From Zygnema cylindricum (taxonomy: Eukaryota > Streptophyta > Zygnematophyceae > Zygnematales > Zygnemataceae), in NCBI GenBank assembly GCA_037447655.1, contig JBBHKE010001022.1, forward strand, positions 1 through 64,000: a stretch of DNA of 64,000 bases, written 5' to 3'. Position 1 is the first letter of the stretch. Each line of letters begins with the position of its first letter. Below the pieces are notes generated by a model. The model was given only the letters and a program-made list of their open reading frames with translations. It was not told where the DNA came from and searched no databases. The position numbers and the translations under genes are program-made. Shown one piece after another: positions 1 through 64,000 of this stretch.

Positions 1-494
1 CTTGGTTGTTTTTTGTTCTCCTCCCCGTCCCCCTCCCCCCTCTCTATACCCTCTCTCTTTTGTCCCCGCAATTGTTAATGTTGACTTTTTTTTTTTTTTT
101 TTAAATCCGTATGTTTGACATTCGAAATATGATTTATGAAGTTGAATTTTGTACCTTTAAAAATATCCCTTATCCGGTTGTTAAGAAAGGGGGTTTTTTA
201 TCTCTCTCTCTTTTTGTCTTTTCTGAGAATTGGTCCATTTTCAAAGGACAAAGAAGCGGTTCTGGAGCGAAAAATCTCAAATCTAGTTGTTAAAAAAGTC
301 TTTACTATTTGATTCCTTTTATTGATATCTTTATCTATTCCTTTATTTGTTTATTTATTGATTTCTTTATTAACTCCTTTATTGATTTCTTAATCGTTTC
401 CTTTATCGATTCCTTCATTTGTTTATTTATGGTTTCCTTTGTTGATTCCTTTTTTGATTCCTTCATCGATTCCTTTATTTGTTCTGAGAATCAG
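1..494 (+). other. Probable intron or 5' flank of the AlaX-like gene, pyrimidine-rich
   Basis: No exon was recognised here. From about 300 to 482 lies a degenerate tandem array of a roughly 12-base T-rich unit (TCCTTTATTGAT-like) running straight into the acceptor before the exon at 495; short reading frames over it are low-complexity. At about 217-285 a stretch resembles the start of the 495 exon (TCTGAGAATTGGTCC... against TCTGAGAATCAGTCC...), probably a decayed partial copy. The exon at 495 begins with the last base of a split codon, so at least one coding exon lies upstream, probably outside the window. Confidence 0.45.
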
Positions 495-1534
495 TCCCTT
501 TGTGGAGTACAAAGGGGCGGTTCCAAAGGAGGATTTGGAGAGGCTGAGAGAGGCGGTGGAGGAGGAGGCCAATCAGAGAGTGACAGCTGGCGGCGAGGTA
601 AGGGAGGGGTGGAAATTTAAGTGGTAGGAGGTAAGAGAGAGAGAGAGAGAAAGTATGGGAGGGATGGAAAAGTAAGAGAGTGGTTGAGAGATAAGCGAGT
701 GAGAGAGAAGTGGTGGAGGGTTAAGAGAGTGGTGGAGAGGTTACATTTTTTTTTTTTTTCTAAACATTTCAGTTCCACCCTAATATGGTTGCGCCCCTTT
801 TTTTTTTCAAAAAAGACAAATTATTGCTGCGTTTTTGTTTTTTTAAACATTTTCGTTCCACACTAATAATGGTGGACAGATTTACGCGGTTGTAACGGAT
901 TACGAGGAAGCTTCCGTTCTATGTGGAGGCTCTCTCCCGGAATATATTGCCAAGGTACATTTACATCTTTTGAGGTTTTCTATTTTTTGATTTTTTGAAT
1001 TTTGGATTTTTGTATCTTTGTGATTTATGTTTTTTTTTTTTTTTTTGTATTTTTGTGTATTATTTTACGGTTTTGGTTTCGGGTTGTTCGTTATGCTTTG
1101 AATTCTATGTGAAGTTTAGTTTTTTTTTTTACGCTGAGAAAAAGTGAGAAGAAGGGTGAGGGGACGGAGGGAGAGAGGGGGGGATCTTGTTCACAAAAGT
1201 TGTCATTGAATTTATTCATCTTTTTTTGTTTTTCGAGTCAAATTCTTCAATTTGTCTCCTTAACTTGATGTTTATTTTTTGGTTTATTGGAAGTGTTTTA
1301 ATGTTTTAAGAAATTGATGTTTGGAGATTTCGGAAACCAATGTTCTGCGATGTTTTTGTTTGTAAAAAAATGGTCCGTGGTTTTGATTTTCTTCTTTTTT
1401 TCATTATGTTTGTATTATTTTTGGTTTTCTTTCGCTAATAGGGAAGTCGTCCTCGAATCGTGGTTGTCGGGGGACTGGGATGTCCATGTGGAGGAACCCA
1501 TGTGAAGGACATAAGAGAGATAGGAAGAATGAAG
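495..1534 (+). CDS. AlaX-like alanyl-tRNA editing protein (tRNA_SAD domain), internal exons
   Basis: Three exons are supported: 495-597, 880-954 and 1442-1534, all with GT-AG borders. Exon 1 enters with one base of a split codon; both later junctions are phase 0. Exon 1 encodes FVEYKGAVP followed by a charged helix (EEEANQRVTAGGE). Exon 2 has the EEASVLCGGSLPEYI block. Exon 3 has CPCGGTHV followed by IREIG, the zinc-binding signature of the second additional domain shared by AlaX, alanyl- and threonyl-tRNA synthetases. In this family that domain hydrolyses mis-acylated tRNA, typically Ser- or Gly-tRNA(Ala). The block order matches the C-terminal half of plant AlaX-type proteins. The N-terminal part and the last exon were not found; the donor at 1535 implies at least one more downstream. 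The gene faces DDB1. Family membership is secure; exact substrate is inferred. Confidence 0.82.
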
Positions 1535-2511
1535 GTAAGAATCATTAATAAACAAAACTTCATAAATGAGTCGTTATAAATCAAATGAAAACAAACAAAA
1601 CAAAGAAAAATATAAATGAAAACAAACAAAATGGTAATGTCATATTGAAGTCAATGGAAGACAACTAAGTCACGTAAACGAAAATAATTGTCATATAATT
1701 AACAAATAAACTAATGTCTGTCAAATAAAGACAAACATGGATGACTGAACGAGAGACGAAGTCATGTAAACAACGAATGAAGTCATGTGAATGGCAAATA
1801 AAGTTAAATGAAGTCAAAATAAGGCAAATAAAAGAGTAATTGTTAGATTTTTTGTGTAAATCAACTATTAGTTGTCCAATATAGTGTATGAAGTCATTTT
1901 TTGCTAAGGAGAGAATAAAAGCCACAACCTTTGTGAAGGACACAAGGGAAATAAGACAAACGAGGAGGTAAATGAGACAACGAAACGAATAAAATACAAA
2001 TAAACCAAAATACAACTAAACGGCAAATAAAACACCCTTTTTTTTCCTTTTGTGTATGAAATAACCATGTTAGTTTCATCAAATTTATACTCATGCATAG
2101 AAGAGACGGAAGGACTAATTTTGAAAAGGTACTATAATTTCTACGATTTTCTAAAATTAGGGTTTTTCTATCGCTGGTATACATAATAACATTTCTCATT
2201 GTAATTATATTCGAGAATAAATATGAGTCAAATTAATTTTTCCATTCCCAAATAAAACCGCTTGCGAGGATGTTTGTTTTGCACTTTTTTCGTTGTAGGA
2301 CAATACTTTCATTCAAGATAAATTTTCGCGTAAAACCTAAAAAGTGTTGACAAGGTGAAATCAGTATTTGTCCACTTTAATTGCGGTGTACGAGAGTTCC
2401 CAATCTGATATGCAATTTCCTCTTGAATGTTAGCTTGGTAGAGCGAGAGTTGGTGTCTTGATGTATATTTGTATAGTTTTGGTCTCCCTTTCTCCTTTCA
2501 CCCTCCTTTCC

Positions 2512-2573
2512 TCCCCTCCCTCCCTCCCTCCCTCCCTCCCTCCCTCCTCCCTCCCTCCCTCCCTCCTCCTCCA
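2512..2573. repeat. (CCCT)n microsatellite
   Basis: About 60 bases of nearly uninterrupted CCCT units with a few CCTCCT steps. The Gly/Arg/Glu-rich minus-strand frames across it are products of the repeat. Confidence 0.95.
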
Positions 2574-3737
2574 CCTCTCTCCAATGATTTTTTTGTTTCT
2601 TAATGTTTGATTCTCAGATTCAGGTAAAGAAAGAAACACATCTGTCTCATATCAAATTGAACCATGATTAGATAGGATTTCCGAGCAAAATTAATGTCAA
2701 TATTAATTGTTGTCGATCTAAAAACGAAAGAAAAAAAAGAAAGAAAGAAAGAAAGAAAGAGTTGTAAAAGCAAATCAAATAAGAATTCTTACTTCTTGGT
2801 ATCTTCGTTGTCGGGATTAAGGTTTTATCTATAAATCTATTTCTGAAGAGGTGGGACATGGAGATTTGTAAATTGTAGGTTCTAAATTAGATAGTAATTA
2901 TAGTTGATGTATTTAGAAAGATAATTTTACAATAGTATGTTTCTTAGCCAATTTTTGCATTGTTCGAGACTTGTCCTACAATTCCGGTTTGAAAAGCGAG
3001 TTCTGCATAACTATGGAATTGTTTAATATAGAAAATTTCTTTATTTTAGGAGCTTGTGATGAATTTCTATCTTAAAGAAGAAGTGTAGGTAGGAAAAATA
3101 AACCTATCAACTTTGACCAAAGGATAGATAATCTCGACCAATGATCTTCCTCCACTGTAATGCATGAAAAAAATTGTTTTATCGTGCAGAACGAATATAT
3201 AATTGTGAAGCCATTTCGGTCAGTATTCTCTCGATTTCTATTTCTCATTAGAGCTCGGTCCAATGTAGTGATTTGGAAAGATTGCTTGGAGTGTGGAGAA
3301 GCTTATGTATCATGGGGGAGATGGTCAGTCTACTTTGAAACTATGATACCCCTTAATGATATCATTATTAAGCTGGTGGTTATGGTAGTGGTTAATATGA
3401 TGATGGAACTTATGGATTGTCACATGCACTCCAGAATTATGATGCCATAAAACTCGGTGCCGGTTGTGACAAATTTATTACCAAGGGAGTTAAATAATGA
3501 CATTATTGATCCAAATTCAGTTCCAAATGACGTGCGTCATTTTGATACGTTTAAAGGATTACTGCTACGAAAACACTATTACAGTTAACGCTGTTTTTTG
3601 AAAAAAAAATGTGAGTCATGGCAAAGAGTTTTATCGCTAACTACCTTGTTCATTGTTCTCTGCCACTACGACGAAGAAAAAAGGATATATGAGGTAAGGT
3701 ACATGCTTAAACAGGCGTTTAAACACAACAAACTCCA

Positions 3738-3950
3738 CTGACCATCGTTATTGAAGTTAATAACACTATTTCTGTCGCACATAGTTTCCTTTTTGTGGTC
3801 GAAAATAGTAAAATAGCGCTAGTAAGACCATTTAAGGGAGTGCAGTACCACCTTCCGCGTCTCCCTGCACTAAATTAGTACTACATAATTCAAGCTCGCA
3901 TTAACACTAACAAACCCGACATTAGTAACGATAGACAGTGTACCATAATG
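3738..3950. repeat. Degenerate MITE, same family as 11404-11602
   Basis: The right end (AGTAACGATAGACAGTG then TA) and the internal block CTCCCTGCACTAAATTAG match the family copy at 11404-11602 (CTCCTGGAACTAAATTAG). The left end, near CATCGTTATTGAAG, is diverged, so the left border is approximate. Confidence 0.45.
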
Positions 3951-4694
3951 TCCAAATTCTTGACTAGTACATTCTAGTACAATGGGCTCAATCAAAACCC
4001 TGAAAAATATAACACTGCAAAGGTGCTTGCAAAGTGGTTTGACACAAGACCATCATTGCCATAATCCGGAGATTTGCCACTATTATACTAAAAAAAAAAA
4101 AGCACTACAAAACTAATTATCTTCTTAATAAAGTACTTTTTGATAATAGTTCAGCTTTCTGACCAATTAAAATCAATATATGAACCCTTTCCAAGATCGA
4201 TGGAGTGGACACTACAGTGACGTTTTTCCTTCACATTATAAATTCCAATATATCTTCCTTCGCATAAAGTTCTCGGCGGTATTCACAATGACGTTTTCAG
4301 TGTGTCCCACAAAGACATAAAATAATATGCAACTTAGAAAAGAAACAAATAATGGCAGTTTGCAGTTCACACTAGACTCTTCCCGCCATTTCATTGGTCC
4401 TAGTTTTCCTTGAATGCAAACAAAAATTTATTGATGACACCGTAAATACATCCCCATTCCAACTTCTAAAGGTCATGAATCCACCAGTGGAAGAACCCCT
4501 TTAGTCTTTCACCCAGTTAAACATTTCATTTTGAATTACTCCATTTCACTATTCCTTCCACTTTCTAAGGTCCCTATTCCCCAATTTCACATCACTGTAC
4601 TCCGGAATTTTCTTTATCTCACAGCATCGTGACCTTCCACATCATTTACACTACAAAAGCAACAAGAAGCCACTTTAACTTTTCTGATTTTTTT

Positions 4695-4766
4695 ACGATT
4701 TTCATGTACGGTTTTCTTTTACGGTTTTCTTTCACGGTTTTCTGGTACGGATTTCTTTCGCGGTTT
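4695..4766. repeat. 13-bp tandem repeat just after the DDB1 stop codon
   Basis: Five and a half copies of a 13-base unit (consensus ACGGTTTTCTTTC on the plus strand) lie 20-90 bases beyond the DDB1 stop, so inside its likely 3' UTR. Copies start at 4695, 4708, 4721, 4734, 4747 and 4760. Confidence 0.85.
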
Positions 4767-4785
4767 AGTCGATGGTTTTTCATTT

Positions 4786-7700
4786 CTAATGCAATCGAGT
4801 CAACTCCTCCACTCGTTTCGATAATTCCTCGACCGTCGTGTCCATAGATGAAGCGACCTCCTCCATTTTGTCTCTCTTTAAGTCCAAAAACGACTCGATT
4901 AAATCTCCGTCAAGAAAATTCCTCGCTTCAACTGTTTTCCTTTCATTACTGAAACTCCTCCATTGCTCGTGACTAAACCCACCGACTCCCTTTACCACTT
5001 TCGTGAGACAATTTTGAAGCCTTTGGAGAGTGAGAAACTGGTCGTGAGGAAGAGAAGCTATCACTCCTATCACACCATTTACGGTTGCGAAAATACAAGT
5101 TGGGATATGGGCAGCTTCTGAATCCGGTAATCGCATAACGAGGGAACCATGACGAAAACGATTCACGAATTCTCCGAGATGGTACTCTCCAACAACCTAA
5201 AGACCCAAAAAAAAAAGGGGGAAGGAGAAGGTTTTCCAAAAGAAAAAAGAAAGGAGAGGAAGAAGAACGGGACAAATTTGAACTTGAAAAAAGGGTGAAA
5301 CACGGCGCATTAAGAAACAAAGAAAATGCAAACGAGTTTAACAGGGAACTGGCGCAATTCATATAACTATACCACTCCTCAGTAGTATTTCCCATCAAAA
5401 TACTTATATCTCACAAATTGAAGAAAACTGAAAAGAAAAGTGGTGGAAAAGGAGAGAGAGGGGGAGAGAAGGAAAGAAAAAACACACCTCCAATCGGCTT
5501 CTTTCTTCGTCAGTGGGAGCATCATTATTCTTCCGAACAGTGAAGAGGTTAAAACTATTTTCCGCACCCAAATATGTGTCGTCGTCCAAAATCTCGACAG
5601 CTGTCATCCAGTTTGCATTGAAATCTCTCGCTCTCTCCTCAATTGCTCCCTCCTCCGGCTACAAAAACCAAAAACTTAACTTTGTTGAAACCGAAACGTC
5701 CAAAAACAGAAAAAGGATACATGATCATTCGCAAGGGGTCATTACTACAACCTACACAAAAATGGACAAAAAACATACAAAGTAGAATGCTTAAGCAAAG
5801 CTAACATTTAGGACCTGCCGGAAAATGGTTGAAGAAAACATGCCTCTCTCGCCCTCTCTCCCTCTCTCGCTCTATCTCCTTCTCATCCTGTAGATGACTT
5901 ATACTCTTCATCAGGTCTCCCTGCACAAGAGTCCCTTTTGTCTCTCTCTCTCTCTTCCTCTCGCTCACCCTCTCCTCTCTCTCTCTCCCTCTCCCTCACA
6001 CACTCTCCTTTCTCACCTTGTAGATTAAGAGACTGATGCTCTTCATCAGGTCTCCCAACACAATAAAGTCTCCTCTTGTTTGGACATATAGTGCCACAAT
6101 ATGGCCGTGATGTCCACATTCTGGTTGAAGTTCCCGGGAACCATCATCTCTTAAAGCCCATTTATATAATTGGACTTTTTGATTAACACAAGAAAGAAGC
6201 TTCCCACCGAAGGAATTCAGATTGTATACAGCTCCTTTAACCTCCTTCTCATGCACCAATTGTAGTTTTTGGTCTTCAACTGCAAACACTAAAATGCGTC
6301 CCTGGCAAGTTTCACAGAAGGGAAGAGTTTTAAACTTCCATAGTATTTAGTTTTAGAAATTTTGATTTTACAGTTTTTGCTTTAGTTCTCACTACAAACG
6401 TTCAATTCTATTCATCTTCAATCTGTTTTATTGTAGTCTGATTTGATCTTTGCTTCATCATCAGAAATTGAGAGAATTTTCCAACTGCTGAAAGAAAACA
6501 GTTTTAACTGCAATTTTGCAGCAATTTATAACACTTAAAGAAACGTGAAGAAAGGTGATATAATATAAATTCTCCGTATGGTGCTACAATAAATAAGAGT
6601 GATACACTTCATTGTTTGTTTACTTATCCTATTTTGTGTGAGTTCAGTTCGAATAAAAATCTCAAAAAAGGATGCTAAACAGCAAAAATGTATTTTCTGG
6701 TGACTATTCCACTGCCAGATTTCAATACTGAAAACTGCTGTTTTTGGAGCATAACAATGACAATCTTTCATCCAATTCTCACACTAAAACAGATTTCAAT
6801 AGAGTCATTTCAGAAACAAACCTTGGAGGGTTCGCTTTCCTCCGGAAGTGCGTAAGCTGTTCCGACAACATAATAAGATACCGGATCGTCCATAAATGAG
6901 GAGGAGAGTATAGAACATCCGAGCTCATATGCGTCCAATTGAAAAGAAGCAACAATTTCAAATGTTTGGTCATCAATGAGGCGAATAAAAGTTGTTTCTA
7001 CATCTTCTTGAGTGGTTTGAAACTGCACAAATAAAACAAAAAAGAGAGAATGAAAACGGATTAGTTCTGTGAGTTGGCTACATGTTTTTCAGTATCACCA
7101 AATGTGTAAGAATTTCCAATCCAAATGCATTCAGGAATTCCTAAATCGCATGTTAAATGTGAAATATAAGAACTACTGGAAAAAAACAAATAAGGGACGG
7201 GAAGCGGATGAGGTGGAGGGAGGGAGGGGAACCTTCTCCCCCATAAATAATTAATTTTTGATTGCATTCCTGGTCCAAACTTGCATGAGAAAGTAAAGAG
7301 AAAAAGAGAAACACAACATAAGATAAAACATTTGAGGCTGACCAGAAGCCAAGAGTTAAAAATTTTCAAGTTAAACGGTTTTGGTAGAAAGTCTTAAGTT
7401 TGCCTCACATGTTGAAATTTGATGGTACAAACCGCCAGCGTCCTGGAAGCTTCCTGGTGGGCAATACGTCTCGGTTGTTCGCCAAGTGGCACCGAACGAA
7501 TGTGAAGTTTTTGGATTTCATCGATAGTTCCGATAGTTAATTCACCTTCTTTTCCAATTGCTAAACTGTGAAGCCCTCAAAAAAAAAAGGAGCAAAGAAA
7601 AAGTAGAGTTAACTAGATAGGTCAGGTCTCACAGAGAATAATCTTAAAAGTTTCATTTTCATGCATAAACGAATAAACATATTCCAGTCGTTGCAATGGC

Positions 7701-10003
7701 GGAGACCTGATTTTCAAAAGTACGGTTTTTACAACTACAGACAAAAAGTTTGAAGAAGAGTCCTTCGCAAAAGTTGGCTTCCCTATAAGGTAATTATACA
7801 AGCGCTATAACTGGCGTTACTGGCCAGTAATCGGAGTAATCGTACAGAAATTTGTATGAATCTGAAAAATCGCATGATTTTCTGTACGATTTTCTTCAAT
7901 TATTGGCCAGTATCGCTAATAATTGCATATGTAAAATTACCTTACAAGAGACAGCAGATTGGTTCCAAAAGGAATTTTAAATCTTTAAAAAAAAATCAAT
8001 TGCATGTATATTCAGGAAAATAACCTAAAGATGTAGGTTGGTGAAAAAGTTAAAGAGAGAAACAGTCCGGCTTTTCTACAAATAAAATACATTGTCAGAA
8101 AAACAGAAAATAAGTAAAAAAAAAACTGAGAAGTGTGAGCGAGGACACTAAATTCAAGTTCAATTTCCAGTTCGAATAAATCTTAAATTTCCTTTGTTCA
8201 ATTCACCCAAACCCAGAGATTCTCGAAACCTTTTCTAAAGTCCAAAATAAAAATATAAAATTTGAGGACAGAAAAATGCTGACCTGTCAGGAAATGACGC
8301 AGAATTAAAGGGGCACATATGTGTAACTTCTTTCAAGTTCACATTACTATAGAGTAATTTTTTATTTGAGCTGTAAATTACAGTCGGCCTGTCAGACGCC
8401 GCAAAAACATGAGTCGCATTTTTTGACCGAAAAGTTCGTAATGTGATTGGTTGAGTGCCAAGAGATATTTTTTTCCGGTCAGATAATCTGCCTGTTTGGG
8501 CATCAACAACAAAATTAAAGAGGTAACCGTCTCCCAAAGCGACCAGGAGATAAGGGACCTGAAAAAAGACAAAAAAAGCGTATTAACTCAATAACTCTTA
8601 AGTTTTTTGTTCCACTTTATATAACCATGAAACCTCTTTTGAAATACCTCTAAACGAGAAATGTTCATTTGAGATCCTTAATTTAATATATCATATGCAC
8701 AATTCATTGGAGAAGTCCATTCAACATTAGTAGAAAAAAATGCTATTCCAACCACCCATACAAAATGGACACAAAAGTAAAGACAAATGAATAAGGGCCG
8801 TCCATTTCATTAGAAAAAAAAAATACACAGAATAAACCATTCATCTTAGAAAACAACAAAAAAAATAAATAAAAAGGGATTAGCAAAGCAAGATCCACGT
8901 CTGAAAAAAAAATAAAACTAGAAAGAATAAAAACCCAAGACAAATAGAAATACCCCATAGAACCTATTAAGTTGGACCACAATCGAAATCCATAAATGTA
9001 AATGTGCCCAAATTTGAAGGAAAAAAACCAAAGATCCACTTAAGGAAAAAGTATGTGATTGTAAATTTTTACATACCGTTTCAAAAGAGCAAAATAGTAC
9101 AGATCGAGGAATGACCTCCCCACCGAGATTTTCTTTTGCCAAAAGATCCAACCCGGGCAACGAAAAAATTCTAACACTCATATCTGTCCACATTCCCACA
9201 GCGGCTAAATGGGTTTTCTCTTCTCCCTCTTCAAGTGGATTTAAATCCAAACAAGAAATTTCATACTCGAGACAAATAAATTTTATCTCCTTCAACTCTC
9301 CCTGTCCAATTTCAAAATAAACCAAATTGCCTCCACCGGTAGCGAGCAAAACCTGAAAAAAAATAAAATAAAAATCAAGGATTTGGAGTTTCCAGCCCCA
9401 TCACCACATTTATCGACAATATTTCGACACACACACACAGATTATATATATATATATACATATATATACATATTCATATATATACACACACATGTATATA
9501 TATACATATACATATATTGTCAACATTATGATAACAAAAAAATGTCAGAGCTCTCCCCTGTCTTTTTATTGACAACAAGTCACTGCAGCAATTGGATTGA
9601 AATAACTCAACTTTTGCATTTGAAAAAAAAAAAAAAAAAAACAAATGCAAACATTTTAGGCTGGAAATACACACATCTTCCCTTTTCTTTCACTTAACTC
9701 CGTGTACTATAAAACACTGAACATGCGTGTTCAGTATCGGAAGGTTTTAAAACACATTTTCGGATGTATTTGAAGGGGTTTTTATGAATTTCGGTTGGAT
9801 AACAACCCAATACTACAGCCACTAACCTACATGTTTGAAGTGAGCTTTTCACTCTAGGTTCTTCTTTTCCTTCTTCTGTATAGTGGATTTTCAAATGTAT
9901 GTTTTCTTCATCTTCTTCCTCAGGTTTTTCTTTTCCTTCTAGTTCTTGTGTGAAAAATTGGCCGAAGGATATGATTGAAGAACACACTCGAATTTTTTTC
10001 TTT

Positions 10004-10049
<46 letters not shown>

Positions 10050-10074
10050 TTTTTTTTTTTTTTTTGTTTTTTTT

Positions 10075-10112
<38 letters not shown>

Positions 10113-13100
10113 TTTTTTTTTAAGTTTTTTTTTTTTTTTTTTTAATTCCTGCATTTTTTTTTCAGTTTAGTCATTTTAAGTTTTTTCTTTTATTTCGAAT
10201 TTACTTTTTTTTTAATTTCAGCATTTCAGAATTTTTTATTTTTTGTTTCTGCAAGTGCCGTATGCAAAGGATGTATGAAAAGTGATGTTCAAATCTTTGA
10301 TTTTCCAGGCCGGGTTATAACTGACATTTAGGACTCCTAAGGTGAATTCCACTGCTTCAAGAGGATTTTGGGATAAGTATTTCATTTTTTATACAACTGT
10401 ATGGTGCGTTATTGAAAGGTTCTTCAACTAAAGCCACTTTGGTTACCTGTGAAGAATTTGCCGCAGCGACATTAATAGCAACTTCAGTTGAAGATTTCCA
10501 TTCCCTTAGCTGCTGTAAAGTTGTCGCATCGACCAATCGCAGAGAAGCAGCTGTCACCTGGTTGGCCCACATCCCAAAAAACAGTTATCTTATCTCTCCT
10601 CTGTCTTTAACAAACTGCATATCTTCGTATTGTTTACCTCCACAAAGGGCCAATTTCGTCACACAAAGGACTATCAGTGCAGTTTGTAGACATGAACGCT
10701 TTGAGATTATATCAGATACTATTGTTGCATAATTTCACTTTCTACAATTTCATTTACTCAACATAACTGCCACAAATTAATGTGGACCAAAAGGTTAACC
10801 GATAAAGATGTGTATGTGACTTGCGAGAGTGTCCAGGTAACCCAGTTTCTTTATGAATTGGTTTGAATTTTAGTCCCGATTCAGCGCTATGAGACAGTCT
10901 ACACTAATCAAGGTGAGCAATATAGATCACCGCATGAGGATTGCAGTTCAATCAATGGTTGAATTCAGAAAAAGACATTTTCATTTCCCACATTTTGAAC
11001 AATGCCTCTTCCCAGCTGCAATCTCTTGAAAACATACAAGAAAAAAATCTACTCTTCAAAAGCGGAAATCCCATGGTAAACCCAGAAACATACCTGAATT
11101 AACTGATCATGAATTACATTTGCACAAAGAAGAGTTTGTGCGTCGGACTCAAAACCGGTAACTTCTGTCTCCTCAAGCTCGTCGCTTTCGTTTATTGCCA
11201 ATATTCTTGTTTCACTAATGAAAGTCACCACCAGAAAAGTGTCATAAGCATCCATTGAAGACGATCGGAGTGACCACATGCCCTTTATTCCAGGGAGTTC
11301 AACAGTTGCCTGTCACATGGAAACAGTTCAGCGTAAAATAATTAATAAAAAGGATCACAAAAAAACCTTCCGAAAAAAAAGGTTGTAGGCCTGACGAACA
11401 CTACACCGTGAATCGTTATTAGCCTTATGTACGCTATATCGGCACCTCAAAATTTTGACATTGATACCTTAAATATAATAAATTACACTATTTAAGGACG
11501 TGGACCATAATCTGCCACGTCTCCTGGAACTAAATTAGAATGAATGATGCTAATTTTTTCTTTACACTAATAATTTCTATACGCTAATAACGATTCAAGG
11601 TGTACTTCAGATTCCACAGTTTTTTTGACAAAAAATGGTTTTGGGAACCTCACATTGCTACTAGTAGTGTTTCTCATCAGTGGCCTTAGGCTGATAACCA
11701 ATAATCAGGTTTCATTTAATTGCCAAAAATCGATGTACCAGCCAATATATCATTATCGGCCATATGGGCAATAAACTGTTATACAGGAAATCGCCCCAAA
11801 AAGAGCATATTTTATCTTTTGTATTATTTGAGAGTGGGAAAGACTTCGTGTCCTCCGGGGGGGTTATAGTTTTGTGACACAACGGATAAATATGGGACGT
11901 CACAGACATTTTGCTGAATCCCGATTCCAATGGCTCATGTGCCGCCCAATCCGAGCTTCCGGAAAACTAAACGACACGTCGCTTTCCTGAAATTGGCCGA
12001 AATGATTTCGGCACATACCTCCCCCACGGTACTATAGTAGGGTACAGTACTGTACGTACTAGCAGTAAACTACAGTATTACGTATCATATCAATTATGGC
12101 ATAACAACATATACATATACATATATAGTTATGTCCACAAAATAGATGTACATCTCCAATATATATTTGTCAGTCACTATCGCTAATATCAGGTAGCTGG
12201 ACCGACCAATAATCGATCATACCAGGGATCAGACATATCAGGGTTGGCTCACCACTGATGAGCAACACTAAACTATTAAAGTAAAAAGACTAATTTGATT
12301 GTGCTTTCCATTTAAACCAGCTAATTTGGCATTAATACTAGTGATCTTTTTAATAGTAATGAACAATGTGGCATATCACGATCGCCTTAACAACCCTGTT
12401 AAAACACTGAACAAACCCTTGTAAAACCCATAAACCTGCATACCCGGCCATAGAATTGAAACCAAAACAGTTTTGGTCCATAAATGCACAAGGAAAATCT
12501 ACGAAAATACTGCTGAATTCGAAAAATTCTCACATTATTTTAATTTTCTATGGTTTACCGGCTTTATGATATCTACATCACTCACCTGTTCATTGATACC
12601 AATTCCGTTCCGTACAATCCGCAAAGAACCGTCCTTAAATGCTCCAGAGCAAGTCACAACCTGACCTTGTCCTTGTCTTTCCAAATCGACAACGCAAAAA
12701 TCAACAATTGGACCCAAATTTCCAAAACTTTCGAGCACTTCCACAAAACCCCCGGTAGGACTAGGAGTAGGCGTTAATTTTACAAGCTGTTAACAAAAGA
12801 AAATGACAGGGAATTATCAGATGTCTGAACATTTCTAAACTGTACACAATTAGCTGACAGAATTTTTTTCATAGTCTGTAGCAAAAACAGTTGACATAAA
12901 CCGTTTTGGGGATTTGTTTGTCAAATTTCAAGCTATTGTGTTCACAAAAAATACGTAGATGATTGGGTCCTGCAGGAAAACCAGATTGTTGACAAAACCT
13001 TTTTTGTAAAATGAGTATGTTATTTCCACACAGGACCCAAAAGTTTCACAGAAAATAAATGCATGAACCAGTAGGTCCCGTATTAAAAGCTGTACCCAAA

Positions 13101-16100
13101 AATTGCAGAGGTATACCAAAAGATGAGGACAGTTTTCTTCAACTGAGCCATGCAATGGACTGTTCTAACAAAAAACCTTGAATAAAATTAGTTCAAAAAC
13201 GAACGTGGTGACTAGGACTTTGGATAATACTTCAACGACATTTTCCCAACCAGAAGTTATTCAATAATTCACCAAACTGATAATACCCTGATTTGCTAAA
13301 AAATATTCCATGTTCTTGAGCAAAAAAGATCTTCCAACACTGTGATGACTGTTTGGATTTACTTTCATTGACAAATCTTACCTGAGAATCACCATAACTG
13401 GAACCCACAAATACAACTCCATTATCCAAATATGAGAGAGTCGAAGCAGCGGAAGTCTCTCCCAACTGCTCAATTTTCAGTCCAAGTACACTGAACAGAA
13501 AAATTCAATGGAACCAAAGGAACAATCAGCAATTAAGTATACAATTAGAGAGCCGATTTTGAAAGATAACACCGATCAGACAAACAGATTTCTGGTAAGC
13601 TATAACGTATTTATGTTTTCATTCTTCAGTAAATGGTAAAGATAAGCTCCATATAGAATATCTAAAGAGCAGAAACCTATCAAACTACACAAACCACCCA
13701 GATAAACCGGAAAACGAATTTAAACACTGAATTTGAGCACAAAGTTCAACATGCATGTGGACATGGGCACACGCGTGAAGCGGTACGTATTTCAGTTCAG
13801 GTTGAAAATGAGTTTGAAGACAAAATTGAACATTAATGAGACAAAACATGAGTTCAACTGTAACCTTGAATATGGGGAGAATGGATAAATTAAAGAAAGC
13901 GCCTATTGAAACTATCAGCAAATTGTCTCACCCAGTAAAAATAAGCACAAAGCATAAACACAAAAAGACAAAAAAATCAGTATCTTTTTTTGGATAACCC
14001 CCCTTCAAAATGAAGCAAGGGTTCTTTGTGTTATCGTACAAACTTAGATGATTAATTTAATCTCAAAGGCTTTATCGCAATAGAAGACATTATGCTACTC
14101 CTACTGGCCTCTCAATCAAACAAAGGAAACGTCAAACCAAATCACAAATCAAGTCAAACCGAATCACAGGATCACCAAATCAAGTCAACGGACAGATTCA
14201 ATCTAATAGAGAGAGCTCAGACATTTATGAACTAAAAATCAAAACCCGTCAATCTCAAGCAACTTTATTTATATGGCAAGTGTTTCCTCTAATCCTTGCA
14301 GCTTTGAAGGGAATCACTTGAGCTTTGCCATCCAACATCGATGGACTTCAGGAGAATTTACCTTGTAACTCTAAACTCTAGCAAAATAACCAATAAACTG
14401 AAAACCCAAACATGGAGAGTAGTGCTAAAACCTACCGTTCCTTGTCGTGCGTAATAACAAGAAGATGTAGTATACCCGTATGATCGCTCAAAAGGTATCG
14501 AGACCCATCGGGATCCACTCTGCCATACGCTTTTGTAATAGACTGCAATTAAGCTAAAAAAACCGTTAACAACATTTGCTCCTATTGACATTCTCAATAT
14601 GTGCAAACTAGACATTGCTAGAAATTTCTAAGTTGTTGTTTTTAGCTTTTTTTACATCTTTAAGTTTTTTCCAAATCACCATAACTTATTATGTGACATT
14701 TTTCAGCTTTTCTAACCTTTTATTAGAACTTCCAAAAACCTTCTCACTTCTTCCACGTTATTGAACTTCCTAGCATTGTCAGGATTTCTACCATCTTACG
14801 TTTGAAATACTCATTCGAATAAGCCAGAAGCCAGACACAAATTGCTTTGCCAAGACTATTATTTCAACAAACAACTTACTGTATCATGATGTTTCATGAT
14901 TGGTGAGAAGTGCCTTCTCTAACTTGTTGGACCCAAACCAAGCCGGCTTTATATCATAGTTGTTACTTCCCTTAATCAACAAGACAAAATAATAAACATG
15001 GAAAAAAAAGTGATATTGTTCTTACAGGTCGCATACTAATTGCTTTGAAAACAGCTCCGTTATGATAAACAATTGTCTGTTCTCCGATAATAATTGCTCC
15101 TCCAAGAGGCATTGGAACCGGTATTATAAGTCCTGCCCCACTGTCCAAATTACTTTGTACCCATGGTCCCGGGGCAAAATCTTTCTCCTTCAAATTCACT
15201 TCATATGTTTTCACATGTCGAGCCTCTTTATTGTCCTGAAAAGAAAAAGGAAAAAAAAAGACTTTTCACAGGTCTCAAAATCTGATTTTCCGAGCCTTTT
15301 CCAGGACAAGGACTGGACTCGATGGGATGCTGAAAAAGGTGCCAAAAAGAAAAAAAACAGAAAAATTGGCGATAAGATTAGAACCGATCCCGTAAAAACA
15401 AAAAAAATGACATTTACCTGATAAAGAACCGCAATTACAGGTCTAGGAGTCCCATAGAGGAATTTAATGTCTAACACCTGCAACTCTTCCAGTCTGGGAA
15501 GACCCTTCATTTTCCGCCCCACAAAAAGCCCGAGGATTTTAGAAAATGGAGAAAGAAGCCAATTTTTTTTTTCTTTTCTTTTCTTTTTTTTTCTTTTCTT
15601 AATAAAAGCATAAATTTAAAAAGCTTAGGAGGCTTAAGCAAGCCTAAAGCATACGACAATAAAAAAATGTTTTGTTGGTAAACAGATCAACTGGACAAAG
15701 AAAACAAAAACTTTCTATACACATACTGTTGTTATTTTGGAGTCTGCACACATGTTGTAACTACCCCTAATAATATAGAAGTAAGATTAACAGAGTACTG
15801 ATGCATTAAAATCCTCATGCAAAAACAATCTTGACTTATAAGAATCAGCTTCCAGAGACTGATAAGCAAAACATTTACAAAAGTGGGAACAGGAGCCTTA
15901 CACAATGAATCGTTATTAGAGTAAAGATACTACCGTGGGATTTATATTAGTTTTATTATTTCTATTCACTTCTGAATGACATGAAACATTTAAAGGTTTA
16001 GCGTTAAGAAAAAAAACAGCTGTTGTCATTGATACTAATTTATGTACAAGGCGTAAAATTTAGGGCCACTGATATAGTGTCACAACACACGGTGTACAAT

Positions 16101-18916
16101 GCAAATGTGAATAGACTACTGAAATTTTTCTATGCACATACGAAGATCCGAATATGCTAAATGGCATCCTCACACCTACAGGAATTCCCAAGTTTTTTTT
16201 ACCTGTTTTAATCATTTGTTTTACGTTTCTGTTAATACCGTAAAAAAAAAAAAAAAACTAAGGTTCCAACTATCAAGATTCCAACACTGACAACAGTTCG
16301 ATGGCATAGACAACCAAGGCTGGCAAAATAGTTGAGGAATTTTCCAGCGAGCGCAGGAAAGTTTGCACAACGTTGCAGCGGCAGGTTGCTTTACAGTTAC
16401 ATACTAACGTCTCTGTCTACTATTCAAGTTTTGTATTGACCCCTTCATCTACACTAAACTTAGGGAACCGTGAATGGCTATTAGCGTCAATGATTTTTTT
16501 GCCATTTCAATCAACTTTTCTACATGCACACGTGTCCAATTTCCATTTCGAAACAACCAATCCAAAGGTAAGATCTTTACCTTTCCATGCAACCATCAGA
16601 TTAACAATCCGACAAGTAAGCACGGAAAAAAAATGGTTTAAAGTGGCAGAAAAAACATTGATACTGATAACGATTCACAGTGTCGTATTAGAGATTGTAC
16701 CAATTCCCTTTGACATATCGTGATATAATACGGTAAGCGTATCCTATCCAGGTCAGATAAATTCCATTCGCGATACAATATCACACGTAATAGGTGCTCA
16801 ATACAGAGATATGGGATAAACCTTGTAGTATAATGCACAGTAATACAGCTACAGTGACACAAGGTACAGTACTTCCTGTATCTGGCTTTTTATTATGTGA
16901 ACAACCATAAAGCATCCATGGTCCATTTTATCTCAGAAATCATCCCTGTCAACTAAACAGTTTCACAGTCCACCCAAAATTGTAGGGTTTCAACATTCTT
17001 GATAGTAGGTCAGGCTTGCCATAACATTAAATATGTACTTTTTTCCGTTTCATATTCCTGGTTTTTTTTTTGGGTCGCCAAACTAATATCGGGCTCGATA
17101 TGAAAACAAGTAATGATGTGTCAAGGGGCAAAGCAAACATCCTGTATCGAATATCAAGAGATCATCCTTGATGTACATCATTTAAACTTACGTATGGAGT
17201 TCATCTAAACATGGCATTCAATAAGTTACAAAAATATTGCTGAGTAAAAACGCTAAGTTGGGAAAAGCTGTTGGTGTGAGTCATGCTACTGAAAACATTC
17301 TCTGTCAGGAAAAATCCTAAACGCCAAGGCTAAAGATTAGAAATTAATAGATCCACGCAACCATTTTATGAACAGACATCTACAACAAACTACCCCTTCT
17401 ATGACTTTTCCAAATAAACTTAATTGTAGTTTATTAGAATAAGAAGCTCTCTTGTCCAAATTTTCCAGAATCATAGAGTGGCATAGTTCCCTCTAATATA
17501 TGCATTAAAAACTGTAAAGGCACTGACCTTATGTTAAAAGCTTCCTTCAGAGCCCCTTTGTTGTCAATGGGAATAACCTTGAATAGTCCGTCATAAAGAT
17601 GTAACCCAATGAGGCGACACTCAGGGTCAACAATACCAATCTGTAAAAGCGAAAAAAAGGAGGGAAATCCCCACAAAAAGTCTGAGCAAGAATGTTGAAA
17701 AGCCTGGAATGCAAAACCTAATTAGACAGTAATGTAAGCCTGTAAATGGAAATAGTAAACCATTTTACGACACCTTTCCAAAAAGATAATGACCAAAATA
17801 TCAACTATTCTGACAAACATTTTGCACAAATCTGTTTTCCAACAACAGTCATAAATACCTGACGCTCAAAGACAAGGAAATATAAAAAAATGGAGCTTTC
17901 TCTCACTTAATTAATTGCCTTAACTTAAAAATAACTGGGTGTCCTTTCACATCTATATCACGAAATATTCTACCCACTTTCGTTTGTAAAAAGGGGACCA
18001 AAAAAATGGGGAGAAAAAATAAGACCTGTCCATTATCTGTTGGGCGACCGATTCGATCAGAAGCATCTCCCATGGACCTGTACAACAAGGAATAAACCAT
18101 TGATTTAGAATGAACCGGCTGAAAAAATTAAAAAGGATAGCATATCTGGCGCAGAAAAAGACAAAGGAAATTCTGACTGACTCAACCACAACATAAACAC
18201 ACTGTTTGCCCTTGAAATTCAAACGAGATCGATGCATTTAAACTCTAAAAAACTTTTTTTCAATAACATCGAATCATTTTGCTCTGGGGTGAAAAATGCA
18301 ATAAAAATAATTCCCTAGCCATTTTTTAGGATATGACAGTCTACTATGAGGATGCAGGACCCACAGACCCTCGAGGAAAGGAAGAAAAAAGAACGATTTG
18401 TAGCAAAAACATTCTCCAACTGGCAGTCAGATCACAGCGAGGGAGGGCTAGAGAGAAAGAAAATGGTGATGGATAAACTGTAGGTTTCCTTGTATGGATC
18501 GCACTCAAATCAACTTGTGCAAACTTAAAAGAGGAAATCAGAAAGAAAGGACATATAAAACAGAAAACTGAAACCAATGTCGTACCCTGAAACGTCCATA
18601 TTATTTGTCAATACACAGTTTCAGCAAAAAAAGGGCTACCATATGGGACATAAAACATGGAAAAACATTTTATCCCAACACATATGGGATTTACACTGAT
18701 GTTATCTGCATTTCGCTCCACTCCATCCAGCCTAAAGAAACGCTCACAATCACGCTTTGCAATAAACTCACAATGCACCCACTTCCTGGTTTCGTGCTAC
18801 ATCTCAAAACATGCAAAGACATACCTGGTGATGAGTTCCCCCTTTTCAGAGTCATACTCCAAAACACAAAACTTGTAACGCTCGGTACTAATGAACAGCC
18901 AGTCCTTATTCTCGGT
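4786..18916 (-). CDS. DDB1: DNA damage-binding protein 1, 17 exons, 5' end not found
   Basis: Exons, 5' to 3' on the minus strand: 18916-18825, 18077-18026, 17640-17528, 15493-15418, 15235-15026, 14542-14436, 13490-13382, 12786-12586, 11309-11094, 10557-10447, 9352-9077, 8558-8284, 7565-7409, 7022-6822, 6301-6017, 5658-5488, 5196-4786. Every border is GT-AG and all phases join; the exons total 3063 bases, 1020 residues plus stop, against about 1088 for plant DDB1. Landmarks in order: [133 protein letters not shown] and a C-terminal [12 protein letters not shown]1 has three beta-propellers and a C-terminal helical domain, and bridges CUL4 to substrate receptors in nuclear ubiquitin ligases for repair and signalling. 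The first ~70 residues were not located upstream of 18916. No internal stop or frameshift was seen. Confidence 0.97.
5884..5934 (-). pseudogene. Decayed copy of the end of a DDB1 exon, inside the next intron
   Basis: On the minus strand this ~50-base stretch reads GGGAGACCTGATGAAGAGTA, then AAGT and CATCTACAG. It closely resembles the last 50 bases of the exon at 6301-6017 (GGGAGACCTGATGAAGAGCA at the matching place). A TC-rich microsatellite (5938-6010) separates copy and source. It probably arose by local duplication; its frame is broken, so it is not used as an exon in this model. Confidence 0.75.
9429..9519. repeat. (CA)n/(TA)n microsatellite in a DDB1 intron
   Basis: Alternating CA, TA and ATACATAT tracts in the intron between exons 9352-9077 and 10557-10447. 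Confidence 0.9.
10006..10142. repeat. Poly-T tract in a DDB1 intron
   Basis: About 137 bases of almost pure T, with short A or G interruptions. On the coding strand of DDB1 it is poly-A. It could be the tail of a retroposed sequence or a slippage-expanded tract; true length is uncertain because such runs assemble poorly. Confidence 0.9.
11404..11602. mobile_element. MITE, TA-flanked, ~199 bp (best family example)
   Basis: The left end CACCGTGAATCGTTATTAGC and the inverse of the right end (CACCTTGAATCGTTATTAGC) form a terminal inverted repeat of over 20 bases. TA sits directly outside both ends (11402-11403 and 11603-11604), as expected for a TA target duplication. It lies in the DDB1 intron before exon 11309-11094 and has no coding capacity. 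TA duplications suggest Tc1/mariner-type mobilisation, but the TIR is not the classic Stowaway sequence. Confidence 0.85.
15901..16094. mobile_element. MITE, same TA-flanked family, ~194 bp
   Basis: Begins CACAATGAATCGTTATTAG and ends CACACGGTG, with TA outside each end (15899-15900, 16095-16096). It lies in the DDB1 intron between exons 17640-17528 and 15493-15418. Confidence 0.75.
16466..16682. mobile_element. MITE, same family, ~217 bp
   Basis: Left end CCGTGAATGGCTATTAGCG, right end GATAACGATTCACAGTG, forming inverted repeats of the 11404 family. TA flanks are not evident, so the borders are approximate. The 116-codon frame across it is an accident of the element. Confidence 0.7.
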
Positions 18917-18985
18917 CTGTATTTTCCCATAATACCCAAATTGACACAATACCCTAACATTTCAGCGAAAACCTAGTAAAGTATA

Positions 18986-19193
18986 CCGTGAATCACTATT
19001 AGCGTTAAAATACATTCAGTATGGAGTTAATTTAGTGTTATTAATTCTAAACTACATCCGAGCAACATGGACGATTTAAGTCTGAGTTAGTGTTATATAC
19101 AGAAAAAATAGTATTATTCACGTTAGTTTATGCCCAGAGGAGAAAAGATTGACACTGAGGTAAAGTTATTAACACTGACAGCAATTTACACAG
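18986..19193. mobile_element. MITE, same family, ~208 bp
   Basis: Left end CCGTGAATCACTATTAGCG after TA; right end GCAATTTACACAG before TA. It lies just upstream of the first recognised DDB1 exon. A second member follows almost immediately. Confidence 0.7.
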
Positions 19194-19195
19194 TA

Positions 19196-19423
19196 CGTCA
19201 TGAACCGCTATAAGCGTAAAACTAACAGCTATAAGCTAAAAATGATCATGGGGTTTATTTTAGTGTTATTTATTCTATTTTAAAGTCCGAAAAACGTGGA
19301 CAATCACCGACCGCTTGCTAGTGTTATGAGAGGAAAATTAGCATTACTAATCTTATCTTATGTTCTGAGGGCAAAGAAAGGCGACAACAAATGAGTGTTT
19401 TTAACCCTAAAGGCAACTCACAA
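19196..19423. mobile_element. MITE, same family, head-to-tail with the previous copy
   Basis: Begins CGTCATGAACCGCTATAAGCG straight after the TA that closes the previous copy, and ends near AGGCAACTCACAACA before TA. Internal sequence (GGTTTATTTTAGTGTTATT) matches the neighbour. The right border is diverged. Confidence 0.6.
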
Positions 19424-21557
19424 CATATATCTCCACAGCGAACTTACACATTTACCGGGCTATTATTTAAACCAGCATAAAGTTAAGAATTAAAAATTCA
19501 TGAGAAAAAGCATGGCTTTCACGCCAACTAGTGGGCAGAAACTGCAAGGGGGCCTTAAGTTTATGTCTAATTATTTATATGCTTAGAGGAAAATACAAAA
19601 AAGAAAGTACATCACAAAGTTTTTGGCCATGATATTTTGTACGTTCAAGCATACATGTTTATTTGAGCAATACTTTTGCCCCGCAAGTAGTAATGTACAT
19701 CGAATAGGTTTTGCCGATAAACGATCTGTACTTTTTCTAGGGGTCACAATAATCTATACATCGATGTGATATATTCAGAGGCCGATGATCGTGATATATC
19801 AAGGCTGATATCACAATATCATCTATACACACTAAAATTAACATTTCAGCTCCAAAAGACTAAAAACCGGCCAGAAAATACTGTAATAAAAAAGAGAAGG
19901 AACGCAGTCTATCAACGTCCTAGGTCAGTTGGTTACAGTGACATATCCATTACCGTAAGATTGAAGGTTCAATACTTGTGCAGGCCATAATAGTTTTATG
20001 AGGCATATATCTATATTTTTATTGAAAAAAAATGGCAGACAACATGACAAATGTTACTCTTACCAATTTAGCCTTTGCTTAATTCTTTATAAATGAAAAA
20101 CAATCTTCCTTTAAAAAAAATGGCAGGCAACATGACCAGATGCTACTAGAAAAAAGAGGAAAGGAGAAGAAGAGCGGAGGAGATTATGAGATTGTATTGT
20201 TTCGGTGAAGGGCTTTCAGAGAAGGTTAAACTTAGACGGCATAAGCTCGATACATGTAGAACCGTAGGACGTCTCTCCTTTGACCCTAACTCATCCGTTG
20301 ACAGAATACAAAAAAAATGAGGTTTACGTAATCTAACAAAACGGACGGAACCTTGGGGCATTTGGTCTTTTGCAATACTGCGGATTTTTTAAAGTTCATT
20401 CTGCTGTAAATGAGGTGTAAGTTAAAAAAAAAATGGACTTCTAACGCCTAAATAGGAAAAAACTCTCCATAGTTCAACTCGTAGTCGTATTTGCGATTTT
20501 CGGTTTTAAAAAGAATATTGAGGCGTGCATTCGCCATTCGTGGACAAATGGTGAATGACTTTAGATTTAAGGGTTTTGTCCTTTTGCAAACCCGAAAGAC
20601 CCAACGGCGAACTAAATTAGTTTTAACAACGCCATTACAATCGAGAGTTTTTCTGCCTGGAAAATCATAAAGTAGTGTTTATAATACTATACAACAAAAT
20701 TGACTACGATCCACCAAGTCCCTCAACACTAAGTTAGTGTTAAATATTACAATTTTGTATTTGCATGCACTAATAACGACATGCAGTAGGTACATGTACT
20801 TCTACCTTTGTACTATGCTAGTACAATTCAATCGTTCCGTCAACTTTGATCAAACGGTAAACGAGTGGTAACAAAAGATGTGTCCGAAAATGGCAACTCC
20901 AAGCCCTTTTCTTCACGTTAAAGGCAACAATTTATTATTTTACCTCTGTCTTTATCACTTCCTTCTCTTAATGTATAAAATCAATCTCCAAGAAACACAT
21001 TCGAAAAATAGATGTTTTGTATGCCTCAGTTATACAAAAACTATGAAACTTAACCCTTTGGTGCTTTTGTCAACTGTGCGAGTGGATCGGTTTTTGCATT
21101 TGCAGAATAGTTTTACCGGAAAAATTCTATATGGTAGGTATTCTTAAAATGAATGCAGCCATTGTGGTTTAACTTTGTCCTTTTTTTGGCACTCGTACTG
21201 GGGACATGTTATAACTGGAAGGAGTTTTGACTTTTTGTGAGGAAAGTGTTCAAGGTGACAGCGAAAGTGAAAATGATCTTTTAATTGGCCAAATTTTACA
21301 GGTCCTGAGAACTCCAGAATATAGGACATTTGGTCTATAATTTGACGTATTTTTTTATTTAGCACGTCTCAAGCTGTTTGTTATGATTTATGATGTTTGT
21401 AAAACTTTTTGTTCCTTTTTTTTGGCAAACACCTGCGCGACTATTTTTCCTTACCAAAGACTTTCCGTTCTTCGTCTTTTTTGTTTTCTTTTTAGCTTAT
21501 ATGTTTTAATTGTACACCTTATATATTTTTTTTAAATAGTTTGCCGATGTGGTGTAT
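19424..21557. other. Region upstream of the recognised DDB1 exons; no gene assigned
   Basis: DDB1 exon 1, its start codon and promoter are expected here or further upstream, but nothing on the minus strand matched the conserved DDB1 N-terminus. A degenerate MITE fragment with ACTAATAACGACATGCAG is at about 20680-20790. The 71-codon minus frame at 20146-20361 resembles nothing known. The region ends at the first copia LTR. Confidence 0.4.
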
Positions 21558-22022
21558 TGGAATTCGAAATTCCGTGTTACTATTAAGCCACTATGTTTTA
21601 GTTAGTCTTCTTTGCTTGTTAGTTAAGTCCTAGAACACTAAGTCTTAAATCTACTACTTTAATTAGTGTTTTTGCACTTTCTCGTAGTTTTTTGTACATA
21701 TTTTTTTAGAGTAGAAAGGTTCTCAATAACTCTTGGAATCTTTCTAATTAATGATTCTCTCCACCACTCCTAGATCTACCTAGATTAGTTCTACCTAACT
21801 AGTTCTACCTTCACCTTGTATATTGCAACTTCCACGTTTGAGTTTCTCTATAAAAACCTCAAACAGCTCATTGTTCTTTTAGTCACTACAAAGCTTAAAT
21901 TCACGACAGCCTTCTTTTGTCTCTTACTATTTTTTTGGTTGGTTTCAATTTCCTCTATTTTTTTCTCTTTTTTTCCTTCGCATCATTTTACCCTTCCTTG
22001 CTTTATGGCCGCTAACTTATTA
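21558..22022 (+). repeat. 5' LTR of the degraded copia element
   Basis: Starts TGGAATTCGAAATTCCGTG and ends near GCCGCTAACTTATTA. It aligns along its length with 26645-27094, sharing GTTAGTTAAGTCCTA, CACTAAGTCTTAA and CTTCACCTTGTATATTGC. The near-palindromic TGGAATTCGAAATTCC marks the outer edge of both copies. Confidence 0.85.
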
Positions 22023-23059
22023 GGTTATGAGCCTATGGCTCTTTCCATAGCAAACTCAATTCGTAAATTGAAAAGAGAAGGTTTTTATAACCGGAAATCG
22101 TAAATGTAGCATTTCTTTAGCTTTTAGAAACTGTTGGTTCATATTTTCAGAGATGTATGAGTACCAATCTTTCCCGCTGAGGATGAAGACGATTTAAGCC
22201 ACTCAATTCGCCATCATAGCGTAGAGAGAAAGATTCTGTCGCGTTATCACACCTCATACTGTCATTGGACTAGACCATTGCGGATTCAGTTCAAAGTGCC
22301 ACAACTACTAACGAAGCGTGATTGCTTTTACGCGTCGCACATGATACAAACATGTGGCCACATACGTAGCGCCTTGCGCAAATAATTTGTAGGGCTTAAA
22401 AATAAAAAAATGAAGATATGTTGTCATTTATCCAATAAGTACAGTTATTTGCTCATAGACTTAAAAGTTTTAACTACCCTATGACCCATAAAGATCTCAA
22501 TAGCCTCGGTTTAGCCGGATTGCCGCCCAACATTGAGACTTGTGTTAGTACAGCTGAAAAAAATCCTTCAAACGTCACTTTATTTAATCTCACTAACCAA
22601 CTTGTCTTTGGGGAAAACAAGCAAAAGTTTAAAAAATTTGCCACGTTATCTGACGGTTCGGAGCTAACACTTTCGTCGAAAAGATATCTATTCCAAGTGC
22701 GGAAGGATCTACAATTTTCTACGAATATTGCAAAATAAAAGATCATAAAATTGACACGTGTCTAACACTCGCCCGAAAGCGTGAACGTGCAACAGGCGGC
22801 GGTCACAACAAATCTAGTCCTCATAATCCAAGAGTGTCAATTTAATCGCCTATCGTGCCAACACTGTACAGGTAGTCCGGACACGCAAATGCAACATTCA
22901 TTACACCACTTTATGGTCCTTTTCCCACTATATACCAGATGATACCAAATCAATTCCATTTTTTGCCGCCCTTATCTTTGTCGCTCCTTGAAACTTCCAA
23001 ACCTGGAGCTCCCACCAGTAAAGAATCACCCGCTCTCACGCCTCCCAATTCCATACCCG

Positions 23060-26000
23060 CTTCTATTCCACAAATGGATCATGGGTATGGTTCAGCTCAT
23101 CAGGTATTGATTCTGAATGGTTGATTAATACGGGCCCTTCTCACCACATGTTGTGTCATAAATCAAACATCATTAATCTCATTAAGCTTTTTGTCCCTGT
23201 AACCATTGTGCTTGGCAATAATTTTGTTCTATCATCAAAAATTGTGGGACTGGTGGTTATTAATTCGAATATTTGTTTTTTACCATCTTATTGTACGTCT
23301 ATTAATTCCACCAACTCAAAAGAGATCTATTCTCTGCAAGGACATCCCTACAAACTAGAAGTTTTGGCGTTATTACTGAAAACATCGTTTGTTTTTTTTC
23401 ATCCAACCACATTCCCCCTGGAGGGGGCACGGAATGTGGTAATCTCTCCGTTTTTATTCATATAAAGATTTAGAGAATGCAAATTTATCAAACTCCTCTC
23501 CCTTTCCTCTATTTTTCGAAAACGACATTTGAGATTCGACCATTTGAATAGAGCTAGTCTAGCCACCCTTAGGAAGGGCCTTGTTTTAGGAATTGATCCC
23601 TTTAATACAACAAAGCCTGATTTTTGCCATGGAATTGATGGCAAAATGCCTCATATTTCTTTTCTTTCAATTTCATTTAATCTAAATCTTCTCTTGGTTT
23701 ATTTCATAATGGTGGGTGTGGCCTGATGAGAGTACCAAGCATGGGTGGATTTGTGTAATTTATTACATTCATTGAGGATTACTTTTGCTTCACCCACATA
23801 TCTTTCATGAAATAAGAATTTAAATCTTTTACTCAGTTTAAAACTTTTAAATCCCTTGTTGAAAATCAATTTCCCACTAGCATCAAAATCTTGCGAAGTG
23901 ATAAAGGTGGTGAAGACATGTCTAATGAATTTCCGGAATTCCTGTCAACATGTGGCATAATTCATCAAACTTTCTCTCCATATTGCCCTCAACAAAATGA
24001 GGATGCTGAAAGGCTTAATCGCACTTTCTTTGACACGGTTCGATCCATGTTGCACTTTGCTTCTTTACCTCCCTCTTTTTGGGGTGAAGCATAACTAACG
24101 GTTTCTTATGCAACAAATAGGGCCCCCATATTGGCTCTACCAAACAAAACACCGTTTGAAGCGTGGTATGGCACACCGTTTGAAGCGTGGTATGGCAAAA
24201 ACCGGATATACATCACTTTTGTATATTTGGAAATGCGGCGTACTACAAAATTCTTACCAATTCCTACGGAAAATGGAGTGTTAGAGCAATTAAAGGTGTT
24301 TTTGTCGAGTATGCACCAAATTCTAAAGAGTATCGCATGTGGTGTCCTACGACCCACCGTGTCATTATTGCGTTTGATGTCATCGTTAATGAAGCTTCGT
24401 TAATTTGCCAAATCTTACCTGATCTCCTTTTAACCCCTCTCGATCATAAATTTCCCATACCTAATTAGTTGCCCATTAATCCTCTAATTCTTTTTTTGTC
24501 TTGTAGTAACAATCCAACGACCACAAAATCAGACGTCGTTTCTACAAATTTTGAGAGACTGGCAAAAAATTTGTCTGCGTAATTTGCGTCCCTGACAACA
24601 AAACCTATTATAATGACATGCCAGCCAGCAGCCACGTTTCTACAAATTTTGAGAGATTAGCAAAATTTTCGTCTGCGTAATTTGCATCCTTGACAACAAA
24701 ACCTATTATAGTGATATGCCAGCGAAGAGCCACTCTATCAATCGTATTTTTAAATGGTCCTTTGCTGACAATCAATTTAACCTTGTTAATCCCATCGCAT
24801 CACCTTGTCCGAGCGAAAGCGTGGCGCTTCCTATGCAAGGCCAAATTCCGCCTATGTCAACCAACTTAATTTCTACTGACAACCGACGCTAATCTCTGTT
24901 CCTACTACGGTGATATCCTTTGGCGCTATCCTCCACGTCAAAAACCTTAACACTTTTTCCAACAAATGACATTACTCTTCAACAAAATGTATAGGGCAGT
25001 AGTTGACCTGTTTGTCTATTTTAGAAGGTAACACAAAATCTTGCTCACGCTAACCTTCTTGATGTCAGAGACCGCCGCCAAGATTAAAAGTTCTCCTCAA
25101 ATGCCCAAATGCAGACACGTGGCGTCTTGTCGCTAATGAAGAATACCAAGCGCTCATGTCAAATCAGACTTGAATACTTTGAGGGTTGTCACCCAACCAT
25201 TGCGGCATTGTTTCCAAATGGGTGTCAAAGTCAGAAAAGCTGCGGATGGGGCAATTCAACGGTACAAAACGCCCTTCATGGTGAAAGGTTATTCGTAGAC
25301 AAAAGGAGTTGATTACAATAAAACTTTTGCATTGTCGCCAAATTCGAATCTATTCTTACTGTTTTGTCACTAGCGGCTATACATGAGTGGCGGCTATACA
25401 TGACTGGGAATTTCATCAGTTCTACGTAAAAATTGGCATTTTACAAAGAAACCTTGACAAAGATATTTACATGGAACAAGATCTAAGATATTTTATAGCC
25501 GGCAACGAATCTTCGGTTTGTCAATTACACAAATCTTTTTCTTTAATAAGTGCCACACGTGTGGCATAAAACACTTGTTGTCGCTTTATTAGAAGATGGT
25601 TTTGGAGAAATTTGTGCAGATTTTGGTATTTACATTTAAAGTACGGGTGAGAACTTAGCAAGCGTTATTATTTACGTTAATGATTTAATTCTTGCTGGTT
25701 CTAGTCGTAAAGAAATTGACAAAGTCAAAACCATGTTAGCGTCTCGTTGGCATATGACGAATTTGGGCGACCTTGATTACTGTCTAGGTATTAGTATTAT
25801 AAGAAATAGTTCTAAGTATCTTTTACAAATGAGCCAAAAACATTATATCTTTGACTTTTAAGGTACTTTTGCACGTTCGATTGCCATCCAGTTTCCACAC
25901 CTCTCGATCCAAACACCACGCTTAGTAGAAAACCCTCCAGTGGAAATGCACAAGGCGATATAGGGTCCCTCTCTCAGGTCATTGTCTGCAAATTGATGTA

Positions 26001-26618
26001 TGCATGTTAAGGTCTCTACCAGATGTTTTCATTGTCGTGTTCATCTTCTCTCAATTTTCTCATTCGGCATCCCTCACCCATATCAATGCCGCCAAACGTG
26101 TCTTTCGATATCTCCAAGGCACCAAGCATCTTCGCCTAACCTTTTCTCTTCCTCTTTCCTCTTCTCCCTTTTCCTCTTCCTTTTCTCTGCCCGATTCTTC
26201 TTTTGTTGGCTTTTGTGGTGCGGATTGGGGAAATCAAACGAATGAACAGCAACCCAATTATGGTACCTGTTTATCCATTGGTGGTGGTTTTGTTTCATGG
26301 TCTTCCCAAAAACAACCTACCGTTCCTCCTTTTTCAACCGAAGTTGAATACATGCCGGATCTCTCCTTTCATCAAACCACTCCCACTCTTATCTTTTGTG
26401 TTTCTCAAGGCGCTTTGGCCTTAATAAAAAATACCATTTATCACACTCGTACGAAACATATCGATATTCAATATCACTTCACTCGTGAAAAAATCGTCGA
26501 TTGTACCATTTTGTTCTCCCATTGCACCAGTGCGAACCAACTTGCTGATTTCCTTATCAAACCTCACCTTTACCCATTGTTTGAAAAACATCTTTCTCCC
26601 TTTCGACTTTGTGGCTAA
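23060..26618 (+). pseudogene. Degenerate copia pol (protease, integrase, RT, RNase H)
   Basis: Recognisable pieces in order: a protease-like block with WLINTGPSHHM where copia has D-[ST]-G-A (23100-23300); integrase blocks LRSDKGGED, PYCPQQNEDAERLNRT and PPSFWGEA (about 23880-24090), then PFEAWYG, doubled by a 24-base in-frame tandem copy (24149-24196); the RT active-site region IIYVNDLILAG with LGDLDYCLGI (about 25660-25860); and RNase H with RVFRYLQGTKH, CGADWG, FVSWSSQKQP, TEVEYM and TRTKHIDIQYH (26004-26618). The RT motif YVDD has become YVND, losing a catalytic aspartate, and pieces lie in different frames. It cannot encode active enzymes. Confidence 0.85.
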
Positions 26619-26644
26619 TCCGTGCTTCAATCGAAAGGGGAAAT

Positions 26645-27094
26645 TGGAATTCGAAATTCCACGTTACTATTGAACCGCTATGTTTTAGTTAGTTTTCCTT
26701 GCTTGTTAGTTAAGTCCTATAACACTAAGTCTTAAGTCTACTACTTACATTCTTGTTTTTGTACTTTCTTGTACTTTTTTGTACATATTGTTTTAGCGTA
26801 CAAAGGTTCCCACTGACTCGTGGAATCTTTCTAATTAGTGATTCTCTCAACCATTGCTAGATCGACCTAGATTAGTTTACTATTTCTACCTTCACCTTGT
26901 ATATTGCGGCTACCACGTTTAATTTCTCTGTAAAACTCAAACCTCTCATTGGCTTTTTAATCATTAGAGAACTTGAGGTCACGACAGCCTTTTTGTCTCA
27001 TGCTGCCTTTTTTGCTTTTTCCATTTCCTCTATTTTGTCCTCTTGTCATTTGCATCACTTTTTCCTATCTTACTTTGTGGCCGCAAACTTACTA
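26645..27094 (+). repeat. 3' LTR of the degraded copia element
   Basis: Starts TGGAATTCGAAATTCCACG directly after the polypurine tract and ends near GCCGCAAACTTACTA. It is about 15 bases shorter than the 5' LTR, with many substitutions. Confidence 0.85.
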
Positions 27095-27776
27095 TGATGT
27101 TCGTAGTCTATTATGACTTCTTGAATCTTAAAAAGAGAAAAAAATTGTCAACTTCGAAATTCAATTTTGAGAGTGAAAAATACAGGATTTTGTTTTTTTT
27201 CCTTTTTGTGCGTGTGTTCGCATTGGAATTTTTCAGAGCTCTTTGTTTTCTTGAAATTTTGGATGAAAAAACATTTTTTCTTATCGTATATCTAAATCAG
27301 CCTAATACTCCCCAATGGTGACAGCTTCCAATCGGAAATGATGTTCGTATATATCTTGCTTCTGACTTTTGCATGTGGCCGTTTTGGAAATCGATATAGG
27401 CACTTGAACATAGAAAATTATATTTATATAAAACTCACCTCCAAAGTCGATATATTGAATAGGTAAAATGAATACATGAGTCTCGTAGAGCAATTTAATT
27501 ATACAACTTTGATCCAAAGCTCCTTCGCTCTACCTTTTCCACCCGGTATTTGCCTCCTCTCAGTTGGCATTTGCCAGTATTCTTCTCAATTTAATGCAGT
27601 GCATACTAAGCTTTCAGTGGACGCCAAAAGACAAAAAAAGTACTTGGGATTAGTATGGTACATTCTAAGTAAGATGTGAAGAATTACTAGGAAAGGGGTT
27701 AAATCGTCAATTCATCTTTGGAATGTAATGAGAAAAATGTCTGAATATTTGTTTTATGATGTTTCTTGTTTGACAG
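27095..27776 (+). other. Region between the copia element and the first LRR exon
   Basis: The 5' part and promoter of the LRR-peptidase-LysM gene are expected here or beyond the copia element. No LRR unit was found here. One candidate signal-peptide reading frame is listed separately; the 67-codon frame at 27476-27679 is not recognised. Confidence 0.4.
27338..27462 (+). CDS. Candidate first exon with signal peptide (speculative)
   Basis: An ATG at 27338 opens MMFVYILLLTFACG, a plausible secretory signal peptide. The frame runs to a possible donor AG|GTAAAA at 27463 that leaves phase 2, the phase needed by the LRR exon at 27777. Against it, the split codon would give Arg where the other LRR exons give Leu, Ile or Met, and there is no LRR-cap sequence. 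Transcript evidence would decide. Confidence 0.2.
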
Positions 27777-30340
27777 AAATCTTAGAAAAAATGGATTGAC
27801 AGGTAGAATTCCGCAATCAATTCAAAATTTGACAAGTCTCCAAGAATTGTAAGCTGGTTCTTATTTCCCCGAAAAATAAAAAATACATATTGTTGACTTA
27901 GTAATGATTTTTTGAGTCACATTGTGCTTGTGACGATATCTATCTGGAGCTTCTTATATATACATTTGGTATGCCGACATTATAAAACCTTACACCATGT
28001 ACAGTCGGTCGCATCATATGTCAATTTCTGCTTGAGGAAACATTACTTTTGTTGCTAGAATCAATGATAAACTATAGTCTATCATTTGGGGGAAACATCT
28101 GACCACTTCTTACGCTATTGACATAGGCAGGGAACCTGATTCTACTTGGTCTCAGCGCTAACCATACTTTACTTGATTTAATTGTTTTTTGAACAGGCGC
28201 TTTTCCAGAAACAACCTGACAGGTTCCATTCCCTCTGTTATGATGAGCTTACCAAGGCTCAAAGAGTTGTACGTTTTGCTTGTGCTCTTGTTCGGTTTTT
28301 GCTAAAGTAGCATCCATGGTTTTTTCCTCTCCATAAAATACTGATTGTCTTCAATAGGTCGTCTAACAGTATTGAGAAAATCAATTTTCGCATTTTTGTG
28401 AGAGATCGACCCATGTGCCAAACGGTGACGAGGGTTTTCAGCTTTTTGGTCGAGTTGACTTTGACAATGGATGTTTCAGGTATTTAGACGAGAACAAGTT
28501 CAGTGGGACCCTGCCTCCAAATATAGGCAGCCTAAACAAGTTGCGAGTTATGTAAGTTGATTGTCCTATTTCAACAAATGAAAGGGAAAAATGAGGCTGT
28601 AAATGGCATATGAGTATGAAACAATAATATAAATACCAATGACTGCATAGCTTTCTAAAGTTAAAACAATGAAATATACTGATGTCGGACTTTGCTGTAG
28701 TTTGCTGTCTGATTCTTACAATGCCATGCCTCCATGGTCCTCTGCTGTTTCAGAGATTTATCCCTTAACAAGTTGGTGGGCACCATACCTTCGAGTTTTG
28801 GCAGCCTAAAAAAACTCGAGGACATGTGAGTTCTTATCTTCATCTATTTATTTATTTACTTATTTTTTTGTCATAAGGACATTTTTAGCACTAAAGCGAT
28901 GTCAGTGTTTTTCAAGCTGCAAATATTTTTAAAATTTTAATCTCAAAAGTCATAAGCGATTGCTTGTAAACACTAGACCCGTCTGCAAAAAACCGAAATT
29001 TTTGTCATAATTTTGTTCTTTCAAATGACCACCAAAAATTCAAATGATGCTAAGCAAATTTGTAATCAGCGGGTTTAAAAACTCATTTGATCCCTCTTGC
29101 GGCTGTAAGTAGTCTCATTTTAATCTGTAAAATTGCAGTTTTCTGTCCTAAAAAATAGTCCAGGCGTCCTGTTTCTATTACTTATTAAAAAAACAACTGC
29201 GAAGATTTTTTGAAATAAATGAGCCAGAATTCCGATGAAAAAAAAAGGATAAAAAAAAACCAACTGTATGCTCCAAAAAACGGTTTTAGTCAAAATATGG
29301 TTCAGAGCTAACACATCGTAACGTCTATAATTTGTACAGAAGACATGATGTCCTCCAAATGGCTGACATTGGGACACCCGAACTTCGATAACTTGAAATC
29401 TAACCTAAACTGCAAACATTTACAAAATGAGCCTTAAGCAGACGGATACCGCAAAAATTTTGGTTTTGCTTGACTAAAACGGGCGCCATTTGTTCATTTT
29501 TGCTCCGGAGTTGGCAAATACTCTTGCGTTAGATGAGTCATCTCAAACGCTCAAATCCGTGAAGTATTGTCGCGGCTAGGTCTTTCCCAAGGGAGTTGTT
29601 CATGTAAATGCTGCCAACTCTCTGAAAGTTTGGTCGGACCAAATGTTCGGACCGAAAACGGCTCTAGTGTCTGAATATATGTTGGTAGATCTTCAGCCAT
29701 AAATCTTTCAAGTTATCTACCAAAATGTAAAAAATTACTATAAGATTCCTGTTTTCGTTCTCTTTAAGGTTTTGCCACCCGTGAGTAAGTGATAAGTGCC
29801 TAATACTTCAAAATTTAATCTAAAGTTTTGGAAATTTGTTCACGCACTTCCTAGAGCGTTTTGATGTTGTTCACTCCATCTAACTGTCACCGCACACATT
29901 CCTTTAGACTAACATAATTATCTCATACTTTATATGGTATACATGTGTCCCCAAGAGTACATTACTCCTTGGCTTGGTTTGCAGGAATTTAAGGAACAAT
30001 TCTTTCGTGGGGAATTTCATCCTTCGACTTCAAAGTTTTACCAACTTAAATGTTGATGTCAGAAACAACTATTTATCTGGAACAAATGTTTTTGTAAATG
30101 GTAATGAAACTTGTGTTTTTGTTGAGAACAACTGCTTCGACGTTGACGTTACAAATTGGAATAGCATTTGTGAAGGCTCAATACCAAATAGAAGACCTGC
30201 ATCAGAATGCAATAGATTTTGCAATGCATCGCAAACCAGGGGTGTATGCGGAGGACACGGCTATTGCACGGCGTTGGATGTTCCATGTACATGTGATGAG
30301 GGGTATGCGACAAGTGTGGATGATTTCACATGTACCTTTG
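27777..30340 (+). other. LRR block and first EGF-like module of the fusion gene
   Basis: Four consecutive exons of exactly 72 bases (24 codons), each entered and left in phase 2, encode one plant-type LRR apiece: NGLTGRIP, NNLTGSIP, NKFSGTLP and NKLVGTIP. The fifth exon (29985-30340) starts a last repeat (NNSFVGNF), then a Cys-rich linker and an EGF-like module with CGGHGYC and CTCDEGY. One exon per repeat in constant phase is typical of plant LRR receptor genes and allows growth by exon duplication. Repeats upstream of 27777 may exist. Confidence 0.88.
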
Positions 30341-33300
30341 GTAAGTACCAATGTGTAACATGCCCCGGACCAATTGGCTGAACACTGCTATTTGTAAAGG
30401 AGTTATCCGCATTAAAGGAAAATTGTGCCCATTATCTAATTTACTGGTGAATGTGGCCAATTGTTATCCACAACCATGAATGTGTTAGTAATGGTATTTT
30501 CTAGTTTTTGGCTAGAAAATATCACGATTGACGACAAGCATTTGACCTTCATTAAGCAAGGTTAACATAAAAACCTAAAATTGCACTATGTACGTTTTAT
30601 GAAGAACTTACCTCATCCTTTAAAACGACCATGAAACCGACCATGGGTCTGCAACGAATAAGCAACTTGATAAAAGAGGATGTTGAATCTCGTATGTTTT
30701 TTTATGTTAGGAAATTGCTTCACAATTTAACCACATTAAATTTTTCCTGCAATGGTTTACAGGCTAGTGGTCAGAGGGACTTCGTATAAAGTTAGAGGAA
30801 AGGCAGATTTCCATTTTATGTAATTCAGTTCGAATCAGGAAAAAGGAAAAATGTAATCTTCATTGCATAATGAGATACCTGGAGTATTAAGTGAATGAGA
30901 ACCATAATAGCCGACTGAGAAAGGTAGGAAGACAGGCTAAAAAAGCCAGGTTTGAACCGAGGTTGAAAAGTAACAAAGTGCTCATTTAAACAGAAAAAGA
31001 AAGAGCATTTTGAAAAAAAGGTAAAAGTGCAAAAGTAAAGTGTGAACGCCTGACGTGTTTGTGATTTGAAAGATAATCCAACACACTGTAATGATAATGT
31101 AGATTTCAAACAAAAGGGAGACAAAAGGGAACCTAATGAAACCGAAGCTTTGGAGCTTTGAAGAGGTGTCCGGAAATTAAAACTGTTAAATTGGACTTAA
31201 ATCTAAATGGAAATCTGTCGCGTAGGATAAGGCACTGAGTCTAGTGGGCCAAAGAAACTGTGTCTACATAGGTCAGAACAAGAAAAAAGTCTACACCAAT
31301 CTTAAAAACACTATCAATGACTCAAATGTAACAGTGACAGAAGACAGGTGAATGTGACGGAGATAGATGCAGGCGGCAGGTGACATGTGAAAAAATTGAC
31401 TCAGGTGGAAATCAGTGAATTGGTCTACAGTTGAGAAAAGTCCGTGTAGCAGTATTGTCTCTTACTATCCCTGTGATCCCACTATTTAACAAAGTCTTCT
31501 TTTAACACTTGCAGAGGGACGTGGCCTCGGACTTACAAGCTTCAGTGGGTTCAAATCTACAAAGTTGAACAGATATTTCCGCTACGCAAGCTTTGGATAC
31601 TTAATGCCGGATGACGACAATAAGGCATCTTGGCTCGTAGCGACAAACTGGAATTGGGTGAAACGACGAGCAGTTACAGCCATCAAGGACCAGCAAAATT
31701 GCAGTATGTTAAAATCCAATGAGTAAAAACATGGTATTTGCGGTCATTGCCACTGGGAATGGAAAAATTGAGATGTGATTTTTGCATGTCGTTATCGGCT
31801 ACACTTATAGGGATTACGATGAACTTTGTCATCAAAAAACTGATATATGTTTCACCTAAAGGATAAAAACTAGCAGACATGTGAATATCAGAAGTACAGA
31901 CGAACATGCTCCACAACCACTTACTGACATGTAAGACTTTGTGTAAGACTTGTGGTTAACCGTCTCAATCGACATGATTAGTTTTTATCACAGATTGTTG
32001 AAGGATTGATATGCATACGTAAGCATTTGGTTGCATGTAATAGATGTTCAATTTCAAATTCTACACCTGACATGTCTTTTTTGTTTCCTACATTGTTAAT
32101 GGCACTTCAGACATTTGTTGGCTTTTCGCTTCGATTTCAACAATTGAGAGTGCTTATTATACTTCAAATGCGGGAGTTTTGGACGTTCCCATCATATCAG
32201 AAAATCAGATATTTAACTGCTCCAGTTTGCGTCGTGACTGCTCTGTCGGTGGTTGGCCGATAGAGGCCCTCGCGTACGCCTCTAATAATCCTCTCATGTT
32301 AACCTCCGATTACCTTCCAGGCACTTGTCCCGGAGGGCAGGTATTCTTTTTGTCCCCGTTTGCTTGAGCAAGGAAAAGAACTCCAACAAATAGCAAGATT
32401 CTACCTTTTGAAAAATTAAGCATCCATGTTAGCCTGTGACAAGACGTAGCTTGACATGTTCAAAACCAAACTCGTAATCCATTTGATATTTCACATCTTT
32501 TTGATGTTTGGTTCCATTTTGGTAAAACAACTACAATGAATGGGTGTATGCACAGGTTCGTAGTGATTTGATGATACAATCTTTCGAGAGAGTCCAGCTG
32601 GATGGATGGCTGGGATTGCTTTTGGCTCTCCAACAACAAACAGCGATAGTCGGCATAGAAGCAAGTGGAAGCAACTTCCTCAACTATGATCCCAAAATGG
32701 TGACTTTTTTACAAACCAGTATATGTAGACTTTCTACCTCCGTAAATACCTTGTCTTTCACATATACAAGTGTGTTCAAACACACTCTAATGTTATTTTG
32801 GAAGCGTGATATAGAGGGTTCATATCAATATAAACCGGGGAGCTTGTGAATTAAAGTAATTCTTTTTTATCGATGGTGTACTGCAAAGCGATGCCAAATG
32901 TTAAGGGAAAAAATAAAATCACATTGTACCTTATAAATGATACACAAATGTCACGTTGATGTCTCAACGTATCTTTTATGATTTGCGTCGACGGTCACTT
33001 CGTGGAGCCAAAAACGCCCCGATGAAGCCAAGGTGTCGGGATACTCTGTTAAAAAATAGGAATTGTTAAACATAGGATCACGAAATTCAACTATTCATCA
33101 GCGGAAGCAGTCAGAATTTCAGACATCATCACAATTTCCGAATCACGGATTGCAACCGAAGTCGATCAAATAGAGGATATATTTAATCGAACTTTTTACA
33201 TCCTTTTTCCCTTCTTGACTCCTTGTTTTTATATATTTTTCGCTATATCACACTCTCTTCTAAAATACTTCTCCCAAAATACAAGAAGACAAAACTACAC

Positions 33301-36300
33301 TATCTCTGTCTCCTTACGTCACAATTTCCACTTAGACTCCACATATGCAAAATTTGACACTTAGACGCTGAATCGGACGTAAGCGCCTAACAAAGCATTT
33401 GTGCGCCAAACTTCTACGTGACCTGGACATAAAACATCCACGGTCCTACACGCACTAAAATAAATTACCAATCGTACAGGACCACCTATCGTACAGGACC
33501 ACCAAGCAGCTGTACGGAAACGGAATAAAGACCTGACGCGACAGCAAACCGAAACTGAACATAAAACCGTCACTTAAACAGTAACTGTTACTGGACGGTA
33601 ATTTACACATTGATATTCTAACAATCCCCCTCTTCAATGTCTGAATTAGTAAGGATTATATCAACCCTAATTTTTGGTCTCCCTCTCAAAAGTACATCTG
33701 CAACTGCCGCCTTCGTCAACATATCTGCGGCTTCCTCCAATGTAGAAATATATTGAAACTGAATTTCCTTTTGTGTGACAAGGTCACGCACGAAATGCCA
33801 TTGAATGCGGATATGCTTCGTACGTTTATGAAAAACAGGATTTTTCACTAATGCCATGGAACTCATGCAATCCGTAAAAATCTTTAAACATCCAATAGGA
33901 ACTTTCAATTCAAATAGCATTTCTTTTAACCAAACTGACGCTTTTGCGGCATGGCAAGCCGCCATATACTCAGCTTCTGTAGAACTTAACGCGACGGTTG
34001 GTTGAAGTCGCGAACTCCACGAATCTGCCGCTCCACTCAAAATAAAAGCGTATCCGGAGGTTGACTTCCCGTAGTCAAAATCGCCTCCCCAATCTGCATC
34101 ACAGTAGCCGAAACACTCCAAGCTTCCATTCGATTTATATAATAAGCCGATGTCGACGGTACCAGCCAGATATCGAAAAATACGTATCACGGCTTCCCAG
34201 TGAACCTTCTTCGGCGCATGACAGTATCGGCTAACAATTGAGACTGCTGCAGATATCGAAAAATACGAATCACGGCTTCCCAGTGAACCTTCTTCGGCGC
34301 ATGACAATATCGGCTAACAATTGAGACTGCCGCCGATATGTCAGGCCTTGTACCTACACTCAGGTACATCAAAATTCCGATCGCTTCCCGATACGGAACT
34401 TCAACATCTGTCTCCTCCTCAAATTTCCGAATTTGCATTTTCAGATCCAAGGGAGTAGAAATTGGTTTTGCATTCAGCATGCCAAACCGCGTCAAACCGC
34501 GTCAGAACTTCCTTGCAGTATTGAGCTTGGCTCAATTTAATGTCACCATTAGGGTGACGAATCACCTCAATCCCCAATATGTAACGAACTTCTTCCAAAT
34601 CCGTCACCTTGAAGTGAAGGCGCAAATAAGCCTTCAATTCATTGATTTTCTGCAGACTGTCAAAATTCATCAGAAAATCATCAACATAAACTGAGAAGAT
34701 AATTTGATCTTCTCCTTCCCCCATAATATAAACTCCCGAATCTGAGGTAGTGCGGACGAATCCAAATTCGGTAAGTACGGAATGTAGGCATAAGTACCAA
34801 GTACGAGGCGCCTGCTTCAAACCGTAAAGAGACTTTCGCAGCCGCCACACCTTCCCTTCCTTTGTTATAACTCCTTCCGGAACCTTCATGTATACTTCTT
34901 CTTCAAGTTCGCCATTTAAGAACGCCGTCTCCACATCCATTTGATGGATGTGCTTTTTACCGGCTGCCGCAATCGCCACAATCATTCGCAATGAGTCGAA
35001 TTTGACTACAGGCGCATATGTCTCCATGTAATCTACTCCTTCCCGTTGCTGAAATCCTTTGCAAACTAGTCTAGCCTTATATTTAATCACCTCTCCAGAC
35101 GCACCAGTTTTGGTCTTGAAAATCCACTTCGCATCGATGGCCTTCTTCCCTTCCGGTAGATCAACTTCCTCAAATGTTCGATTTTCGACAATGGATTTAT
35201 ACTCTTTTTCCCAAGCCGGTTGCCATTTCGACTCCCAATCACCTGAATTTCTAGCTTCAGAATACGATCGGGGGTCACCGGCGGAAGTCTCACAAAGTGA
35301 TTGCTAGAGGAGGAAATCCTCCTCCTTAGTTGCCGAAATGAAGTAATGTGAGTTTTCAACATTTCCTCCTTTTCGGTCAAAAGATAATCTAGCTGGTTTT
35401 CTCCCTTAAGATTCCCGTGTACTCCTCCTTAAATTAACATCAGATTCCTTATCTTTCTCCAATTCGGTTCGACTTGAAGAGGAAGATTTTGAATTTGTTG
35501 AATTCCGAGATTCAGATGACATTTGAGAATTTGAATGTCGCGATTCAATGTCAATGTTTTCAATTTCTTCATCAATGTCAAATTTTCGTTTCCCCCTCTT
35601 AACATTGACAGTCGGATCAGCCTCAATGTCATCATCCGACTCCTCAATGTCCGGGAAATTTGAAATTTCGGCTTCTTCATGAAAATCCAAATTTCTCCGC
35701 AATTTTGCCGATCCTTCAATTGCAGATTTCAAGTCCTCGTGAAAATTGACATTTCGTGATTCAATAATTGTGTGCCGTGAGGGATCGTAAATTCGGTAGA
35801 GATTCCCTCGCGAGCTATATCCGACAAAAATTCCAGACCAACATCTCGATGCAAATTTTCTGCGTCGATTTTGTGATTCTACATAGACGGTGACGCGACA
35901 TCCCCAAATCCTTAAATGATGAAGAGTTGGTTTCCGCCCGTACCACAACTCATGAGGTGTTTTATCGCCCGAGATAGAAGTAAGCCGCCGATTACAAATA
36001 TAACTAGCGGTTAAAAGTGCATCTCCCCAAAGTGAGATAGGGCGACCGGATGCATGCACCATAGCTCAGACCATTTCTTCGAGTGTCCGATTCTTGCGCT
36101 CAGCCACCCCGTTTGATTCCGGGGAGTTTGATGCCGTATATTGATGTCGTATTCCCCATTCTCTACAATATCCATCAAAAGCTATAAATTCACCGCCATT
36201 ATCCGTTCGGATGGATTTCAATTTTCACTCACATTCTTGTTCCGCCATGACGTGCCATTCTTTAAACCTCTCGAATGCTTCAGATATATGCTTTAGAAGA

Positions 36301-39300
36301 ATCACCCATGAAAATCGTGAGTAATCATCGACAATGACCATAATGTAACGATTTCCACCGATACTTTTCGGTTTCATGTGACCACACAAATCGATGTGGA
36401 TTAATTCGAGAGGATGGGAAGACCGAAATTTAATATCTTTCGGTGGATGAGGTTTCCGAATTTGCTTCCCTTGATTACACCCCTCACATCCATTAACTTT
36501 TTCGCCCGAGGCTAAATCTAAGCCTCTCACACAACCGGTTTTTATCATCCTTCTTAGATTCCCCTCGGATGTGTGGCACATCCGGTGATGCCAAAGACTT
36601 AAATCCCCTTTAAATTTTGAAATTTGATTTGCAATCGGATCCGGATGTGAATCAACCTTAGGTCGCCGCCAAACCAATCGACTATGCATATTTTCCGTAA
36701 CTTCCCCTTCACCAATAACAACTCCTTTTTCATTAACAATGCGAATTGTCGAATCTCCAAGGGCATATACGCTACCGCCCGTGCGTTGGATCTGCGGGAC
36801 ACTCAATAAATTGACCGAACCTTCGGGAATGTAAAGAACATTGACCAAACGGGTCGGTGTTACGCGCTCTCTTCCTTCGAAATTCAATGTGGGAAGGTCT
36901 AAACGGACAATTCCCACATTGGTGACAGACATTACTTGTCCGTTTGCAACTGTAATTTTCTTAGGAATTGTCAATTGTCGCAAGTCATCAAAGAGTGTCA
37001 CATCGGTGCAAACGTGATGTGATGCTCTCGTATCAATCACCCACTCCTTCTCAATATTTACATTTTCTGTTGATGAGTCAACCGAAAGGTTGAGACATGT
37101 AAAAATCTGAGCACTTTCTTCCTCTCCCTCTTCATACACACCGTCTCCAAAAAAGTGTCCTTGGCCTCCAAAACGGCCACCACCACGGCCACCACCACGG
37201 CCTCCAAAGCGTCCTCCTCCTCGGATGCCTATGCGGCCTCCTCCGTGGCCGCCATTAAAGCTACCACGGCTGCCATTAAATCTTCCTCTACCACCTCCAC
37301 CTTCTCCTTCCGATTTTGCATAACATTGAGAACTTAGATGCCCCCACTTGCCGCAAGAATAACATTGTCGATCGGGACATGATACCGCCAAATGTCCAAA
37401 TTTGTTGCAATGAAAACAAGCGACAGAATTCAGATCGGGGGCGGATGGAAAGGGCTTTGGATTTCCATTCTTCACTTGTCCCCTTCCTCTACCTCTCGGG
37501 CCTCCTCCCCTTCCTCTACCTCTCGGGCCTCCTCCCCTTCCTCCTCTTCCGCCACCACGTAGGTAAGATAAGTCGGCGGAATTAGAATTGGTTAAATTTA
37601 AAGAACCGGAGGGAGGAGTACTCCGAGAAGAACTCCCTCGATTTTCTTCGTTATCTTTCAAGTATGATAAAAGAAATGAATAAGTCAACCTCTTTTTCAC
37701 TCCCAAAATTTCTTTGAGATGGACAAGTCTTTCTGGCAAAGCATTAAGAAAGCCGGTCACTTTGTCCGCCTCAATAACAAACCGACCGGTAGCTGCAAGT
37801 CGTTCCACAATCAGATTGTATCGTTTTGAAGCGTCACCAATCGACTCACTCGAAGTCATCTTAAAATTCAGAAATTCCTTGTATGCATGTTGACCGCGAT
37901 TTTGGATTCCTTTTTCAAATTCGTTTTCTATGGCCCGCCAACATTCATGTGCAGAATCATGTGTCAAGAAATAATCATGAACTGCGGGCGTACAAGTTTG
38001 CATTAATCCGGTATAGGCGGCAACATTCTTACGTCTACATCTATTTCTAGCCTTGCGACCAGAAATCGGCAAAGGATCCTCTCCTGTAACGATTTTCCAA
38101 AGACGTCGAAGCTCAAACTGTCCTTGAATATATCTTTTCCAGATATAGTAGTTCGTTCCATTGAAGAGAACGACTTTGCCGGGCATCTGAATCAGTTTAT
38201 CATCCTCCTCATCCTCGTCTTCCTCCTAGTCAGATTCATCTTCAGCTTCGAATTTTCTTTTCCGGATTCTTTCTCTCCTGTCATCTTCAGTTTCTCCTTC
38301 CACGTATCTACTGCCTCCTCTATTGACAACTTGCAGCCTGCCCCCTTGAGGGGCAGCTGGGAGCGTCTATTGAGCGTCTATTAACAACTTGCAGCCTGCC
38401 CCCTTGAGGGGCAGCTGAGAGCACACTCTGAAGAACTCCAGTTAGAAGTGTCTGAAGCCTCTCCTCCATGAGAATCATGCCTGCTCCTCCTGCTGCTCTT
38501 CCTCCTGCTGCTCTTCCTCCTGCTGCTCTTCCTCCTGCTGCTCTTCCTCCTGCTGCTCTTCCTCCTGCTGCTCTTCCTCCTGCTTCTTCCTGCTGCTCTT
38601 CCTCCTGCTTCTTCCTGCTGTACATCCTGCTGTACAGAAGTAAACTAAAGCCACCTCGACTCGGTTCAGGAGTTTCAGACTGCAAAGGTGCGGACTGTGG
38701 AGCAGCCTTCTTCTTCCTTCCTCCCATTGCAGCAACACTCGCCACAGTGACTTGTATCAAAAACTGACTACTTCTGGGAGCTTATACCCGCTCCAATACC
38801 AATTGTTAAAAAAATAGGAATTGTTAAACATAGGATCACGAAATTCAACTATTCATCAGCGGAAGCAGTCAGAATTTCAGACATCATCACAATTTCATCA
38901 TCACAATTTCCGAGTCAGAATTTCAGACATCATCACAATTTCCGAATCACAGATTGCAACGGAAGTCGATCAAATAGAGGATATATTTAATCGAACTTTT
39001 TACATCCTTTTTCCCTTCTTGACTCCTTGTTTTTATATATTTTTCGCTATATCACACTCTCTTCTAAAATACTTCTCCCAAAATACAAGAAGACAAAACT
39101 ACACTATTTTTGTCTCCTTACGTCACAATTTCCACTTAGACTCCACTTATGCAAAATTTGACACTTAGGGTGTGTCCCTATGTGCATAAGTAAGGGTTTT
39201 TTTCTGTCGTTTTCCTGTAAAACTTAGCGTCGTACTGCCTAAGTTCCAACTGTTGCGTCACCCTCGAACTTAGGATGTGCGTCACCCTCGAACTTAGGAT

Positions 39301-42300
39301 GTACGAAAAATTATCGTCTTGTGTTTTTCGACCCACTTCGACGACAAAAAACGTCATCTTCAACCTTATCTTTAAAACACATGCGCGATGTGTTTTAAAA
39401 CTAGGGATTTTACATAAACAAATAGGAACACATATTCGCACGTGCCGCATTTTTCGAAGTATTTCACACGATTTTCAAAGACAAAGGAAAGTACGGAAGT
39501 CGTTATGTTTTGTCCGTTTGCATTTCATACGACATAGAAAATTACACAATTTGTTTTGTTTTGTCCGTTTTCGTCCAGTACGGATTTTTTTTTTGCAGGG
39601 GTCTCGAAATTCTGATGCCATTTCACGTTGACCGGAAAGAAGACGCAAAGGCAAAGCACAACTTCTTCATCCGTGAAACGGTACAGGGTGGAAGGCGGTA
39701 CGTCTACAATGTCACGGTAAGACATGCGACGTCACACAAGCAGTTCCAAAAAATAACGTCCGACAACACAGATTGTAGACGTTGACAACCGTCACAGGTA
39801 TTGTCGACGAATATAATCGTCACAAACGTAACTTACGATACGTTCTTACACATAGGGACACTTGAAAAGCGGGTCCGCCGGATCCTTGCTAAAATACAAA
39901 GTTCGCTAAGTTACAAGTACATGGGGACATACCATTATACGCTGAATCAGACGTAAGCGCCTAACAAAGCATTTGTGCGCCAAACTTCTACGTGACCTGG
40001 ACATAAAACATCCAGGGTCCTACACGCACTAAAATATATTACCAATCGTACAAAAATAAATTACCAATCGTACAGGACCACATTTCGTACAGGACCACCA
40101 AGCAGTACAGAAACGGAATAAAGACCTGACGCGACAGCAAACCGAAACTGAACATAAAACCGTCACTTAAACAGTAACTAAAGACCTGACGCGACAGCAA
40201 ACCGAAACTGAACATAAAACCGTCACTTAAACAGTAACTGTAACTGGACGGTAATTTACACATTGATATTCTAACAAACTCTAACATGGATAATAGTACC
40301 AAAGGGCCAAAATCTAATATTTTGTCGTTTGGGCCCTTTTTGGTTCTCTGCAGGGGGTGTTTGCTGATGACGACTGCTTTTCAAATGGAGTGGATCACGC
40401 GGTCGTTGTGGTTGGCTACGATTTGACTTACACTCCACCCTATTGGCTCATTCGGAATTCTTGGGGGCCGAATTGGGGCGACAAAGGATACATGCGTTTA
40501 AAAATTACTGGAGGGCCCGGAATTTGCGGAATAAATACCTTGCCGGCACTGTTACCGATAATCAATGTACCCTGTAAGGAAAATCATCTGCGTGTCATTG
40601 ACATAGTGTTTCCAGAAAAGACTTGTTGATCATATTTTGATTTTTGCTTTTATTTTTTGCCCGTGTAAACTTCTTCTTTCCCAGATTATAGTTCCATGTA
40701 AAACATAACGGTAAGTGAAAAACGTACACTTTTGTTTATGAGTACATAGCATGCCAGAAACAGTGGATTTCTTAAAACTGAACTCAAACTTTCTTTCCAA
40801 TGATCCCGTTAAGGTTTAGAGGTCAGACTGAATAATTCACATCCTTTCATACAAAATACCAGCTTAGGAGCAGGTCGTGGATGTGCTTCCGGGGGGTATT
40901 GACTTAGGTAAGAGAAGTCGTTCAGTACCTTATAATGTTTGCGCCCATGCAAAATAAATACAAAATAAATAAGGACCCGCCAGTACCAACATGAGGGTTG
41001 TTGGCGGAGTGGTTAACGAACTCATAGCTCTAGTCAGAGATCCCAAGTGCGAGCCCTGGCCGGCTCAATTTTTTAAAGTGTGAGACATGCCAAACCCTAA
41101 ATTGTGCGGAATTTCAACACTACAAAGAGGGAAATCGCAAATCCGTGCACTCATGGCGAAGAATGGCCTTCATTTTAGGATTTTCTCCGGTCCAAAATGA
41201 CCATATTCATAAAATTCATTACCGTAGAAGATTGTTTGCCATTTGCAAATATTTGTATTGAAACATTTGGGAAATCTAAAAGCACATTTGATTTCTATAG
41301 TCGTCAGTATCATAGGGTCAGGATTTTTTTTTTTTGGTATTAGTCATTAAAAGAAAAAATGTACATAATCACTTGTGCCGTAAAAATGTTGCCTTTAGTA
41401 TAAAGAAAGGGGCCTTAAAAATGAAGGGGTTGGGAGCTCCTGTACGAAGAAAGTTCAGAAAAGATTTTAAGAATCATCCTTGTTCTTTTAATGATATTAT
41501 CTCTAATTATGTAGAAAGAAATGTCTTGTTAGCAAGAGAATTAAATAGCTTGTTTGTCAAGTAAAAGAAATTAACATGAAATTGTGTGGCAAAAATTTCT
41601 GCTGGGTGATATCCTCAAAATTTGGATGTTCATTTCATCTTCACCTCGGTCTACGAAAAGAACAAACATCTCATTTTTCCTTCCATTTATTTCATTCTTG
41701 CAGCGGATCCCTGCCACTTCAACAACTTTGCCAGGAATAAGCTCAATGCTGACTATGGACCAGGTCTCATGAATCCATGCGGCAACGGAGTTTGCACTCC
41801 GTCAGGCACAACCAATCTATGCACATGCGGCGATAACTTTGTTGCCGTAAACAACACAGACGGCAGCCAGACTTGTGCACCAGGTCTGACATGCAGAATT
41901 CCACTGATCCATCCAAGCCATTACGTAACCATTAGATTGAACCAAAAGTTATCCAGGAAAAGAACGTGAATTTGAACAGTCACGTGCTAAAAGTTTTAAC
42001 CTCAAGAGTGTTGACTGCACTAAACCAAGAAACCCATTGCAGAACTAGAGCAGATATAACATGAAGCTGAAACATTTAACATATATGTCAAATGTTATAT
42101 AATCTCTGTAAGGCTACTGTGTTCAGAAAGGCAATAGGTGTGAAACTCACACCTAATACTTTTATACTATGTTTTTCTTGAGTGCTTAGTTTTGGAAATC
42201 TCTGGCTATGTGCGACAACTTTAAGAAAAGACATCAAATAACTGGTGGTAATATAAACGGTTTCCACACGTACAGGCTGTGGACTCTCGTGTTATTGAAT

Positions 42301-45215
42301 CTTTTACTGAAAATATTTTGCAAATCATGTGAAATAAATGGGACCAGTAATGTTTATTTCCAAGACTTGCTTTCAAATCATGTTTTAGAGCGACATGCTG
42401 TAAAAGTTACCATTGTGCTTTTCCAATCGATTGTCAGCTCTTCTTACCTGCTTGCAACAGCATACTATTGTTGAATTGTCGTTGGAGCTAAATAAACTAA
42501 GGGAAAGCACTGGGCTTACGTCAAATTCTTGGTTCCACCTGACTCTGGTGGACAGAAATTCCAGAGTGTTTAAGCATGCGTTCTGTGTTGACATTCTTAG
42601 TCTTCACATGGGCCAGTGATGATGAGCATGGGTCATTCTTTCTCTGACATTGAAGTGTAGTGAAAGGTTGCTGTCATTGTACTTCAAAAATTGGTTTGCA
42701 TATAAACAAATATCGCTGGTGTGCTTGACATAATAATCCATATCTAGTTCAGTACTGCATATGCCGAAGTCGTCAAACTCTTAATTTAATCTGGGGCACC
42801 TACCTGTGTATGTGGCCTTTGCAGCAAATCCGTGTACTTTTGCCTCCAAAAATCCATGTGGCGTGGGTGTTTGCCGGAACTCTGTGATTTACCCAGGAAC
42901 TTACCTTTGTATTTGCCCTATGGGCTATTCCCCTAGCGATACTGACATCCTGCTTACTTGTGTTCCTGGTGAGTAATAAAGCTTCAAGCATATAACTCGC
43001 AATCATTTTTACATAAAATAAAAAAAGAAGTGCATTGATTTTCTGAACCGTTTCAAATAGTTGTAATTTTCTCCTTGTGTTCCTTGCAATGCCCTAATCT
43101 TCGCCCCCCCTGCTGCAGCTGCCATCCTCGGGGACCGCCAGAATTTCTATACCGTGCCAGAGAGTGGAAATGTGACTTGTAATGCTATTCGTAATGCGTA
43201 CGGGATTTCCAAAGACGACTTTACAAATCAAAATCCGGTATCAAAACTTTCCATCGTTTCACAATATGCGACCTTTGCTGTTCCCTTGACAAACGTCCTC
43301 GTGGATCCAATAATCCAGGATTCAATTTCATGTTAAAATACTTGATTAACACTGGATAGCCTGTAAGACCATAGGGGAAATTAGCACCTATACAGGAGCA
43401 TATTTTTCCTTATTCTTTCACTTTGACTAAAGACCAACCTATGCATCCGAATCATGTTCAGTCAAATTTTCAGCAAAAGCAATGGATCCAATCATTTTCA
43501 ATATTGAAACACCAAAGCGAAAAAAATCCTTGGTGGCCAAAACTGTGAAAGAAAATAAAAGACGAATGACTAATGTATTTTACAGTAAATCAAAAAATAG
43601 ACATGCTGCTATGAAAATTATTGACGTACGACTCCAAACCCGTGGGCATGGAGAAAACATGAGCCAATTTGTCAAAAGGCAAAAGTGACTCCTCTGCAAG
43701 ACGAGAAAAGATTATATAAAAAACTGAAAAATAATTATAGTTTCAAAATGCGCTTTAATTGTTTAAGGTTAAAATGACATGTTTGCGTACATAATTTATA
43801 TAAATCAATGCTTTAAAGTTTCTCCTGAAATGATTTTGACAGAAATTTCAACTGGTACATCATTCATTCAAAAAAAAGAATAATGATACGTAGACTAAAT
43901 TAAGGTGCGACATAGAGTCAAAATATGCTCCCCTACACTGGTACTTGAAGATGAAATGGTTAATGCTGAACTTGCAGGTGATACAGCTTATTGCAATATA
44001 TATGTCGAAACAAACAAGAAACTAACACAATAATGTTCCTTGTTTGGCAGAATCTTAATTGTAGCATCCCATTGCAGTCGGGGACGATTGTCAACGTGAC
44101 TGCTTATCGCAACTGCTCTCTTCCCTATACTGTGACGGAGGTTAGTATAACGACTATAGGAAGTACAAAAGCCACATAAAACTGTGACCATTGCCCATTT
44201 CCATTTTTATGGTTGATAAGTGATGTGTGTCAGCTTATATTCAAGTCGTAGACAACAAAAATTTCCTAGACATTCTCGTTTCTTCATCACTTTCCAGTTT
44301 TTTAGCAAAACAAGTAACTTTGGACTGCCCTGTCATTTTGCAGGATGACAGTTGTGATTCAATTCAACAAATGTTTGACCTAACAGCTCTTTCTGGACCC
44401 GATTCACCGAATCCAGACCTTGACTGCTTCGACCTTCAGCCTTTCCAGCAGGTCTGCAAAGATATTATGCTGAATATTAGACGGATGATACCTAGCTGAA
44501 TGTATTTTACCGTTGGAACCAATGATAGTCATTATCAGAGGTTATTTTCCTCATTCACTTGACTGCTCTCATTTTCAGGTGTGCATCAAGCGAGGGGACC
44601 TTCCGTACACCTTGCCATGTGTAAAATCCTACGAAGTCAAACCAGAAGACACATGCAGTTCAATTATTACAAATCTGATGAATCCCGGTGATAACAAAAC
44701 TGATGATCAGAAGCTCGAGGATGTCATGAAGTTCTACACCCTCAATGTGGGAATATTTTGTTCACGCATTGACAGCTCTATCACAACTGTGGCAGGTTAC
44801 AATGAGGAGGTACGTTCACAAAACATATTATTACTCGTTTTATTGAAAAAAAGAGTTTCTTCCTGCAGTGACATGCATTTCTTGGATTCTGAACAACAAT
44901 GCATTTCGTGCACCGTTATTGGAAAACGTGTTATTTTATTTTTTGTTTGCTTGTGATTAGGTTTGCCTTGAAGAAGGAGATTTGGGAACGGTGGTGAGGG
45001 GCTGCACTGGCGAAAAACGGAAGGCTATCAGATTGAAATCAACAGACAACTGCGCGAGTCTGAGCAAATGCTTCGTAAAACCTGATAAATCATCAAAGAA
45101 AGACACATTTAAAAGCTTAAACGGTAGGGCATGTACAAGGACTTTATTGGAATCTATCCGGCGAAAATCTTCTGATCCCATCATATGCGTTACCAGAGTC
45201 GGTCCATGTAACTAA
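27777..45215 (+). CDS. LRR - EGF - papain-like peptidase (C1A) - EGF - LysM fusion protein, 16 exons
   Basis: Exons: 27777-27848, 28197-28268, 28480-28551, 28754-28825, 29985-30340, 31515-31703, 32111-32340, 32556-32699, 40354-40573, 41704-41883, 42825-42968, 43119-43237, 44051-44140, 44344-44451, 44579-44809, 44961-45215. All borders are GT-AG and all phases agree; one open frame of about 850 residues ends at TAA 45213-45215. Order: five leucine-rich repeats, an EGF-like module, a complete C1A peptidase domain, two Cys-rich EGF-like modules, and LysM-type repeats. These modules are extracellular in plants, so a secreted or cell-surface protein is likely; no transmembrane segment was seen in the recognised part. 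The N-terminus is missing. The large intron 32700-40353 holds an antisense copia element. A related gene end lies at 63270-63891. I know no described family with this full order; glycan-directed proteolysis or defence is only inference. Confidence 0.85.
33047..33623 (-). repeat. 3' LTR of the intronic copia element
   Basis: 577 bases. Read on the minus strand it begins TGTTAGAATATCAATGTG and ends CCTATTTTTTAACA. This copy lacks the nested TIR element of the other LTR and preserves its empty site GACACTTAGACGCTGAATC at about 33356-33374. Confidence 0.92.
33624..33635 (-). promoter_or_regulatory. Polypurine tract of the intronic copia element
   Basis: GAAGAGGGGGAT on the minus strand, directly before the TG start of the 3' LTR; plus-strand DNA synthesis is primed at such tracts. 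Confidence 0.8.
34169..34334 (-). repeat. 83-bp tandem duplication in the copia RNase H region
   Basis: Two adjacent 83-base copies start at 34169 and 34252, sharing GATATCGAAAAATACG, CACGGCTTCCCAG and TTCTTCGGCGCATGACA. The copies differ at a few positions. Confidence 0.9.
38486..38612. repeat. 15-bp tandem array (CCTCCTGCTGCTCTT)n
   Basis: Six to seven perfect units followed by degenerate CCTGCTTCTT units, in the copia leader. Confidence 0.92.
38790..38801 (-). promoter_or_regulatory. Primer-binding site of the intronic copia element
   Basis: TGGTATTGGAGC on the minus strand, two bases inside the 5' LTR edge. It matches the initiator-Met-tRNA site TGGTATCAGAGC at 10 of 12 positions. Confidence 0.75.
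39168..39934. mobile_element. PIF/Harbinger-like non-autonomous element nested in the copia LTR
   Basis: Begins GGGTGTGTCCCTATG and ends CATGGGGACATACCA, an imperfect terminal inverted repeat of about 15 bases. TTA is present on both sides (39165-39167, 39935-39937). The sister LTR shows the unoccupied site with a single TTA, so the borders are known almost to the base. Three-base TTA duplications are typical of PIF/Harbinger. No transposase is encoded; short frames within it are unrelated to known proteins. Confidence 0.9.
40120..40239. repeat. 60-bp tandem duplication in the copia LTR
   Basis: Two identical adjacent copies of a 60-base segment (AAAGACCTGACGCGACAGCA...), present once in the sister LTR. 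Confidence 0.93.
41002..41074 (+). ncRNA. tRNA-like / SINE-head sequence with Pol III boxes
   Basis: TGGCGGAGTGG (41002-41012) matches the tRNA A-box, and GTGCGAGCCC (41047-41056) resembles a B-box at suitable spacing. TTTTTT (41069-41074) could terminate Pol III. The stem pairing is too imperfect for a confident functional tRNA; a tRNA pseudogene or tRNA-derived SINE head is more likely. It lies in the intron between exons 40573 and 41704. Confidence 0.45.
41704..45215 (+). other. Two EGF-like modules and LysM-type repeats of the fusion gene
   Basis: Exons 41704-41883 and 42825-42968 are phase-1-bounded and begin (S)DPC and (A)NPC, each with a CGNGVC or CGVGVC core and a CxC pair, as in EGF modules. 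The rest encodes LysM-type repeats. The first (43119-43237 plus 44051-44140) runs FYTVPESG ... AIRNAYGIS ... QNP|NLNCSIPLQSGTIVNV. The second has PYTVTE|DDSCDSI and NPDLDC. The third has SYEVKPEDTCSSI. The last exon has a weaker repeat (STDNCASL ... FKSLNGRAC). VCIKRGDL and VCLEEGDL linkers separate the later ones. LysM domains bind N-acetylglucosamine polymers such as chitin or peptidoglycan. Confidence 0.82.
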
Positions 45216-45309
45216 GCGTGCGAAAAATTCAGGAGAATTTTTTTCTTTCTTATGAATCAGCTAAGAGTTTTGAAATTTTTGAAAACAGTAAGAACATTAG
45301 AAATTACAA

Positions 45310-45315
45310 AATAAA
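45310..45315 (+). promoter_or_regulatory. Possible polyadenylation signal of the LRR-peptidase-LysM gene
   Basis: AATAAA about 95 bases after the stop codon. Plant signals are loose, so this is only a plausible site. Confidence 0.35.
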
Positions 45316-45655
45316 CATCAATAGCGATGGCATGTTTAAAAACTGTATGCTTCTGGTGCTGGGAAAATCCCTATTAGATTCCCCTATACGAACAAGGGTG
45401 TGGATGGTCAAACTCCATGCAAATTAACATGGGAATTGACGGCAGTTTAACAGTGTTTATTTTATTTTCATTTTTTTTATGATGGTATGCATGCTAGGAT
45501 AAGCAAAATCGTCTTGTCCCAATCGAGTTTGATGACCAGTAAAGAAAAAATGATTTCGATGATCTAAGATATGTAGGATTGAACCGTGGATGATGACACA
45601 CAAATCTACACCAGGTTAGATAGACAGCGAAGCAAGCAAGATTTATATAAATATA

Positions 45656-45772
45656 CAGAGAGAGAGAGAGCGAGGGAGGGAGGGAGGGAGGGAGGAAGGG
45701 AGGGAGGGAGGGAGAAAGAGAGAGAGGAAGGGAGAGAGAGGGAGAGGAAGAGAGAGAGGGAGAGAGGGGGAA
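45656..45772. repeat. (GAGG)n/(GA)n microsatellite
   Basis: About 115 bases of AGAG, GAGGGAGG and GAAAGAGAG units. Confidence 0.93.
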
Positions 45773-46779
45773 ATGGGATGCATGAACGGATCAAGGAGAT
45801 ACATGTTGGCACATAGTAAAAGTGGTTCAAGTTGCCCTAGATGTCTAAAAAATTCAGCAAATTATTTTTGTTTGTTAAACAATTGGTGTTATATTGATCA
45901 GCTTTTTGATTGCTGTTTTACATCCGTTTGTGAAAGTTGGTTTTGTTGTAGTTGCATACTCATAGAATATAAAAGTGATTTTTTACGTGATCAAGTCCAT
46001 GGGAAATCTTCCAAGATCCATTTTTTTAAAAAGATTTCTAAACCCACTCCTTTAGTGCAATCACATAACGGTTATAATTTAAGCGATGACAATGATCAAA
46101 TGATGTCACCGATGGTAGTGACAGTAGTGGTAGAAGTGTTTATTAGTATAAGTAGTGATAGTAGTGATGTTTGTTTGCAGTACATCTATGGAATAGCAAT
46201 TGCCCAATGCCAGAAATTGAGACATTATGATAACTAGCCGTAACAGTAACAGCAACAGTAACATGGTGATAGTTTGTGATGCTGATGATGATGTAATAAA
46301 AGTGACGTGTATAAGAAATTCACACCTCGCAATCAGAAAAATTGAAAGCTTCTCTTGGCCTAATCCATGAACCTTAAACAGCGTGCATTTTCGGTCTTAT
46401 TCAGGCTTAAAATGCACCCCCACCCTCCCAAAGAGGAAGGGCCGACTTTATTAAAAAGCGCGATGGTAAACCATCTGAGTCCATAGGAACAAAAAGAAGT
46501 AGCATTGCTAAAACTGAAAAACCACATAACAAGGGAATAAACAAAAGGGAAAATCAAGGCAAAAACTACGAAAATACGAAAGGATGGCAGGGAAGTCGAA
46601 AACACCCAAGAAAGCAAAAACTAACAAACAAACCATCAAAGGAAAAAACTAACACGTAGCAAAAAATACCCAACAGAACTAAGAATTTACGCAAAGCAAC
46701 CACGTAAGTCCTCGAATCCTGGAGGAGCACGAGGAGGAAGTTCCGGAACACGTCGTCAATCCATAACGGCAATAGACGA

Positions 46780-47676
46780 TCAAAGTAATATAGAAGCCAA
46801 CACTCGTTGTAGGGCCACGGAAAAACGTTGACGATAAAAAGAAGTAAGGACTGAAACTGGAGGGCTCCCAGGTCCTCGCCTCTCGAACGAGCGCCGACCA
46901 CAAGTACGGAAAAACTCGTCCAAAGCCACACCCAAACAACCAAATATCTCGACCGCCATCGGAATGAAGACATCCATAGCGTCGCGATGGGCATAATCAC
47001 GCTCTTTCCTTTTAGCTGCGTCACGGGCAGCCACTCCCATATGCCGAGCCGCTTGGTTGACAATTGTAGTTGAGGTAGGGTTCGTCGAAACAATGTCACC
47101 AAATGTACGACACACACCATCAAGTAATACAAGGTCAATCCGACGCGAAGGAATAATGTGAGAGACCTCGCGACGAACAGAAAATCCCCCCTCAAAAGCG
47201 ACAATAGCGATGGTGTCTCGAATCGTGTCGTGCGCATGAATCAACCCGCCCCCTGTGGGAGCAACAAAGCAAATGGACCCCGTCAGGCTCGAGAACATGG
47301 CCGCAGGAGCAAACAAGTGAGCCAAGCAAAGGTGGGTGAGGGAGGCCAAGCCGGAACCTAAGGGTCGTGGTGAACTGAGCAGGGGTGAAACGAGAGTGGA
47401 TAAGATAGGAACAGCCAATAGCCAAGCTCCAAAGCCAAGTCCGCCACAAGATAGAAAACGTGCACGCGAAGAATTGGAAGGAAGCGCCTGAAGAAGCTCG
47501 GATTTAATAGCGGCGACAACCCGATCAGAAATGGATTCCTGAACACGCGCAACTAATGTCGTAACGAGGGTGGAGAAAATCGGCATGTCCTCGATAGCAG
47601 CCGGAGTAAGAGAACGAGATGCGGAGCAGGAGCTGTCGCGTAGCGATGGAGAAAAATGAGGTATTTGGAGGTACAT
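46780..47676 (-). pseudogene. Relic of a reverse-transcriptase-associated C-terminal protein
   Basis: A 298-codon minus-strand frame carries FLSCGGLGFGAWLLAVP near its start and, later, GGGLIHAHDTIRD, the RRIDLVLLDG / GDIVSTNP pair, and an AVEIFGCLG block. A neighbouring frame (about 47192-47449) supplies the piece between: LRFRLGLPHPP and a Cys/His cluster CSCGHVLEPDGVHLLCC. Together these follow the order I associate with the C-terminal region of reverse-transcriptase-like proteins in algae and early plants, possibly a PD-(D/E)XK nuclease. The need to switch frames twice implies two frameshifts. The higher GC content sets it apart from its surroundings. Assignment is from memory of motif order and moderately uncertain. 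Confidence 0.45.
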
Positions 47677-48781
47677 GATTACGGGGAGCAGGAGCTCGCA
47701 TTAATATGTGATCATTTTTTTAAGTTTTAGGCTTTGGTCAAATTTTGTTTCCCTTTGTGGATGTTTTTTCTTTCTTTCTCACATGCAATTGTGGCAAACT
47801 CGCAATTAAAAATTGTCTTATTGTAAATCGTAGATACGAATAACATCATAAAATATAATCAACCTTTAAATTCAATGACATGCAAATCTAATGAGGTTTT
47901 CATTTGTACATTTTGGATGGTGATTATAGAGCTCGTAGGAATTCAGTTTTTTTTTAACAATTGAAGTCTCTTTAGTTAATTGTTATAGAATTTTTCCAAC
48001 AACCATCGAGATTTTGTGAGCTTTATCAAAAAAGCGTGATGGTAAACTATGTGAATGCATGGGAAAAAATGAAGTAAAAATATCCTCAAGACGGAGGTGA
48101 TTCTACAGTTTTATTGAGAATGTATATTTTAAAAAAGCTTCAATGTTGTATTCTCACCATTATTAGGTTGGCGAACCAGTCTTGGTTTGAATATTTAGTT
48201 CATTATAAAAGTGAGTATGTTATGATACCGGTAGGCATAACAAGCGGTCGCCTACGAGGGAGATGGCTTGGAAAAACTCCACTAATAACTTCAGACGAGT
48301 ACAATGATTTGTGGCTTTGTCGGATTAAAGTCATATATCAAGTTATGTTAATCAGTAGCATGGTGCCGCCTGATTCCATTACCTAATAGGATATGCGTTA
48401 TTATGGAACCCTGTAAAAGCACCAATTTGTTTCCCAGTCGCCACTGTTATCCCTCAATAAATCGTGTTAATGTTGTGGTCCTTTTGGCCTAAATATTGGT
48501 TATTGAATGTCATACTTTCTTTACTTTTGGAAAAAACCTCCACCTGCTTACTGTCATGCATGAGAGAGAAGCAAGGAAATCATGCATCATAACCAGCAAA
48601 GTCATGCTCCCAAAGATATATACAAACGAAAATGAATGAGAAGGGAATAAAATGTATATACAACATGCAAAAGAATAAAGGTGAAAATGACCAAAGGAAT
48701 AAAAGGGAAGAATACTCCCCTAGCGTGAAGCGACCCCTATAGTTTATGTTAAGCCAAGAGGTAGCCACTAGGCTCTCTGGT

Positions 48782-48872
48782 CTTAACATTCTTGTCCAAA
48801 AGGCTACTAAAAAAAAAATATATTAAAAATATAAATTTTATTTTAGTAGCCTTTTGGACAAGAATGTTAAGC
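48782..48872. repeat. Foldback with 30-base arms, flanked by 35-base direct repeats
   Basis: CTTAACATTCTTGTCCAAAA... (48782-48811) is the inverse of 48842-48872, separated by an AT-rich loop of about 30 bases. Outside, GTTAAGCCAAGAGGTAGCCA... occurs as direct copies at 48748-48783 and 48867-48901, overlapping the arms. This suggests an insertion or duplication-inversion. Confidence 0.85.
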
Positions 48873-49426
48873 CAAGAGGTAGCCACTAGGCTCTTTGGTC
48901 TTTATCACATTCCCTACAAGAGTTATCCCGTTATGACAGCAAAGCAAGAAATATTCCAACCGAAACAAGGGAAAATCCAAATCCGATCAAAAATACACTC
49001 CTTCAAAGCCAACCGAAAAAACAAACAAGGCACACACACAACCAAACCGTCAAGCTGCCCGAGGAAGGCACAGCAAGGTCCAGACGTGCTCCCCCACGAT
49101 CTCCAATTCCACACTTCCACCAAAAGACCGAGTTTGGAGGGAAACCTTTTGGACGTGGCCTTAGGCTGTGTGGATTAAAAACGTGGGCAAAAATACAAAG
49201 GCAAATATTCGTAATCTATCTAGCCTCTATAGCTAGCTAGCAATAACAAATAGAAAGCATGAGAAATCGGTGAGAGAGAGCAAGAGAAAGCTCCGCCGCC
49301 AAGAGAAAATTCTTGTCCAAAAGCTAAATTCTCTAAGTTTGAGAACTGGCCTAAGTAGGAGCTAAGCTAAGCCTAGCGCGAAACTAGCCTACGTCTAGCC
49401 TACTTTACATGAATGAAACTACTTAA

Positions 49427-49453
49427 GATGTTGGCCAATAGGCGGCCAACATC
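49427..49453. repeat. Short perfect hairpin
   Basis: GATGTTGGCC, a 7-base loop, then GGCCAACATC. Confidence 0.85.
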
Positions 49454-49784
49454 GTCTGCCATAGGCCTAACAAAATCCACCGTCCGAGGGTAAAAACCCT
49501 CCCTAACTATATGTATGGGCGAACCTACATGGGTCCGCGACTTAAACAATAAAGGTACATCGAAGCGTCGCCAACAATATACTTGAAATTGCGATCCGTA
49601 CGTCGTCTAAACAATATTGGTGAAAGTACCATCGAGATCGTGTACCTACGAAATGAAACGAAACAAACAGTACGCACGAAATTAGTATGTATTCAATTAG
49701 ACGTGTACGCAAATCGCGTACACGTCGCAAAAAAGTGAATCGACACGACACCGCACATGCGAACGAAACTTATATCTGCGTGCC

Positions 49785-49905
49785 GAAATATCGCGCGTGC
49801 GTGCATGATATCGTGCGCGCGCGCCGGGTACCTCCCGTGCGTGCACAATATTGTGCATTCGTGCGATATATCGTGCACGCGTGGTACCGATACCATGCGG
49901 CATGA
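49785..49905. repeat. GC-rich chain of short palindromes
   Basis: Successive dyads ATGATATCGTG, CGCGCGCG, CACAATATTGTG, GCGATATATCGTGC and GGTACC/GATACC within 120 bases of AT-rich DNA. The open frames on both strands follow from symmetry and lack of stops. Confidence 0.7.
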
Positions 49906-51309
49906 CATTACGTCTCTTTTATTTTCCTATGCTAATATGGCCTAATATTTGGTATTGAAGCTAAGTTAAGCTCCAGTTGTTAAGTGGAGGAAATAAAAGT
50001 CAAGCTAAACCATCAGATTTTATAGTCCTGTAAAGGTTAATAACATTAAACAAGGGGTATATGTACAAAATAGATCTTATAGCATATGGCATCGTACACT
50101 TTTCAGATCAAGCGGGTCTAATGTTTTTAGGATCAAGAAATCATGAGGGATCTCGAAGGGAGACCACCTCACACGTGGATTTATGCAAAGGGTGTTGTTA
50201 GTTTCGCATGTTTGTCCAGTTTACTGCCTTTGGTACTACAAACAGTGACAGAAGGGGATTCACTCCCACACCTAGCTTGTGTTTTGCAATCGTACACTTT
50301 TAAGTAAGCGTGCAAGAACCATGCTCCAAAAATTGCAAAACAATCATTCAAACTTCAAAATTTACAGATGAGGCCAATGTCTCCGAAATTTATATCGACC
50401 TTTCTCCCCAATAAATTTTTTGCTTGGCTTTGTACGACTTACAACAGGTCGGGTTAACCTTTGGCTACTCGCTAATGACGCAACCATATTCCCAACCTAT
50501 TTATCTTTCTAAGGGATAGTCTTTCCACTTTTTGAAAGTACAACCGATCATCTTTAAGCCATGAATTTATTTTTTATTTCTCGTGGTATTACTTTATTCC
50601 CATCAACTGTATTGACTTATTCAACAACGTGGTGGTCCTATTCTAACTTGGTTAAATTTGTCAGCCAACGTTTTTTGTTGTTGTCCTTGCTTCCAATTTT
50701 TTGTTGTTGTCCGCAATTCTAGGAGTTTATAGTGTCGCCTACAATTCACTCGCCCCCCTCCTCACCATCAACAATAAAATTCCCTTTTATTATTTTCTAC
50801 TACATGATTTGCGATGATTACTATAATGTTTGCTATGAAAAACTCTTATATATGTATCTGAAACACCTTTGTACTCTCTTGATGGGGCACATTATATCAT
50901 GTGTTCTTTAGGCGTAAAGATCGCTTATCAAGTCATGGCAAGCAGTAAAACTAATTGTAATGTTTATATCATATTTACAAGTTTATAATTTTTTTTTATT
51001 AGCACCCATATTGCTTACACATGTTACTATTAACTGTCGTTAGGGCGCGACAAAATGATGGCAGTTTATGCCTAAAGATTGGCTATCAAGTTATAATAAC
51101 TAGTGTTATGATTGAACTAATCAATGTTGTATACTTTATTATGTAGTATCGTACACATGACAACCCGATATTGCGTTTTAATGACCTCATTTATTGTATG
51201 ATGCCATGATGTGCTTGCCATAATTTAACGAAATGCATATCGCTACACCGTGGCTAAAAGTGGGGTTGTTTACAAAATCCGCATCTTTCCATACTATGTC
51301 GTATAGCTT

Positions 51310-51620
51310 TTTTTTTTTTTTTTTACAAAACAACATTACAAGGATCTTACCAATATTGTCCAAAGGTCCAAGAGGAAACAATGACCGTTGGATTATACTT
51401 AGGTAGTCATCCGCGAGGCATTCGCTCCCAACTCTCGAGGTGGCTAGTCAATTACATAATGTGTAGGATTGCAACATGTGGATGATAAAGATAAGAGTCA
51501 CGATGGACTACCGTCATATATCTCACACGTTGCACATGCCATGTGCCTCCTAACAAGGTGGACGCGAGTCCACTAAAATCTAACCGAAAATTGTTCTCGA
51601 AATATTTTGTTGTTACAACT
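51310..51620. repeat. Diverged repeat, copy 1 (partner 55270-55590)
   Basis: Shares with 55270-55590 an ordered series: ACATTAC, TTGACCGT/TGACCGTTG, TCATCCGCGA, TAGGATTGC/TAGAATTGC, and GTGTCTCCTAAGAAGGTGGAC against GTGCCTCCTAACAAGGTGGAC. No coding sequence was seen. Confidence 0.6.
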
Positions 51621-52179
51621 TTTTTCGTCACCCTTGAAGCTTCGTGGTTTCCTGCGTAAATAGTGATGATTTTTGTGATAAAATGAATCGGTACGCAAGT
51701 ATATAGTATGCAAATACAAGGTACTCAAATAAGATTTTAAGATTATGCATAAAAATTGGTCGTTTTGTAAAATCTTTGACGATTATTAATATCCGATCTT
51801 AACTTACGTGGTACCACGCAAAATAGAACACATCTACAACAACTTGTTTATAGACACTACACGATGGCCCTTTGTCCAAAATATTGTAGGAAATAAATGT
51901 TGACCGTACAATCACAAAAGCCTCGTGATGAAATTTTGACCTAATATTAATTTAGCGCTGCTTAATTTTGACCATCCAACATACAATATCATTTAACTAG
52001 GCTGTGAATCGCTATAAGCGTTTATAACGCTAATTCGGCGCCACCAAATTTTGACCCTCGAACCTAAAATAGAAATAATAACTCTGAATGTTTTTTTACG
52101 CTAACATATATACATTGCAATTAACGTTAATCACTCTAATTTGAACAGTTTTTAAAGAGTGTATTGTACGAAATATGTC

Positions 52180-54107
52180 AGTCCGTACTAAAACTGCTTG
52201 TTATTTCGTATAGTCGTATAGAAAGTATGCCAAGTAAAGGCGTCGACACGCGAAAGTGAGTGCGTCGACACGAAAAACACAACCATTGTCGACGTATACA
52301 ATCATCACACCTTTAAGTAACAGTTTCGGTGTTAGGGTGTGTGCCCATGTGTTCAAGTAAGGGTTTTTTTCCGTCGTTTTCACAGAAAATGGGACTTGCA
52401 ACGAGAAAATATTACGCCGTACGAAAAATGGGCAAGAACCAAGTACATTTTCCGTCATCTTAGGACTTGGAAAGTACGTCAATTTGGCATTATTGTCATT
52501 TCAACCCACTTCCACGTCACGTCAGCTCATCTTCACACTTGTAGTGGAATCAAATCGCGACCTGATTTTAATTAAAATAATACCCTTTTGACGAATAACA
52601 AAACGGTATTGCAAAACGGGGTACTTTTCGAAAAATTTTAAACGAGGGAGAGTACAAGCTTTTATATTTCCTGCTCGTCACGCGCATGTACGTACGAAAA
52701 TGACAAGCATGTACCGAAAAAATTCGTTGGGGTCTCGGACCTCCACTTTCATTCATAAGTTCTTTGCAAAATTTTACGTTGTCCTCGTCTCTCCCCCTCT
52801 TTCTCACTCGACAGCTCCTCTTTCTTTCTTCTCCATATGAAATGCAACAATAATAGTATCAAATGAAAGATATATATATTTTTATGTTTTTTTGAATATT
52901 TTTGGTCTTAGTTTGATGGCATATCGAATGATAAAAGATAAGAAAAAATATCGGGAAGCCATGGCGGAAAGTTTACGTACTAATGACGTCACAAGGTAGC
53001 ATGACTTCGCTATGTCAGAAAACCCTAAACATCTACAATGTCACAAAAACCTCGACGTCTACAACTGTCGCCGTTTTTGTAGACGTCACTAATTTTAGGT
53101 AGTTTCGTAGTCGTCTACATTTCGTTTTGTACCGTCGCACATTTTGAAGACATCTACAACTGTCACATATTTGAAGTAATGAAGGCGCAAGTAATGATTA
53201 ACATAGGGACGAAAAGTACCACCCAAACAACAAATGAAAAACGGCCCACGCACGCGCCATACGAGTGGAATAATTTTGAGGTGAGGGAGAGTACTCGCTA
53301 ATTTTTTCCCTACCCGTCACGCGCATATACGGAAAAAGACAAGCATGTACGGAAAAAAAACTGGAGGGGTCTTTGACCTCCACTTTCATTCATGGGTCCT
53401 TTGCATAATTTTGCGTCGTCGTCGCCTCTTCCCTCTCCCTCTCACATTATCGTTTTTATCTCACACTTTTTAGTATGAGGCACAACAATACTGGTATTAA
53501 ATGAAAGAAATTTGAAAAATAATTCTTTTGAATACCTTTATGTGTATTTTTATGGCAAGTTGATTGAGAAAAGTCGAAAAAACAAAATCAGATAGCCATG
53601 GCGGAAAGTTCTTGAATTTGTGACAACGACGTTGTCACAAGTGAGCATGGTGTCACAAATGTCACAAAACCCTAAACACGTACAATGTCACAAAATCACA
53701 AAAGTCTAGACGTCTACAACCCGTCGCTGTTTTTGTTGGCGTCATCATTTATTGGAAGTTTCGTAGCATTCTTCAATCGTCACAAGTTGTACCATGTCTA
53801 CAACCGTCACATGTCAAGTTCCGATTTCATTTTTCGCACATTGGGACGTTCTTCAAAGTAGTACGGAGAATCTCCACTACAGTCCAAAATATTGTATCAA
53901 ATAATTGATTACATAGGGACACGGCCATAGGAACACTTTGGAAAGTACACCGTAAATTCTGCGCTAAAATCCAAAAGTAACATTCTAAAGTTTCGGTTAC
54001 ATGGGCACACACCCTTACACATAGGGACACTTGAAATCCGGGTCCGCCGGGTCTGCGCTAAAAAATAAAGTAAGTTCGCCAAGTTTGAAGTACATTGGGA
54101 CATACCC
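52180..54107. mobile_element. Harbinger-like element split by a nested relative
   Basis: The left part (about 52240-52331, GTCGACGTATACAATCATCACA) and right part (54018-54107, CACATAGGGACACTTGAAAT ... TTGGGACATACCC) match adjacent stretches of the element at 39168-39934 (GTCGACGAATATAATCGTCACA ... CACATAGGGACACTTG). They are interrupted exactly at a TTA by the element 52335-54014. The left terminus is not preserved. TAA follows the right end. Confidence 0.75.
52335..54014. mobile_element. Nested Harbinger-like non-autonomous element, 1680 bp
   Basis: Left end GGGTGTGTGCCCATGTG, right end ACATGGGCACACACCC, a near-perfect terminal inverted repeat; TTA on both sides (52332-52334, 54015-54017). 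The interior holds two successive copies of a ~600-base segment (about 52600-53190 and 53230-53830), with shared blocks such as GAGGGAGAGTAC, CGTCACGCGCAT, GACAAGCATGTAC and CCTCCACTTTCATTCAT, and many GTCTACAA...TGTCACAAA motifs. No transposase. Confidence 0.85.
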
Positions 54108-54110
54108 TAA

Positions 54111-55082
54111 TGGTGCGTCTCTGTGTGCTTAAGTAAGGGTTTATTTTTTGTCGTTTTTCTGTAAAACTTAGAGCCGTACCGCGTAAGTGTCGTTTTCCTG
54201 TAAAACTTAGAGCCGTACCGCATAAGTTTCAACCGTACGAAGGAATCGCAAATTTGTAGAGTACAATTTGCGTCATCCTCGACCTTAGGATGTACAAAAA
54301 TTTGTCGTCTTGTGTTTTTCGACCCACTTCCACAACAAAAAACGTCATCTTTAACCTTACGTTTAAAACACATGCACGATGTGTTTTAAAACTGAAAGGA
54401 TCGATACACTTAAAAGTAGAAAGGAAATAAAAAGACCAAAGACTATAACTAACTAATCACGCCACACCACACAAATCACACGCTAATTAAATAATATAAG
54501 TTACGGCGCTCAACAGAAGTGAGACGCCGTTTCACAAAGAACCTAACAAAAACTAGGTATTTTTCGATAAACAAATAGGAACATATATTTACACGTGCCG
54601 TAATTTTTGAAAATTTTCATACGATTTTCGAGGACAAAGAAAAGTACACAATTTGCTATGTTTTGTCCGTTTGGGTTCTCATACGACAAAGAAAAGTACA
54701 TAATTTGTTTGGTTTTGTCCGTTTCGGATTATTTTTTTGTAGGGGTCTCGCAATTGCGATGCCATGTCACGTCGACCGGACAGGAGACTCGAAGGCAAAG
54801 CGCATCTTCTTCAACCATAAAACGGCAGAGGCTGGAATGCGGTACGTCTACAATGTCACGGTAAGACATGCAACGTCACAAGCAGTTCCAAAAAATAGCG
54901 TGCGACAACACAGATTGCAGACGCTGACAGCCGTCACAGGTATTGTTTCCATATATAATCGTCACAGCGTAATTTACGATTTCGTCCTTACAGACATAGG
55001 GACACCCGAAATCCGGGTCCGCCCAATCTGCGCTAAAAAACAAAGAAAAGTCTCTAAGTTTGAAGTACATAGAGAAGCACCC
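54111..55082. mobile_element. Harbinger-like non-autonomous element, 972 bp, with a solo LTR inside
   Basis: Left end TGGTGCGTCTCTGTGTGC, right end GTACATAGAGAAGCACCC; TAA on both sides (54108-54110, 55083-55085). It is homologous to 39168-39934 in the same orientation. A 39-base tandem duplication lies at 54150-54227. A 156-base solo LTR interrupts it at 54393-54548. Confidence 0.85.
54393..54548. mobile_element. Solo mini-LTR (TRIM-like), 156 bp, exact AAAAC duplication
   Basis: Starts TGAAAGGATCGATACACTT, ends GAACCTAACA (TG...CA), and is bracketed by AAAAC at 54388-54392 and 54549-54553. The sister element shows the uninterrupted site (GTTTTAAAACTAGG near 39393). The length, ends and 5-base duplication suit a solo LTR of a TRIM-type element formed by LTR recombination. 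Confidence 0.85.
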
Positions 55083-55795
55083 TAACTCTCCTCGTCGATT
55101 TTCGAAAACTCAAATGTAAAATTACGTATTCACCGTTGTAGATTAATTATCTTGGCGAAATGTTGTATTCTCCAAATGTAGATTAAGGGTGGAGTTACAT
55201 CAAACGAAAAAGGGGGGTTTTTACTGAATTGTTTACTTTAACTTACCATGCCATACTATTTTTTGTTGCATTTTTGAAAAAAAACATTACGGAAGATATG
55301 ATTATGATTCTCCAAGTGTCTGAGTAAAAACATTGACCGTCCGATTAGATTATGGTTTTCATCCGCGAAGCAATTGATCATCCGGCTTTGTAATGGGCTA
55401 CCCACATTGGGGAGGTAAGTGCTCCATCACAGACTTGTAGAATTGCTACACCTGGATAATATAGACGTTTGGCGACGGACTCCAAACCACAAAAAATTTT
55501 ACACGTAACACAAGCCACGTGTCTCCTAAGAAGGTGGACCGGAATTCACCAAAATTTAACAGAAACTTAGAATGTCTTTTCCGTAAGATATACCGTCTTA
55601 CTCCTTTTGTCTTCAATTTAACTTAGTGGATTCCCCCACTTCGGCTTGTCGTTTCGAAAAGACAAGGCTGGAAAAGCACGCGCTAAAAACGATAGAGCGT
55701 CTCCGAAGAAAAAGGGGTTTCATTGGTACAAGAACATAGTATGCATATGCTGTACAACGATATAGCACCAGGGTATAGAAAATTGGTCGGTTGCA

Positions 55796-57250
55796 CAACA
55801 CAAATGAATGTACATTCAACGAATGTGATAAGGATGAGTCTACATTATCAAAGAATTTAAATTATCGAAGAATTTACATTATCCAACACATTGATGAACA
55901 CATGGTTCAATGAATACACATTAGAAACAAAGGTACATTACTAATGAATGTTCACTATAAAACAAAAAACGAAAATGCTTAACATTCATACATCTTATGA
56001 GCTATATAACCGCATCCACTGTATACAAATACAAATTTTCCATCCTTTTGCACGTCCTTGAACTTTGAGAATGTTTTTAGTATTAGTATTTATGTTTTAG
56101 AAAAAGACAATTTTTAGTGACAAGTTTGACGCAACCGTAGGTTCACAACAGGGAAAAGACAACCACAAAAATAAAATTACGACTAAAACCTAAAGAAACA
56201 TAAAAGAATCAAACAGATATTGTTGAAATAATCTATCTGATGTTAGGAAACATTTGGGCCCCAATGAAGCTGAAAATGACCATCATTCGAGGTTCATAAA
56301 TTTGGCCCATTTAAGCTTTTGATTTGTGTGATTATGAGGTGTATTTTTTAAAGAGACATCATAATTTAATATCAAAATGTTATCATTGCTATTACTAGTA
56401 CTATATGTTGTTGCAATTTCACAATTTCGATGCATTTCTTTTTTAGCATAGTCACTGCAAACAAAAAGTAATCCACTTTCAAACCATGAATACCATTGCT
56501 TGAATTACAACCGTCACGTAATTAAACAGAAATAGCGAGTTTAAGAAATCATTGAACAATTTGACCTTGGAAGAGTTTCTATAGAATTAATCACATAATA
56601 AATTCATTTTTATGAGCACGCCATCACAGCGATTCGCAGTTTCAATAAACAGAAAGAGAAAAGCAACTGAAATCTTAAACAAAGTGACGCCAATTTCTTA
56701 ACAGGCAAAAATACTTGCTAAATTTTCAGACTTCGTATGTGCCAGTATGTATCTCTTTTATCTGTTCATACATCTCTCTACCCCTCTTTCCCGCTTTCAC
56801 TCTCCTCTCCTCTCCTGTCTAACTAACAAGCACTGGATTTGTTTTCATTCATGTTCCAATCATAAATCACTCGAAAGAGCTGATTCTTTCCGGTCACCGT
56901 AGTTATCCCACAAACTGATCCAGCTTATAATCATTACTTGAACAAATAAATGAAAATATGAAATACATTCTGCTAGATCGTGGTCATGGTCCCTGTTAAG
57001 TAGCATCAGGCACTTGACACCGAATTTGACAGACCACCTCTATGTTCACAAAGGGAAAACAAAAGGGAATTAAACTGGCACCAGAAAAAGTAAACAGTTT
57101 TTTAGCTGGTGAGCAAAATTTTCGTCAATTTCGTATATTCCTGCAGTTTAATTGTTTCCAAATCTTTCAAAAAATTTAATATTCAGAGCAAAGGTAATAA
57201 CGCTCCTGAATTTTCTGCATGCTCATGTACATTTGCTAGTACCGGTAACG
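55796..57250. repeat. Segmental duplication, copy 1 (partner 62690-63300)
   Basis: The two copies match in order over CATTGATGAACACA, CATACAT..GATGAGCTATATAA, TCGTGGTCATGGTCCCT, AGTAGCATCAG, TTTTAGCTGGTGAGCA and TTTGCTAGTACCGGTAACGCA. Copy 1 carries an extra ~850 bases between the two matching blocks. Its right end includes the last ~10 codons and 3' UTR of the LRR-peptidase-LysM paralogue (minus strand), cut off at GGTAACGCAT. Confidence 0.88.
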
Positions 57251-57252
57251 CA
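57190..57252 (-). pseudogene. Truncated 3' end of an LRR-peptidase-LysM paralogue
   Basis: On the minus strand this reads CGTTACCGGTACTAGCAAAT then TGTACATGA, the same VTGTSKCT-stop end as the paralogue at 63270. Homology stops abruptly upstream, leaving a gene-end fragment only. Confidence 0.75.
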
Positions 57253-57359
57253 TTGTTGAAATTGGAAATCTTTAGTTTCAGTAGACTAGAGTCTGTGAGA
57301 GAGATAGGACTTAGAAAAATTAGAAGATAGGACCCTCTCTCCCAGAGAGCTTCTGTACA

Positions 57360-57600
57360 AAAGGTCAACTTTGACCCTCCATAACTTACTGCTCAGGGGA
57401 GCAAATTCAGAGAAATTTTTTTCTTTTTGCTATCGACTCAGGGGAGTCTTGCCTTCACAGGGGTGAAGGTGGTCAGAGTATTTGTCTGCCAGGGTGGCAG
57501 TTATTTTTGCTTAAACACAAAGGGGTCAAGATTATCCTAGAGGCTTCTTGGAAGCTGTCCACTCTGAGGACTTATGGAGGTCTCAGAGTTTCAAAGTACT
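57360..57600. repeat. Cluster of at least seven short hairpins, several around AGGGG
   Basis: Perfect or near-perfect stem-loops in 230 bases: GGTCAACTTTGACC (57363), TGCTCAGGGGAGCA (57390), GACTCAGGGGAGTC (57435), CCTTCACAGGGGTGAAGG (57452), CTGCCAGGGTGGCAG (57486), GCTTCTTGGAAGC (57543), and ACTCTGAG pairing with CTCAGAGT (57561-57589). CCTCCATAA near 57377 can also pair with TTATGGAGG near 57573, closing an outer stem. Confidence 0.85.
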
Positions 57601-57689
57601 AAGGTACGGACCAATCGTAAGACTTTACCCTACATGAAAGTACAGGTATCGTCGTACTTTCTGTACGGTCCATGTACGATATCGCCATA

Positions 57690-57811
57690 ATGTGACATTT
57701 GTCACATCCAAAACTGTCATCTCGCGTTCCGGAGAACCCGCGATCCTCCCTGATCTTACCACGTGTCATCCGGAGTGGCGGTGCCCGAAAACGCCAAGTG
57801 GCCCACTCCGG
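57690..57811. repeat. GC-rich inverted repeats
   Basis: ATGTGACATTTGTCACAT (57690-57707) is a perfect 18-base palindrome. CCGGAGTGG (57770-57778) pairs with CCACTCCGG (57803-57811), with TGGCG/CGCCA nested inside. Confidence 0.8.
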
Positions 57812-58573
57812 AATCGCGGCTCGCACCACAGCCGTTCGATGAAGACCGACATTTAAAATTGGCCGTCCAAATAATTACGCGGTATTCTTTTCACATTTTA
57901 AACAAATGCGCGATATCTATTTCGAGATAATCCGTAGTCCGTACAATACAAACTGTATCTATGTCTTACTATCCCGTTAAATGAATTAGTCTAAATGTTT
58001 TTGTTTATTTATTTATCGTACCCTATATGTCGTAACATTGGTCCTAGATTACAAGATAAAGCTACCGCCTACGGGTTGATTGACGGACGGTAGGTACCAG
58101 GATCAAATCCTGGGTGTAACTACCAATTTAGTAAACCTACCATTAAGGACTCATGAATCCTGGGTGTAACTACCAATTTAGTAAACCTACCATTAAGGAC
58201 TCATGTCTCTCTGGAGAGCTTAGGCAGCCATGGCCCTAGCTCCCTCTCCAGCCTTGAGTGACTACAACAAGTGTGGGGGCTTAGAGAAGGGAGTCTGAGG
58301 CAGAATTCCTCTGCTTTTTTTCCTATCCTAAATAAAGACCTAAAAAATACTCAAACATCAACACTTTCAATCAAAGCTGTCGGATTAAATATACGAAACG
58401 TTAACACTATACGCGATTCACGGTATACGTGCAGCCCACCCCGCCCCCTTTTCACCCTTGCTAGTTGCGCTTTTCTGTTTTTTTTTCTGTTTTTTTTTTT
58501 TTTTAGCCGATGTAAGAAAGTATAGATACACCGTACCATGAAGTGCAAAGCTACAAGAAAATGCGTAAGAGCC
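57812..58573. other. Spacer with a 50-base tandem duplication; no gene seen
   Basis: Two identical 50-base units (AATCCTGGGTGTAACTACCA...) lie at 58106-58155 and 58156-58205. GGATCAAATCC just before them resembles a Pol III B-box, but no A-box was found. A MITE terminus (GCGATTCACGG then TA) is near 58410. Confidence 0.55.
58106..58205. repeat. 50-bp perfect tandem duplication
   Basis: Two adjacent identical 50-base units. Confidence 0.93.
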
Positions 58574-58576
58574 TAA

Positions 58577-59864
58577 GGGTGCGTCGCCATGTACTTGAAA
58601 CTTAGCGAACTTACTTTGCTTTTTAGCGTAAATCCAGCGGACCCGGATTCGGGTGTCCCTATGTGTAACAAAATAATTGTTACTTAAGGGTGTGAAGGTT
58701 GTTTACGGTGATAATGCCCGTGACGGTTGTCAACGTCTACAATCTGTGATGCCGCACGTGATTGTTCAAAATTGTTTGTGACGTCGCATATTTTTGTGAC
58801 ATTTGTAGACGTTTTCCTTTTCAACCTTGTCCATGGATGTTGCCCATGGCTGAAGAAGTGTCGTTTTCGCTGCCTACCCTATACGTTTGCCTTTTTGGCA
58901 ATTTCCACGTGCTTTGAAACTTTATTACCACACGTTTTTTTCATTCTCGTGTAAATAGATAAAGATAATAAAGAAAAACAAATAAAAATAATCATAGTAA
59001 TAATAATTTGGATTTAGAATAACCGATTTGCACAGTAGATTAAGTGTGACGTAAGAAAACAAATACTAAGCACAATAATTAGAAATTCTTTTTTGTAATT
59101 TTAAGCTTGTAAAAACATGGTAAAAATGTTAGATGAAACAACATAATAAAATAGACTTATTATCCTCCTTTATCGGGGTTCAAAAAACATAACAATAATA
59201 ATGGATGGTTTTCATTTTTTTAAGACAAACAAAGTGCTTGAATTTCTTTGGCAGTGGTCGGAAAACGTCACTCAATTGTTTTCTCCAGCTTCCCAGCCGG
59301 TCAGCGTAGAGCCGCCTCGTGAATGGATGATGAATAGTGAAGTTTGCAAAGGCGTGAATGTGTGGCTACGTGAGAACTGCGGCGTGTGCGACTTGTTTGG
59401 GCGTCCTCAGGGATTTCTCACGTTTTCTTGAAATGGCATCGTAATTTTCAGACCCCTGAAATGAAAAAATCCGTACTGAACCAAATGCGACAAAACAAAA
59501 CATACTTTGATGGATGCAAACGAACAAAACATAACGTATAGTGTACCTTTCGCCGTCGCTTGAATGCGTTTGAAATGTTTGGAATTTTTTTGCACGTGCG
59601 AATACGTGTTACTATTTGTTTTTCGAAAATACTTTGTTTTAAAACACATCGTCCATGGGTTTCAAAGAAAAGTTTGGAGATGACGTTTTTTGGCGTGGCT
59701 GTAAGTCAAAGAACACAAGACGACATCATGTAGTACATCCTAAATTTGACGATGACGCAAAATGTACTTTTTTTTTGTACGGCTGAAACTTACGCGGTAC
59801 GGCTCTATGTTTTACAAGAAAACGACAGAAAAAAACCCTTACTTTGGCACATGGAGACGTACCC
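58577..59864. mobile_element. Harbinger-like non-autonomous element, 1288 bp
   Basis: Left end GGGTGCGTCGCCATGTAC, right end GCACATGGAGACGTACCC; TAA on both sides (58574-58576, 59865-59867). The interior is related to 54111-55082 in inverse orientation (GCGGACCCGGATTC..., CAAACGAACAAAACATA). No transposase. Confidence 0.85.
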
Positions 59865-59867
59865 TAA

Positions 59868-60817
59868 GGGTGTGTGCCCATGTAACCGAAACTTTGAAAT
59901 GTTACTTTGGATTTCAGCGCATATTTTACTGTGTACTTTTCAAAGTGTTCCTATGTCAATCGTTACTTGCACCTTCATTACTTCAAATATGTGACACTTG
60001 TAGAAGCCTACAAAATGTGCGACAGGGTACGAAACGAATTGTAGATAACTACGAAACTTCCAAAAATTGGTGACGTCTACAAAAACCGCGACGGTTGTAG
60101 AAGTCGGGGTTTTTGTGATATTGTAGATGTTTAGGGCTTTGTGACATAGCGAAGTCATGCTACCTTGTGACGTCATCAGTACGTACGCCATGGCTTTCCG
60201 ATTTCTTTTTCGTATCTTTTATCATTCGATATGCCATCAAACTCATACCAAAAATATTAAAAAGAAAGAAAAATGTATATCTTTCATTTGATACTATAAT
60301 TGTTGCATTTCATTTAAAGAAGAGAGAAAGAGGAGCGGTCAAGTGAGAAAGAGGGGGAGAGACGAGGACGACGTAAACTTTTGCGAAGGACCCATGAGTG
60401 AAAGTGGAGGTCCGAGACCCCAACGGAATTTTTTCCGTACATGCTTGTCATTTTCACACGTAGATGCGCGTGACGAGCAGGGAAATAATAGTGTGTACTC
60501 TCCCTCGTTCAAAAATTTTCGAAGACGTTTCATGCGTGCAATACCGTTTTTCTATTCGTCAATAGGGTATTAGTTTAATTTAAAATCAGGTCGCGATTTG
60601 ATTCCAGTACAAGTGTGAAGATGAGCTGGCGTGACGTGGAAGTGTGTCGAAATGATGATAACCCCAAGTTGACGTACTTTCCAAGTTCCAAGATGACGCA
60701 AAATGTACTTTGGTTATTGTCCATTTTTCGTACAGCGTAAATTTTAATGGTTGCAAGTCCCATATTATGTGAAAACGACGGAAAAAACCCTTACTTCTAT
60801 AACATGAGCACTCCGCC
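59868..60817. mobile_element. Harbinger-like non-autonomous element, 950 bp, abutting the previous one
   Basis: Left end GGGTGTGTGCCCATGTAAC, right end AACATGAGCACTCCGCC; TAA at 59865-59867 (shared with the neighbour) and 60818-60820. It matches 52335-54014 in inverse orientation (CCTCCACTTTCA inverse, CGTGACGAGCAGGG) but has the ~600-base inner segment only once. Confidence 0.8.
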
Positions 60818-60820
60818 TAA

Positions 60821-61495
60821 GGTCACACTTCCATTAGGCAGTTTCGACAATGTACGGATACGTGTACAAATGGCAGAGACTTCTATAAGGTCGGGATAGT
60901 AAACCAACTTTTATTTGCGTCGCTCATTTTGGTAGGTACAAGGTGGGTTAATATTGGATGATTAAAATCTACAAATAATCTTCAAAGGTAAAGTTTGAAT
61001 GGAATATCTGTACCAGCGGATGGTAATTAATGACTCGTTCAAAGTGCATTATGATGTACTATCTGAAATTTGAAATTTAAACACGGAACGACAAAAATGC
61101 AGTGGCAAAATTTGATTGTGAGAGCGTGACAAGATAATTTCGGTGGAATTTCATCCACCCCAGCGGAATGCACACGACCTATTTGGCGAGTAGGCACTTG
61201 ATCGCGCTTTCATCGTGGATTTTTTTCTCTTTTCAACGTAAACCAATTTTACATGTTTAGTTTGTGTGTAGTGTTCCTATTGACGACATTCGCCACACAC
61301 TGCACGGTTCGATAGATGGCGTCTAAGATTAAAAAAATATACCATTCGACGGTAAAATTTGACGCCCATAACCTTGGCGATTTTTTGGTAATGATGTTTG
61401 TGCTAAAAAAAAAAAGAGGGGTGCGAAATGGTACGCAACATGACGGTCCTCAATAAATAACCGCAATTTTTCGCTAATTAAATTTCGGCCAAAAA
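60821..61495. other. Spacer; no gene seen
   Basis: AT-rich, with no recognisable coding, RNA or repeat signal apart from short A runs. Confidence 0.5.
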
Positions 61496-62240
61496 GGGTG
61501 TGCCCATGTAATCGTTGCTTTGAAGTACTTTGGATTTTAGTGAACATCCTCAGTACTGATTTTTGGAGGGTTCCAAAATGCGAAAAAATAAAATGGTAAC
61601 TTTGAATTGTGACGGCTGTAGATGTGGGTACAACTTGTGACGATTGAAAAGAACTATGAAAAGCGTTTGATGATTGGTGGCGTCTACAAATCAACATTGT
61701 TTGTAGACGTCAATTTTTTTGTGACATTGTAGATGAATAATGTTTTGTGACAGTGTGACGGCATGCTCACATGCGTCTATGTGGACGTCACTAATTGAAT
61801 AAATTTCCATGATGGCTTCCCGCTTTCGTTTTTCCGACTTTCCTCATTTTACTTGCCACCAAAACATGCGCTAAGGTAGGCAAAAGAATTATTTTTCAAT
61901 GCTCTTTCATACTAGTATCGTTGTGTTTCATTCCATAAAGTGCGAGATGACACCCATAGTGTGAGAGGGAATGGGAAAGGCGACGACGTAAACTACTTCC
62001 ATGAATGAAAGTGAAGTTTTTGGACCCCTTCATTTTTTTTTCCTTATATGCGCGTGACGGGCAAAGGAAAAAAATAGCCTGTACTCTCTCTCATGAGTAC
62101 ATTCAAAGAATTGAGTTAACGTTCATTGTATTATGGTAAAAGTGATTTTTTTGTACGCCAAAAGATTTTCTCGTTGAGGACTGAATTTTGGAGGAAAATG
62201 ATAGAAAACAGTCGATCCTTTAATAAATGATCACACCCCC
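61496..62240. mobile_element. Diverged Harbinger-like element, ~745 bp
   Basis: Left end GGGTGTGCCCATGTAATCG and right end GATCACACCCCC followed by TAA; the left flank is not TAA. The interior shares GTGACGGCTGTAGA, GGCGTCTACAAA, TGTGACATTGTAGATG and CGCGTGACGGGCAAAGG with the other members. Borders are less certain than for the others. Confidence 0.6.
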
Positions 62241-62439
62241 TAAGTTTGGCAAAGTTAGGGGGTAGGGCCTGCAAAGAAGGTCTTCTAGAAAGGAAATTCT
62301 TGGCGGATAAATAGTTCTCATAGCTGTGTAGCTAGTTAGAAGCCACACCCCTTTTAGCATTTTACGCTTTCTGATTGTGTGAGAGATAAAAAAAGATTCG
62401 ACAATCAATGCCTCTTAAATCATCAATGGATATGTATTG

Positions 62440-62860
62440 CCGATGAATTCAAATAGAATTAACATACATATTTTCGATGAATGCACATTATTGATGAAAT
62501 AACGATAAATGTACATTAGGGGCGGATGGACATTATCCATACACGTACACTGTCGATGAATGTAATATGCATACATTATTGACAAATGCACGTTATTGAT
62601 GAATGCCCATCAGAAACGAATGTACAGTGTTGATGAATATATATCAACAATGAATGAAATATACAAAGAATTTACATTTTCAATAAATGCACAACACAAA
62701 TGAATGTACATTTTGACGATTGTAATAAGGTAGCGTCTTCATTATTGGGGAATGTACATTATCGAACACATTGATGAACACACGTCACCAACGAATACAA
62801 ATTTTCAAGAAAGAAACATTACTTAACGAATGTTCATTATCAGTATAAAAAAAGTGGTTT
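62440..62860. repeat. Degenerate tandem repeat (GATGAATGNACATTATT-like)
   Basis: Some fifteen loosely spaced variants of GATGAATGTACATTATT, with a period of roughly 20-30 bases. A shorter stretch of the same is at 55800-55960, so the array is part of the segmental duplication. Confidence 0.7.
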
Positions 62861-63300
62861 GATTCTAAATAAAAAACCAAAATGCGTAACATTCATACAT
62901 TTGATGAGCTATATAATTGCATCCAGCTGATTCTTTTCGGTCACCATAGTTATCGCACAAACTGATCCAATTTATACTGATTACTTGAACAAATAAATGA
63001 AAATATTAAATATATTCTGCTAGATCGTGGTCACGGTCCCTATTAAGTAGCATCAGGTACTTGACACCGAATTTGACCGACCATCCCTATGTTCACAAAG
63101 GGAAAACATAAGGGAATTAAACTGGCACCAAAAGAAGTACACAGTTTTTTAGCTGGTGAGCACAATTTTCGTCAATTTCGTAAATTCCTGCAGTTCAATT
63201 GTTTCCAAATCTTTCAAAAAATTTAATATTCAGAGCAACGGTAATAACGCTCCTGAATTTTCCGCATGCTCATGTACATTTGCTAGTACCGGTAACGCAT
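62690..63300. repeat. Segmental duplication, copy 2 (partner 55796-57250)
   Basis: Direct-orientation partner of the 55.8-57.25 kb copy, without the 850-base extra stretch. Here the homology continues into an intact terminal exon on the minus strand, so this looks like the more complete version. Confidence 0.88.
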
Positions 63301-63891
63301 ATGGTGGGATTAGATTTTTTTAGGATAGTTGCCAACGTCTTGCTTTGACATGCCACCTTGTTTAAGGATTTAAATGTTTGAGGCTTTATGAAACATTTTT
63401 TCAGACTCGCGCAGGTGTCCGATTTTTTCAATTTGATACCCTTTTGATTTGGGCCACTGCAGAATGCCACGTTTTTTCCCAAATCTCCTTGTTCGAGGCA
63501 AACCTGATAACAAACAAACAAAGAAGTATTTTATTTTTCTCCATCAACGATACATCAAGTGCGGTGTTTGCGCTACAGTTCTTGGAAATGGAGAAGGAAG
63601 AAGGCCAGATTCATGTCACTGCAAGAAGAACCACTGGTTTGAAATTTGTGCTTACGTACCTTCATCATTGTAACCTGCCTCAGTGGTGATAGAACTATCG
63701 ATGCGTGAACAAAATATTCCTACATTGAGGGTGTAGAACTCTATAACATCCTCGAGCGTTTCATCATCATTTTTGTTATCACCAGGATTCATCAGGTTTG
63801 CAATAATTGAACTGCATGTGTCTTCTGGTTTGACCTCGTAGGATTTTACACATGGCATGGGGTACGGAAGATCCCCTAGCTTGATGCACAC
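63270..63891 (-). CDS. 3' end of a second LRR-peptidase-LysM gene (partial)
   Basis: Two exons on the minus strand match the last two of the gene at 27.8-45.2 kb. 63891-63660 encodes VCIKLGDLPYPMPC, SYEVKPEDTCSSI and NVGIFCSRIDSSIT, almost identical to its counterpart. 63503-63270 encodes VCLEQGDLGKNV, KKSDTCASLKKCF and a C-terminal TGTSKCT with TGA at 63270-63272; it is about 7 residues shorter and clearly more diverged. At the junction this copy has one base more than the plus-strand gene (GATGAAG|GTACGT against GAGGAG|GTACGT), so canonical splicing would shift the frame, suggesting a pseudogene or a different splice choice. Upstream exons are beyond the window. Both exons belong to the LysM-type region. 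Confidence 0.78.
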
Positions 63892-64000
63892 CTGAAAATG
63901 AAAGCAGCCCATCGAATGAGCAAGGTGACTGCTGTTAATAAATATCACTGCTTTTAGAATACCTAGAATACATTCAGTTCTTCTAGAAATCCTTTGTCAA

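Follow-up and report, generated by a model that had tools for sequence, protein, structure and literature searches.

Does one gene of the alga Zygnema cylindricum encode a protein in which leucine-rich repeats (LRRs), EGF-like modules, a papain-type peptidase and LysM repeats are joined, and if so, what might such a protein do? The question arose from a preliminary description, made from the sequence alone, of a stretch of 64,000 nucleotides (hereafter the window), in which such a fusion was proposed. We answer it here from the structure of the gene, from its relatives in the same genome and in other algae, and from the state of the window copy itself.

Sixteen exons and a single open frame

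On the forward strand 16 exons between 27777 and 45215 join in one frame to give a protein of 850 amino acids. An AG precedes all 16 exons, a GT follows exons 1-15, the phases chain unbroken and a single stop codon closes exon 16 at 45215, so that the in-frame joining originally proposed is consistent with every exon border. The first codon of the exon at 27777 is split, implying a true start further upstream, which was not found. The encoded protein comprises, in order, four LRRs with a cap, an EGF-like module, a C1A papain-type domain, two further EGF-like modules and two to three LysM-like repeats (Table 1).

Two relatives are central to establishing whether these parts belong together: P0006, an open reading frame (ORF), labelled complete, from an assembled transcriptome in EukProt, and P0009, the gene model ME000166S01720, whose label jgi/Mesen1 we take to denote Mesotaenium endlicherianum. 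In BLASTP, residues 1-823 of the window protein align in one stretch to residues 344-1162 of P0006 (39% identity, E 1e-169), and residues 1-820 align collinearly to residues 316-1120 of P0009 (35% identity). That two or three adjacent genes, encoding an LRR-EGF protein, a peptidase and a LysM protein, were misread as one is a very remote prospect. The introns at the joins measure 1.1-1.2 kb, one of 7.65 kb lies inside the C1 domain, and at 99-102 kb of the same contig a locus carries LRR and EGF exons near which no C1 exon was detected, all of which could speak for such a joining. However, the exon joins are phase-matched, paralogous loci show the identical domain order, and P0006 and P0009 each hold the LRR, C1 and LysM parts on one ORF with one collinear alignment, which largely refutes it. 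As one transcript-derived ORF matches residues 1-823 in a single alignment, the LRR, EGF, C1 and LysM parts are, on this comparison of sequences, assigned to one gene, and the claim of one polypeptide stands.

When the entire protein was compared with Pfam, Peptidase_C1 (1.3e-35), LRR_8 (3.5e-13) and LysM (2.5e-8) all passed the Pfam cut-offs; EGF lay below its cut-off in the window protein (0.0048) and above it in P0006 and P0009. Comparison with NCBIfam gave LRR matches only, all below cut-off. The LRR profile scored 19-34 bits on each of exons 1-4; across 10 control pieces (~103 kb) it returned no match above 8 bits, with 6 and 8 matches in two family loci run alongside. Scored one by one, the LysM-like repeats gave 0.00082 and 0.0022, both just under the cut-off, then 0.059, with no match for a fourth, from which we regard two as fair, the third as weak and the fourth as without support; the LysM match of P0009 reaches 2.2e-19. 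Alignments to P0001 and P0006 extend into exons 15-16. The Pfam matches and the alignments of relatives thereby agree with the order of LRR, EGF, papain-type peptidase and LysM first described.

Alignment to papain-type rows likewise recovers the Gln, Cys, His and Asn that had been reported, and these residues together with the C1 profile place the window protein in peptidase family C1A. In plant members of this family the catalytic domain is usually preceded by an I29 inhibitor propeptide. Actinidin, ervatamin and ficin, plant papain-like peptidases matched in the PDB, have the same catalytic residues and belong to the same family; in contrast, I29 (PF08246) was unmatched in the window protein at E <=1 and in P0006 and P0009 at E <=0.1. 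The classic plant papain-like enzymes are not known to have LRR, EGF or LysM parts. Among structures in the PDB, the C1 domain of P0006 is nearest to plant papains, and its LRR domain to the ectodomains of plant receptor kinases, GSO1 and FLS2 among them.

Elsewhere in the window the minus strand carries an intron-rich, DDB1/CPSF-A/RSE1-like gene at 4786-13504 (matches to PF03178, PF23726 and PF10433) and, at 46780-47700, an open frame of 306 aa for which Pfam gave no match.

Table 1. Features of the LRR-EGF-C1-EGF-EGF-LysM gene and its surroundings, in window positions
Feature	Position	Strand	Basis or remark
Exons 1-4, LRR, 72 nt each	27777-27848, 28197-28268, 28480-28551, 28754-28825	+	phase-matched, one plant-type LRR apiece
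Exon 5, final LRR/cap and EGF-like module 1, unbroken exon	29985..30340	+	same content in 7 loci
Exon 6, pre-catalytic linker (I29 unmatched), start of Peptidase_C1, oxyanion-hole Gln	31515..31703	+	Pfam, catalytic-residue alignment
Exon 7, Peptidase_C1, catalytic Cys (NICW)	32111..32340	+	catalytic-residue alignment
Exon 8, middle of Peptidase_C1	32556..32699	+	exon join; paralogue comparison
Exon 9, Peptidase_C1, catalytic His (GVDHAV) and Asn (RNSWG)	40354..40573	+	catalytic-residue alignment
Exon 10, EGF-like module 2	41704..41883	+	present in 12/12 family loci examined
Exon 11, EGF-like module 3	42825..42968	+	exon join, Pfam
Exons 12-14, LysM-like repeats 1 and 2	43119-43237, 44051-44140, 44344-44451	+	Pfam, single-repeat scoring
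Exons 15-16, weak LysM-like repeat 3, Cys-rich end without Pfam support, stop	44579-44809, 44961-45215	+	single-repeat scoring
Older LTR element	21556..27094	+	end repeats 82% alike; just 5' of first LRR exon
Copia-type LTR element in intron 8, outside the coding gene	33047..40277	-	RVT_2 1.6e-76, copia-type gag 3.2e-15
Neighbour copy, last exons in window	63270..64000, on to ~72 kb of same contig (C761)	-	inverted second copy

A family in zygnematophyte algae

A profile search listed 26 matches, of which, by a precomputed Pfam list, seven combine LRR and C1 (P0004, P0006, P0008, P0009, P0012, P0014 and P0016). Four of the seven have LysM as well (P0004, P0006, P0009, P0012), the triple combination for which the preliminary description suggested searching. 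P0006 and P0009 belong to the same family as the window protein and have its domain order. The architecture is accordingly not unique to the window gene, being found in a Mesotaenium gene model, in one assembled transcriptome and, with an extra lectin, in Closterium. Three of the four Closterium LRR + C1 proteins have this lectin (P0004, P0008, P0012); in P0004 (CLOM_g12454), a member of the same family with Ser for the catalytic Cys, the legume-lectin domain sits between LRR-EGF and C1, corresponding to the exon 5/6 junction of the window gene. A legume-lectin domain adjoining the C1 part was also seen in P0005, P0008 and P0012. A shorter relative, P0001, is an ORF of 494 aa on a contig of 1664 bases; it aligns at 50% identity and contains the C-terminal C1 part together with EGFs and LysM.

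In a further search 13 of the 23 listed matches combined C1 and LysM without LRR, 11 of them named Closterium. Across three protein searches, each of which scored ~8000 candidates, every organism-labelled match with more than 30% query coverage was Closterium or Mesen1, a distribution that describes these candidates alone. A scan of viral contigs found no relative. In a tree of 47 C1 domains (six of 53 sequences, P0001, P0013, P0014, P0016, P0020 and P0029, having been dropped for coverage) an LRR-type clade of 17 is recovered with support 100/99, beside a clade of 14 from proteins without listed LRR (100/99), the two being joined at 97/88. LRRs are present in the model or locus of eight of the 17 (window, C1414, C1318, P0004, P0006, P0008, P0009, P0012); for the remaining nine none was listed or found. 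The window gene shares the domain order, C1 clade and exon layout of the zygnematophyte LRR-EGF-C1-EGF-EGF-LysM family that we propose. Going by its nearest labelled relatives, what had been called a plant gene is an algal one of zygnematophyte type: its LRRs are of the plant type, but it is not a land-plant gene.

By hydropathy, P0006, P0009, P0016 and P0004 each start with a hydrophobic leader. Beyond it, no second hydrophobic segment reached the applied threshold in P0006 or P0009, and P0016 and P0004 have one extra each, in the C1 domain and the LRR domain respectively; at the same threshold no leader was seen in P0019 and P0029. No transmembrane segment was detected by hydropathy in the window protein and C1414, both without their start, or, leader apart, in P0006 and P0009. 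On the signal-peptide check proposed earlier, hydropathy points to a leader in these four relatives; the true N-terminus of the window copy was not found. We regard the architecture, the single-gene nature and the secretion of this family as highly probable.

Paralogues, selection and the state of the window copy

A search of the 352.8-Mb assembly with PF00112 gave at least 150 scored matches (the best 150 of 303 candidates). Thirteen places with the His/Asn exon, picked partly by score rank and partly by hand and hence a non-random sample, were examined; 11 belong to the family and two are ordinary papain/cathepsin-B-like genes (C1970, C547). With the inverted neighbour at 63.2-72 kb, these 11 make up 12 family loci. 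The EGF of exon 10 lies downstream in all 12, weakly in C1516. Upstream LRR exons occur in seven of the ten loci checked (window, C1364, C1414, C1052, C1318, C1505, C1380), and all seven have exon 5 with the LRR end and first EGF unbroken; none turned up at C1991 (4.5 kb searched), at C1516 (9 kb) or in the truncated neighbour. LysM exons are present in the window gene, the neighbour, C1414, C1052 and C1991 and were not found at C1364 and C1516 (~9 kb searched each), C1318 being left out of this scoring as the piece covered was too short. At C1414 the exons join cleanly into an LRR-EGF-C1-EGF-EGF-LysM ORF that ends in a stop; a start was not found there, nor was more than one LRR exon. An open reading across introns arising by chance was considered and rejected, as the exon layout is conserved among paralogues.

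The number of LRRs differs among paralogues, and at C1318 (950-3307) the LRR exons lie in tandem units ~800 bases long and ~81% alike, suggesting that repeat number changes via tandem duplication. Several copies are damaged. The neighbour, 81% identical to the window gene over 551 codons, is cut off inside exon 5 and has a frame change in exon 9; in C1052 exons 6-8 are damaged; in C1364 exon 6 has a frame change and exons 11-16 were not found within ~9 kb. On the same contig (C761), the minus strand at ~99.0-102.3 kb carries LRR exons and an LRR-cap/EGF exon in the style of the family, with no C1 exon in the following 14 kb; this locus is perhaps a fragment, or a gene with another output domain.

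Comparison of 15 copy pairs by the Nei-Gojobori method, ten of them saturated at silent sites, gave dN/dS of 0.09-0.34 wherever silent sites were unsaturated. Between the window gene and its neighbour the ratio is 0.28 (551 codons; 0.18 in C1 exons 6-8, 0.34 in the rest) and between the window gene and C1364 it is 0.15 (392 codons; 0.19 in exons 2-5 with LRR and EGF, 0.09 in C1 exons 7 and 9). The neighbour and C1364 give 0.14, C1991 and C1318 0.22, and C1414 and C1991 an unreliable 0.10 with dS 3.1. These ratios indicate that purifying selection acts between the copies compared.

There is nonetheless a substantial chance, somewhat short of even, that the window copy is a pseudogene, truncated at its 5' end and decaying, within a real family. 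No LRR, LRRNT or leader exon of this copy was found in 18-27.7 kb, a stricter LRR scan of the entire 64-kb window returned the four known LRR exons alone, and residue 1 aligns to residue 344 of P0006, which together suggest that the copy may be 5'-broken. The LTR element immediately ahead of the LRR block, copia-like by translated match to the element in intron 8 and with weakly matching integrase pieces, may have severed the start of the gene or moved it away. The second LTR element lies in intron 8, whose length in C1414 and in the neighbour is ~0.4 kb, and the broken neighbours fit decay as well. Against it stand the 16 open exons, the intact splice sites and the low dN/dS relative to two copies. 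In C1364 an LRRNT-like stretch lies ~1.2 kb before the first clear LRR exon, an interpretive reading of a weak match (E 8.7).

Possible functions and known kin

We propose that the locus belongs to a zygnematophyte family with many copies, whose secreted multi-domain proteins would at full length consist of a leader peptide, a plant-type LRR ectodomain, an EGF module, a complete C1A peptidase, two EGF modules and LysM repeats. Through the LysM repeats the protein would be anchored to glycans of the GlcNAc type, whether in chitin, in peptidoglycan or in the wall of the alga itself; partner proteins would be selected by the changeable LRR, and whatever comes within reach would be cleaved by the tethered peptidase. 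For such a targeted protease we see about an even chance on the sequence evidence. The likeliest use would be extracellular defence or cell-surface policing, with a defence role suggested tentatively. Putative cutting at chitin or peptidoglycan surfaces, the role suggested in the preliminary description, is plausible. Activity, glycan binding, LRR ligand, role and the secretion of the family as a whole are inferred.

The main rival to a use in defence is wall remodelling, in which the protease would trim glycoproteins of the wall, or mucilage, as cells grow, divide or conjugate, and the LRR and LysM parts would bind the alga's own wall and not microbes. We consider such own-matrix housekeeping rather unlikely, though it finds support in the leader peptides, the purifying selection between copies and the presence of the family in Mesotaenium, Closterium and the window's alga; EGF and LysM modules, moreover, suit matrix proteins. 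The very many copies, the varied LRR number and the broken copies look, as indirect evidence, more like a recognition family than one wall enzyme. It is also conceivable, but improbable, that the proteins are sensing scaffolds in which the C1 fold serves for binding and not as an enzyme, as perhaps in some Closterium members. Over 23 aligned rows, a count that includes P0003, intact yet outside the family, the catalytic tetrad is intact in 14, unreadable in five and altered from Cys to Ser in four (P0002, P0004, P0005, P0007). All four of the latter are lectin-bearing Closterium members, and they imply that proteolysis is not essential for every member. The window protein, C1414, C1318, C1991, P0006 and P0009, however, retain all four papain residues, which counts against the scaffold reading.

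Volvox has chitin-binding cysteine proteases, for which our literature search listed no paper. Proteins with Peptidase_C1 and LysM are reported in Chlamydomonas in the available part of PMC2728734; as in the window protein, a papain-type peptidase is joined to LysM, but LRR or EGF are unnamed in that part, while here a plant-type LRR and EGF stand in front. Closterium relatives without LRR likewise join C1 and LysM, and LRR-bearing Closterium members add a legume-type lectin. As far as these sources extend, the closest described kin is the C1 + LysM layout, to which the LRR-EGF front is added as the new part. The family resembles plant LRR receptor kinases and receptor-like proteins (GSO1, FLS2) in LRR type, with one repeat per 72-nt exon and LRRNT_2 matched in the relative P0009; it differs in lacking a hydropathy transmembrane segment and a kinase match, its output domain being a peptidase. 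No paper describing the LRR-EGF-C1-EGF-EGF-LysM order was found among the titles and abstract openings of the literature searched; the passages of PMC11289646 and PMC10834447 do not mention the C1/LRR/LysM combination, and a keyword check of the main text of PMC10407611, on Closterium, gave no match. The earlier remark that no described family with this order was known is therefore supported within these sources; C1 + LysM alone is already on record. In PMC11096116, 209 combinations of Pfam domains are counted as unique to Zygnematophyceae, and the LRR-C1-LysM combination may sit unnamed among them.

A speculative reading of these sequences, which we hold to be rather doubtful as yet, is that they would be receptor-like proteases, in which a plant-receptor LRR, with a lectin added in Closterium, is wired to a protease that acts outside the cell, fixed to surfaces of the chitin or peptidoglycan type. 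They would form a many-copy recognition family with cutting, not kinase signalling, as its output, from which catalytically dead sensor members split off.

In land plants LRR ectodomains are mostly found on kinases, and papain-like proteases are secreted separately. The joining of LRR, papain-like protease and LysM in the algal sister group would be another way to couple recognition to extracellular action. Domain shuffling is evident in the Closterium protein P0004, where the lectin lies between LRR-EGF and C1, just where exons 5 and 6 meet in the window gene. The family offers a concrete set of genes for asking how zygnematophytes meet chytrids and bacteria.
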